NCBI RefSeq assembly: GCF_949987515.2
Contig: NW_027192650.1
Location: 3,472,001-3,536,000 of the forward strand
Length of the DNA: 64,000 bases
Source of the DNA: Delphinus delphis
Lineage: Eukaryota; Chordata; Mammalia; Artiodactyla; Delphinidae
Direction of reading: 5' to 3'
The notes beneath the pieces were generated by a model. It was not told where the DNA came from. It ran no database searches and was given only the letters and a program-made list of their open reading frames with translations. Positions 1 to 64,000 of the stretch are shown here, piece by piece. Position 1 is the stretch's first letter. Each line of letters opens with the position of its first letter. A program made the translations under genes and the position numbers.

Positions 1-90
1 GGGCAGAATTGCAGGAAACCGATTTCAGGAGGTAGACTGGAATTGCATTGAAAGCATAGGAAAAGAGGCAGAACGTCCACAATGATGCAC
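1..90 (+). repeat. Satellite monomer, 3' remnant
   Basis: This is the last 90 bases of a monomer (non-LINE half) leading into the palindrome at 91. The array enters from outside the window. Confidence 0.93.
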
Positions 91-1669
91 TTGGCCAAAA
101 AGGGCGTATGCGTTTTTTCCTGACTATATTCAGGAAAAAACTCATACGCCCTTTTTGGCCAACCAAGCAAGCTTGCAAAGGAAATCTGCACTACAATGAA
201 GTCTCACTTCCCCCCGGTCAAAAGGGCCATCTGAAAAAAGTGTAAAATCCAGAAAGGCAGGACAGGCCATGGAGAACTGGGAGCCTTGTTATGCTGATGG
301 GCGGGATGTAAATTGCCAACAGACACTCGGGAGAAGTGTATGGTGTTTCCTGAAACATCTAAAAAACAAAGCAACAGAGCCTAGGGCACTGCCACTTATG
401 GTCCTATAGCTTAGGGAAATTAAAATCAAAAAGACACAGCCACCCCAAAGTTTGGGACGCCTCTGTTTACAAGAACCTCGTTTACAGTACAAGTTCAACA
501 TCGCAGAAAGTGAAAAATGGATAAAGAAGTTGTGGTATTTACTTACAAAGCAATATCACTCAGCAATGAAATCTATGTCATCAGGCACGTAGCAGCATAA
601 TGAGTAGATTCAGATACGATGATTCTAACTGAAATAATTCACACAGAAAAAGAAACATCATAAGATATCACTAATACACGGAATGTAAACTTGGCTACAC
701 AGGAACTGAACTCCAAAACAGAACAGGTTCTCAAATTTAGAAAACCAACTTATGCTTGCTTAAGGGTAAAGGTGAGTTGGGTTGCTGCATAAAACCAGAG
801 ATGGAAATGAGCACAGATAAAGTTCCTTAAGCCAAATATGGAATAGACAAGAGCCACTCCTTGCTCAACGAAATGGACTCAACACCGCATATTAAACGCC
901 TAAGAATGTACCTGACTAGTAAGTATCTTAAAACCTATGGATTGCTATGTCTCCGAAAGAGAATCAAGCATGTGTACAGGGGCATAAACGCAGCAGTGAT
1001 AGGATTGGAGAGGTTCGGTGAGCAAATGAAGACCCTTTGAAGTCATATTGCATGGTACCCATTCCACGGGTTTCAATTACCCAGGTTTTAGGTATTCGTG
1101 CTTCAGCTAAAACATGCATGTGGAACCCAGAGTATGATCAACCATGTGATCGGGAGACGTGTTCAAATATGTCTCAGTTTTCCTCCCTTGGTACTCGGGT
1201 GCAACATTCCAGACGCTTTACTAACACTCTCCCCACTTGGAGAGTCAGCGCCTTTAACCTCCTGTTTGGCACAGTTTGCAATTTCTGCGGAAGATGAACA
1301 GGAATAGCGAGAACCAATGAGAGGCTAGCTGGAGGTGTCTGGACGGACAAATTTAACTCTCATTTCCCAACAGGAAGAGGAAATAACCAAAGGCTCACGT
1401 GCCGTACCGGAACCAGATTAGGGCCTGAAGCCATCCTGCGGTGTTGCGGCCAGGTCACAAGAAAGCGAGTTGAAGAAAGGAGCTCAGGGGCACTGTAATT
1501 CACAAACCTGCAGAGTTATAAATGACAGCTATCGTCCAAAAATAGACTGAAGTAAGGCTGCCAAGAGGACTTGAAAGCGGGGCAGAATTGCAGGAAACCG
1601 ATTTCAGGAGGTAGACTGGAATTGCATTGAAAGCATAGGAAAAGAGGCAGAACGTCCACAATGATGCAC
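91..1669 (+). repeat. Satellite monomer M1 (1,579 bp)
   Basis: The palindrome at 91-162 is imperfect: its centre reads ACTATA instead of AATATA, and the right arm has T where the consensus has G. LINE-derived part about 165-990; non-LINE part about 990-1669. One base is lost near 1,399 relative to neighbours. Confidence 0.95.
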
Positions 1670-1741
1670 TTGGCCAAAAAGGGCGTATGCGTTTTTTCCT
1701 GAATATATTCAGGAAAAAACGCATACGCCCTTTTTGGCCAA
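1670..1741. repeat. 72-bp perfect palindrome, reference copy
   Basis: The sequence equals its own reverse complement over 72 bases: arms begin TTGGCCAAAAAGGGCG and end CGCCCTTTTTGGCCAA, with a T6/A6 pair flanking the CCTGAATATATTCAGG centre. It can extrude as a cruciform or fold into a hairpin without a spacer. One copy sits at the start of every monomer, immediately upstream of the LINE-1-derived segment. Perfect copies are also seen at 3248, 4827, 7983, 10730, 17047, 18625, 26522, 29680, 31258, 32838, 35998, 39158, 58656, 61815 and 63393; the others carry one to a few changes. Confidence 0.97.
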
Positions 1742-1744
1742 CCA

Positions 1745-2574
1745 AGCAAGATTGCAAAGGAAATCTGCACTACAATGAAGTCTCACTTCACCCCGGTCAA
1801 AAGGGCCATCTGAAAAAAGTGTAAAATCCAGAAAGGCAGGACAGGCCATGGAGAACTGGGAGCCTTGTTATGCTGATGGGCGGGATGTAAATTGCCAACA
1901 GACACTCGGGAGAAGTGTATGGTGTTTCCTGAAACATCTAAAAAACAAAGCAACAGAGCCTAGGGCACTTCCACTTATGGTCCTATAGCTTAGGGAAATT
2001 AAAATCAAAAAGACACAGCCACCCCAAAGTTTGGAACGGCTCTGTTTACAAGAACCTCGTTTACAGTACAAGTTCAACATCGCAGAAAGTGAAAAATGGA
2101 TAAAGAAGTTGTGGTATTTACTTACAAAGCAATATCACTCAGCAATGAAATCTGTGTCATCAGGCCCTTAGCAGCACAATGAGTGGATTCAGGTATGATG
2201 ATTCTAACTGAAGAAAGTCACACAGAAAAAGAAACATCATAAGATATCACTAATACACGGAATGGAACCTTGGCTACACAGGAACTGAATTACAGAACAG
2301 AACAGGGTCTCAAATTTAGAAAACCAACTATGCTTGCTTAAGGGTAAAGGTGAGTTGGGGTGCTGCATAAAACCAGAGATTGAAATGAGCACAGATAAAG
2401 TTCCTTAAGTCAAATATGGAATAGACAAGAGCTACTCCTTGCTCAACGAAATGGACTCAACACCGCATATTAAACGCCTAAGAATGTGCCTGACTAGTAA
2501 GTATCTTAAAACCTATGGATTGCTATGTCTCCGAAAGAGAATCAAGCATGTGTACAGGGGCATAAACGCAGCAG
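1745..2574 (+). repeat. LINE-1-derived half of the monomer (reference copy in M2)
   Basis: Aligns in order with a LINE-1 3' region: CTACAATGAAGTCTCAC...CCGGTCAAAAGGGCCATC, TGGAGAACTGGGAGCCTTG, GATGTAAATTGCCAAC, AATGGATAAAGAAGTTGTGG, CAATATCACTCAGCAATGAA, AAGTCACACAGAAAAAGAAA, then 3' UTR-like GGTAAAGGTGAGTTGGGG and AGATAAAGTTCCTTAAG. The intact LINE-1 end at 43,109-43,800 in this window shows the same landmarks in the same order. The coding frame is destroyed. The LINE segment starts directly after the palindrome and its true terminus is deleted in array units. Confidence 0.85.
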
Positions 2575-3247
2575 TGATAGGATTGGAGAGGTTCGGTGAG
2601 CAAATGAAGACCCTTTGAAGTCATATTGCATGGTACCCATTCCACGGGTCTCAACTCTCCAGGTTTAAGGTATTCTTCCTTCAGCTAAAACATGCATGTG
2701 GAACCCAAGTATGATCAACCATGTGAACGGGAGACGTGTTCAAATATGTCTCAGTTTTCCTCCCCTGGTACTCGGGTGCAACATTCCAGACGCTTTACTA
2801 ACACTCTCCCCACTTGGAGAGTCAGCGCCTTTAACCTCCTGTTTGGCCCAGTTTGCAATTTCTGCGGAAGATGAACAGGAATAGCGAGAACAAATGAGAG
2901 GCTAGCTGGAGGTGTCTGGACGGGCAATTTTAACTCTCATTTCCCACAAGGAAGAGGAAATAACCAAAGGCTCAGCGTGCCGTACCGGAACCTGTTTAGG
3001 GCCTGAAGCCATCCTGCGGTGTTGCGGCCAGCTCAAAAGAAAGCGAGTTGAAGAAAGGAGCTTAGGGGCACTGTAATTCACAAACCTGCAGAGTTATAAA
3101 TGACAGCTATCGTCCAAAAATAGACTGAAGTAAGGCTGCCAAGAGGACTCGAAAGCGGGGCAGAATTGCAGGAAACCGATTTCAGGAGGTAGACTGGAAT
3201 TGCATTGAAAGCATAGGAAAAGAGGCAGAACGTCCACAATGATGCAC

Positions 3248-4826
3248 TTGGCCAAAAAGGGCGTATGCGTTTTTTCCTGAATATATTCAGGAAAAAACGC
3301 ATACGCCCTTTTTGGCCAACCAAGCAAGCTTGCAAAGGAAATCTGCACTACAATGAAGTCTCACTTCCCCCCGGTCAAAAGGGCCATCTGAAAAAAGTGT
3401 AAAATCCAGAAAGGCAGGACAGGCCATGGAGAACTGGGAGCCTTGTTATGCTGATGGGCTGGATGTAAATTGCCAACAACCACTCGGGAGAAGTGTATGG
3501 TGTTTCCTGAAACATCTAAAAAACAAAGCAACGGAGCCTAGGGCACTTCCACTTATGGTCCTATAGCTTAGGGAAATTAAAATCAAAAAGACACAGCCAC
3601 CCCAAAGTTTGGAACGGCTCTGTTTACAAGAACCTCCTTTACAGTACAAGTTCAACATCGCAGAAAGTGAAAAATGGATAAAGAAGTTGTGGTATTCACT
3701 TACAAAGCAATATCACTCAGCAATGAAATCTATGTCATCAGGCCCCTAGCAGCACAATGAGTCGATTCAGGTATGATGATTCTAACTGAAATAAGTCACA
3801 CAGAAAAAGAAACATCATAAGATATCAGTAATACACGGAATGGAAACTTGGCTACACAGGAACTGAATTACAGAACAGAACTGGGTCACAAATTTAGAAA
3901 AACAACTTATGCTTGCTTAAGGGTAAAGGTGAGTTGGGGTGCTGCATAAAACCAGAGATTGAAATGAGCACAGATAAAGTTCCTTAAGCCAAATATGGAA
4001 TAGACAAGAGCTACTCCTTGTTCAACGAAATGGACTCAACACCGCATATTAAACGCCTAAGAATGTACCTGACTAGTAAGTATCTTAAAACCTATGGATT
4101 GCTATGTCTCCGAAAGAGAATCAAGCATGTGTACAGGGGCATAAACGCAGCAGTGATAGGATTGGAGAGGTTCGGTGAGCAAATGAAGACCCTTTGAAGT
4201 CATATTGCATGGTACCCATTACACGGGTCTTAACTCTCCAGGTTTAAGGTATTCTTCCTTCAGCTAAAACATGCATGTGGAACCCAAGTATGATCAACCA
4301 TGTGAACGGGAGACGTGTTCAAATATGTCTCAGTTTTCCTCCCCTGGTACTCGGGTGCAACATTCCAGACGCTTTACTAACACTCTCCCCACTTGGAGAG
4401 TCAGTCCCTTTAACCTCCTGTTTGGCCCAGTTTGCAATTTCTGCGGAAGATGAACAGGAATAGCGAGAACCAAATAGAGGCTAGCTGGAGGTGTCTAGAC
4501 GGGCAAATTTAACTCTCATTTCCCACCAGGAAGAGGAATTAACCAAAGGCTCAGCATGCCGGGCCGGAACCAGATTAGGGCCTGAAGCCATCCTGCGGTG
4601 TTGCGGCCAGGTCACAAGAAAGCGAGTTGAAGAAAGGAGCTCAGGGGCACTGTAATTCACAAACCTGCAGAGTTATAAATGACAGCTATCGTCCAAAAAC
4701 AGACTGAAGTAAGGCTGCCAAGAGGACTTGAAAGCGGGGCAGAATTGCAGGAAACCGATTTCAGGAGGTAGACTGGAATTGCATTGAAAGCATAGGAAAA
4801 GAGGCAAAACGTCCACAATGATGCAC
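3248..4826 (+). repeat. Satellite monomer M3 (1,579 bp)
   Basis: Perfect palindrome at 3248-3319, followed by the intact GCAAGCTTGC inverted repeat. The unit ends with the AGGAATTAACC variant (near 4,530), shared with the next unit. Confidence 0.95.
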
Positions 4827-6406
4827 TTGGCCAAAAAGGGCGTATGCGTTTTTTCCTGAATATATTCAGGAAAAAACGCATACGCCCTTTTTGGCCAACC
4901 AAGCAAGCTTGCAAAGGAAATCTGCACTACAATGAAGTCTCACTTCCCCCCGGTCAAAAGGGCCATCTGAAAAAAGTGTAAAATCCAGAAAGGCAGGACA
5001 GGCCATGGAGAACTGGGAGCCTTGTTATGCTGATGGGCGGGATGTAAATTGCCAACAACCACTCGGGAGAAGTGTATGGTGTTTCCTGAAACATCTAAAA
5101 AACAAAGCAACAGAACCTAGGGCACTTCCACTTATGGTCCTATAGCTTCGGGAAATTAAAATCAAAAAGACACAGCCACCCCAAAGTTTGGAACGGCTCT
5201 GTTTACAAGAACCTCCTTTACAGTACAAGTTCAACATCGCAGAAAGTGAAAAATGGATAAAGAAGTTGTGGTATTCACTTACAAAGCAATATCACTCAGC
5301 AATGAAATCTATGTCATCAGGCCCTTAGCAGCACAATGAGTGGATTCAGGTATGATGATTCTAACTGAAATAAGTCACACAGAAAAAGAAACATCATAAG
5401 ATATCAGTAATACACGGAATGGAAACTTGGCTACACAGGAACTGAATTACAGAACAGAACTGGGTCACAAATTTAGAAAAACAACTTATGCTTGCTTAAG
5501 GGTAAAGGTGAGTTGGGGTGCTGCATAAAACCAGAGATTGAAATGAGCACAGATAAAGTTCCTTAAGCCAAATATGGAATAGACAAGAGCTACTCCTTGC
5601 TCAACGAAATGCACTCAACACCGCATATTAAACGCCTAAGAATGTACCTGACTTGTAAGTATCTTAAAACCTATAGATTGCTATGTCTCCGAAAGAGAAT
5701 GAAGCATGTGTACAGGGGCATAAACGCAGCAGTGATAGGATTGGAGAGGTTCGGTGAGCAAATGAAGACCCTTTGAAGTCATATTGCATGGTACCCATTC
5801 CACGGGTTTCAACTACCCAGGTTTAAGGTATTCTTCCTTCAGCTAAAACATGCATGTGGAACCTAGATTATGATCAACCATGTGATCGGGAGACGTGTTC
5901 AAATATGTCTCAGTTTTCCTCCCCTGGTACTCGGGTGCAACATTCCAGACGCTTTACTAACACTCTCCCCACTTGGAGAGTCAGTCCCTTTAACCTCCTG
6001 TTTGGCCCAGTTTGCAATTTCTGCGGAAGATGAACAGGAATAGCGAGAACCAATGAGAGGCTAGCTGGAGGAGTCTGGACGGGCAAATTTAACTCTCATT
6101 TCCCACCAGGAAGAGGAATTAAGCAAAGGCTCAGCATGCCGTGCCGGAACCAGTTTAGGGCCTGAAGCCATCCTGCGGTGTTGCGGCCAGGTCACAAGAA
6201 AGCGAGTTGAAGAAAGGAGCTCAGGGGCACTGTAATTCACAAACCTGCAGAGTTATAAATGACAGCTATCGTCCAAAAATAGACTGAAGTAAGGCTGCCA
6301 AGAGGACTTGAAAGCGGGGCAGAATTGCAGGAAACCGATTTCAGGAGGTAGACTGGAATTGCATTGAAAGCATAGGAAAAGAGGCAGAACGTCCACAATG
6401 ATGCAC
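4827..6406 (+). repeat. Satellite monomer M4 (1,580 bp)
   Basis: Perfect palindrome at 4827-4898. It shares the TCAGTCCCTTTAACC variant (near 5,985) with M3 but differs in the ~5,860 region, a mosaic pattern expected from gene conversion or unequal exchange. Confidence 0.95.
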
Positions 6407-7982
6407 TTGGCCAAAAAGGGCGTATGCGTTTTTTCCTGACTATATTCAGGAAAAAACGCATACGCCCTTTTTGGCCAACCAAGCAAGCTTGCAAAGGAAA
6501 TCTGCACTACAATGAAGTCTCACTTCCCCCCGGTCAAAAGGGCCATCTGAAAAAAGTGTAAAATCCAGAAAGGCAGGACAGGCCATGGAGAACTGGGAGC
6601 CTTGTTATGCTGATGGGCGGGATGTAAATTGCCAAGAACCACTCGGGAGAAGTGTATGGTGTTTCCTGAAACATCTAAAAAACAAAGCAACAGAACCTAG
6701 GGCACTTCCACTTATGGTCCTATAGCTTAGGGAAATTAAAATCAAAAAGACACAGCCACCCCAAAGTTTGGAACGGCTCTGTTTACAAGAACCTCGTTTA
6801 CAGTACAAGTTCAACATCGCAGAAAGTGAAAAATGGAAAGAAGTTGTGGTATTACTTACAAAGCAATATCACTCAGCAATGAAATCTGTGTCATCAGGCC
6901 CTTAGCAGCACAATGAGTGGATTCAGGTATGATGATTCTAACTGAAGTAAGTCACACAGAAAAAGAAACATCATAAGATATCAGTAATACACGGAATGTA
7001 AACTTGGCTACAAAGGAACTGAATTACAGAACAGAACAGGGTCCCAAATTTAGAAAACCAACTTATGCTTGCTTAAGGGTAAAGGTGAGTTGGGGTGCTG
7101 CATAAAACCAGAGATTGAAATGAGCACAGATAAAGTTCCTTAAGTCAAATATGGAATAGACAAGAGCTACTCCTTGCTCAACGAAATGGACTCAACACCG
7201 CATATTAAACGCCTAAGAATGTACCTGACTAGTAAGTATCTTAAAACCTATGGATTGCTATGTCTCCGAAAGAGAATCAAGCATGTGTACAGGGGCATAA
7301 ACGCAGCAGTGATAGGATTGGAGAGGTTCGGTGAGCAAATGAAGACCCTTTGAAGTCATATTGCATGGTACCCATTCCACGGGTCTCAACTCTCCAGGTT
7401 TAAGGTATTCTTCCTTCAGCTAAAACATGCATGTGGAACCCAAGTATGATCAACCATGTGAACGGGAGACGTGTTCAAATATGTCTCAGTTTTCCTCCCC
7501 TGGTACTCGGGTGCAACATTCCAGACGCTTTACTAACACTCTCCCCACTTGGAGAGTCAGCGCCTTTAACCTCCTGTTTGGCCCAGTTTGCAATTTCTGC
7601 GGAAGATGAACAGGAATAGCGAGAACCAATGAGAGACTAGCTGGACGTGTCTGAACGGGCAATATTAACTCTCATTTCCCACCAGGAAGAGGAAATAACC
7701 AAAGGCTCAGCGTGCCGTGCCGGAACCAGATTAGGGCCTGAAGCCATCCTGCGGTGTTGCAGCCAGGTCACAAGAAAGCGAGTTGAAGAAAGGAGCTCAG
7801 GGGCACTGTAATTCACAAACCTGCAGAGTTATAAATGACAGCTATCGTCCAAAAATAGACTGAAGTAAGGCTGCCAAGAGGACTTGAAAGCGGGGCAGAA
7901 TTGCAGGAAACCGATTTCAGGAGGTAGACTGGAATTGCATTGAAAGCATAGGAAAAGAGGCAGAACGTCCACAATGATGCAC
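6407..7982 (+). repeat. Satellite monomer M5 (1,576 bp, shortest otherwise intact unit)
   Basis: The palindrome at 6407-6478 has an ACTATA centre. Three bases are lost in the LINE-derived part between about 6,833 and 6,855 (GGATAAAG reads GGAAAG, and one T is missing), which accounts for the short length. Confidence 0.95.
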
Positions 7983-9197
7983 TTGGCCAAAAAGGGCGTA
8001 TGCGTTTTTTCCTGAATATATTCAGGAAAAAACGCATACGCCCTTTTTGGCCAACCAAGCAAGCTTGCAAAGGAAATCTGCACTACAATGAAGTCTCACT
8101 TCCCCCCGGTCAAAAGGGCCATCTGAAAAAAGTGTAAAATCCAGAAAGGCAGGACAGGCCATGGAGACCTGGGAGCCTTGTTATGCTGATGGGCGGGATG
8201 TAAATTGCCAACAGACACTCGGGAGAAGTGTATGGTGTTTCCTGAAACATCTAAAAAACAAAGCAACAGAACCTAGGGCACTTCCACTTATGGTCCTATA
8301 GCTTAGGGAAATTAAAATCAAAAAGACACAGCCACCCCAAAATTTGGAACGGCTCTGTTTACAAGAACCTCGTTTACAGTACAAGTTCAACATCGCAGAA
8401 AGTGAAAAATGGATAAAGAAGTTGTGGTATTTACTTACAAAGCAATATCACTCAGCAATGAAATCTATGTCATCAGGCCCTTAGCATCACAATGAGTGGA
8501 TTCAGGTATGATGATTCTAACTGAAATAAGTCACACAGAAAAAGAAACATCATAAGATATCAGTAATACACGGAATGTAAACTTGGCTACACAGGAACTG
8601 AATTACAGAACAGAACAGGGTCTCAAATTTAGAAAACCAACTTATGCTTGCTTAAGGGTAAAGGTGAGTTGGGGTGCTGCATAAAATCAGAGATTGAAAT
8701 GAGCACAGATAAAGTTCCTTAAGTCAAATATGGAATAGATAAGAGCTACTCCTTGCTCAACGAAATGGACTCAACACCGCATATTAAACGCCTAAGAATG
8801 TACCTGACTAGTAGGTATCTTAAAACCTATGGATTGCTATGTCTCCAAAAGAGAATCAAGCATGTGTACAGGGGCATAAACGCAGCAGTGATAGGATTGG
8901 AGAGGTTCGGTGAGCAAATGAAGACCCTTTGAAGTCATATTGCATGGTACCCATTACACGGGTCTTAACTCTCCAGGTTTAAGGTATTCTTCCTTCAGCT
9001 AAAACATGCATGTGGAACCCAAGTATGATCAACCATGTGAATGGGAGACGTGTTCAAATATGTCTCAGTTTTCCTCCCCTGGTACTCGGGTGCAACATTC
9101 CAGACGCTTTACTAACACTCTCCCCACTTGGAGAGTCAGCGCCTTTAACCTCCTGTTTGGCCCAGTTTGCAATTTCTGCGGAAGATGAACAGGAATA
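7983..9197 (+). repeat. Satellite monomer M6, truncated by ~410-bp deletion
   Basis: Palindrome perfect at 7983-8054. The unit is normal until the AACAGGAATA motif at ~9,188-9,197 and then jumps into the A-run of the right arm of the next palindrome. The equivalent stretch in M5/M6 (about 7,618 to 8,024) is absent. The distance between equivalent points in M6 and M7 is 1,169 instead of ~1,579. A longer chance open frame on the minus strand spans the junction and has no meaning. Confidence 0.95.
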
Positions 9198-10729
9198 AAA
9201 AACGCATACGCCCTTTTTGGCCAACCAAGCAAGCTTGCAAAGGAAATCTGCACTACAATGAAGTCTCACTTCCCCCTGGTCAAAAGGGCCATCTGAAAAA
9301 AGTGTAAAATCCAGAAAGGCAGGACAGGCCATGGAGAACTGGGAGCCTTGTTATGCTGATGGGCGGGATGTAAATTGCCAACAGACACTCGGGAGAAGTG
9401 TATGGTGTTCCTGAAACATCTAAAAAACAAAGCAACAGAGCCTAGGGCACTGCCACTTATGGTCTTATAGCTTAGGGAAATTAAAATCAAAAAGACACAG
9501 CCACCCCAAAGTTTGGGACGCCTCTGTTTACAAGAACCTCGTTTACAGTACAAGTTCAACATCGCAGAAAGTGAAAAATGGATAAAGAAGTTGTGGTATT
9601 TACTTACAAAGCAATATCACTCAGCAATGAAATCTATGTCATCAGGCCCTTAGCATCACAATGAGTGGATTCAGGTATGATGATTCTAACTGAAGTAAGT
9701 CACACAGAAAAAGAAACATCATAAGATATCAGTAATACACGGAATGGAAACTTGGCTACAGAGGAACTGAATTACAGAACAGAACAGGGTCTCAAATTTA
9801 GAAAACCAACTATGCTTGCTTAAGGGTAAAGGTGAGTTGGGGTGCTGCATAAAACCAGAGATTGAAATGAGCACAGATAAAGTTCCTTAAGTCAAATATG
9901 GAATAGACAAGAGCTACTCCTTGCTCAACGAAATGGACTCAACACCGCATATTAAACGCCTAAGAATGTGCCTGACTAGTAAGTATCTTAAAACCTATGG
10001 ATTGCTATGTCTCCGAAAGAGAATCAAGCATGTGTACAGGGGCATAAACGCAGCAGTGATAGGATTGGAGAGGTTCGGTGAGCAAATGAAGACCCTTTGA
10101 AGTCATATTGCATGGTACCCATTACACGGGTCTTAACTCTCCAGGTTTAAGGTATTCTTCCTTCAGCTAAAACATGCATGTGGAACCCAAGTATGATCAA
10201 CCATGTGAACGGGAGACGTGTTCAAATATGTCTCAGTTTTCCTCCCCTGGTACTCGGGTGCAACATTCCAGACGCTTTACTAACACTCTCCCCACTTGGA
10301 GAGTCAGCGCCTTTAACCTCCTGTTTGGCCCAGTTTGCAATTTCTGCGGAAGATGAACAGGAATAGCGAGAACCAATGAGAGACTAGCTGGAGGTGTCTG
10401 GACGGGCAAATTTAACTCTCATTTCCCACCAGGAAGAGGAAATAACCAAAGGCTCAGCGTGCCGTGCCGGAACCAGATTAGGGCCTGAAGCCATCCTGCT
10501 GTGTTGCGGCCAGGTCACAAGAATGCAAGTTAAAGAAAGGAGCTCAGGGGCACTGTAATTCTCAAACCTGCAGAGTTATAAATGACAGCTATCGTCCAAA
10601 AATAGACTGAAGTAAGGCTGCCAAGAGGACTTGAAAGCGGGGCAGAATTGCAGGAAATCGATTTCAAGAGGTAGACTGGAATTGCATTGAAAGCATAGGA
10701 AAAGAGGCAGAACGTCCACAATGATGCAC
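9198..10729 (+). repeat. Satellite monomer M7, lacking the palindrome's left arm and centre
   Basis: Starts in the right palindrome arm (A-run, then CGCATACGCC...GGCCAA to ~9,226) because of the deletion ending at 9,197. The LINE-derived and non-LINE parts downstream are complete. This is the only unit in the window without a hairpin. Confidence 0.94.
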
Positions 10730-12307
10730 TTGGCCAAAAAGGGCGTATGCGTTTTTTCCTGAATATATTCAGGAAAAAACGCATACGCCCTTTTTGGCCA
10801 ACCAAGCAAGCTTGCAAAGGAAATCTGCACTACAATGAAGTCTCACTTCCCCCCGGTCAAAAGGGCCATCTGAAAAAAGTGTAAAATCCAGAAAGGCAGG
10901 ACAGGCCATGGAGAACTGGGAGCCTTGTTATGCTGATGGGCGGGATGTAAATTGCCAACAACCACTCGGGAGAAGTGTATGGTGTTTCCTGAAACATCTA
11001 AAAAACAAAGCAACAGAACCTAGGGCACTTCCACTTATGGTCCTATAGCTTAGGGAAATTAAAATCAAAAAGACACAGCCACCCCAAAGTTTGGAACGGC
11101 TCTGTTTACAAGAACCTCGTTTACAGTACAAGTTCAACATCGCAGAAAGTGAAAAATGGATAAAGAAGTTGTGGTATTCACTTACAAAGCAATATCACTC
11201 AGCAATGAAATCTATGTCATCAGGCCCTTAGCAGCACAATGAGTGGATTCAGGTATGATGATTCTAACTGAAATAAGTCACACAGAAAAAGAAACATCAT
11301 AAGATATCAGTAATACACGGAATGTAAACTTGGCTACACAGGAACTGAATTACAGAACAGAACAGGGTCTCAAATTTAGAAAACCAACTTATGCTTGCTT
11401 AAGGGTAAAGGTGAGTTGGGGTGCTGCATAAACCAGAGATTGAAATGAGCACAGATAAAGTTCCTTAAGTCAAATATGGAATAGACAAGAGCTACTCCTT
11501 GTTCAACGAAATGGACTCAACACCGCATATTAAACGCCTAAGAATGTGCCTGACTAGTAAGTATCTTAAAACCTATGGATAGCTATGTCTCCGAAAGAGA
11601 ATCAAGCATGTGTACAGGGGCATAAACGCAGCAGTGATAGGATTGGAGAGGTTCGGTGAGCAAATGAAGACCCTTTGAAGTCATATTGCATGGTACCCAT
11701 TACACGGGTCTTAACTCTCCAGGTTTAAGGTATTCTTCCTTCAGCTAAAACATGCATGTGGAACCCAAATATGATCAACCATGTGAACGGGAGACGTGTT
11801 CAAATATGTCTCAGTTTTCCTCCCCTGGTACTCGGGTGCAACATTCCAGACGCTTTACTAACACTCTCGCCACTTGGAGAGTCAGCGCCTTTAACCTCCT
11901 GTTTGGCCCAGTTTGCAATTTCTGCGGAAGATGAACAGGAATAGGGAGAACCAATGAGAGACTAGCTGGAGGTGTCTGGACGGGCAAATTTAACTCTCAT
12001 TTCCCACCAGGAAGAGGAAATAACCAAAGGCTCAGCGTGCCGTGCCGGAACCAGATTAGGGCCTGAAGCCATCCTGCTGTGTTGCGGCCAGGTCACAAGA
12101 ATGCAAGTTAAAGAAAGGAGCTCAGGGGCACTGTAATTCACAAACCTGCAGAGTTATAAATGACAGCTATCGTCCAAAAATAGACTGAAGTAAGGCTGCC
12201 AAGAGGACTTGAAAGCGGGGCAGAATTGCAGGAAACCGATTTCAGGAGGTAGACAGGAATTGCATTTCAAGCATAGGAAAAGAGGCAGAACGTCCACAGT
12301 GATGCAC
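10730..12307 (+). repeat. Satellite monomer M8 (1,578 bp)
   Basis: Perfect palindrome at 10730-10801. Near 12,240 it switches to the ACAGGAATTGCATTTCAAGC variant of the following higher-order block. It shares CATCCTGCTGTG (~12,070) with M7 (~10,492). Confidence 0.95.
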
Positions 12308-13887
12308 TTGGCCAAAAACGGCGTATGCGTTTTTTCCTGAATATATTCAGGAAAAAACGCATACGCCCTTTTTGGCCAACCAAGCAAGCTTACAAAGGAA
12401 ATCTGCACTACAATGAAGTCTCACTTCCCCCCGGTCAAAAGGGCCATCTGAAAAATGTGTAAAATCCAGAAAGGCAGGACAGGACATGGAGAACTGGGAG
12501 CCTTGTTATGCTGATGGGCGGGATGTAAATTGCCAATAGCCACTCCGGAGAAGTGTATGGTGTTTCCTGAAACATCTAAAAAACAAAGCAACAGAGCCTA
12601 GTGCACTTCCACTTATGGTCCTATAGCTTAGGGAAATTAAAATCAAAAAGACACAGCCACCCCAAAGTTTGAAACGGCTCTGTTTACAAGAACCTCGTTT
12701 ACAGTACAAGTTCAACATCGCAGAAAGTGAAAAATGGATAAAGAAGTTGTGGTATTTACTTACAAAGCAATATCACTCAGCAATGAAATCTGTGTCATCA
12801 GGCCCTTAGCAGCACAATGAGTGGATTCAGGTATGATGATTCTAACTGAAATAAGTCACACAGAAAAAGAAACATCATAAGATATCACTAATACACGGAA
12901 TGTAAACTTGGCTACACAGGAACTGAATTCCAAAACAGAACAGGGTCTCAAATTTAGAAAACCAACTTATGCTTGCTTAAGGGGAAAGGTGAGTTGGGTT
13001 GCTGCATAAAACCGGAGATTGAAATGAGCACAGATAAAGTTCCTTAAGCCAAATATGGAATAGACAAGAGCTACTCCTTGCTCAACGAAATGGACTCAAC
13101 ACCGCATATTAAACGCCTAAGAATGTACCTGACTAGTAAGTATCTTAAAACCTATGGATTGCTATGTCTCTGAAAGAGAATCAAGCATGTGTACAGGGGC
13201 ATAAACGCAGCAGTGATAGGATTGGAGAGGTTCGGTGAGCAAATGAAGACCCTTTGAAGTCATATTGCATGGTACCCATTCCACGGGTTTCAACTACCTA
13301 GGTTTAAGGTATTCTTCCTTCAGCTAAAACATGCATGTGGAACCTAGAGTATGATCAACCATGTGATCGGGAGACGTATTCAAATATGTCTCAGTTTTCC
13401 TCCCCTGGTACTCGGGTGCAACATTCCAGACGCTTTACTAACACTCTCCCCACTTGGAGAGTCAGCGCCTTTAACCTCCTGTTTGACACACTTTGCAATT
13501 TCTGCGGAAGATGAACAGGAATAGCGAGAACCAATGAGAGGCTAGCTGGAGGTGTCTGGACGGGCAAATTTAACTCTCATTTCCCACCAGGAAGAGGAAA
13601 TAACCAAAGGCTCAGCGTGCCGTGCTGGAACCACATTAGGGCCTGAAGCCATCCTGCGGTGTTGCGGCCAGCTCAAAAGAAAGCGAGTTGAAGAAAGGAG
13701 CTCAGGGGCACTGTAATTCACAAACCTGCAGAGTTATAAATGACAGCTATCGTCCAAAAATATACTGAAGTAAGGCTGCCAAGAGGACTTGAAAGCGGGG
13801 CAGAATTGCAGGAAACCGATTTCAGGAGGTAGACAGGAATTGCATTTCAAGCATAGGAAAAGAGGCAGAACGTCCACAGTGATGCAC
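12308..13887 (+). repeat. Satellite monomer M9 (1,580 bp), dimer position A, copy 1
   Basis: Palindrome 12308-12379 has one left-arm change (AAAAACGG). Private variants shared with M11 but not M10: GAAACGGCTCTG (~12,670), GTTGGGTTGCTGC (~12,995), GACGTATTC (~13,373), TTTGACACACTTTG (~13,482). Confidence 0.95.
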
Positions 13888-15466
13888 TTGGCCAAAAACG
13901 GCATATGCGTTTTTTCCTGAATATATTCAGGAAAAAACGCATACGCCCTTTTTGGCCAACCAAGCAAGCTTACAAAGGAAATCTGCACTACAATGAAGTC
14001 TCACTTCCCCCCGGTCAAAAGGGCCATCTGAAAAATGTGTAAAATCCAGAAAGGCAGGACAGGACATGGAGAACTGGGAGCCTTGTTATGCTGATGGGCG
14101 GGATGTAAATTGCCAATAGCCACTCCGGAGAAGTGTATGGTGTTTCCTGAAACATCTAAAAAACAAAGCAACAGAGCCTAGTGCACTTCCACTTATGGTC
14201 CTATAGCTTAGGGAAATTAAAATCAAAAAGACACAGCCACCCCAAATTTTGGGACGCCTCTGTTTACAAGAACCTCGTTTACCGTACAAGTTCAATATCG
14301 CAGAAAGTGAAAAATGGATAAAGAAGTTGTGGTACTCATGTACAATGCAGTATCACTCACAATGAAATCTATGTCATCAGGCCCTTAGCAGCATAATGAG
14401 TGGATTCAGGTACGATGATTCAAACTGAAATAAGTCACACAGAAAAAGAAACATCATAAGATATCAGTAATACACGGAATGGTAACTTGGCTACACAGGA
14501 ACTGAATTAGAAAACAGAACAGGGTCTCAAATTTAGAAAACCAACTTATGCTTGCTTAAGGGTAAAGGTGAGTTGGGGTGCTGCATAAAACCAGAGATTG
14601 AAATGAGCACAGATAAAGTTCCTTAAGCCAAATATGGAATAGACAAGAGCTACTCCTTGCTCAACGAAATGGACTGAACACCGCATATTAAACGCCTAAG
14701 AATGTACCTGACTAGTAAGTATCTTAAAACCTATGGATTGCTATGTCTCTGAAAGAGAATCAAGCATGTGTACAGGTGCATAAACGCAGCAGTGATAGGA
14801 TTGGAGAGGTTCAGTGAGCAAATGAAGACCCTTTGAAGTCATATTGCATGGTACCCATTCCACGTGTTTCAACTACCCAGGTTTAAGGTATTCTTCCTTC
14901 AGCTAAAACATGCATGTGGAACCTAGAGTATGATCAACCATGTGATCGGGAGACGTGTTCAAATATGTCTCAGTTTTCATACCCTGGTACTCGGGTGCAA
15001 CATTCCAGACGCTTTACTAACACTCTCCCGACTTGGAGAGTCAGTCCCTTTAACCTCCTGTTTGGCCCAGTTTGCAATTTCTGCGGAAGATGAACAGGAA
15101 TAGCGAGAACCAATGAGAGGCTAGCTGGAGGTGTCTGGACGGGCAAATTTAACTCTCATTTCCCACCAGGAAGAGGAAATAACCAAAGGCTCAGCGTGCC
15201 GTGCTGGAACCAGATTAGGGCCTGAAGCCATCCTGCGGTGTTGCAGCCAGCTCAAAAGAAAGCGAGTTGAAGAAAGGAGCTCAGGGGCACTGTAATTCAC
15301 AAACCTGCAGAGTTATAAATGACAGCTATCCTCCAAAAATAGACTGAAGTAAGGCTGCCAAGAGGACTTGAAAGCGGGGCAGAATTGCAGGAAACCGATT
15401 TCAGGAGGTAGACAGGAATTGCATTTCAAGCATAGGAAAAGAGGCAGAACGTCCACAGTGATGCAC
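13888..15466 (+). repeat. Satellite monomer M10 (1,579 bp), dimer position B, copy 1
   Basis: The palindrome at 13888-13959 has two left-arm changes. Private variants shared with M12: CCAAATTTTGGGACG (~14,243), GTACTCATGTACAATG (~14,331), ATCACTCACAATG with one base lost (~14,352), GGACTGAACACC (~14,670), CAGGTGCATAAACG (~14,773), TTTTCATACCC (~14,974). Confidence 0.95.
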
Positions 15467-17046
15467 TTGGCCAAAAACGGCATATGCGCTTTTTCCTGAA
15501 TATATTCAGGAAAAAACGCATACGCCCTTTTTGGCCAACCAAGCAAGCTTACAAAGGAAATCTGCACTACAATGAAGTCTCACTTCCCCCCGGTCAAAAG
15601 GGCCATCTGAAAAATGTGTAAAATCCAGAAAGGCAGGACAGGACATGGAGAACTGGGAGCCTTGTTATGCTGATGGGCGGGATGTAAATTGCCAATAGCC
15701 ACTCCGGAGAAGTGTATGGTGTTTCCTGAAACATCTAAAAAACAAAGCAACAGAGCCTAGTGCACTTCCACTTATGGTCCTATAGCTTAGGGAAATTAAA
15801 ATCAAAAAGACACAGCCACCCCAAAGTTTGAAACGGCTCTGTTTACAAGAACCTCGTTTACAGTACAAGTTCAACATCGCAGAAAGTGAAAAATGGATAA
15901 AGAAATTGTGGTATTTACTTACAAAGCAATATCACTCAGCAATGAAATCTGTGTCATCAGGCCCTTAGCAGCACAATGAGTGGATTCAGGTATGATGATT
16001 CTAACTGAAATAAGTCACACAGAAAAAGAAACATCATAAGATATCACTAATACACGGAATGTAAACTTGGCTACACAGGAACTGAATTCCAAAACAGAAC
16101 AGGGTCTCAAATTTAGAAAACCAACTTATGCTTGCTTAAGGGGAAAGGTGAGTTGGGTTGCTGCATAAAACCAGAGATTGAATTGAGCACAGATAAAGTT
16201 CCTTAAGCCAAATATGGAATAGACAAGAGCTACTCCTTGCTCAACGAAATGGACTCAACACCGCATATTAAACGCCTAAGAATGTACCTGACTAGTAAGT
16301 ATCTTAAAACCTATGGATTGCTATGTCTCTGAAAGAGAATCAAGCATGTGTACAGGGGCATAAACGCAGCAGTGACAGGATTGGAGAGGTTCGGTGAGCA
16401 AATGAAGACCCTTTGAAGTCATATTGCATGGTACCCATTCCACGGGTTTCAACTACCTAGGTTTAAGGTATTCTTCCTTCAGCTAAAACATGCATGTGGA
16501 ACCTAGAGTATGATCAACCATGTGATCGGGAGACGTATTCAAATATGTCTCAGTTTTCCTCCCCTGGTACTCGGGTGCAACATTCCAGACGCTTTACTAA
16601 CACTCTCCCCACTTGGAGAGTCAGCGCCTTTAACCTCCTGTTTGACACACTTTGCAATTTCTGTGGAAGATGAACAGGAATAGCGAGAACCAATGAGAGG
16701 CTAGCTGGAGGTGTCTGGACGGGCAAATTTAACTCTCATTTCCCACCAGGAAGAGGAAATAACCAAAGGCTCAGCGTGCCGTGCTGGAACCAGATTAGGG
16801 CCTGAAGCCATCCTGCGGTGTTGCAGCCAGCTCAAAAGAAAGCGAGTTGAAGAAAGGAGCTCAGGGGCACTGTAATTCACAAACCTGCAGAGTTATAAAT
16901 GACAGCTATCGTCCAAAAATATACTGAAGTAAGGCTGCCAAGAGGACTTGAAAGCGGGGCAGAATTGCAGGAAACCGATTTCAGGAGGTAGACAGGAATT
17001 GCATTTCAAGCATAGGAAAAGAGGCAGAACGTCCACAGTGATGCAC
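15467..17046 (+). repeat. Satellite monomer M11 (1,580 bp), dimer position A, copy 2
   Basis: Lies exactly 3,159 bp after M9 and carries the M9 variant set (for example ~15,828, ~16,153, ~16,532, ~16,641). Palindrome 15467-15538 has three left-arm changes, all uncompensated on the right. Confidence 0.95.
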
Positions 17047-18624
17047 TTGGCCAAAAAGGGCGTATGCGTTTTTTCCTGAATATATTCAGGAAAAAACGCA
17101 TACGCCCTTTTTGGCCAACCAAGCAAGCTTACAAAGGAAATCTGCACTACAATGAAGTCTCACTTCCCCCCGGTCAAAAGGGCCATCTGAAAAATGTGTA
17201 AAATCCAGAAAGGCAGGACAGGACATGGAGAACTGGGAGCCTTGTTATGCTGATGGGCGGGATGTAAATTGCCAATAGCCACTCCGGAGAAGTGTATGGT
17301 GTTTCCTGAAACATCTAAAAAACAAAGCAACAGAGCCTAGTGCACTTCCACTTATGGTCCTATAGCTTAGGGAAATTAAAATAAAAAAGACACAGCCACC
17401 CCAAATTTTGGGACGCCTCTGTTTACAAGAACCTCGTTTACCGTACAAGTTCAATATCACAGAAAGTGAAAAATGGATAAAGAAGTTGTGGTACTCATGT
17501 ACAATGCAGTATCACTCACAATGAAATCTATGTCATCAGGCCCTTAGCAGCATAATGAGTGGATTCAGGTACGATGATTCAAACTGAAATAAGTCACACA
17601 GAAAAAGAAACATCATAAGATATCAGTAATACACGGAATGGTAACTTGGCTACACAGGAACTGAATTAGAAAACAGAACAGGGTCTCAAATTTAGAAAAC
17701 CAACTTATGCTTGCTTAAGGGTAAAGGTGAGTTGGGGTGCTGCATAAAACCAGAGATTGAAATGAGCACAGATAAAGTTCCTTAAGCCAAATATGGAATA
17801 GACAAGAGCTACTCCTTGCTCAACGAAATGGACTGAACACCGCATATTAAACGCCTAAGAATGTACCTGACTAGTAAGTATCTTAAAACCTATGGATTGC
17901 TATGTCTCCGAAAGAGAATCAAGCATGTGTACAGGTGCATAAACGCAGCAGTGATAGGATTGGAGAGGTTCAGTGAGCAAATGAAGACCCTTTGAAGTCA
18001 TATTGCATGGTACCCATTCCACGTGTTTCAACTACCCAGGTTTAAGGTATTCTTCCTTCAGCTAAAACATGCATGTGGAACCTAGAGTATGATCAACCAT
18101 GTGATCGGGAGACGTGTTCAAATATGTCTCAGTTTTCATACCCTGGTACTCGGGTGCAACATTCCAGACGCTTTACTAACACTCTCCCGACTTGGAGAGT
18201 CAGTCATTTAACCTCCTGTTTGGCCCAGTTTGCAATTTCTGCGGAAGATGAACAGGAATAGCGAGAACCAATGAGAGGCTAGCTGGAGGTGTCTGGACGG
18301 GCAAATTTAACTCTCATTTCCCACCAGGAAGAGGAAATAACCAAAGGCTCAGCGTGTTGTACCGGAACCAGATTAGGGCCTGAAGCCATGCTGCGGTGTT
18401 GCGGCCAGCTCAAAAGAAAGCGAGTTGAAGAAAGGAGCTCAGGGGCACTGTAATTCACAAACCTGCAGAGTTATAAATGACAGCTATCGTCCAAAAATAG
18501 ACTGAAGTAAGGCTGCCAAGAGGACTTGAAAGCGGGGCAGAATTGCAGGAAACCGATTTCAGGAGGTAGACTGGAATTGCATTGAAAGCATAGGAAAAGA
18601 GGCAGAACGTCCACAATGATGCAC
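17047..18624 (+). repeat. Satellite monomer M12 (1,578 bp), dimer position B, copy 2
   Basis: Lies 3,159 bp after M10 and carries its variant set, including the one-base loss in ATCACTCACAATG (~17,511). Palindrome 17047-17118 is perfect. Near 18,200 it has the shortened CAGTCATTTAACC form, which recurs 3,158 bp later in M14 (~21,358). Confidence 0.95.
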
Positions 18625-20203
18625 TTGGCCAAAAAGGGCGTATGCGTTTTTTCCTGAATATATTCAGGAAAAAACGCATACGCCCTTTTTGGCCAACCAA
18701 GCAAGCTTGCAAAGGAAATCTGCACTACAATGAAGTCTCACTTCCCCCCGGTCAAAAGGGCCATCTGAAAAAAGTGTAAAATCCAGAAAAGCAGGACAGG
18801 CCATGGAGAACTGGGAGCCTTGTTATGCTGATGGGCGGGATGTAAATTGCCAACAACCACTCGGGAGAAGTGTATGGTGTTTCCTGAAACATCTGAAAAA
18901 CAAAGCAACAGAACCTAGGGCACTTCCACTTATGGTCCTATAGCTTAGGGAAATTAAAATCAAAAAGACACAGCCACCCCAAAGTTTGGAACGGCTCTGT
19001 TTACAAGAACCTCGTTTACAGTACAAGTTCAACATCGCAGAAAGTGAAAAATGGATAAAGAAGTTGTGGTATTTACTTACAAAGCAATATCACTCAGCAA
19101 TGAAATCTGTGTCATCAGGCACTTAGCAGCACAATGAGTGGATTCAGGTATGATGATTCTAACTGAAATAAGTCACACAGAAAAAGAAACATCATAAGAT
19201 ATCAGTAATACACGGAATGTAAACTTGGCTACACAGGAACTGAATTACAGAACAGAACAGGGTCTCAAATTTAGAAAACCAACTTATGCTTGCTTAAGGG
19301 TAAAGGTGAGTTGGGGTGCTGCATAAAACCAGAGATTGAAATGAGCACAGATAAAGTTCCTTAAGCCAAATATGGAATAGACAAGAGCTACTCCTTGCTC
19401 AATGAAATGGACTCAACACCGCATATTAAACGCCTAAGAATGTACCTGACTAGTAAGTATCTTAAAACCTATGGATTGCTATGTCTCCGAAAGAGAATCA
19501 AGCATGTGTACAGGGGCATAAACGCAGCAGTGATAGGATTGGAGAGGTTCGGTGAGCAAATGAAGACCCTTTGAAGTCATATTGCATGGTACCCATTCCA
19601 CGGGTTTCAACTACCCATGTTTAAGGTATTCTTCCTTCAGCTAAAACTTGTATGTGGAACCCAAGTATGATCGACCATGTGAACGGGAGACGTGTTCAAA
19701 TATGTCTCAGTTTTCCTCCCCTGGTACTCGGGTGCAACATTCCAGACGCTTTACTAACACTCTCCCCACTTGGAGAGTCAGCGCCTTTAACCTCCTGTTT
19801 GGCCCAGTTTGCAATTTCTGCGGAAGATGAACAGGAATAGTGAGAACGAATGAGAGACTAGTTGGAGGTGTCTGGACGGGCAAATTTAACTCTCATTTCC
19901 CACCAGGATGAGGAAATAACCAAAGGCTCAGCGTGCCGTGACGGAACCATATTAGGGCCTGAAGCCATCCTGCGGTGTTACGGCCAGGTCACCAGAAAGC
20001 GAGTTGAAGAAAGGAGCTCAGGGGCACTGTAATTCACAAACCTGCAGAGTTACAAATGACACCTATCGTCCAAAAATAGACTGAAGTAAGGCTGCCAAGA
20101 GGACTTGAAAGCGGGGCAGAATTGCAGGAAACCGATTTCAGGAGGTAGACTGGAATTGCATTGAAAGCATAGGAAAAGAGGCAGAACGTCCACAATGATG
20201 CAC
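18625..20203 (+). repeat. Satellite monomer M13 (1,579 bp)
   Basis: Perfect palindrome at 18625-18696; otherwise a typical unit. A few private changes occur near 19,646 (TTGTATGTGG). Confidence 0.95.
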
Positions 20204-21782
20204 TTGGCCAAAAAGGGCGTATGCGTTTTTTCCTGAATATATTCAGGAAAAAGCGCATATGCCCTTTTTGGCCAACCAAGCAAGCTTGCAAAGGAAATCT
20301 GCACTACAATGAAGTCTCACTTCCCCCCGGTCAAAAGGGCCATCAGAATAAAGTGTAAAATCCAGAAAGGCAGGACAGGCCATGGAGAACTGGGAGCCTT
20401 GTTATGCTGATGGGCGGGATGTAAATTGCCAACAACCACTCGGGAGAAGTGTATGGTGTTTCCTGAAACATCTAAAAAACAAAGTAACAGAACCTAGGGC
20501 ACTTCCACTTATCGTCCTATAGCTTAGGGAAATTAAAATCAAAAAGACACAGCCACCCCAAAGTTTGGAACGGCTCTGTTTACAAGAACCTCGTTTACAG
20601 TACAAGTTCAACATCGCAGAAAGTGAAAAATGGATAAAGAAGTTGTGGTATTTAATTACAAAGCAATATCACTCAGCAATGAAATCTGTGTCATCAGGCC
20701 CTTAGCAGCACAATGAGTGGATTCAGGTATGATGATTCTAACTGAAATAAGTCACACAGAAAAAGAAACATCATAAGATATCAGTAATACACGGAATGTA
20801 AACTTGGCTACACAGGAACTGAATTACAGAACAGAACAGGGTCTCAAATTTAGAAAACCAACTTATGCTTGCTTAAGGGGAAAGGTGAGTTGGGGTGCTG
20901 CATAAAACCAGAGATTGAAATGAGCACAGATAAAGTTCCTTAAGCCAAATATGGAATAGTCAAGAGCTACTCCTTGCTCAATTAAATGGACTCAACACCC
21001 CATATTAAACGCCTAAGAATGTACCTGACTAGTAAGTATCTTAAAACCTATGGATTGCTATGTCTCCAAAAGAGAATCAAGCATGTGTACAGGGGCATAA
21101 ACGCAGCAGTGATAGGATTGGAGAGGTTCGGTGAGCAAATGAAGACCCTTTGAAGTCATATTGCATGGTACCCATTCCACGGGTTTCAACTACCCAGGTT
21201 TAAGGTATTCTTCCTTCAGCTAAAACATGCATGTGTAACCTAGAGTATGATCAACCATGTGATCGGGAGACGTGTTCAAATATGTCTCAGTTTTCGTACC
21301 CTAGTACTCGGGTGCAACATTCCAGACGCTTTACTAACACTCTCCCGACTTGGAGAGTCAGTCATTTAACCTCCTGTTTGGCCCAGTTTGCAATTTCTGC
21401 GGAAGATGAACAGGAATAGCGAGAACCAATGAGAGGCTAGCTGGAGGTGTCTGGACGGGCAAATTTAACTCTCATTTCCCACCAGGAAGAGGAATTAACC
21501 GAAGGCTCAGCATGCCGGGCCGGAACCAGATTAGGGCCTGAAGCCATCCTGCGGTGTTGCGGCCAGCTCAAAAGAAAGCGAGTTGAAGAAAGGAGCTCAG
21601 GGGCACTGTAATTCACAAACCTGCAGAGTTATAACTGACAGCTATCGTCCAAACATATACTGAAGTAAGGCTGCCAAGAGGACTTGAAAGCGGGGCAGAA
21701 TTGCAGGAAACCGATTTCAGGAGGAAGACTGGAATTGCATTGAAAGCATAGGAAAAGACGCAGAACGTCCACAATGATGCAC
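20204..21782 (+). repeat. Satellite monomer M14 (1,579 bp)
   Basis: The palindrome at 20204-20275 has right-arm changes (AAAGCGCATATGCC) with no matching left-arm changes. It carries the CATCAGAATAAAGTG variant at ~20,342, otherwise seen only in M25, M27 and M28, and the CAGTCATTTAACC form near 21,358 shared with M12. Confidence 0.95.
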
Positions 21783-23362
21783 TTGGCCAAAAAGGGCGTA
21801 TGCGTTTTTTCCTGAGTATATTCAGGAAAAAACGCATACGCCCTTTTTGGCCAACCAAGCAAACTTGCAAAGGAAATCTGCACTACAATGAAGTCTCACT
21901 TCCCCCCGGTCAAAAGGGCCATCTGAAAAAAGTGTAAAATCCAGAAAGGCAGGACAGGCCATGGAGAACTGGGAGCCTTGTTATGCTGATGGGCGGGATG
22001 TAAATTGCCAACAGACACTCGGGAGAAGTGTATGGTGTTTCCTGAAACATCTAAAAAACAAAGCAACAGAGCCTAGGGCACTGCCACTTATGGTCCTATA
22101 GCTTAGGGAAATTAAAATCAAAAAGACACAGCCACCCCAAAGTTTGGGACGCCTCTGTTTACAAGAACCTCGTTTACAGTACAAGTTCAACATCGCAGAA
22201 AGTGAAAAATGGATAAAGAAGTTGTGGTATTTACTTACAAAGCAATATCACTCAGCAATGAAATCTGTGTCATCAGGCCCTTAGCAGCACAATGAGTGGA
22301 TTCAGGTATGATGATTCTAACTGAAGTAAGTCACACAGAAAAAGAAACATCATAAGGTATCAGTAATACACGGAATGTAAACTTGGCTACACAGGAACTG
22401 AATTACAGAACAGAACAGGGTCTCAAATTTAGAAAACCAACTTATGCTTGCTTCAGGAGAAAGGTGAGTTGGGGTGCTGCATAAAACCAGAGATTGAAAT
22501 GAGCACAGATAAAGTTCCTTAAGCCAAATATGGAATAGACAAGAGCTACTCCTTGCTCAACGAAATGGACTCAACACCGCATATTAAACGCCTAAGAATG
22601 TACCTGACTAGTAAGTACCTTAAAACCTATAGATTGCTATGTCTCTGAAAGAGAATCAAGCATGTGTACAGGGGCATAAACGCAGCAGTGATAGGATTGG
22701 AGAGGTTCGGTGAGCAAATGAAGACCCTTTGAAGTCATATTGCATGGTGCCCATTCCAGGGGTTTCAACTACCCAGGTTTTAGGTATTCTTCCTTCAGCT
22801 AAAACATGCATGTGGAACCCAGAGTATGATCAACCATGTGATCGGGAGACGTGTTCAAATATGTCTCAGTTTTCCTCCCCTGGTACTCGGGAGCAACATT
22901 CCAGACGCTTTACTAACACTCTCCCTACTTGGAGAGTCATCGCCTTTAACCTCCTGTTTGGCACAGTTTGCAATTTCTGCGGAAGATGAACAGGAATATC
23001 GAGAACCAATGAGAGGCTTGCTGGAGGTGTCTGGACGGGCAAATTTAACTCTCATTTCCCACCAGGAAGAGGAAATAACCAAAGGCTCAGCGTGCCGTCC
23101 CGGAACCAGATTAGGGCCTGAAGCCATCCTGAGGTGTTGCGGCCAGCTCAAAAGAAAGCGAGTTGAAGAAAGGAGCTCAGGGGCACTGTAATTCACAAAC
23201 CTGCAGAGTTATAAATGACAGCTATCGTCCAAAAATAGACTGAAGTAAGGCTGCCAAGAGGACTTGAAAGCGGGGCAGAATTGCAGGAAACCGATTTCAG
23301 GAGGTAGACTGGAATTGCATTGAAAGCATAGGAAAAGAGGCAGAACGTCCACAATGATGCAC
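21783..23362 (+). repeat. Satellite monomer M15 (1,580 bp)
   Basis: Palindrome 21783-21854 has the centre variant CCTGAGTATATTCAGG, shared only with M16. The CTTCAGGAGAAAGG variant at ~22,450 is also shared with M16, so these neighbours are a recent local duplication. Confidence 0.95.
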
Positions 23363-24942
23363 TTGGCCAAAAAGGGCGTATGCGTTTTTTCCTGAGTATA
23401 TTCAGGAAAAAACGCATACGCCCTTTTTGGCCAACCAAGCAAGTTTGCAAAGGAAATCTGCACTACAATGAAGTCTCACTTCCCCCCGGTCAAAAGGGCC
23501 ATCTGAAAAAAGTGTAAAATCCAGAAAGGCAGGACAGGCCATGGAGAACTGGGAGCCTTGTTATGCTGATGGGCGGGATGTAAATTGCCAACAGACACTC
23601 GGGAGAAGTGTATGGTGTTTCCTGAAACATCTAAAAAACAAAGCAACAGAGCCTAGGGCACTGCCACTTATGGTCCTATAGCTTAGGGAAATTAAAATCA
23701 AAAAGACACAGCCACCCCAAAGTTTGGGACGCCTCTGTTTACAAGAACCTCGTTTACAGTACAAGTTCAACATCGCAGAAAGTGAAAAATGGATAAAGAA
23801 GTTGTGGTATTTACTTACAAAGCAATATCACTCAGCAATGAAATCTGTGTCATCAGGCCCTTAGCAGCACAATGAGTGGATTCAGGTATGATGATTCTAA
23901 CTGAAGTAAGTCACACAGAAAAAGAAACATCATAAGATATCAGTAATACACGGAATGTAAACTTGGCTACACAGGAACTGAATTACAGAACAGAACAGGG
24001 TCTCAAATTTAGAAAACCAACTTATGCTTGCTTCAGGAGAAAGGTGAGTTGGGGTGCTGCATAAAACCAGAGATTGAAATGAGCACAGATAAAGTTCCTT
24101 AAGCCAAATATGGAATAGACAAGAGCTACTCCTTGCTCAACGAAATGGACTCAACACCCCATATTAAACTCCTAAGAATGTACCTGACTAGTAAGTATCT
24201 TAAAACCTATGGATTGCTATGTCTCCAAAAGAGAATCAAGCATGTGTACAGGGGCATAAATGCAGCAGTGATAGGATTGGAGAGGTTCGGTGAGCAAATG
24301 AAGACCCTTTGAAGTCATATTGCATGGTACCCATTACACGGGTCTCAACTCTCCAGGTTTAAGGTATTCTTCCTTCAGCTAAAACATGCATGTGGAACCT
24401 AGAGTATGATCAACCATGTGATCGGGAGACGTGTTCAAATATGTCTCAGTTTTCATACCCTGGTACTCGGGTGCAATATTCCAGACGCTTTACTAACACT
24501 CTCCCGACTTGGAGAGTCAGTCCCTTTAACCTCCTGTTTGGCCCAGTTTGCAATTTCTGCAGAAGATGAACAGGAATAGCGAGAACCAATGAGAGGCTAG
24601 CTGGAGGTGTCTGGACGGGCAAATTTAACTCTCATTTCCCACCAGGAAGAGGAAATAACCAAAGGCTCAACGTGCCGTACCGGAACCAGATTAGGGCCTG
24701 AAGCCATCCTGCGGTGTTGCGGCCAGCTCAAAAGAAAGCGAGTTGAAGAAAGGAGCTCAGGGGCACTGTAATTCACAAACCTGCAGAGTTATAAATGACA
24801 GCTATCGTCCAAAAATAGACTGAAGTAAGGCTGCCAAGAGGACTTGAAAGCAGGGCAGAATTGCAGGAAACCGATTTCAGGAGGTAGACTGGAATTGCAT
24901 TGAAAGCATAGGAAAAGAGGCAGAACGTCCACAATGATGCAC
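23363..24942 (+). repeat. Satellite monomer M16 (1,580 bp)
   Basis: Palindrome 23363-23434 has the GAGTATA centre shared with M15; CTTCAGGAGAAAGG recurs at ~24,030. The end of the unit (from ~24,400) instead resembles M10/M12 (TTTTCATACCC), so the unit is mosaic. Confidence 0.95.
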
Positions 24943-26521
24943 TTGGCCAAAAAGGGCGTATGCGTTTTTTCCTGAATATATTCAGGAAAAAACGCATACG
25001 CCCTTTTTGACCAACCTAGCAAACTTCCAAAGGAAATCTGCACTACAATGAAGTCTCACTTCCCCCCGGTCAAAAGGGCCATCTGAAAAAAGTGTAAAAT
25101 CCAGAAAGGCAGGACAGGCCATGGAGAACTGGGAGCCTTGTTATGCTGATGGGCGGGATGTAAATTGCCAACAACCACTCGGGAGAAGTGTATGGTGTTT
25201 CCTGAAACATCTATAAAACAAAGCAACAGAGCCTAGGGCACTTCCACTTATGGTCCTATAGCTTAGGGAAATTAAAATCAAAAAGACACAGCCACCCCAA
25301 AGTTTGGAACGGCTCTGTTTACAAGAACCTCGTTTACAGTACAAGTTCAACATCGCAGAAAGTGAAAAATGGATAAAGAAGTTGTGGTATTTACTTACAA
25401 AGCAATATCACACAGCAATGAAATCTGTGTCATCAGGCCCTTAGAAGCACAATGAGTGGATTCAGGTATGATGATTCTAACTGAAATAAGTCACACAGAA
25501 AAAGAAACATCATAAGATATCATTAATACATGGAATGTAAACTTGGTTACACAGGAACTGAATTACAGAACAGAACAGGGTCTCAAATTTAGAAAACCAA
25601 CTTATTCTTGCTTAAGGGGAAAGGTGAGTTGGGGTGCTGCATAAAACCAGAGATTGAAATGAGCACAGATAAAGTTCCTTAAGCCAAATATGGAATAGAC
25701 AAGAGCTACTCCTTGCTCAACGAAATGGACTCAACACCGCATATTAAACGCCTAAGAATGTACCTGACTAGTAAGTATCTTAAAACCTATGGATTGCTTT
25801 GTCTCCGAAAGAGAATCAAGCATGTATACAGGGGCATAAACGCAACAGTGATAGGATTGGGGAGGTTTGGTGAGCAAATGAAGAACCTTTGAAGTCATAT
25901 TGCATGGTACCCATTACACGGGTCTCAACTCTCCAGGTTTAAGGTATTCTTCCTTCAGCTAAAACATGCATGTGGAACCCAAGTATGATCAACCATGTGA
26001 ACGGGAGACGTGTTCAAATATGTCTCAGTTTTCCTCCCCTGGTACTCGGGTGCAACATTCCAGACGCTTTACTAACACTCTCCCCACTTGGTGAGTCAGT
26101 CCCTTTAACCTCCTGTTTGGCCCAGTTTGCAATTTCTGCGGAAGATGAACAGGAATAACGAGAACCAATGAGAGGCTAGCTGGAGGTGTCTGGACGGGCA
26201 AATTTAACTCTCATTTCCCACCAGGAAGAGGAAATAACCAAAGGCTCAGCGTGCCGTACCGGAACCAGATTAGGGCCTGAAGCCATCCTGCGGTGTTGCG
26301 GCCAGGTCACAAGAAAGCGAGTTGAAGAAAGGAGCTCAGGGGCACTGTAATTCACAAACCTGCAGAGTTATAAATGACAGCTATCGTCCAAAAATAGACT
26401 GAAGTAAGGCTGCCAAGAGGACTTGAAAGCGGGGCAGAATTGCAGGAAACCGATTTCAGGAGGTAGACTGGAATTGCATTGAAAGCATAGGAAAAGAGGC
26501 AGAACGTCCACAATGATGCAC
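24943..26521 (+). repeat. Satellite monomer M17 (1,579 bp)
   Basis: The palindrome at 24943-25014 has a right-arm end change (TTTTTGACCAA). The following bases are also altered (CCTAGCAAACTTCC), removing the small GCAAGCTTGC inverted repeat. Confidence 0.95.
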
Positions 26522-28099
26522 TTGGCCAAAAAGGGCGTATGCGTTTTTTCCTGAATATATTCAGGAAAAAACGCATACGCCCTTTTTGGCCAACCAAGCA
26601 AGCTTGCAAAGCAAATCTGCACTACAATGAAGTTTCACTTCCCCCCGGTCAAAAGGGCCATCTGAAAAAAGTGTAAAATCCAGAAAGGCAACAGGCCATT
26701 GAGAACTGGGAGCCTTGTTATGCTGATGGGCGGGATGTAAATTGCCAACAACCACTTGGGAGAAGTGTATGGTGTTTCCTGAAACATCTTAAAAACAAAG
26801 CAACAGAGCCTAGGGCACTTCCACTTATGGTCCTATAACTTAGGGAAATTAAAATCAAAAAGACACAGCCACCCCAAAGTTTGGAACAGCTCTGTTTACA
26901 AGAACCTCGTTTACAGAACAAGTTCAACATCGCAGAAAGTGAAAAATGGATAAAGAAGTTGTGGTATTCACTTACAAAGCAATATCACTCAGCAATGAAA
27001 TCTATGTCATCAGGCCCTTAGCAGCACAATGAGTGGATTCAGGTATGATGATTCTAACTGAAATAAGTCACACAGAAAAAGAAACATCATAAGATATCAG
27101 TAATACACGGAATGGAAACTTGGCTACACAGGAACTGAATTACAGAACAGAACAGGGTCTCAAATTTAGAAAACCAACTTATGCTTGCTTAAGGGTAAAG
27201 GTGAGTTGGGGTGCTGCATAAAACCAGAGATTGAAATGAGCACAGATAAAGTTCCTTAAGCCAAATATGGAATAGACAAGAGCTACTCCTTGCTCAACGA
27301 AATGGACTCAACACCGCATATTAAACGCCTAAGAATGTACCTGACTAGTAAGTATCTTAAAACCTATGGATTGCTATGTCTCCAAAAGAGAATCAAGCAT
27401 GTGTACAGGGGCATAAACGCAGCAGTGATAGGATTGGAGAGGTTCGGTGAGCAAATGAAGACCCTTTGAAGTCATATTGCATGGTACCCATTCCACGGGT
27501 TTCAACTACCCAGGTTTAAGGTATTCTTCCTTCAGCTAAAACATGCATGGGGAACCTAGAGTTTGATCAACCATTTGATCGGGAGACGTGTTCAAATATG
27601 TCTCAGTTTTCCTCCCCTGGTACTCAGGTGCAACATTCCAGACGCTTTACTAACACCCTCCCGACTTGGAGAGTCAGTCCCTTTAACCTCCTGTTTGGCC
27701 CAGTTTGCAATTTCTGCGGAAGATGAACAGGAATAGCGAGAACCAATGAGAGACAAGCTGGAGGTGTCTGAACGGGCAAATTTAACACTCATTTCCCACC
27801 AGGAAGAGGAATTAACCAAAGGCTCAGCGTGCCGTGCCGGAACCAGATTAGGGCCTGAAGCCATCCTGCGGTGTTGCGGCCAGCTCACAAGAAAGCGAGT
27901 TGAAGAAAGGAGCTCAGGGGCACTGTAATTCACAAACCTGCAGAGTTATAAATGACAGCTATCGTCCAAAAATATACTGAAGTAAGGCTGCCAAGAGGAC
28001 TTGAAAGTGGGGCAGAATTGCAGGAAACCGATTTCAGGAGATAGACTGGAATTGCATTGAAAGCATAGGAAAAGAGGCAGAACGTCCACAATGATGCAC
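26522..28099 (+). repeat. Satellite monomer M18 (1,578 bp)
   Basis: Perfect palindrome at 26522-26593. A two-base loss lies near 26,688 in the LINE-derived part (GGCAACAGGCC). Private changes sit near 27,548-27,580. Confidence 0.95.
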
Positions 28100-29679
28100 T
28101 TGGCCAAAAAGGGCGTATGCGTTTTTTTCTGAATATATTCAGGAAAAAACGCATACGCCCTTTTTGGCCAACCAAGCAAACTTGCAAAGGAAATCTGCAC
28201 TACAATGAAGTCTCACTTCTCCCCGGTCAAAAGGGCCATCTGAAAAAAGTGTAAAATCCAGAAAGGCAGGACAGGCCATGGAGAACTGGGAGCCTTGTTA
28301 TGCTGAAGGGCGGGATGTAAATTGCCAACAGACACTCAGGAGAAGTGTATGGTGTTTCCTGAAACATCTAAAAAACAAAGCAACAGAGCCTAGGGCACTT
28401 CCACTTATGGTCCTATAGCTTAGGGAAATTAAAATCAAAAAGACACAGCCACCCCAAAGTTTGGGACACCTCCGTTTACAAGAACCTCGTTTACAGTACA
28501 AGTTCAATATCACAGAAAGTGAAAAATGGATAAAGAACTTGTGGTACTTACGTACAATGCAGTATCACTCAGCAATGAAATCTATGTCATCAGGCCCGTA
28601 GCAGCATAATGAGTGGATTCAGGTATGATGATTCTCACTGAAATAAGTCACACAGAAAAAGAAACATCATAAGATATCACTAATACACGGAATGTAAACT
28701 TGGCTACAAAGGAACTGCATTCCAAAACAGAACAGGGTCTCAAATTTAGAAAACCAACTTATGTTTGCTTAAGGGGAAAGGTGAGTTCGGGTGCTGCATA
28801 AAACCAGAGATTGAAATGAGCACAGATAAAGTTCCTTAAGCCAAAAATGGAATAGACAAGAGCTACTCCTTGCTCAATGAAATGGACTCAAAACCCCATA
28901 TTAAACGCCTAAGAATGTACCTGACTAGTAAGTATCTTAAAACCTATGGATTGCTATGTCTCCAAAAGAGAATCAAGCGTGTGTACAGGGGCATAAACGC
29001 AGCAGTGATAGGATTGGAGAGGTTCGGTGAGCAAATGAAGACCCTTTGAAGTCATATTGCATGGTACCCATTACACGGGTCTCAACTCTCCAGATTTAAG
29101 GTATTCTTCCTTCAGCTAAAACATGCATGTGGAACCCAGAGTATGATCAACCATGTGAACGGGAGACGTGTTCAAATATGTCTCAGTTTTCCTCCCCTGG
29201 TACTCGGGTGCAACATTCCAGACGCTTTACTAACACTCTCCCCACTTGGAGAGTCAGTCCCTTTAACCTCCTGTTTGGCCCAGTTTGCAATTTCTGCAGA
29301 AGATGAACAGGAATAGCGAGAACCAATGAGAGGCTAGCTGGAGGTGTCTGGACGGGCAAATTTAACTCTCATTTCCCACCAGGAAGAGGAATTAACCAAA
29401 GGCTCAGCATGCCATGCCGGAAACAGATTAGGGCCTGAAGACATCCTGCGGTGTTGCGGCCAGGTCACAAGAAAGCGAGTTGAAGAAAGGAGCTCAGGGG
29501 CACTGTAATTCACAAACCTGCAGAGTTATAAATGACAGCTATCGTCCAAAAATATACTGAAGTAAGGCTGCCAAGAGGACTTGAAAGCGGGGCAGAATTG
29601 CAGGAAACCGATTTCAGGAGGTAGACTGGAATTGCATTGAAAGCATAGGAAAAGAGGCAGAACGTCCACAATGATGCAC
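28100..29679 (+). repeat. Satellite monomer M19 (1,580 bp)
   Basis: Palindrome 28100-28171 has a left-arm T-run lengthened by substitution (TTTTTTTCTG). From ~28,500 it has the TTCAATATCACAG and CTTACGTACAATGCAG forms that become common in units M21-M27. Confidence 0.95.
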
Positions 29680-31257
29680 TTGGCCAAAAAGGGCGTATGC
29701 GTTTTTTCCTGAATATATTCAGGAAAAAACGCATACGCCCTTTTTGGCCAACCAAGCAAGCTTGCAAAGGAAATCTGCACTACAATGAAGTCTCACTTCC
29801 CCCCGGTCAAAAAGGCCATCTGAAAAATGTGTAAAATCCAGAAAGGCAGGACAGGCCATGGAGAACTGGGAGCCTTGTTATGCTGATGGGCGGGATGTAA
29901 ATTGCCAACAACCACTTGGGAGAAGTGTATGGTGTTTCCTGAAACATCTAAAAAACAAAGCAACAGAACCTAGGGCACTTCCACTTATGGTGCTATAGCT
30001 TAGGGAAATTAAAATCAAAAAGACACAGCCACCCCAAAGTTTGGAACGGCTCTGTTTACAAGAACCTCCTTTACAGTACAAGTTCAACATCGCAGAAAGT
30101 GAAAAATGGATAAAGAAGTTGTGGTATTTACTTACAAAGCAATATCACTCAGCAATGAAATCTGTGTAACAAGGCCCTTAGCAGCACAATGAGTGGATTC
30201 AGGTATGATGATTCTAACTGAAATAAGTCACACAGAAAAAGAAACATCATAAGATATCAGTAATACACGGAATGTAAACTTGGCTACAGAGGAACTGAAT
30301 TACAGAACAGAACAGGGTCTCAAATTTAGAAAACCAACTTATGCTTCCTTAAGGGTAAAGGTGAGTTGGGGTGCTGCATAAAACCAGAGATTGAAATGAG
30401 CACAGATAAAGTTCCTTAAGTCAAATATGGAATAGACAAGAGCTACTCCTTGCTCAACGAAATGGACTCAACACCGCATATTAAACGCCTAAGAATGTAC
30501 CTGACTAGTAAGTATCTTAAAACCTATGGATTGCTATGTCTCTGAAAGAGAATCAAGCATGTGTACAGGGGCATAAACGCAGCAGTGATAGGATTGGAGA
30601 GGTTCGGTGAGCAAATGAAGACCCTTTGAAGTCATATTGCATGGTACCCATTCCACGGGTCTCAACTCTCCAGGTTTAAGGTATTCTTCCTTCAGCTAAA
30701 ACATGCATGTGGAACCCAAGTATGATCAACCATGTGAACGGGAGACGTGTTCAAATATGTCTCAGTTTTCCTCCCCTGGTACTCGGGTGCAACATTCCAG
30801 ACGCTTTACTAACACTCTCCCCACTTGGAGAGTCAGCGCCTTTAACCTCGTGTTTGGCCCAATTTGCAATTTCTGCGGAAGATGAACAGGAATAGCGAGA
30901 ACCAATGAGAGGCTAGCTGGAGGTGTCTGGACGGGCAAATTTAACTCTCATTTCCCACCAGGAAGAGGAAATAACCAAAGGCTCAGCATGCTGTACCGGA
31001 ACCAGATTAGGGCCTGAAGCCATCCTGCGGTGTTGCGGCAGCTCAAAAGAAAGCGAGTTGAAGAAAGGAGATCAGGGGCACTGTAATTCACAAACCTGCA
31101 GAGTTATAAATGACAGCTATCGTCCAAAAATAGACTGAAGTAAGGCTGCCAAGAGGACTTGAAAGCGGGGCAGAATTGCAGGAAACCGATTTCAGGAGGT
31201 AGACTGGAATTGCATTGAAAGCATAGGAAAAGAGGCAGAACGTCCACAATGATGCAC
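29680..31257 (+). repeat. Satellite monomer M20 (1,578 bp)
   Basis: Perfect palindrome at 29680-29751. One base is lost at ~31,037 (TTGCGGCAGCTC). Confidence 0.95.
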
Positions 31258-32837
31258 TTGGCCAAAAAGGGCGTATGCGTTTTTTCCTGAATATATTCAG
31301 GAAAAAACGCATACGCCCTTTTTGGCCAACCAAGCAAGCTTGCAAAGGAAATCTGCACTACAATGAAGTCTCACTTCCCCCTGGTCAAAAGGGCCATCTG
31401 AAAAAAGTGTTAAATCCAGAAAGGCAGGACAGGCCATGGAGAACTGGGAGCCTTGTTATGCTGATGGTCGGGATGTAAATTGCCAACAGCCACTCCGGAG
31501 AAGTGTATGGTGTTTCCTGAAACATCTAAAAAACAAAGCAACAGAGCCTAGGGCACTTCCACTTATGGTCCTATAGCTTAGGGAAATTAAAATCAAAAAG
31601 ACACAGCCACCTCAAAGTTTGGGACGCCTCTGTTTACAAGAACCTCGTTTACCATACAAATTCAATATCACAGAAAGTGAAAAATGGATAAAGAACTTGT
31701 AGTACTTACGTACAATGCAGTATCACTCAGCAATGAAATCTGTGTCATCAGGCCCTTAGCAGCACAATGAGTGGATTCAGGTACGATGATTCTAACTGAA
31801 ATAAGTCACACAGAAAAAGAAACATCATAAGATATCACTAATACACGGAATGTAAACTTGGCTACACAGGAACTGAATTACAAAACAGAACAGGGTCTCA
31901 AATTTAGAAAACCAACTTATGCTTGCTTAAGGGGAAAGGTGAGTTGGGGTGCTGCATAAAACCAGAGATTGAAATGAGCACAGATAAAGTTCCTTAAGCC
32001 AAATATGGAATAGACAAGAGCTACTCCTTGCTCAACGAAATGGACTCAACACCCCATTTTAAACGCCTAAGAATGTACCTGAGTAGTAAGTATCTTAAAA
32101 CCTATGGATTGCTATGTCTCCAAAAGAGAATCAAGCGTGTGTAAAGGGGCATAAACGCAGCAGTGATAGGATTGGAGAGGTTCGGTGAGCAAATGAAGAC
32201 CCTTTGAAGTCATATTTCATGGTACCCATTACACGGGTCTCAACTCTCCAGGTTTAAGGTATTCTTCCTTCAGCTAAAACATGCATGTGGAACCCAGATT
32301 ATGATCAACCGTGTGAACGGGAGCCGTGTTCATATATGTCTCAGTTTTCCTCCCCTGGTACTCGGGGGCAACATTCCAGATGCTTTACTAACACTCTCCC
32401 TACTTGGAGAGTCAGTGCCTTTAACCTCCTGTTTGGCCCAGTTTGCAATTTCTGCGGAAGATGAACAGAAACAGCGAGAACCAATGAGAGACTACCTGTA
32501 GGTGTCTGAGCGGGCAAATTTAACTCTCATTTCCCACCAGGAAGAGGAATTAATCAAAGGCTCAGCGTGCCTTGCCGGAACCACATTAGGGCCTGAAGAC
32601 ATCCTGCGGTGTTGCGGCCAGCTCACAAGAAAGCGAGTTGAAGAAAGGAGCTCAGGGGCACTGTAATTCACAAACCTGCAGAGTTATAAATGACAGCTAT
32701 CGTCCAAAAATAGACTGAAGTAAGGCTGCCAAGAGGACTTGAAAGCGGGGCAGAATTGCAGGAAACCGATTTCAGGAGGTAGACTGGAATTGCATTGAAA
32801 GCATAGGAAAAGAGGCAGAACGTCCACAATGATGCAC
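31258..32837 (+). repeat. Satellite monomer M21 (1,580 bp)
   Basis: Perfect palindrome at 31258-31329. The non-LINE half introduces the GAGCCGTGTTC (~32,321) and TGCTTTACTAACACTCTCCCTAC (split here at ~32,380) variants that mark the later dimer block. Confidence 0.95.
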
Positions 32838-34417
32838 TTGGCCAAAAAGGGCGTATGCGTTTTTTCCTGAATATATTCAGGAAAAAACGCATACGCCCTT
32901 TTTGGCCAACCAAGCAAGCTTGCAAAGGAAATCTGCACTACAATGAAGTCTCACTTCCCCCGGGTCAAAAGGGCCAACTGATAAAATTGTAAAATCCAGA
33001 AATGCAGGACAGGCCATGGAGAACTGGGAGCCTTGTTATGCTGATGGGCGGGATGTAATTTGCCAACAGACACTCGGGAGAAGTGTATGGTGTTTCCTGA
33101 AACATCTAAAAAACAAAGCAACAGAGCCTAGGGCACTTCCACTTATGGTCCTATAGCTTAGGGAAATTAAAATCAAAAAGACACAGCCACCCCAAAGTTT
33201 GGGACGCCTCTGTTTACAAGAACCTCGTTTACCGTACAAGTTCAATATCACAGAAAGTGAAAAATGGATAAAGGACTTGTGGTACTTACGTACAATGCAG
33301 TATCACTCAGCAATGAAATCTATGTCATCAGGCCCGTAGCAGCATAATGAGTGGATTCAGGTACGATGATTCTAACTGAAATAAGTCACACAAAAAAAGA
33401 AACATCAAAAGATATCACTAATGCACGGAATGTAAACTTGGCTACACTGGAACTGAATTCCAAAACAGAACAGGGTCTCAAATTTAGAAAACCAACTTAT
33501 GCTTGCTTAAGGGGAAAGGTCAGTTGGGGTGCTGCATAAAACCAGAGATTGAAATGAGCACAGATAAAGTTCCTTAAGCCAAATATGGAACAGACAAGAG
33601 CTACTCCTTGCTCAACGAAATGGACTCAACACCCCATATTAAACGCCTAAGAATGTACCTGACTAGTAAGTATCTTAAAACCTAGGGATTGCTATGTCTC
33701 CAAAAGAGAATCAAGCGTGTGTACTGGGGAATAAATGCAGCAGTGATAGGATTGGAGAGGTTCGGTGAGCAAATGAAGATCCTTTGAAGTCATATTGCAT
33801 GGTACACATTCCACGGGTCTCAACTCTCCAGGTTTAAGGTATTCTTCCTTCAGCTAAAACATGCATGTGGAACCCAGAGTATGATCAACCGTGTGATCGG
33901 GAGACGTGTTCAAATATGTCTCAGTTTTCATACCCTGGTACTCGGGTGCAACATTCCAGACGCTTTACTAACACTCTCCCGACTTGGAGAGTCAGTGCCT
34001 TTAACCTCCTGTTTGGCCCAGTTTGCAAATTCTGCGGAAGATGAACAGGAATAGGGAGAACCAATGAGAGACTAGCTGGAGGTGTCTGAACGGGCAAATT
34101 TAACTCTCATTTCCCACTAGGAAGGGGAATTAACCAAAGGCTCAGCGTGCCGTGCCGGAAACAGATTAGGGCCTGAAGCCATCCTGCGGTGTTGCGGCCA
34201 GCTCACAAGAAAGTGAGTTGAAGAAAGGAGCTCAGGGGCTCTGTAATTCACAAACCTGCAGAGTTATAAATGACAGCTATCGTCCAAAAATATACTGAAG
34301 TAAGGCTGCCAAGAGGACTTGAAAGCGGGGCAGAATTGCAGGAAACCGATTTCAGGAGGTAGACTGGAATTGCATTGAAAGCATAGGAAAAGAGGCAGAA
34401 CGTCCACAATGATGCAC
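32838..34417 (+). repeat. Satellite monomer M22 (1,580 bp)
   Basis: Perfect palindrome at 32838-32909. Variants CCTAGGGATTGC (~33,681), GTACTGGGG (~33,721), TTTTCATACCC (~33,926) and GGGGCTCTGTAATTC (~34,235) recur five units (~7,900 bp) later in M27. Confidence 0.95.
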
Positions 34418-35997
34418 TTGGCCAAAAAGGGTGTATGCGTTTTTTCCTGAATATATTCAGGAAAAAACGCATACGCCCTTTTTGGCCAACCAAGCAAGCT
34501 TGCAAAGGAAATCTGCACTACAATGAAGTCTCACTTCCCCCCAGTCAAAAGGGCCATCTGAAAAAAGTGTAAAATCCAGAAAGGCAGGAGAGGCCATGGA
34601 GCACTGGGAGCCTTGTTATGCTGATGGGCGGGATGTAAATTGCCAACAGACACTCCGGAGAAGTGTATGGTGTTTCCTGAAACATCTAAAAAACAAAGCA
34701 ACAGAGCCTAGGGCACTTCCACTTATGGTCCTATAGCTTAGGGAAATTAAAATCAAAAAGACACAGCCACCTCAAAGTTTGGGACGCCTCTGTTTACAAG
34801 AACCTCGTTTACCGTACAAATTCAATATCACAGAAAGTGAAAAATGGATAAAGAACTTGTGGTACTTACGTACAATGCAGTATCACTCAGCAATGAAATC
34901 TGTGTCATCAGGCCCGTAGCAGCACAATGAGTGGATTCAGGTACGATGATTCTAACTGAAATAAGTCACACAGAAAAAGAAACATCATAAGATATCACTA
35001 ATACACGGAATGTAAACTTGGCTACACAGGAACTGCATTCCAAAACAGAACAGGGTCTCAAATTTAGAAAACCAACTTATGCTTGCTTAAGGGTAAAGGT
35101 GAGTTGGGGTGCTGCATAAAACCAGAGATTGAAATGAGCACAGATAAAGTTCCTTAAGCCAAATATGGAATAGACAAGAGCTACTCCTTGCTCAACGAAA
35201 TGGACTCAACACCCCATATTAAACGCCTAAGAATGTACCTGACTAGTAAGTATCTTAAAACCTATGGATTGCTATGTCTCCAAAAGAGAATCAAGCGTGT
35301 GTAAAGGGGCATAAATGCAGCACTGATATAATTGGAGAGGTTCGGTGAGCAAATGAAGACCCTTTGAAGTCATATTGCATGGTACCCATTACACGGGTCT
35401 CAACTCTCCAGGTTTAAGGTATTCTTCCTTCAGCTAAAACATGCATGTGGAACCCAGAGTATGATCAACCGTGTGAACGGGAGCCGTGTTCAAATATGTC
35501 TCAGTTTTCCTCCCCTGGTACTCGGGTGCAACATTCCAGATGCTTTACTAACACTCTCCCTACTTGGAGAGTCAGTGCCTTTAACCTCCTGTTTGCCCCA
35601 GTTTGCAATTTCTGCGGAAGATGAACAGGAATAGCGAGAACCAATGAGAGACTACCTGGAGGTGTCTGAACGGGCAAATTTAACTCTCATTTCCCACCAG
35701 GAAGAGGAATTAACCAAAGGCTCAGCGTTCCATGCCAGAACCACATTAGGGCCTGAAGACATCCTGCGGTGTTGCGGCCAGCTCACAAGAAAGCGAGTTG
35801 AAGAAAGGAGCTCAGGGGCACTGTAATTCACAAACCTGCAGAGTTATAAATGACAGCTATCGTCCAAAAATATACTGAACTAAGGCTGCCAAGAGGACTT
35901 GAAAGCAGGGCAGAAATGCAGGAAACCAATTTCAGGAGGTAGACAGGAATTGCATTTCAAGCATAGGAAAAGAGGCAGAACGTCCACAGTGATGCAC
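34418..35997 (+). repeat. Satellite monomer M23 (1,580 bp)
   Basis: The palindrome at 34418-34489 has one left-arm change (GGGTGTATGC). From ~34,800 it carries the variant set repeated 3,160 bp downstream (GTGTAAAGGGGC, GAGCCGTGTTC, TTTGCCCCAG). Confidence 0.95.
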
Positions 35998-37578
35998 TTG
36001 GCCAAAAAGGGCGTATGCGTTTTTTCCTGAATATATTCAGGAAAAAACGCATACGCCCTTTTTGGCCAACCAAGCAAGCTTGCAAAGGAAATCTGCACTA
36101 CAATGAAGTCTCACTTCCCCCCGGTCAAAAGGGCCATCTGAAAAAAGTGTAAAATCCAGAAAGGCAGGACAGGCCATGGAGAACTGGGAGCCTTGTTATG
36201 CTGATGGGCGGGATGTAAATTGCCAACAACCACTCGGGAGAAGTGTATGGTGTTTCCTGAAACATCTAAAAAACAAAGCAACAGAGCCTAGGGCACTGCC
36301 ACTTATGGTCCTATAGCTTAGGGAAATTAAAATCAAAAAGACACAACCACCCCAAAGTTTGGGACGCCTCTGTTTACAAGATCCTCGTTTACCGTACAAG
36401 TTCAATATCACAGAAAGTGAAAAATGGATAAAGAAGTTGTGGTACTCATGTACAATGCAATATCACTCAACAATGAAATCTATGTCACCAGGCCCGTAGC
36501 AGCATAATGAGTGGATTCGGGTATGGTGATTCTAACTGAAATAAGTCACACAGAAAAAGAAACATCAAAAAATATCACTAATACATGGAATTTAAACTTG
36601 GCTACAGAGGAACTGAATTACAAAACAGAACAGGGTCTCAAATTTAGAAAACCACCTTATGCTTGCTTAAGTGGAAAGATGAGTTGGGGTGCTGCATAAA
36701 ACCAGAGATTGAAATGAGCACAGATAAAGTTCCTTAAGCCAAATATGGAATAGACAAGAGCTACTCCTTGCTCAACGAAATGGACTCAACACCCCATATT
36801 AAACGCCTTAGAATGTACCTGACTAGTAAGTATCTTAAAACCTATGGATTGCTATGTCTCCAAAAGAGAATTAAGCGTGTGTACAAGGGTCATAAACGCA
36901 GCAGTGATAGGATTGGAGAGATTCGGTGAGCAAATGAAGACCCTTTGAAGTCATATTGCATGGTACCCATTCCACTGGTCTCAACTCTCCAGGTTTAAGG
37001 TATTCTTCCTTCAGCTAAAACATGCATGTGGAACCCAGAGTATGATCAACCATGTGATCGGGAGACGTGTTCAAATATGTCTCAGTTTTCGTCCCCTGGT
37101 ACTTCGGTGCAACATTCCAGACGCTTTACTAACACTCTCCCCACTTGGAGAGTGAGTGCCTTTAACCTCCTGTTTGGCCCAGTTTGCAATTTCTGCGGAA
37201 GATGTAAAGGAATAGGGAGAACCAATGAGAGACAAGCGCGAGGTGTCTGGACGGGCAAATTTAACTCTAATTTCCCACCAGGATGAGGAATTAACCAAAG
37301 GCTCAGCATGCCGGGCCAGAACCAGATTAGGGCCTGAAGCCATCCTGCGGTGTTGCGGCCAGGTCACAAGAAAGCGAGTTGAAGAAAGGAGCTCAGGGGC
37401 ACTGTAATTCACAAACCTGCAGAGTTATAAATGACAGCTATCGTCCAAAAATAGACTGAAGTAAGGCTGCCAAGAGGACTTGAAAGCGGGGCAGAATTGC
37501 AGGAAACCGATTTCAGGAGGTAGACTGGAATTGCATTGAAAGCGTAGGAAAAGAGGCAGAACGTCCACAATGATGCAC
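35998..37578 (+). repeat. Satellite monomer M24 (1,581 bp)
   Basis: Perfect palindrome at 35998-36069, preceded by the CAGAAATGCAGG and GCATTTCAAGC variants shared with M26. One extra T lies near 36,890 (AAGGGTCATAAAC). Confidence 0.95.
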
Positions 37579-39157
37579 TTGGCCAAAAGGGCGTATGCGT
37601 TTTTTCCTGACTATATTCAGGAAAAAACGCATACGCCCTTTTTGGCCAACCAAGCAAGCTTGCAAAGGAAATCTGCACTACAATGAAGTCTCACTTCCCC
37701 CCGGTCAAAAGGGCCATCAGAATAAAGTGTAAAATCCAGAAAGGCAGGACAGACCATGGAGAACTGGGAGCCTTGTTATGCTGATGGGCGGGATGTAAAT
37801 TGCCAACAGACACTTGGGACAAGTGTATGGTGTTTCCTGAAACATCTAAAAAACAAAGCAACAGAGCCTAGGGCACTTCCACTTATGGTCCTATAGCTTA
37901 GGGAAATTAAAATCAAAAAGACACAGCCACCCCAAAGTTTGGGACGCCTCTGTTTACAAGAACCTCGTTTACCGTACAAATTCAATATCACAGAAAGTGA
38001 AAAATGGATAAAGAACTTGTGGTACTTACGTACAATGCAGTATCACTCAGCAATGAAATCTGTGTCATCAGGCCCGTAGCAGCACAATGAGTGGATTCAG
38101 GTACGATGATTCTAACTGAAATAAGTCACACAGAAAAAGAAACATCATAAGATATCACTAATACACGGAATGTAAACTTGGCTACACAGGAACTGCATTC
38201 CAAAACAGAACAGGGTCTCAAATTTAGAAAACCAACTTATGCTTGCTTAAGGGTAAAGGTGAGTTGGGGTGCTGCATAAAACCAGAGATTGAAATGAGCA
38301 CAGATAAAGTTCCTTAAGCCAAATATGGAATAGACAAGAGCTACTCCTTGCTCAACGAAATGGACTCAACACCCCATATTAAACGCCTAAGAATGTACCT
38401 GACTAGTAAGTATCTTAAAACCTATGGATTGCTATGTCTCCAAAAGAGAATCAAGCGTGTGTAAAGGGGCATAAACGCAGCACTGATAGGATTGGAGAGG
38501 TTCGGTGAGCAAATGAAGACCCTTTGAAGTCATATTGCATGGTACCCATTACACGGGTCTCAATTCTCCAGGTTTAAGGTATTCTTCCTTCAGCTAAAAC
38601 ATGCATGTGGAACCCAGAGTATGATCAACCGTGTGAACGGGAGCCGTGTTCAAATATGTCTCAGTTTTCCTCCCCTGGTACTCGGGTGCAACATTCCAGA
38701 TGCTTTACTAACACTCTCCCTACTTGGAGAGTCAGTGCCTTTAACCTCCTGTTTGCCCCAGTTTGCAATTTCTGCGGAAGATGAACAGGAATAGCGAGAA
38801 CCAATGAGAGACTACCTGGAGGTGTCTGAACGGGCAAATTTAACTCTCATTTCCCACCAGGAAGAGGAATTAACCAAAGGCTCAGCGTGCCATGCCAGAA
38901 CCACATTAGGGCCTGAAGACATCCTGCGGTGTTGCGGCCAGCTCACAAGAAAGCGAGTTGAAGAAAGGAGCTCAGGGGCACTGTAATTCACAAACCTGCA
39001 GAGTTATAAATGACAGCTATCGTCCAAAAATATACTGAACTAAGGCTGCCAAGAGGACTTGAAAGCAGGGCAGAAATGCAGGAAACCAATTTCAGGAGGT
39101 AGACAGGAATTGCATTTCAAGCATAGGAAAAGAGGCAGAACGTCCACAGTGATGCAC
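37579..39157 (+). repeat. Satellite monomer M25 (1,579 bp)
   Basis: The palindrome from 37579 has lost one A in the left arm (CCAAAAGGG) while the right arm keeps five T, and its centre is ACTATA. It carries CATCAGAATAAAGTG (~37,715). The left-arm A loss is shared with M27 and M28. Confidence 0.95.
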
Positions 39158-40737
39158 TTGGCCAAAAAGGGCGTATGCGTTTTTTCCTGAATATATTCAG
39201 GAAAAAACGCATACGCCCTTTTTGGCCAACCAAGCAAGCTTGCAAAGGAAATCTGCACTACAATGAAGTCTCACTTCCCCCCGGTCAAAAGGGCCATCTG
39301 AAAAAAGTGTAAAATCCAGAAAGGCAGGACAGGCCATGGAGAACTGGGAGCCTTGTTATGCTGATGGGCGGGATGTAAATTGCCAACAACCACTCGGGAG
39401 AAGTGTATGGTGTTTCCTGAAACATCTAAAAAACAAAGCAACAGAGCCTAGGGCACTGCCACTTATGGTCCTATAGCTTAGGGAAATTAAAATCAAAAAG
39501 ACACAACCACCCCAAAGTTTGGGACGCCTCTCTTTACAAGAACCTCGTTTACCGTACAAGTTCAATATCACAGAAAGTGAAAAATGGATAAAGAAGTTGT
39601 GGTACTTACGTACAATGCAGTATCACTCAGCAATGAAATCTGTGTCATCAGGCCCGTAGCAGCACAATGAGTGGATTCAGGTACGATGATTCTAACTGAA
39701 ATAAGTCACACAGGAAAAGAAACATCATAAGATATCACTAATACACGGAATGTAAACTTGGCTACACAGGAACTGCATTCCAAAACAGAACAGGGTCTCA
39801 AATTTAGAAAACCAACTTATGCTTGCTTAAGGGTAAAGGTGAGTTGGGGTGCTGCATAAAACCAGAGATTGAAATGAGCACAGATAAAGTTCCTTAAGCC
39901 AAATATGGAATAGACAAGAGCTACTCCTTGCTCAACGAAATGGACTCAACACCCCATATTAAACGCCTAAGAATGTACCTGACTAGTAAGTATCTTAAAA
40001 CCTATGGATTGCTATGTCTCCAAAAGAGAATCAAGCGTTTGTAAAGGGGCATAAACGCAGCACTGATAGGATTGGAGAGGTTTGGTGTGCAAATGAAGAC
40101 CCTTTGAAGTCATATTGCATGGTACCCATTACACGGGTCTCAACTCTCCAGGTTTAAGGTATTCTTCCTTCAGCTAAAACATGCATGTGGAACCCAGAGT
40201 ATGATCAACCGTGTGAACGGGAGCCGTGTTCAAATATGTCTCAGTTTTCCTCCCCTGGTACTAGGGTGCAACATTCCAGATGCTTTACTAACACTCTCCC
40301 TACTTGGAGAGTCAGTGCCTTTAACCTCCTGTTCGCCCCAGTTTGCAATTTCTGCGGAAGATGAACAGGAATAGCGAGAACCAATGAGAGACTACCTGGA
40401 GGTGTCTGAACGGGCAAATTTAACTCTAATTTCCCACCAGGATGAGGAATTAACCAAAGGCTCAGCGTGCCGTGCCGGAACCAGTTTAGGGCCTGAAGCC
40501 ATCCTGCGGTGTTGCGGCCAGGTCACAGGAAAGCGAGTTGAAGAAAGGAGCTCAGGGGCACTGTAATTCACAAACCTGCAGAGTTATAAATGACAGCTAT
40601 CGTCCAAAAATAGACTGAAGTAAGGCTGCCAAGAGGACTTGAAAGCGGGGCAGAATTGCAGGAAACCGATTTCAGGAGGTAGACTGGAATTGCATTGAAA
40701 GCGTAGGAAAAGAGGCAGAACGTCCACAATGATGCAC
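39158..40737 (+). repeat. Satellite monomer M26 (1,580 bp)
   Basis: Lies 3,160 bp after M24, with the same CAGAAATGCAGG/GCATTTCAAGC approach and a perfect palindrome at 39158-39229. Confidence 0.95.
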
Positions 40738-42316
40738 TTGGCCAAAAGGGCGTATGCGTTTTTTCCTGAATATATTCAGGAAAAAACGCATACGCCCTTT
40801 TTGGCCAACCAAGCAAGCTTGCAAAGGAAATCTGCACTACAATGAAGTTTCACTTCCCCCCGGTCAAAAGGGCCATCAGAATAAAGTGTAAAATCCAGAA
40901 AGGCAGGACAGGCCATGGAGAACTGGGAGCCTTGTTATGCTGATGGGCGGGATGTAAATTGCCAACAGACACTTGGGACAAGTGTATGGTGTTTCCTGAA
41001 ACATCTAAAAAACAAAGCAACAGAGCCTAGGGCACTTCCACTTATGGTCCTATAGCTTAGGGAAATTAATATCAAAAAGACACAGCCACCCCAAAGTTTG
41101 GGACGCCTCTGTTTACAAGAACCTCGTTTACCGTACAAGTTCAATATCACAGAAAGTGAAAAATGGATAAAGAACTAGTGGTACTTACGTACAATGCAGT
41201 ATCACTCAGCAATGAAATCTATGTCATCAGGCCCGTAGCAGCATAATGAGTGGATTCAAGTACGATGATTCTAACTGAAATAAGTCACACAGAAAAAGAA
41301 ACATCAAAAGATATCACTAATACACGGAATGTAAGCTTGGCTACACTGGAACTGCATTCCAAAACAGAACAGGGTCTCAAATTTAGAAAACCAACTTATG
41401 CTTGCTTAAGGGTAAAGGTGAGTTGGGGTGCTGCATAAAACCAGAGATTGAAATGAGCACAGATAAAGTTCCTTAAGCCAAATATGGAACAGACAAGAGC
41501 TACTCCTTGCTCAATGAAATGGACTCAACACCCCATATTAAACGCCTAAGAATGTACCTGACTAGTAAGTATCTTAAAACCTAGGGATTGCTATGTCTCC
41601 AAAAGAGAATCAAGCGTGTGTACTGGGGCATAAATGCAGCAGTGATAGGATTGGAGAGGTTCGGTGAGCAAATGAAGACCCTTTGAAGTCATATTGCATG
41701 GTACCCATTCCACGGGTCTCAACTCTCCAGGTTTAAGGTATTCTTCCTTCAGCTAAAACATGCATGTGGAACCCAGAGTATGATCAACCGTGTGATCGGG
41801 AGACGTGTTCAAATATGTCTCAGTTTTCATACCCTGGTACTCGGGTGCAACATTCCAGACGCTTTACTAACACTCTCCCGACTTGGACAGTCAGTGCCTT
41901 TAACCTCCTGTTTGGCCCAGTTTGCAATTTCTGTGGAAGATGAACAGGAATAGGGAGAACCAATGAGAGACTAGCTGGAGGTGTCTGAACGGGCAAATTT
42001 AACTCTCATTTCCCACTAGGAAGAGGAATTAACCAAAGGCTCAGCGTGCCGTGCCGGAAACAGATTAGGGCCTGAAACCATCCTGAGGTGTTGCGGCCAG
42101 CTCACAAGAAAGTGAGTTGAAGAAAGGAGCTCAGTGGCTCTGTAATTCACAAACCTGCAGAGTTATAAATGACAGCTATCGTCCAAAATTAGACTGAAGT
42201 AAGGCTGCCAAGAGGACTTGAAAGCGGGGCAGAATTGCAGGAAACCGATTTCAGGAGGTAGACTGGAATTGCATTGAAAGTGTAGGAAAAGAGGCAGAAC
42301 GTCCACAATGATGCAC
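40738..42316 (+). repeat. Satellite monomer M27 (1,579 bp)
   Basis: Lies 3,159 bp after M25 with the same four-A left arm and CATCAGAATAAAGTG (~40,873). Its second half matches M22 (five units upstream), so it joins two source units. Confidence 0.95.
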
Positions 42317-43108
42317 TTTGCCAAAAGGGCGTATCCGTTTTTTCCTGAATATATTCAGGAAAAAACGCATACGCCCTTTTTGGCCAACTAAGTAAGCTTG
42401 CAAAGGAAATCTGCACTACAATGAAGTCTCACTTCCCCCCGGTCAAAAGGGCCATCAGAATAAAGTGTAAAATCCAGAAAGGCAGGACAGGCCATGGAGA
42501 ACTGGGAGCCTTGTTATGCTGATGGGCGGGATGTAAATTGCCAACAGACACTCGGGACAAGTGTATGGTGTTTCCTGAAACATCTAAAAAACAAAGCAAC
42601 AGAGCCTAGGGTACTTCCACTTATGGTCCTATAGCTTAGGGAAATTAATATCAAAAAGACACAGCAACCCCAAAATTTGGGATGGCTGTTTTTACAGGAA
42701 TCTCTTCTACGGCACAAGTTAAATATCCCAGAGAGCAAATAATGGATAAAGAAGTTGCGGTACTTATGTACAACAGAATACCACTCAGCAATGAAATCTA
42801 TGTCACCAGGCCCGTACCCGCATAATGAGTGGATTGAGGCACGATGATTCTAAGTGAAATAAGTCACACAGAAAAAGAAACATCATAAGGTATCACTAAT
42901 ACACGGAATGTGAACTTGGCTACACATGAACTGAATTACAAAACAGAACAGGGTCTCAAGTTTGGAAAATCAACTTATGCCTGCTTAAGGGGGAAGGTGA
43001 GTTGGGGTGCTGCATAAAGCAGAGTTTGAAATTAGCACAGATACCGTTCCATAAGCCAAATATGTTATAGACAAGAGCTACCCCTTGCTCAACGAAATGG
43101 ATTCAACA
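42317..43108 (+). repeat. Satellite monomer M28, truncated and diverging array edge
   Basis: The palindrome from 42317 has several left-arm changes (TTTGCC end, four A, TATCCG). The first ~340 bases are array-like; from ~42,660 substitutions become dense (for example GGGATGGCTGTTTTTACAGGAATC) and several resemble the old monomers of the interruption. The unit ends after GGATTCAACA, where the LINE-1 at 43,109 begins. It marks the left edge of the homogenised array. Confidence 0.92.
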
Positions 43109-43855
43109 ATGAGGTATCACCTCTCACCTGGTAGAGTAGGCATCATTGAAAATCTACAAAGAAAAAATGCTGGAAAGGGTGTGGAGAAAAGGAACCCTCT
43201 CCCACTATTGTTGGGAATATAAATTGATACAGTCATTATGGAGAACAATATGGAATTTCTTAAGAAACTAACAATAGAATTACCATATGATACAGCAATC
43301 CCAGTACTGGACATATACCCAGACAAAACCATAAATCAAAAAGAGTCATTCACCGCAATGTTCATTGCATCACTATTTACAATATCGAGGTAATGGAAGC
43401 AACCTAAATGCCCACAGACAGACGAATGCATAAAGCTGTGGTACATATATAAAATGGAATATTACTAAGCCATGAAAAGGAATGAAATTGGGTCATTTGT
43501 AGAGACGTCGATGGATCTAGAGACTGTCATACAGAGTGAAGTAAGTCAGAAAGAGAAAAACAAATCTTGTATATTCATGCATATATGTGGAACCTAGAAA
43601 AACTGTACAGATTAACCATTTTGCAAGGCATAAATAGAGCAACAGATGTAGACAACAAACGTATGGACAACAAGGGGGGAAAGCTGTTGGGGGGTGGTGG
43701 TGGGAGGAGTTGAGAGACTGGGATTGGCATGTATACATTTATATGTATAAAATAGATAACCAATAAGAACCTGCTGTATAAAAATATAAAATAAAATTCA
43801 AAATTAAAAAGAAATAAAATTTAAAAAATAAAACAGAAAAAACAATTATTCCCTG
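43109..43855 (+). mobile_element. 5'-truncated LINE-1 3' end with A-rich tail
   Basis: Contiguous similarity to the typical mammalian LINE-1 end: ORF2 3' end (TATCACCTCTCACCTGGTAG..., ATGCTGGAAAGGGTGTGGAG, CATATACCCAGACAAAACC, GGTACATATATAAAATGGAA), then a 3' UTR with a G-rich stretch (43,674-43,710) and ATAAAATAGATAACCAATAAG, typical of cetartiodactyl LINE-1 ends. The tail at ~43,780-43,855 is A-rich. Stop codons interrupt the reading frame, so it is dead. It begins exactly where satellite monomer M28 stops. The satellite does not resume after the tail, so this is not a simple insertion into a monomer. No target-site duplication was identified by eye. Confidence 0.9.
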
Positions 43856-44040
43856 CACATACATGTATTTATATGAATAAATTATTTCCATGCTTATATC
43901 TGTAAATACAAAAAAGAGGAATAAAATCTACCTTGAACCAAAAACGAAAAAGAGAAAAAAAACACAGAACCCACCAGTTACACAGAGGAAAACCGTATCA
44001 GGGCACTTGCTCCAGTTGTAAACAATTCTGAAGTTGGTCA
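43856..44040. other. AT-rich unassigned sequence
   Basis: AT-rich DNA following the LINE-1 tail, with A-rich runs (near 43,925-43,965). I recognise no repeat family or coding potential. Confidence 0.5.
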
Positions 44041-45290
44041 GTGGTGGGGAATCGTCTCCCATTCAGCCAGCAGCCCCCACGCAACAAGCGTCCTCATTGC
44101 AAAGCTGGGGCACCGTGCCGAGGCATCTGTGAGTAAACGTGAGCTGAGCCCCAGGCCAGTTGCTGCTGAACTATTCCCACCCGTCCCAGGTAAAACACCT
44201 GAATATATACAAGGACTTGAAAGCCTAGAGGAAGGGCCATAGAGCCACACGAGTGACAGCATGCCGGCCGACTTGGTGCCTGCAGGCCAGCCAGGATGGT
44301 CCTGGCCCTGGGTGCTCTTCTGGAAGATTTCCATTTCCCTGCCTGAGATACCCGTCCTGTCCCTGCCCCCACTGCTTTTTTCCTTCCTCACCTCTGCCCA
44401 GGGAGAAATTCCAGCAGCAGGTATGGGTGACACATCCTCTTCTTTAGCAGGTGGCAGCCTGGCAACTGCTGCAGAAAGTCCAGCAGAGCCCCACTCACAC
44501 TGGGCCACCCACAAAGCCGTGGCCTCTCACTCCCTCCCACCAGCCCAGCCCCGAGACTGCTGACAGGGCAGAGAAAATGGCGTCAGGCACGGCTGCAGGG
44601 GCTCTTGCTGCCTGGAGTGGTATTTATATTGATCTCAACCCAAGCACACCTGGGGAGGGCTGGCCGGCACGGTAAGGCTGCCCAGGTCAGCCAATCATCA
44701 CCCCTCAGGGGCTCACAGTTGCAGAAAATGGAACTTGCTGAACCGGCCAGGTCCAAGGAACAGGTGTGGGCTCCTGAGAGTCAGGATAGACAAGGGGCTG
44801 CAGCTTTGGCTTGTTTTCTAATCATTTTATCTGGCCCATGAGTGGGAGACAACTTCAAGAAAACCCTCTCCTAATGAGAGGAACCCAGGAGTCAGGGAGA
44901 GGAGGGGTGGGTGGTGGTTGGAGACAGAGGCCTGGTGCCCCGGGTGCAGTGGAAGTCTCTGGAAGACCAGGTGGAGGGAGGCCTCACGGAGTGATGCCCA
45001 GGGTCACAGACCTGTCGCAGCTGCTGTTTGTTAGTTCAAGTCCTGCTCTGAGGTGCTCTGTGTCAGCTCTGAGCGACAGGTGAGCTGGGGGTGCTCTGCA
45101 ATGAGGGCTATGTGCACGGTTCCTGTGTGCCCAGCCCTGCCACGGTACCTGCAAGGGTAGCTCTGTATCCTGGGAGGGGCCTGACCACGAGAGCCCCGTG
45201 GGCTGGGGTGGGGGTGGGGTACCTGCCCAGGTGAGCTCCATATTCTGGGATTGGTCTGACCACGAGAGCCCCATGGGCTGCTGGGGACCT
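44041..45290. other. GC-rich unassigned segment inside the array interruption
   Basis: Base composition changes sharply from the AT-rich satellite and LINE DNA to GC-rich sequence with C- and G-rich runs. The longest open frame is 158 codons on the minus strand (44,038-44,514), with overlapping frames on the other strand. None resembles a family I recognise, and overlapping opens in several frames are expected in GC-rich DNA. It could be host segmental DNA captured into the array, or a decayed upstream part of the ERV remnant that follows. No splice or promoter structure was identified. Confidence 0.5.
45144..45288 (+). repeat. Two-copy 74-bp tandem duplication
   Basis: GGTACCTGC at 45,144 and again at 45,218 starts two similar stretches. 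Each contains TGACCACGAGAGCCCC and a GTGGGCTG/ATGGGCTG end, with several substitutions between copies. It is an isolated duplication in the GC-rich segment. Confidence 0.75.
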
Positions 45291-46440
45291 GGTAAAGGAT
45301 GTCAGGACAGTCAGTGAAGCCACCGAGGATATACCTCCAGTTGCTCCTAATTCCTACACCCTGCTGGTCATTCTACCAACCACCAGGACATGGTATTCTG
45401 TATTAGTCTTCAATGATGCCTTCTTTTGTATTCCATTAGTCCCAGAGTCACAAGAAATTTTGGCTTGTGAGTGGCAGGACTCAACATACAACTAAAACAA
45501 TACTTCCGGGCCATCTGGCCCCAAGGGTGCAAAAATTCCCACACCATCTTTGGGGAAAGCTTAGCTAAAGACCTAAAAGTTCTACCTCTGGAAAAGGAAA
45601 CCCTCCTTCAATATGCAGACGACATTCTGATCACCAGCCCTACTAAGGAGGCCTCTGAACTACCAAGCCAGTAAAGGATAGAAGTTGTCCAAGAAAAAGC
45701 TCAAATATCACAGACTGCGGTGACCTGCCTGGGCTTCATTCTCACAGAAGGTCAGAGAAGCCCATCCCAGGAAAGGGAAGAAACCATTTTCAGCCTTACC
45801 CCTTTCTAAAACTAGAAGACAGCTTAGGGGTTCCTGGGGAGGCCAGGGTTTGCTGCTTCTGGATCCCTAACTACAGTCTACTAGCTGGGCCTCTATATGA
45901 AACACTGAAAGGAAAAGATGATGATCCTTTTGAATAGAATCCAGAAGTGGCCTTTCAAGAATGGAAAGATCAGTCAATTCAGACCCTTGCCCTGGAACTC
46001 CCTAATTTAGCTAAACCCTTTGACCTTTACATTCCCGGTGAAAGGTGAATCGCCATTGGAGAATTAGTGCAAAAACTGGGACCACTTGAAATGGAACAAT
46101 GCAAGAATGCCATCCAGGTAGGATAAACTACGGTCACTAAGGGGCTTGGCCCACTGCCACATCTGGCCAAGATACTGGCGGTATCTAAAAACCTGGAAAT
46201 CAGCAGCCCAAAAGGCCACCTCCCTCCTAAGGGAAAAGGACCCCACGTGGTGATCCTAACCACCAACCATGCCCTGAAGTTGCAGGGTTCGCTCCGTGGG
46301 CACACCGACCTCGAGTGAGGAGGCCCTCCAACTCCAACATCCAGAGAGATAACCGGGGGCAACAGGGCACCATGACGACTCGTGTGAACATCACTTGACC
46401 TGGAGTTTCTCTCATAAAACAACAAGAGTGTGTCCCAAAA
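45291..46440 (+). pseudogene. pol: Degenerate ERV1/gammaretrovirus-like pol (reverse transcriptase to RNase H region)
   Basis: Read on +, the 45,291-45,680 stretch resembles retroviral reverse transcriptase: a proline-rich approach, FNDAFFCIPL near 45,413, and the polymerase active-site box QYADDILI at about 45,610-45,633, whose two aspartates are the metal-binding pair. The frame stops at ~45,672. Similarity continues in shifted frames with further stops (for example at ~45,936 and ~46,046) through a connection/RNase H-like part to ~46,310. It is a dead copy with several frameshifts and stops; no integrase was recognised. The order pol, env trace, LTR on one strand indicates a single provirus remnant. 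The gammaretrovirus-like assignment rests on the style of the motif block, not a search. Confidence 0.82.
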
Positions 46441-46449
46441 GAGTAGACT

Positions 46450-46790
46450 ACTGCTTGCAGGACTTACTGCACCCAGAGGGGAGCTAATAATCTTGGTGGG
46501 GGAACAGTATACCACACTGTCACCATAGAAAAGCCTACAGACACCGTGATGATGGTGGCCAATAAGACCGGCTGGACTCCTGTTTACTTCAAAAGGCTGT
46601 TGACTCAGTAGCCATCATGGTCCTTGATCACCACTGACCCTGGACTGTCTGGGAGTTGAGCGGGCAGGGCTCTGACACCTGGTGCTGTTTGTACGTTAAT
46701 TCAGGGGCCTAACTGAAGAAAGCGCAGACTACTGGTCAGAGCATCTAGGCTGGCAGAGACGGTCAGCCTAAGGTGGCCGAACAAATGTGG
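46450..46790 (+). pseudogene. env: Probable ERV env (transmembrane subunit) trace
   Basis: A short translated stretch at about 46,674-46,712 reads DTWCCLYVNSGA and ends in a stop. The WCC at ~46,680-46,688 with a following YVN resembles the cysteine motif of gammaretroviral transmembrane ectodomains. The cysteine expected seven residues upstream of the pair is replaced by glycine, and the surrounding frame has stops. It lies between pol and the LTR, as env should. The boundaries are uncertain and everything outside the motif is weak. Confidence 0.55.
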
Positions 46791-47042
46791 GGCGGGGTGA
46801 AACCGGCCCCCACAGCGTCTCTGCACATCTCTTTCCTGGACCCTTAAAGGTCATTAGAATCTATAACACTTCCAATGCTGGTGCTCAGGTGGACGAGCAG
46901 GGAGGCAGGGGTCCTGGGGACAATCAACGTCACCGGGAGGCTGCTGGGGAGAAGCTCTGACCCTCGCCCCAGGGTATGAGGGCTCCCAACTCAGCACTCA
47001 GCAGTTACAGAAGAAGGGTCTGCACCCTCAGCACTCCAAGAA
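46791..47042. other. Unassigned, probably decayed ERV internal sequence
   Basis: Between the env trace and the LTR. No motif was recognised and no clear polypurine tract was found directly before the LTR; assigned to the provirus by position only. Confidence 0.4.
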
Positions 47043-47550
47043 TGAGGAACGGGACAAAAGGCAGAGGAGGGGTTTGTCCCCAGCAAAGCCCATTAAAAAT
47101 CCCTGGGAGATAAAAATAGAATCTGGGCAATAAAGTCAAGTCTAACCTTTTTTATCCTTTGTGCTTTGTCTAATTTCACGTGCTCCTAGGGTCCCGCATG
47201 CAGAGGTTCCACACCCGGCACTTCAGACCAGATTTCCTAGTGCAGAATGGCTGGGTCGACACCTCAGCTCCTGGGGCCCAGTGCAGACTCCACGATATAG
47301 AGCCTGAGCTACAGCCAACCCGGCCCTCGAGAGCTCCGCCACCTCCCTCCCTCCCACTGACTCTGACAGGATCTCTACACAGCAGCCCAGCCCACAGCCC
47401 ACGGGGTAGTGCATGCTCTCACCTCTCCATTCTCTGATCAAAATATAAAGTTTCCTTTGCTTGTGAACCAAACTCAGTCTCGATCTGTTGGCCCCAATGA
47501 CACTGGGCAGGGGGACACTTGTTGGGGTCCACTCTGGAGGATCAGTAACA
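47043..47550 (+). mobile_element. ERV long terminal repeat (3' LTR)
   Basis: The proposed limits give a 508-bp element starting TGAGGAACGGG and ending GATCAGTAACA, the TG...CA ends expected of an LTR. Inside are AATAAA at 47,129-47,134, an ATATAAAG box at 47,443-47,450, and an R/U5-like end (CTCAGTCTCGATCTGTTGG near 47,472, ACACTTGTTGGGGTC near 47,516) resembling gammaretroviral LTRs. It follows the pol and env remnants on the same strand, so it is the 3' LTR. No partner LTR was found upstream. The 5' limit is less certain than the 3' limit. Confidence 0.7.
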
Positions 47551-47870
47551 GAAATTGAGACTATTGTAACCTCAATGAACAGATGTGTGAGCCAAACTGT
47601 AGTTAACATAGAACAGTGTATAAGGCTCGGGTAAAATAAGATGTTTTTAACACTTCCATTTGATATTTCCATCACTTTTTATAAGCAAGTTCAGTGAAAA
47701 GGTTTGTCTTATTTGTCAGGTCAATATTAGAGAAACGAAGTGATTTCTTTCCAAGGATGTACATTTAATAATCTTGGTTAAACCTTCAATCTTGTTTTAA
47801 ATGCTTTTCCATTGAAAATGATACCTCTCTTTCAGCTCCCCCATTTCTGAGAAGTATAAAATCTTATAAT
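47551..47870. other. AT-rich unassigned sequence
   Basis: About 320 bases between the LTR and the next LINE-1 fragment. No repeat family, open frame or tandem structure was recognised. Confidence 0.5.
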
Positions 47871-48046
47871 TTATTATTACCAAAGGGGAAAGGTGGGAGG
47901 AGGGATAAATTAACAGTTTGGAATGAACACATACACACTGCTATGTATAAAATAGATCATCAACAAGGAACTACTGTATAGCACAGGGAACTACACTCAA
48001 CATTTTGCAATAACCTATAAGGGGAAATAATCTGAAAAAGAATAGA
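47871..48046 (+). mobile_element. LINE-1 3' UTR fragment
   Basis: Typical cetartiodactyl LINE-1 3' UTR: CCAAAGGGGAAAGGTGGGAG, then ATAAAATAGATCATCAACAAGG, CTGTATAGCACAGGGAACTA, CAATAACCTATAAGGGGAAA and TCTGAAAAAGAATAGATAT. It lacks the very 3' terminus and tail. It is the same LINE-1 section found, much more decayed, in the satellite monomer, and lies ~0.8 kb upstream of the first old monomer palindrome. Confidence 0.85.
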
Positions 48047-48266
48047 TATTTTTATTGACATCATCTATCAATGACAGTTAAAGTGTAGCCTAAGGGAAGC
48101 TGGTGGTGAGTGCTTCTGACCCTGAAGACTTCAATCATCTAAAGTTTGGACTCTGCCTACTTCCCAAGGCCCTTAATGAACATATGTGTAGCTGTAGCTT
48201 AAAAAATTCCCCAGTTTGGGTTTCGGGGAGACACTGATTTTGAAAAAGCCCTGGTGTTCTCCTTAC
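48047..48266. other. Unassigned sequence upstream of the first old monomer
   Basis: Not aligned by eye to either monomer type. The 48,200-48,262 stretch (AAAAAATTCCCCAGTTTGGG, CGGGGAGACACTG, CTGGTGTTCTCCTTAC) looks LTR-like, but this is only an impression. Confidence 0.4.
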
Positions 48267-48849
48267 ATGAATGGGACTCTTCCTACTGCTAAAACATGTC
48301 TGTCACACCCAGAGGATGGTATACCGTCTGATCGGGAAGAGTTTGGAAAAGGCATCTCATCTCCTCATCTCCTGGTGCTCGGGTTCACCCCTCCAGCGTC
48401 TTTACTAACAGTCTCCCCACTTGGAGATGTCAGCACTGTCAACATCCTGTTGCGTACAGTTTGGAATTTGTCCAGAGGATGAAGCGGAAGGATGAGGAAC
48501 AATGAGAGACAAGTCCTAGGTGTTCAGACAGGCACATGTCACTCTAATTTCCAATCAGGAAGATGAATTGACCAAAAGCTAGGGTTGCCCATGGAAACAG
48601 TATAGGGCTTGAGGAAATCCCGCTGCTTTGTGGCCAGTTCCCATAAACACGAGTTGAACAATGGAACTCAGGGGCAGTAAAATTCACAAAACTGCAGAGT
48701 TGAAAATATCCATCACTGAAAAATGTCTTGAGGAAAGTCAGAGAAAAGGACTTGTAAGCAAGGGAGAATGGCAGGAAAGGGATTTGAGGAGGTAGAAAGG
48801 ACTCGCCATTAAGCACAAGAAAAGGAGCTGAACATTGCCAACATTGCAG
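48267..48849 (+). repeat. Old diverged satellite monomer D0 (partial, non-LINE half)
   Basis: Aligns with the second half of the array monomer: CTGCTAAAACATG, GATCGGGAAGAG, CTCGGGTTCACC, CTTTACTAACAGTCTCCCCAC, CAATGAGAGACAAG, CTGCAGAGTTGAAAAT. It shows many substitutions and small indels and is clearly older than the array units. It leads into the palindrome at 48,850. Confidence 0.87.
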
Positions 48850-48919
48850 TTGGCCAAAAAGGGTGTATGCGTTCTTTTCTGTATATATTCAAGAAAAGGG
48901 CATACACTTTTTTAGCCAA
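48850..48919. repeat. Diverged palindrome with one matched (compensated) arm change
   Basis: In this old 70-bp copy the consensus C in the left arm is T at 48,864, and its pairing partner G in the right arm is A at 48,906, so TGTATGC still pairs with GCATACA. Other positions in the copy are mismatched. Confidence 0.85.
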
Positions 48920-49740
48920 CCAAACAGGTGGGCACTGGAAGTCAATACTACAAAAGATATCACTTCGCATCAGTCAGAAGAGCCATCCTCATAAAGCGTA
49001 AACAACAGAAATGCAGGACAGGGCAACGAGAAGAGGGAGCCCTGTGAGACTTATAGTGGAAATGTATATTGCCAATGGCCATTCTGGAGAAGTGTATTGT
49101 GTTTACTAAAGCATCTAAAAAATGAGCTACAGAGCATAGGGCACTTGCACTCATGGGCGTATATCTTGGGAAAAACAAAAATCGAGAGGACACAGGCACC
49201 CCAATGTTTACCCCCTCTCTGTTTAAAAGATCCTCGACTAGGATATAACTTAAATGTCTCTGGAGGGAAAAAATGGATAGAGATGTGGTACTTAGGTAGA
49301 GTGGAATATTATTCAGCCTGGAAATCAATGAAATATGGCCAGTTGTAACAAATCTGGAGGAGTTACGTATGATCATTCTAAGTGACAGAATTCAAAAAGA
49401 AAAAGACACATATCATAAGATATCACTTAAAGGTGGAATCCAAAATGGCTACACATGAAATAAATTACAAAACAAAAACATAGTCAAATATGTAGAAAAC
49501 ACGCATAAGGCTGCTAAACGGGAAAGGTGGGGAGGGGTGAGGCATCATCCAGGAGGTTGAAATTAGCAAAGATACCATTCCAAATACCAAACTGATAATC
49601 AACAAGGCCTACACGGTAGCTAAAAGAACTGCACTCAGCACACTCAAGTCACCGGAAAAGAATATATACGACTGGTAAGAATCTGAAAAAGAATTTATTG
49701 ATGTCTCTCTGTACGTGAATCAAGTGGATGTACAGCAGCA

Positions 49741-49920
49741 AGAAACAGAGCTTTGAAAATCAGCTGTAACCAATATAGTAATAAATTGAAAAAAATAAAT
49801 GACAGAGAGACAGAGAAAACCTCTTACAACTTTTCCTCAGGGACGGTGATGCAACATGGATTGAACACATCTAGACCCACAGCAGGATGAGACATAAGGC
49901 TGGAAACTGTTTGCGCTAAG
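49741..49920 (+). repeat. ~170-180-bp block absent from array monomers (copy in D1)
   Basis: Flanked by array-homologous sequence on both sides (CAGCAG at ~49,733 before; GAGGTTGGGTGAGG-type sequence after ~49,920). It includes the LINE-1 3' terminus and A-rich tail, then a stretch beginning CTCAGGGACGGTGATGCAAC and containing GACATAAGGCTGG. It is shared with D2 (51,502-51,669) and missing from all ~1,579-bp units here. Confidence 0.85.
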
Positions 49921-50589
49921 AGAAATGTGAGGTTGGGTGAGGAAATGCACACCCTTTAAAGTAATACTACCTGGTACCCATTCAATGGGTCCCAAATCTG
50001 CAGGTTCAAGGGATCTTCCTACAGCTAAAACATGCATGGAAAACCCAGAGGACTGTACACCATGTGATCGGGAGATGTGTCTAAAATGCACCTCATTTAT
50101 CCTCTCCTGGTGCTCCTGTTCACCATTCCAGCCATGCTACTTAGAATCTCCCCACTTGGAGAATCAGCACATTTAAACTTCTGTTTCACACATTTTGCAA
50201 ATTGTGAGGAGGATGAACGGGAAGAGGGGGAACCAATGAGAGAAGAGTTGTAGGGGTTTGGACGGGCATATATCACTCTAATTTCCCATTAAGAATAAGA
50301 ATTAAAGAAAGGCTCAGCCTGCCTCGCCGGAGCCAAAATAGGGCCTGAAGCAATCCTGCGGGTTTGAGGCCAGCTCACAAAAGAGCAACTTAAAAAATGG
50401 AGCTCAGGGTCACTGCAATTCACAAACCTGCAGAGTTATAAATGAAAACTAACGTCCAAAAATATGTTGAGGTAAGGCAAAGAAGAGGATCTGAATGCAA
50501 GACAGAATTGCAAGAAACAGATTTCAAGAGATAGATTGGACTCGTCTTTAATGCACATGAAAAGCGGCAGAATTTCGACAATGATGCAG

Positions 50590-52338
50590 TTGGCCCAAAA
50601 GGGCGTATGCGTTTTTTCCTGATTATATCCAGGAAAAACGCATACGCACTTTATGGGCAACAAAGCAAGCAAGCAATGCAAATGTGCACAACAAAGAAGT
50701 CTCACTTCCCACCGGTCAAAAGGGCCATCCTAAAAAATTGTAAAAACCAGAAATGCAGGACAGGCCATGGAGAACAGGGAGCCTTTATACGCTGATGGGC
50801 AGTGTGTGAACTGCCGAGAGCCACTCTGGAGAAGTGTATGGTGGTTCCTAAATCATCTAAAAAACAGAGCTACAGAGCATAGGACACTTCCAATCATGGG
50901 AGTATATCTAGGGAAGTCTAAAAATCAACAAGACACAAGCACACCACAGTTTAGGGCTACTCTGTTTACAAGAACCTCAACTTCAGTACACCTTAAATAT
51001 CCCAGGAAAGAGAACAATGGATAAAGAAGATGTGGTACTTATGTACAATGGAATATCTCTTCACCATGAAATCAATGTAATAAGGCTAGTAGAAGGATAA
51101 AGAGTGGATTTAGGTCCGATAATACTACTTGAAATAAGTCAAACAGAAAAAGAAACATATCATAAGATATCACTTATAGAGGGAGGGTAAATATGGCTGC
51201 ACAAGAAATGAATTACAGAACAGAACAGTGTCTCACATTTAGAAAACACACTTATGTCAGCTTAAGGGGAAAGGAGAGGTGGGGTGATGCATAAAACCAG
51301 AGTTTGAAATTAGCACAGATACCGTTCAATAAACCAAATAGGTATTAGACAAGATCTACACCTTGCTCAATGAACTGGCCTCAACACACCCTATACACCG
51401 CAGAGAAATATATCTGAGTAATAAGAATCTTAAAACCCATGTATTGATATATCTCCATAAGGGAATCAAGTGTGTGCAGAGCGGCACAAACACAGCAGTG
51501 AAAATGAGCTAAACCCCATTATAGAAATAAATTTTAAAAACAAAACGCTGAAACAATGAAAGAGAGAAAAATTCTTACAAAATTCGCTCAGGGGCTGTGA
51601 TGCAACCTGGATTGACCACATATAAACCCACAGCTGGATAAGACATAAGGCTGGACACTTGGGGCTGAGAGGATTGGTGAGCTTTGGTGAGCAACTGCCG
51701 AAAGTTTAATGCAATACTTCATGCTACTCAGTCCAAGGGTCCCAACACTCCAGGTTGAAGGGAATCTTCCTACAGCTAAACCATGCTTGGGAAACCCAGC
51801 GACTGGTATACCATATGATCGGGAAAGGTTTCTAAAACGCACCTCATTTTTCCTCTCCTGGGGCTCCGGATCGACATTCCAGCCGCTTTACTAACAACAT
51901 CCCCACATGGAGTCAATGCCTTTAAGTTCTGGTATCGCACAGTCTGCAGTTAGTGCAGAGGATGAATGGGAATAGGGGGAACCAGTGAGAAACTAGCTGT
52001 AGCGGTTTCAATGGGCACATGTCACTCTAATATCACATCAGTAAGAAGAATTAACCAAAGGGACAGCAAGGTGCCCCAGAAGAAAAATAGGGTTTCAAGG
52101 AATCCTGTGGTTATGGGGCAAGACCACAAAAATAAGAGCTAAAAAATGGAGCTAAGGGCCACTGCAATTCAAAAACCTGCAGAGTTATAAAGGCCAACTA
52201 TTTTTAAAAAATATATTGAGGTAAGGCTATGAAGAGGCATTGAAAGCAAGGCAGAATTGCAGGAAACCGATTTCAGGAGGTAGACTGGAATTGCACTGAA
52301 AACATATGAAGAGAGTCAGAAACTCGACAATGATGCAC
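50590..52338 (+). repeat. Old diverged satellite monomer D2 (1,749 bp, ancestral length)
   Basis: Palindrome spacing is 1,749 bp. It is less diverged from the array consensus than D1 but still clearly distinct. The palindrome near 50,590-50,660 keeps most of both arms (GGGCGTATGCGTTTTTTCC and its partner) with a handful of changes. It carries the extra block at 51,502-51,669. The last ~100 bases approach array-type sequence. Confidence 0.92.
51502..51669 (+). repeat. 168-bp block absent from array monomers (copy in D2)
   Basis: Left of it the sequence reads CACAGCAGTGA (to 51,501) and right of it AGGATTGGTGAG (from 51,670). Array units join these directly as CAGCAGTGATAGGATTGG. The D2 length of 1,749 minus 168 gives 1,581, matching the array unit. 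Both breakpoints sit at a TGA trinucleotide, a possible microhomology. Confidence 0.87.
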
Positions 52339-53917
52339 TTGCCCAAAAAGGGCGTATGTGTTTTTTCCTGAATATATTCAGGAAAAAACGCATACGCACT
52401 TTTTGGCCAACCAAGCAAGCTTGCAAAGGAAATTTGCACTACAATGAAGTCTCACTTCCACCTGGTCAAAAGGGCCATCTGAAAAAAGTGTAAAATCCAT
52501 AAAGGCACGACAGGCCATGGAGAACTGGGAGCCTTCTTATGCTGATGGGCGGGATGTAAATTGCCAACAGCCACTCTGGAGAAGAGTATGGTGTTTCCTG
52601 AAACATCTAAAAAACAAAGCAACAGAGCCTAGGGCACTTCCACTTATGGTCCTATAGCTTAGGGAAATTAAAATCAAAAAGACACAGCCACCCCAAAGTT
52701 TGGGACGGCTCTGTTTACAAGAACCTCGTTTACGGTACAAGTTCAATATCACAGAAAGTGATAAATGGATAAAGAACTTGTGGTACTTACGTACAATGCA
52801 ATATCACTCAGCAATGAAATCTATGTCATCAGGCCCGTAGCAGCATAATGAGTGGATTCAGCTATGATGATTCGAACTGAAATAAGTCACACAGAAAAGA
52901 AACATCATAAGGTATCACTAATACACAGAATGTGAACTTGGCTACACATGAACAGAATTACAAAACAGAACAGTGTCTCAAGTTTAGAAAACCAACTTAC
53001 GCTTGCTTAACGGGGAAGGTGAGTTGGGGTGCTGCATAAAACCAGAGATTGAAATGAGCACAGATAAAGTTCCTTAAGCCAAATATGGAATAGACAAGAG
53101 CTACTCCTTGCTCAACGAAATGGACTCAACACCCCATATTAAACGCCTAAGAATGTACCTGACTAGTAAGTATCTTAAAACCTATGGATTGCTATGTCTC
53201 CAAAAGAGAATCAAGCGTGTGTACAGGGGCATAAACGCAGCACTGATAGGATTGGAGAGGTTCGGTGAGCAAATGAAGACCCTTTGAAGTCATATTACAT
53301 GGTACCCATTACACAGGTCTCAACTCTCCAGGTTTAAGGTATTCTTTCTTCAGCTAAAACATGCATGTGGAACCCAGAGTATGATCAACGATGTGAAAGG
53401 GAGACGTGTTCAAATATGTCTCAGTTTTCCTCCCCTGGTACTCGGGTGCAACATTCCAGATGCTTTACTAACACTCTCCCTACATGGAGAGTCAGTGCCT
53501 TTAACCTCCTGTTTGCCCCAGTTTGAAATTTCTGCGGAAGATGAACAGGAATAGTGAGAACCAATGAGAGACTACCTGGAGGTGTCTGAACGGGCAAATT
53601 TAACTCTCATTTCCCACCAGGAAGAGGAATTAACCAAAGGCTCAGCGTGCCATGCCGGAACCACATTAGGGCCTGAAGACATCCTGCGGTGTTGCGACCA
53701 GGTCACAAGAAAGCAAGTTGAAGAAAGGAGCTCAGGGGCACTGTAATTCACAAACCTGCAGAGTTATAAATGACAGCTATCGTCCAAAAATATACTGAAG
53801 TAAGGCTGCCAAGAGGACTTGAAAGTGGGGCAGAATTGCAGGAAACCGATTTCAGGAGGTAGACAGGCATTGCATTTCAAGCATAGGAAAAGAGGCAGAA
53901 CGTCCACAATGATGCAC
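52339..53917 (+). repeat. Satellite monomer R1 (1,579 bp), transitional unit
   Basis: First unit of delphinid length right of the interruption. The palindrome (52339-52410) has TTGCCC at its left end and a left-arm C-to-T at 52,359 whose partner G at 52,390 is unchanged. It retains old-unit features (for example GTGAACTTGGCTACACATGAAC near 52,930, shared with M28 at ~42,910) among array-type sequence. Confidence 0.94.
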
Positions 53918-55496
53918 TTGGCCAAAAAGGGCGTATGCGTTTTTTCCTGAATATATTCAGGAAAACACGCATATGCACTTTTTGGCCAACCAAGCAAGCT
54001 TGCAAAGGAAATCTGCACTACAATGAAGTCTCACTTCCCCCCGGTCAAAAGGGCCATCTGAAAAAAGTGTAAAATCCAGAAAGGCAGGACAGGCCATGGA
54101 GAACTGGGAGCCTTGTTATGCTGATGGGCGGGATGTAAATTGCCAACAGACACTCGGGAGAAGTGTATGGTGTTTCCTGAAACATCTAAAAAACAAAGCA
54201 ACAGAACCTAGGGCACTTCCACTTATGGTCCTATAGCTTAGGGAAATTAAAATCAAAAAGACACAGCCACCCCAAAGTTTGGAACGGCTCTGTTTACAAG
54301 AACCTCGTTTACAGTACAAGTTCAACATCGCAGAAAGTGAAAAATGGATAAAGAAGTTGTGGTATTTACTTACAAAGCAATATCACTCAGCAATGAAATC
54401 TGTGTCATCAGGCCCTTAGCAGCACAATGAGTGGATTCAGGTATGATGATTCTAACTGAAATAAGTCACACAGAAAAAGAAACATCATAAGATATCTGTA
54501 ATACACGGAATGTAAACTTGGCTACACAGGAACTGAATTACAGAACAGAACAGGGTCTCAAATTTAAAAAAACAACTTATGCTTGCTTAAGGGGAAAGGT
54601 GAGTTGGGGTGCTGCATAAAACCAGAGATTGAAATGAGCACAGATAAAGTTCCTTAAGCCAAATATGGAATAGACAAGAGCTACTCTTTGCTCAACGAAA
54701 TGGACTCAACACCGCATATTAAACGCCTAAGAATGTACCTGACTAGTAAGTATCGTAAAACCTATGGATTGCTATGTCTCCAGAAGAGAATCAAGCGTGT
54801 GTACAGGTGCATAAACGCAGCAGTGATAGGATTGGAGAGGTTCGGTGAGCAAGTGAAGACCCTTTGAAGTCATATTGCATGGTACCCATTACACGGGTCT
54901 CAACTCTCCAGGTTTAAGGTATTCTTCCTTCAGCTAAAACATGCATGTGGAACCCAAGTATGATCAACCATGTGAACGGGAGACGTGTTCAAATATGTCT
55001 CAGTTTTCCTCCCCTGGTACTCGGGTGCAACATTCCAGACGCTTTACTAACACTCTCCCCACTTGGAGAGTCAGTGCCTTTAACCTCCTGTTTGCCTCAG
55101 TTTGCAATTTCTGCGGAAGATGAACAGGAATAGCGAGAACCAATGAGAGGCTAGCTGGAGGTGTCTGGACGGGCAAATTTAACTCTCATTTCCCACCAGG
55201 AAGAGGAAATAACCAAAGGCTCAGCGTGCCGTGCCGGAACCAGATTAGGGCCTGAAGCCATCCTGCGGTGTTGCGGCCAGGTCACAAGAAAGCGAGTTGA
55301 AGAAAGGAGCTCAGGGGCACTGTAACTCACAAACCTGCAGAGTTATAAATGACAGCTATCGTCCAAAAATATACTGAAGTAAGGCTGCCAAGAGGACTTG
55401 AAAGCGGGGCAGAATTGCAGGAAACCAATTTCAGGAGGTAGACTGGAATTGCATTGAAAGCATAGGAAAAGAGGCAGAACGTCCACAATGATGCAC
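53918..55496 (+). repeat. Satellite monomer R2 (1,579 bp)
   Basis: The palindrome at 53918-53989 has several right-arm changes (AAAACACGCATATGCAC). It is preceded by the GCATTTCAAGC variant otherwise found in left-block dimer units. Confidence 0.95.
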
Positions 55497-55568
55497 TTGG
55501 ACAAAAAGGGCGTATGTGTTTTTTCCTGAATATATTCAGGAAAAAACACATACGCCCTTTTTGGCCAA
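55497..55568. repeat. 72-bp palindrome with one compensated base-pair change
   Basis: The left arm reads GTATGTG (T at 55,517, consensus C) and the right arm CACATAC (A at 55,548, consensus G). Positions 55,517 and 55,548 are exact partners about the palindrome centre, so a C:G pair has become T:A in both arms. One uncompensated change remains near the left end (TTGGAC). Confidence 0.95.
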
Positions 55569-57076
55569 CCAAGCAAACTTGCAAAGGAAATCTGCACTAC
55601 AATGAAGTCTCACTTCTCCCCGGTCAAAAGGGCCATCTGAAAAAAGTGTAAAATCCAGAAAGGCAGGACAGGCCATGGAGAACTGGGAGCCTTGTTATGC
55701 TGATGGGCGGGATGTAAATTGCCAACTGACACTCAGGAGAAGTGTATGGTGTTTCCTGAAACATCTAAAAAACATAGCAACAGAGCCTAGGGCACTTCCA
55801 CTTATGGTCCTATAGCTTAGGGAAATTAAAATCAAAAAGACACAGCCACCCCAAAGTTTGGGACGCCTCCGTTTACAAGAACCTCGTTTACCGTACAAGT
55901 TCAATATCACAGAAAGTGAAACATGGATAAAGAACTTGTGGTACTTACGTGCAATGCAGTATCACTCAGCAATGAAATCTATGTCATCAGGCCCGTAGCA
56001 CCATAATGAGTGGATTCAGGTACGATGATTCTAACTGAAATAAGTCACACAGAAAAAGAAACATCATAAGATATCAGTAATACACGGAATGTAAACTTGG
56101 CTACACAGGAACTGCATTCCAAAACAGAACAGGTTCTCAAATTTAGTAAACCAACTTATGCTTGCTAAAGGGGAAAGGTGAGTTGGGGTGCTGCATAAAA
56201 CCAGAGATTGAAATGAGCACAGATAAAGTTCCTTAAGCCAAATATGGAATAGACAAGAGCTACTCCTTGCTCAACGAAATGGACTCAACACCGCATATTA
56301 AACGCCTAAGAATGTACCTAACTAGTAAGTATCTTAAAACCTATGGATTGCTATGTCTCCGAAAGAGAATCAAGCATGTGTACAGGGGCATAAACGCTGC
56401 AGTGATAGGATTGGAGAGGTTCGGTGAGCAAATGAAAACCCTTTGAAGTCATATTGCATGGTACCCATTACACGGGTCTTAACTCTCAAGGTTTAAGGTA
56501 TTCTTCCTTCAGCTAAAACATGCATGTGGAACCCAGAGTATGATCAACCATGTGAACGGGAGACGTGTTCAAATATGTCTCAGTTTTCCTCACCTGGTAC
56601 TCAGGTGCAACATTCCAGATGCTTTACTAACACTCTCCCCACTTGGAGAGTCAGCGCCTTTAACCTCCTGTTTGGCCCAGTTTGCAATTTCTGCGGAAAA
56701 TGAACAGGAATAGCGAGAACCAATGAGAGGCTAGCTGGAGGTGTCTGGACGGGCAAATTTAACTCTCATTTCCCACCAGGAAGAGGAAATAACCAAAGGC
56801 TCAGCGTGCCGTACCGGAACCAGATTAGGGCCTGAAGCCATCCTGCGGTGTTGCGGCCAGCTCAAAAGAAAGTGAGTTGAAGAAAGGAGCTCAGGGGCAC
56901 TGTAATTCACAAACCTGCAGAGTTATAAATGACAGCTATCGTCCAAAAATAGACTGAAGTAAGGCTGCCAAGAGGACTTGAAAGCGGGGCAGAATTGCAG
57001 GAAACCGATTTCAGGAGGTAGACCGGAATTGCATTGAAAGCATAGGAAAAGAGGCAGAACGTCCACAATGATGCAC
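55497..57076 (+). repeat. Satellite monomer R3 (1,580 bp), palindrome with matched arm change
   Basis: The unit is otherwise typical; the TTCAATATCACAG and CTTACGTGCAATGCAG forms (~55,890-55,956) link it to left-block units M19-M27. Confidence 0.95.
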
Positions 57077-58655
57077 TTGGCCAAAAAGGGCGTATGCGTT
57101 TTTTCCTGAATATATTCAGGAAAAAAAGCATACGCCCTTTTTAGCCAACCAAGCAAGCTTGCAAAGGAAATCTGCACTACAATGAAGTCTCACTTCCCCA
57201 CGGTCAAAAGGGCCATCTGAAAAAAGTGTAAAATCCAGAAAGGTAGGACAGGCCATGGAGAACTGGGAGCCTTGTTATGCTGATGGGCGGGATGTAAATT
57301 GCCAACAGACACTTGGGAGAAGTGTATGGTGTTTCCTGAAACATCTAAAAAACAAAGCAACAGAGCCTAGGGCACTGCCACTTATGGTCCTATAGCTTAG
57401 GGAAATTAAAATCAAAAACACACAGCCACCCCAAAGTTTCGGACGCCTCTGTTTACAAGAACCTCATTTACAGTACAAGTTCAACATCGCAGAAAGTGAA
57501 AAATGGATAAAGAAGTTGTGGTATTTACTTACAAAGCAATATCACTCAGCAATGAAATCTATGTCATCAGGCCCTTAGCATCACAATGAGTGGATTCAGG
57601 TATGATGATTCTAACTGAAATAAGTCACACAGAAAAAGAAACATCATAAGATATCAGTAATACACGGAATGTAAACTTGGCTACACAGGAACTGAATTAC
57701 AGAACAGAACAGGGTCTAAAATTTAGAAAACCAACTTATGCTTGCTTAAGGGTAAAGGTGAGTTGGGGTGCTGCATAAAACCAGAGATTGAAATGAGCAC
57801 AGATAAAGTTCCTTAAGTCAAATATGGAATAGACAAGAGCTACTCCTTGCTCAACGAAATGGACTCAACACCGCATATTAAACGTCTAAGAATGTACCTG
57901 ACTAGTAAGTATGTTAAAACCTATGGATTGCTATTTCTCCAAAAGAGAATCAAGCATGTGTACAGGGGCATAAACGCAGCAGTGATAGGATTGGAGAGGT
58001 TCGGTGAGCAAATGAAGACCCTTTGAAGTCATATTGCATGGTACCCATTACACGGGTCTTAACTCTCCAGGTTTAAGGTATTCTTCCTTCAGCTAAAACA
58101 TGCATGTGGAATCCAAGTATAATCAACCATGTGAACGGGAGACGTGTTCAAATATGTCTCAGTTTTCCTCCCCTGGTACTCGGGTGCAACATTCCAGACG
58201 CTTTACTAACACTCTCCCCACTTGGAGAGTCAGCGCCTTTAACCTCCTGTTTGGCCCAGTTTGCAATTTCTGCGGAAGATGAACAGGAATAGCGAGAACC
58301 AATGAGAGACTAGCTGGAGGTGTCTGGACGGGCAAATTTAACACTCATTTCCCACCAGGAAGAGGAAATAACCAAAGGTTCAGCGTGCCGTGCCGGAACT
58401 AGATTAGGGCCTGAAGCCATCCTGCGGTGTTGCGGCCAGGTCACAAGAAAGCAAGTTGAAGAAAGGAGCTCAGGGGCACTGTAATTCACAAACCTGCAGA
58501 GTTATAAATGACAGCTATCGTCCAAAAATAGACTGAAGTAAGGCTGCCAACAGGACTTGAATGCGGGGCAGAATTGCAGGAAACCGATTTCAGGAGGTAG
58601 ACTGGAATTGCATTGAAAGCATAGGAAAAGAGGTAGAACGTCCACAATGATGCAC
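57077..58655 (+). repeat. Satellite monomer R4 (1,579 bp)
   Basis: The palindrome at 57077-57148 has right-arm changes only (AAAAAAAGCATACG and TTTTTAGCC). Confidence 0.95.
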
Positions 58656-60235
58656 TTGGCCAAAAAGGGCGTATGCGTTTTTTCCTGAATATATTCAGGA
58701 AAAAACGCATACGCCCTTTTTGGCCAACCAAGCAAGCTTGCAAAGGAAATCTGCACTACAATGAAGTCTCACTTCCCCCCGGTCAAAAGGGCCATCTGAA
58801 AAAAGTGTAAAATCCAGAAAGGCAGGACAGGCCATGGAGAACTGGGAGCCTTGTTATGCTGATGGGCGGGATGTAAATTGCCAACAGACACTCGGGAGAA
58901 GTGTATGGTGTTTCCTGAAACATCTAAAAAACAAAGCAACAGAACCTAGGGCACTTCCACTTATGGTCCTATAGCTTAGGGAAATTAAAATCAAAAAGAC
59001 ACAGCCACCCCAAAGTTTGGAACGGCTCTGTTTACAAGAACCTCGTTTACAGTACAAGTTCAACATCGCAGAAAGTGAAAAATGGATAAAGAAGTTGTGG
59101 TATTTACTTACAAAGCAATATCACTCAGCAATGAAATCTGTGTCATCAGGCCCTTAGCAGCACAATGAGTGGATTCAGGTATGATGATTCTAACTGAAAT
59201 AAGTCACACAGAAAAAGAAACATCATAAGATATCACTAATACACGGAATGTAAACTTGGCTACACAGGAACTGCATTCCAAAACAGAACAGGGTCTCAAA
59301 TTTAGAAAACCAACTTATGCTTGCTTAAGGGGAAAGGTGAGTTGGGGTGCTGCATAAAACCAGAGATTGAAATGAGCACAGATAAATTTCCTTAAGCCAA
59401 ATATGGAATAGACAAGAGCTACTCCTTGGTCAACGAAATGGACTCAAAACCCCATATTAAACCCCTAAGAATGTACCTGACTAGTAAGTATCTTAAAACC
59501 TATGGATTGCTATGTCTCCGAAAGAGAATCAAGCGTGTGTACAGGGGCATAAACGCAGCAGTGATAGGATTGGAGAGGTTCGGTGAGCAAATGAAGACCC
59601 TTTGAAGTCATATTGCATGGTACCCATTACACGGGTCTCAACTCTCCAGGTTTAAGGTATTCTTCCTTCAGCTAAAACATGCATGTGGAACCCAGAGTAT
59701 GATCAACCATGTGAACGGGAGACGTGTTCAAATATGTCTCAGTTTTCGTACCCTGGTACTCGGGTGCAACATTCCAGACGCTTTACTAACACTCTCCGGA
59801 CTTGGAGAGTCAGTCCCTTTAACCTCCTGTTTGGCCCAGTTTGCAATTTCTGCGGAAGATGAACAGGAATAGCGAGAACCAATGAGAGGCTAGCTGGAGG
59901 TGTCTGGACGGGCAAATTTAACTCTCATTTCCCACCAGGAAGAGGAAATAACCAAAGGCTCAGCATGCCGGGCCGGAACCAGATTAGGGCCTGAAGCCAT
60001 CCTGCGGTGTTGCGGCCAGGTCACAAGAAAGCGAGTTGAAGAAAGGAGCTCAGGGGCACTGTAATTCACAAACCTGCAGAGTTATAAATGACAGCTATCG
60101 TCCAAAAATAGACTGAAGTAAGGCTGCCAAGAGGACTTGAAAGCGGGGCAGAATTGCAGGAAACCGATTTCAGGAGGTAGACTGGAATTGCATTGAAAGC
60201 ATAGGAAAAGAGGCAGAACGTCCACAATGATGCAC
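58656..60235 (+). repeat. Satellite monomer R5 (1,580 bp)
   Basis: Perfect palindrome at 58656-58727. Typical unit; includes CTCAAAACCCCATATTAAACCCC (split here) near 59,443, a form similar to M19 (~28,886). Confidence 0.95.
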
Positions 60236-61814
60236 TTGGCCAAAAAGGGCGTATGCGTTTTTTCCTGAATATATTCAGGAGAAAACGCATACGCCCTTTT
60301 TGGCCAACCAAGCAAGCTTGCAAAGGAAATCTGCACTACGATGAAGTCTCACTTCCCCCCGGTCAAAAGGGCCATCTGAAAAAAGTGTAAAATCCAGAAA
60401 GGCAGGACAGACCATGGAGAACTGGGAGCCTTGTTATGCTGATGGGCGGGATGTAAATTTCCAACAGACACTCGGGAGAAGTGTATGGTGTTTCCTGAAA
60501 CATCTAAAAAACAAAGCAACAGAGCCTAGGGCACTTCCACTTATGGTCCTATAGATTAGGGAAATTAAAATCAAAAAGACACAGCCACCCCAAAGTTTGG
60601 GACGCCTCTGTTTACAAGAACCTCGTTTACAGTACAAGTTCAACATCGCAGAAAGTGAAAAATGGATAAAGAAGTTGTGGTATTTACTTACAAAGCAATA
60701 TCACTCAGCAATGAAATCTATGTCATCAGGCCCTTAGCAGGACAATGAGTGGATTCAGGTATGATGATTCTAACTGAAATAAGTCACACAGAAAAAGAAA
60801 CATCATAAGATATCAGTAATACACGGAATGGAAACTTGGCTACACAGGAACTGAATTACAGAACAGAACAGGGTCTAAAATTTAGAAAACCAACTTATGC
60901 TTGCTTAAGGGTAAAGGTGAGTTGGGGTGCTGCATAAAACCAGAGATTGAAATGAGCACAGATAAAGTTCCTTAAGTCAAATATGGAATAGACAAGAGCT
61001 ACTCCTTGCTCAACGAAATGGACTCAACACCGCATATTAAACGCCTAAGAATGTACCTGACTAGTAAGTATCTTAAAACCTATGGATTGCTATGTCTCCG
61101 AAAGAGAATCAAGCATGTGTACAGGGGCATAAACGCAGCAGTGATAGGATTGGAGAGGTTCGGTGAGCAAATGAAGACCCTTTGAAGTCATATTGCATGG
61201 TACCCATTACACGGGTCTTAACTCTCCAGGTTTAAGGTATTCTTCCTTCAGCTAAAACATGCATGTGGAACCCAAGTATGATCAACCATGTGAACGGGAG
61301 ACGTGTTCAAATATGTCTCAGTTTTCCTCCCCTGGTACTCGGGTGCAACATTCCAGACGCTTTACTAACACTCTCCCCACTTGGAGAGTCAGCGCCTTTA
61401 ACCTCCTGTTTGGCCCAGTTTGCAATTTCTGCGGAAGATGAACAGGAATAGCGAGAACCAATGAGAGACTAGCTGGAGGTGTCTGGACGGGCAAATTTAA
61501 CTCTCATTTCCCACCAGGAAGAGGAAATAACCAAAGGCTCAGCGTGCCGTGCCAGAACCAGATTAGGGCCTGAAGCCATCCTGCGGTGTTGCGGCCAGGT
61601 CACAAGAAAGCGAGTTGAAGAAAGGAGCTCAGGGGCACTGTAATTCACAAACCTGCAGAGTTATAAATGACAGCTATCGTCCAAAAATAGACTGAAGTAA
61701 GGCTGCCAAGAGGACTTGAAAGCGGGGCAGAATTGCAGGAAACCGATTTCAGGAGGTAGACTGGAATTGCATTGAAAGCATAGGAAAAGAGGCAGAACGT
61801 CCACAATGATGCAC
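60236..61814 (+). repeat. Satellite monomer R6 (1,579 bp)
   Basis: Palindrome 60236-60307 has a single right-arm change (CAGGAGAAAACG). Confidence 0.95.
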
Positions 61815-63392
61815 TTGGCCAAAAAGGGCGTATGCGTTTTTTCCTGAATATATTCAGGAAAAAACGCATACGCCCTTTTTGGCCAACCAACCAAGCTTGC
61901 AAAGGAAATCTGCTCTATAATGAAGTCTCACTACCCCCCAGTCAAAAGGGGCATCTGAAAAAAGTGTAAAATCCAGAAAGGCAGGACAGGCCATGGAGAA
62001 CTGGGAGCCTTGTTATGCTGAAGGGTGGGATGTAAATTGCCAACAACCACACGGGAGAAGTGTATGGTGTTTCCTGAAACATCTAAAAAACAAAGCAACA
62101 GAGCCTAGGGCACTTCCACTTATGGTCCTATAGCTTAGGGAATTTAAAATCAAAAAGACACAGACACCCCAAAGTTTCGAACAGCTCTGTTTACAAGAAC
62201 CTCGTTTACAGTACAAGTTCAACATCGCAGAAAGTGAAAAATGGATAAAGAAGTTGTGGTATTTACTTACAAAGCAATATCACTCAGCAATGAAATCTGT
62301 GTCATCAGGCCCTTAGCAGCACAATGAGTGGATTCAGGTATGATGATTGTAACTGAAATAAGTCACACAGAAAAAGAAACATCATAAGATATCAGTAATA
62401 CACGGAATGTAAACTTGGCTACACAGGAACTGAATTACAGAACAGAACAGGGTCTCAAATTTAGAAAACCAACTTATGCTTGCTTAAGGGTAAAGGTGAG
62501 TTGGGGTGCTGCATAAAACCAGAGATTGAAATGAGCACAGATAAAGTTCCTTAAGTCAAATATGGAATAGACAAGAGCTACTCCTTGCTCAACGAAATGG
62601 ACTCAACACCGCATATTAAACGCCTAAGAATGTACCTGACTAGTAAGTATCTTAAAACCTATGGATTGCTATGTCTCCGAAAGAGAATCAAGCATGTGTA
62701 CAGGGGCATAAACGCAGCAGTGATAGGATTGGAGAGGTTCGGTGAGCAAATGAAGACCCTTTGAAGTCATATTGCATGGTACCCATTACACGGGTCTCAA
62801 CTCTCCAGGTTTAAGGTATTCTTCCTTCAGCTAAAACATGCATGTGGAACCCAAGTATGATCAACCATGTGAACGGGAGACGTGTTCAAATATGTCTCAG
62901 TTTTCCTCCCCTGGTACTCGGGTGCAACATTCCAGACGCTTTACTAACACTCTCCCCACTTGGAGAGTCAGCGCCTTTAACCTCCTGTTTGGCCCAGTTT
63001 GCAATTTCTGCGGAAGATGAACAGGAATAGCGAGAACCAATGAGAGACTAGCTGGAGGTGTCTGGACGGGCAAATTTAACTCTCATTTCCACCAGGAAGA
63101 GGAAATAACCAAAGGCTCAACGTGCCGTGCCGGAACCAGATTAGGGCCTGAAACCATCCTGCGGTGTTGCGGCCAGCTCAAAAGAAAGCAAGTTGAAGAA
63201 AGGAGCTCAGGGGCACTGTAATTCACAAACCTGCAGAGTTATAAATGACAGCTATCGTCCAAAAATAGACTGAAGTAAGGCTGCCAAGAGGACTTGAAAG
63301 CGGGGCAGAATTGCAGGAAACCGATTTCAGGAGGTAGACTGGAATTGCATTGAAAGCATAGGAAAAGAGGCAGAACGTCCACAATGATGCAC
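61815..63392 (+). repeat. Satellite monomer R7 (1,578 bp)
   Basis: Perfect palindrome at 61815-61886. One C is lost near 63,086 (TTTCCACCAGG), explaining the length. Confidence 0.95.
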
Positions 63393-64000
63393 TTGGCCAA
63401 AAAGGGCGTATGCGTTTTTTCCTGAATATATTCAGGAAAAAACGCATACGCCCTTTTTGGCCAACCAAGCAAGCTTGCAAAGGAAATCTGCACTACAATG
63501 AAGTCTCACTTCCTCCCGGTCAAAAGGGCCATCTGAAAAAAGTGTAAAATCCAGAAAGGCAGGACAGGCCATGGAGAACTGGGAGCCTTGTTATGCTGAT
63601 GGGCGGGATGTAAATTTCCAACAGACACTCGGGAGAAGTGTATGGTGTTTCCTGAAACATCTAAAAAACAAAGCAACAGAGCCTAGGGCACTTCCACTTA
63701 TGGTCCTATAGCTTAGGGAAATTAAAATCAAAAAGACACAGCCACCCCAAAGTTTGGGACGCCTCTGTTTACAAGAACCTCGTTTACAGTACAAGTTCAA
63801 CATCGCAGAAAGTGAAAAATGGATAAAGAAGTTGTGGTATTTACTTACAAAGCAATATCACTCAGCAATGAAATCTATGTCATCAGGCCCTTAGCAGCAC
63901 AATGAGTGGATTCAGGTACGATGATTCTAACTGAAATAAGTCACACAGAAAAAGAAACATCATAAGATATCAGTAATACACGGAATGGAAACTTGGCTAC
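63393..64000 (+). repeat. Satellite monomer R8 (partial, cut by window end)
   Basis: Perfect palindrome at 63393-63464, then 536 bases of the LINE-derived part; the array continues beyond the window. Confidence 0.95.

What the first reader, a model, noticed from the sequence alone, without database searches (positions are those of the whole stretch)
48850..52338. Fossil ancestral-length monomers beside the derived array record the ~1,750 to ~1,579-bp length change
Two complete old monomers (1,740 and 1,749 bp) lie in phase and in the same orientation next to the 1,579-bp array. Relative to D2, array units lack exactly one block (51,502-51,669, 168 bp) that includes the LINE-1 A-rich terminus. 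The breakpoints share TGA. From established knowledge as I recall it, most cetaceans have ~1,750-bp units and delphinids ~1,580; these relics would be pre-deletion units surviving in a non-homogenised pocket of a delphinid genome.
Basis: partly seen in the sequence, partly recalled or inferred. Interest (0 to 1): 0.82.

Follow-up and report, generated by a model that had tools for sequence, protein, structure and literature searches.

The report
Old satellite repeats inside copied module
Two old, longer copies of a dolphin satellite repeat are not leftovers in a forgotten corner: they ride inside a roughly 10,000-base module found in nearly two thousand places in the genome, while the closest relatives that still keep the lost piece are a different, rare set of units.

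Summary
D1 (48,850-50,588) and D2 (50,589-52,338) are ~1,740/1,750-bp monomers in phase with a 1,579-bp array, which lacks one large block: 167 bp (51,499-51,665), TGA-flanked, containing the LINE-1 3' terminus. Assembly figures identify Delphinus delphis. Polarity is supported: 25 sampled short units group together (100/99), D1 and D2 fall outside, and LINE-1 homology runs into the block. The "non-homogenised pocket" is refuted. D1 and D2 belong to a ~10-kb module (truncated array unit, LINE-1 piece, unclassified DNA, retroviral remnant, D0-D1-D2). Its 5' junction 27-mer has 1,892 exact genome hits; D1 lies 6.63-6.66 kb downstream at 65 of 68 junctions checked. Sampled module copies are ~99% identical, more alike than array units (96.4%). 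Nor are D1 and D2 the immediate pre-deletion units: rare ~1,745-bp units ("LU", 49 exact hits) keep the block, are 92-93% identical to short units, and are their sister group. The truncated unit of 8 of 9 module copies branches outside LU+short, so the module probably formed before the deletion. No other cetacean genome could be searched.

The parts
1..42316 (+). short (about 1,579-bp) common-cetacean-type satellite array, left side
   Evidence: one internal deletion variant at 9,197
42317..43108 (+). array unit cut at unit position 794: left end of the module; in 8 of 9 module copies it branches outside LU + short units
43095..43121 (+). module 5' junction 27-mer (array unit into L1; ACA shared by both sides)
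   Evidence: 1,892 exact genome hits, 0 in the reversed control; for ACA in an array unit and in a real L1 copy
43109..43840 (+). LINE-1 fragment, part of the module
   Evidence: 76.2% over 684 bp to L1 copy L038, E 1.8e-134, and matches to 7 of 8 L1 loci; 98.4% in the C244 module
43841..45400 (.). unclassified non-satellite DNA, part of the module
   Evidence: 9 copies, mean pairwise 99.57%; no Pfam match in the 2 open frames tried
45401..47530 (.). broken retroviral-like remnant (boundaries approximate, drawn by eye); reverse-transcriptase piece 45,471-45,671 (+)
   Evidence: RVT_1 E 8e-07, 29.4 bits, just under the curated cut-off 29.6; two other pieces gave no match
47870..48060 (+). LINE-1 3'-end fragment in front of D0
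   Evidence: matches to 6 of 8 L1 loci, best 78.4% over 185 bp, E 1.5e-39
48278..48848 (+). D0, 3' part of an old monomer
   Evidence: 70.8% to short units, 71.9% to D1
48850..50588 (+). D1, old long monomer (1,739 bp)
50589..52338 (+). D2, old long monomer (about 1,749 bp)
51499..51665 (+). block absent from short units (167 bp), begins with the L1 3' terminus and A-rich tail
52339..53917 (+). first short unit after the module, in phase

Best explanation
D1 and D2 are passengers of a composite higher-order satellite module of about 10,022 bp: [array unit cut at position 794 | L1 fragment - unclassified DNA - retroviral remnant - L1 fragment - D0 - D1 - D2]. Inferred history: (1) the ancestral array was made of ~1,745-bp L1-derived units, with decayed monomers D0, D1, D2 lying at one edge against L1/retroviral-bearing flanking DNA; (2) an end-joining tandem duplication with 3 bp (ACA) of microhomology joined an internal unit to that flank and made a repeatable module; (3) a 167-bp deletion in the array lineage made the short unit, which took over (122,423 junction hits, about 193 Mb) and left a rare sister family, LU, with the block; (4) unequal exchange among arrays spread and homogenised the module together with short units, so spacing is mostly 10,022 + n x 1,579 bp; (5) occasional homologous exchange moves sequence both ways (array/D2 hybrids on C244; array sequence over the truncated unit on C35). 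Shown: module identity, hit numbers, phase, homogeneity of sampled copies, sampled short units as one group, LU as its sister, the hybrids. Inferred: edge origin, tandem-duplication birth, unequal exchange as the engine, order of events 2 and 3.
For:: the D2 query had 1,282 candidates; the 40 scored (the window's own among them) were all printed as 100% (719-724 bits) on 15 contigs; module pieces in the fetched loci match the window at 97.8-99.8%; C31 has the module in tandem at 11,601 bp = module + one short unit (hit spacing); 1,892 junction hits, 0 controls; 2,192 D1 hits at up to 2 mismatches; 65 of the 68 junctions listed on C1-C12 have D1 6,633-6,660 bp downstream; 34 of 47 spacings under 120 kb are within 0.03 unit of 10,022 + n x 1,579; 7 more exceed this by 0.11-0.14 unit, and in 5 of those 7 an exact LU hit lies in the gap; two modules chosen by junction, not by D2, hold D2 at 99.1% and 98.9%; short group 100/99, LU group 100/99; truncated units of 8 of 9 modules outside LU+short (fork 99/96); two tandem 1,748/1,747-bp hybrids, crossover inside a 14-bp shared stretch.
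Against: The 14 aligned D1+D2 copies were taken from the best D2 hits, so 99.08% is biased upward; only two copies were chosen without that bias. The truncated unit of the module is less homogeneous (97.83%, 7 copies). Exact D2 junction hits (518) are far fewer than 5' junction hits (1,892); a 2-mismatch D2 count did not complete, so some modules may lack or vary in D2. 3 of 68 listed junctions have no D1 at the expected place. 6 of 47 spacings fit neither rule. Trees used 25 or 50 short units of about 122,000, so a divergent short subfamily could change the rank of the truncated unit or of LU; the tree is midpoint-rooted. In the first trees the support printed for the short group after rerooting was 0.66-0.67 (FastTree) and 85 and 94 (IQ-TREE). 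Halves disagree: the L1-rooted 5' half puts D2 next to short units, while in the 3' half D1 is closer to them (77.7 against 75.0%).
Confidence: 0.8

Rival explanations
1. One reading: D1 and D2 are lone relics preserved in a pocket that homogenisation missed, and are the direct pre-deletion ancestors.
For: D1/D2 lie outside the sampled short units and keep the ancestral block.
Against: 1,892 junction hits, 2,192 D1 hits, ~99% identity between sampled copies; nearer block-keeping relatives exist.
Confidence: 0.03
2. The module formed after the deletion: an already short array captured old monomers, and the truncated unit comes from a divergent, unsampled array subfamily.
For: The module now lies in short arrays and is ~99% homogeneous; few short units were sampled in the trees; the C35 truncated unit nests among short units.
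Against: 8 of 9 truncated units fall outside LU+short (99/96); LU is the only unit between modules in the fetched stretches of C7 and C3, directly behind D2, and LU spacings of 11,769-11,828 bp also recur on C82, C91 and C101 (those stretches were not fetched).
Confidence: 0.25
3. The block is an insertion gained by D1/D2 rather than lost by short units.
For: By length alone, gain and loss look the same.
Against: D1, D2 and LU share the block at 67-79% identity, and it continues the L1 3' end in register; LU, sister to the sampled short units, has it.
Confidence: 0.03
4. Assembly artefact: collapsed or misjoined repeats.
For: Satellite arrays are hard to assemble.
Against: HiFi assembly with reported primary QV 66.4 (PMC12022549, passage); the same junction recurs 1,892 times with D1 at a fixed distance in 65 of 68 checked.
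Confidence: 0.02

Closest known systems
Common cetacean satellite (Arnason; L1 link by Kapitonov, Holmquist and Jurka 1998, cited in PMC9659126)
   Same: Head-to-tail kb-sized unit in a delphinid, made partly from an L1 3' end
   Different: The passages seen here do not mention a composite module, block-keeping sister units (LU) or hybrids; the original papers were not readable
Alpha-satellite higher-order repeats and decayed monomers at array edges (recalled)
   Same: Diverged monomers copied as one block with high identity between blocks; diverged monomers lie next to non-satellite DNA
   Different: Here the block carries about 5 kb of L1, retroviral and unclassified DNA and sits dispersed among single-unit arrays
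Bovine satellites with an amplified insert, such as 1.711b (recalled; one search gave nothing useful)
   Same: A foreign insert co-amplified inside a satellite
   Different: Not compared here

Membership tests
Common cetacean satellite | Tandem units of about 1,580 bp in a delphinid | tested here: met
   species; the length rule for delphinids is recalled
Common cetacean satellite | Monomer similar to the L1 3' end | tested here: met
   (8 L1 copies of 1,490 pattern hits)
Common cetacean satellite | ~1,750-bp units in non-delphinid cetaceans share the block | not testable with these tools
   no other cetacean genome is held
Higher-order satellite repeat | Multi-monomer block repeated in tandem, copies more alike than its monomers | tested here: met
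   C31 period 11,601; D1-D2 73-75% within, 99.08% between 14 copies
Higher-order satellite repeat | Block made of satellite monomers only | tested here: not met
   about 5 kb of L1, retroviral and unclassified DNA inside
Homogenisation-free relic | Few copies, diverged from each other | tested here: not met
Centromeric satellite with CENP-B box | TTCGNNNNANNCGGG (motif recalled) | tested here: not met
   no match on either strand of the window

The most novel reading that the evidence does not exclude
The module is a frozen, copied cross-section of an ancient array edge (D0, D1, D2, then LU), formed before the delphinid length change and spread to about 1,900 places inside the younger array. 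It acts as a reservoir from which the lost block can re-enter the array, as on C244. The length change and the takeover by short units could then be ordered and dated within one genome.
Probability: 0.45. Interest if true: 0.66.

Novelty: new variant of a known kind. Interest (0 to 1): 0.52.

Why it matters
Satellite units change length between species, but intermediates are rarely seen. One genome here holds old monomers, a block-keeping sister unit, the derived unit and back-recombinants, so the order of deletion, takeover and homogenisation can be tested. It also shows that 'old and diverged' does not mean 'unhomogenised': a diverged monomer can be homogenised as cargo of a larger repeat. 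Monomer trees built without higher-order structure would misread such copies as isolated relics.

Tried and rejected
Rejected: lone pocket (copy number); insertion of the block (L1 register and LU). DNA search with window 44,200-44,600 found nothing, not even itself, probably because the tool skips very common words; not used as evidence. Literature searches for the satellite showed, in the listings (capped: 20 of 23, 20 of 51, 12 of 135) and passages seen, no account of the 1,579/1,750 lengths or of this module; the 1992 and 1998 papers were seen only as citations. Papers seen as passages only: PMC9659126, PMC4053949, PMC5615363, PMC6471113, PMC8909793, PMC11403816, PMC10153287, PMC12060246, PMC12022549; the rest as search listings. 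No L1 match came from two random 10-kb stretches; L1 copies were then obtained by a pattern (8 of 1,490 hits fetched). Rfam search of 42,000-54,000: no match. Rows dropped: trees used 25 of 50 extracted short units plus 3 LU copies (49 exact LU hits); one search used 25 short units, 2 LU and 9 truncated units; the LU on C5 (L042) came later and is in no tree. One search took short units from the window (30) and 7 fetched loci (20), two of which (C1, C37) gave none. The 14 D1+D2 copies exclude partial copies at locus ends and loci L001-L008. Searches used only the first 100 listed places (68 of those 100 junctions, on C1-C12, where the D1 list is complete).

Full report
What is there. The window is C26:3,472,001-3,536,000 of a 2,663,394,344-base, 630-contig genome. 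The published Delphinus delphis assembly mDelDel1.2 has 630 scaffolds, 2,663.52 Mb, a longest scaffold of 184.87 Mb and a chromosome 3 of 173.06 Mb (PMC12022549, passages). The contigs here measure 184,867,555 (C1) and 173,057,467 (C3). Total length and C7 differ slightly from the paper (115,534,172 against 115.54 Mb), so an adjacent version is likely. The genome is thus a delphinid, the short-beaked common dolphin.

Anatomy. A 1,579-bp array fills 1-43,108 and breaks off at unit position 794. It is followed by an L1 fragment (76.2% over 684 bp to a real L1 copy), about 1.5 kb of unclassified DNA, a broken retroviral-like stretch, a second L1 3'-end fragment, and then D0 (partial), D1 and D2. 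The array resumes in phase at 52,339. D1 and D2 are 73.3% identical in the 5' part and 75.5% in the 3' part. D2 is 80.8% and 75.0% identical to short units in the two parts, D1 70.9% and 77.7%, D0 70.8% (3' part only); short units are 96.4-96.5% identical to one another (50 units, 1,225 pairs). The missing block is 167 bp with TGA at both D2 edges.

Polarity of the length change. L1 3' ends from this genome (8 copies fetched of 1,490 hits) align with D1 and D2 across the left edge of the block into the A-rich tail (best copy L033). Anchored scores were equalled by 6, 4 and 14 of 1000 shuffles for D1, D2 and LU, and by 996 of 1000 for the short-unit control; an unanchored test was weak. In a midpoint-rooted tree of non-block columns the 25 short units are one side of a branch (100/99), with D1 and D2 outside. 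The L1-rooted 5' part gives the same short group (99/98) and, with 50 short units, D1 outside D2 + short. So the block was lost once among the sampled units.

Not a pocket. The D2 segment (51,400-51,800) gave 1,282 candidates; the 40 scored, the window's own among them, were all printed as 100% identical (719-724 bits) on 15 contigs. The array-to-L1 junction 27-mer occurs 1,136 + 756 = 1,892 times exactly, 0 in the control. D1's block edge occurs 2,192 times at up to 2 mismatches, D2's 518 times exactly. Of the 68 junctions listed on C1-C12, 65 have D1 6,633-6,660 bp downstream (6,649 in the window). In C31 the module repeats in tandem at 11,601 bp. Of 47 spacings below 120 kb, 34 equal 10,022 + n x 1,579 within 0.03 unit, 7 exceed it by 0.11-0.14 unit and 6 fit neither (counted from its printed list). 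D1+D2 of 14 copies agree at 99.08% (98.57-100), but these copies were picked through D2 hits. Two copies picked through the junction alone hold D2 at 99.1% (C24) and 98.9% (C6) to the window. At 10 kb each, 1,892 junctions stand for about 19 Mb, beside 122,423 short-unit junction hits, about 193 Mb or 7% of the assembly.

The nearest block-keeping relatives. On C7 and C3 the single unit between modules is 1,744-1,745 bp long, 92-93% identical to short units over its length, and keeps the block; its block is 77% like D2's and 67% like D1's, so it was not copied recently from them. The C7 and C3 copies are about 97% alike. Its left block edge occurs 49 times exactly on 24 contigs, some as tandem pairs 1,742-1,745 bp apart. 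On C5 such a unit stands between short units and the cut unit of a module. I call it LU. It is the sister group of the sampled short units (100/99). In 5 of the 7 spacings with a 0.11-0.14 excess an exact LU hit lies in the gap.

Order of events. The cut unit at the module's left end branches outside LU + short units in 8 of 9 copies (fork 99/96), so the module probably formed while the array still had long units. The ninth (C35) nests among short units, as expected if array sequence overwrote it. LU spacings of 11,769-11,828 bp on C3, C7, C82, C91 and C101 look like the ancestral arrangement D0-D1-D2-LU-cut unit, read directly only on C3 and C7. Similarity to short units rises from D1 through D2 to LU in the 5' part (70.9, 80.8, 93%); in the 3' part it is D0 70.8, D1 77.7, D2 75.0 and LU 92%, so D1 and D2 swap. 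Decayed monomers next to non-satellite DNA make an edge origin likely, but that is inference.

Exchange still happens. On C244 two tandem units of 1,748 and 1,747 bp are array-type up to the homologue of 51,360 and D2-type from 51,375, block included. The exact crossover string occurs only at these two places in the genome, so it is most simply one event followed by a duplication. The block can therefore return to the array. L001 and L002 (C375) show D2 cut at 51,859 and fused to an array unit.

Mechanism and limits. The left junction shares ACA between array and L1, which fits end joining; 3 bp is weak. Spread by unequal exchange fits the in-phase spacing and the homogeneity. What moved the module between chromosomes is not shown. 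No function is claimed; no CENP-B box was found in the window.

Novelty. The satellite and its L1 origin are known (PMC9659126, passages). Nine full-text searches of an open-licence library, three of them with capped listings, showed no description of this module, of LU or of the hybrids; subscription papers and supplements were not read. It is a new variant of a known kind: a higher-order repeat that carries non-satellite cargo.

Noticed in passing
window 7983-10729: A unit is cut at position 1,215 and fused to position 45 of the next, giving a 2,747-bp pair: an internal unequal-exchange deletion.
   Followed up: partly
window 18625-18696 and the start of each array unit: A 72-bp palindrome opens the short units: perfect in 16 of 34 unit starts, 92-97% self-complementary in 16, and shifted by an indel in 2; it is decayed in D1 and D2. 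It resembles a mariner-type MITE (recalled, not tested).
   Followed up: partly
window 45471-45671: Broken reverse-transcriptase fragment (RVT_1) inside the module, copied with it.
   Followed up: partly
L022-L024 (C35): The truncated unit of one module copy has been overwritten by short-array sequence.
   Followed up: partly
L001, L002 (C375): D2 is cut at 51,859 and joined to an array unit at both places: another recombination variant.
   Followed up: no
window 12001-18000: A strong lag at 3,159 bp suggests dimer higher-order structure in parts of the short array.
   Followed up: no
C3:38,474,955-38,569,064: Tandem LU pairs recur every 46,169 bp (44,426 + 1,743), which looks like a larger higher-order repeat.
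   Followed up: no
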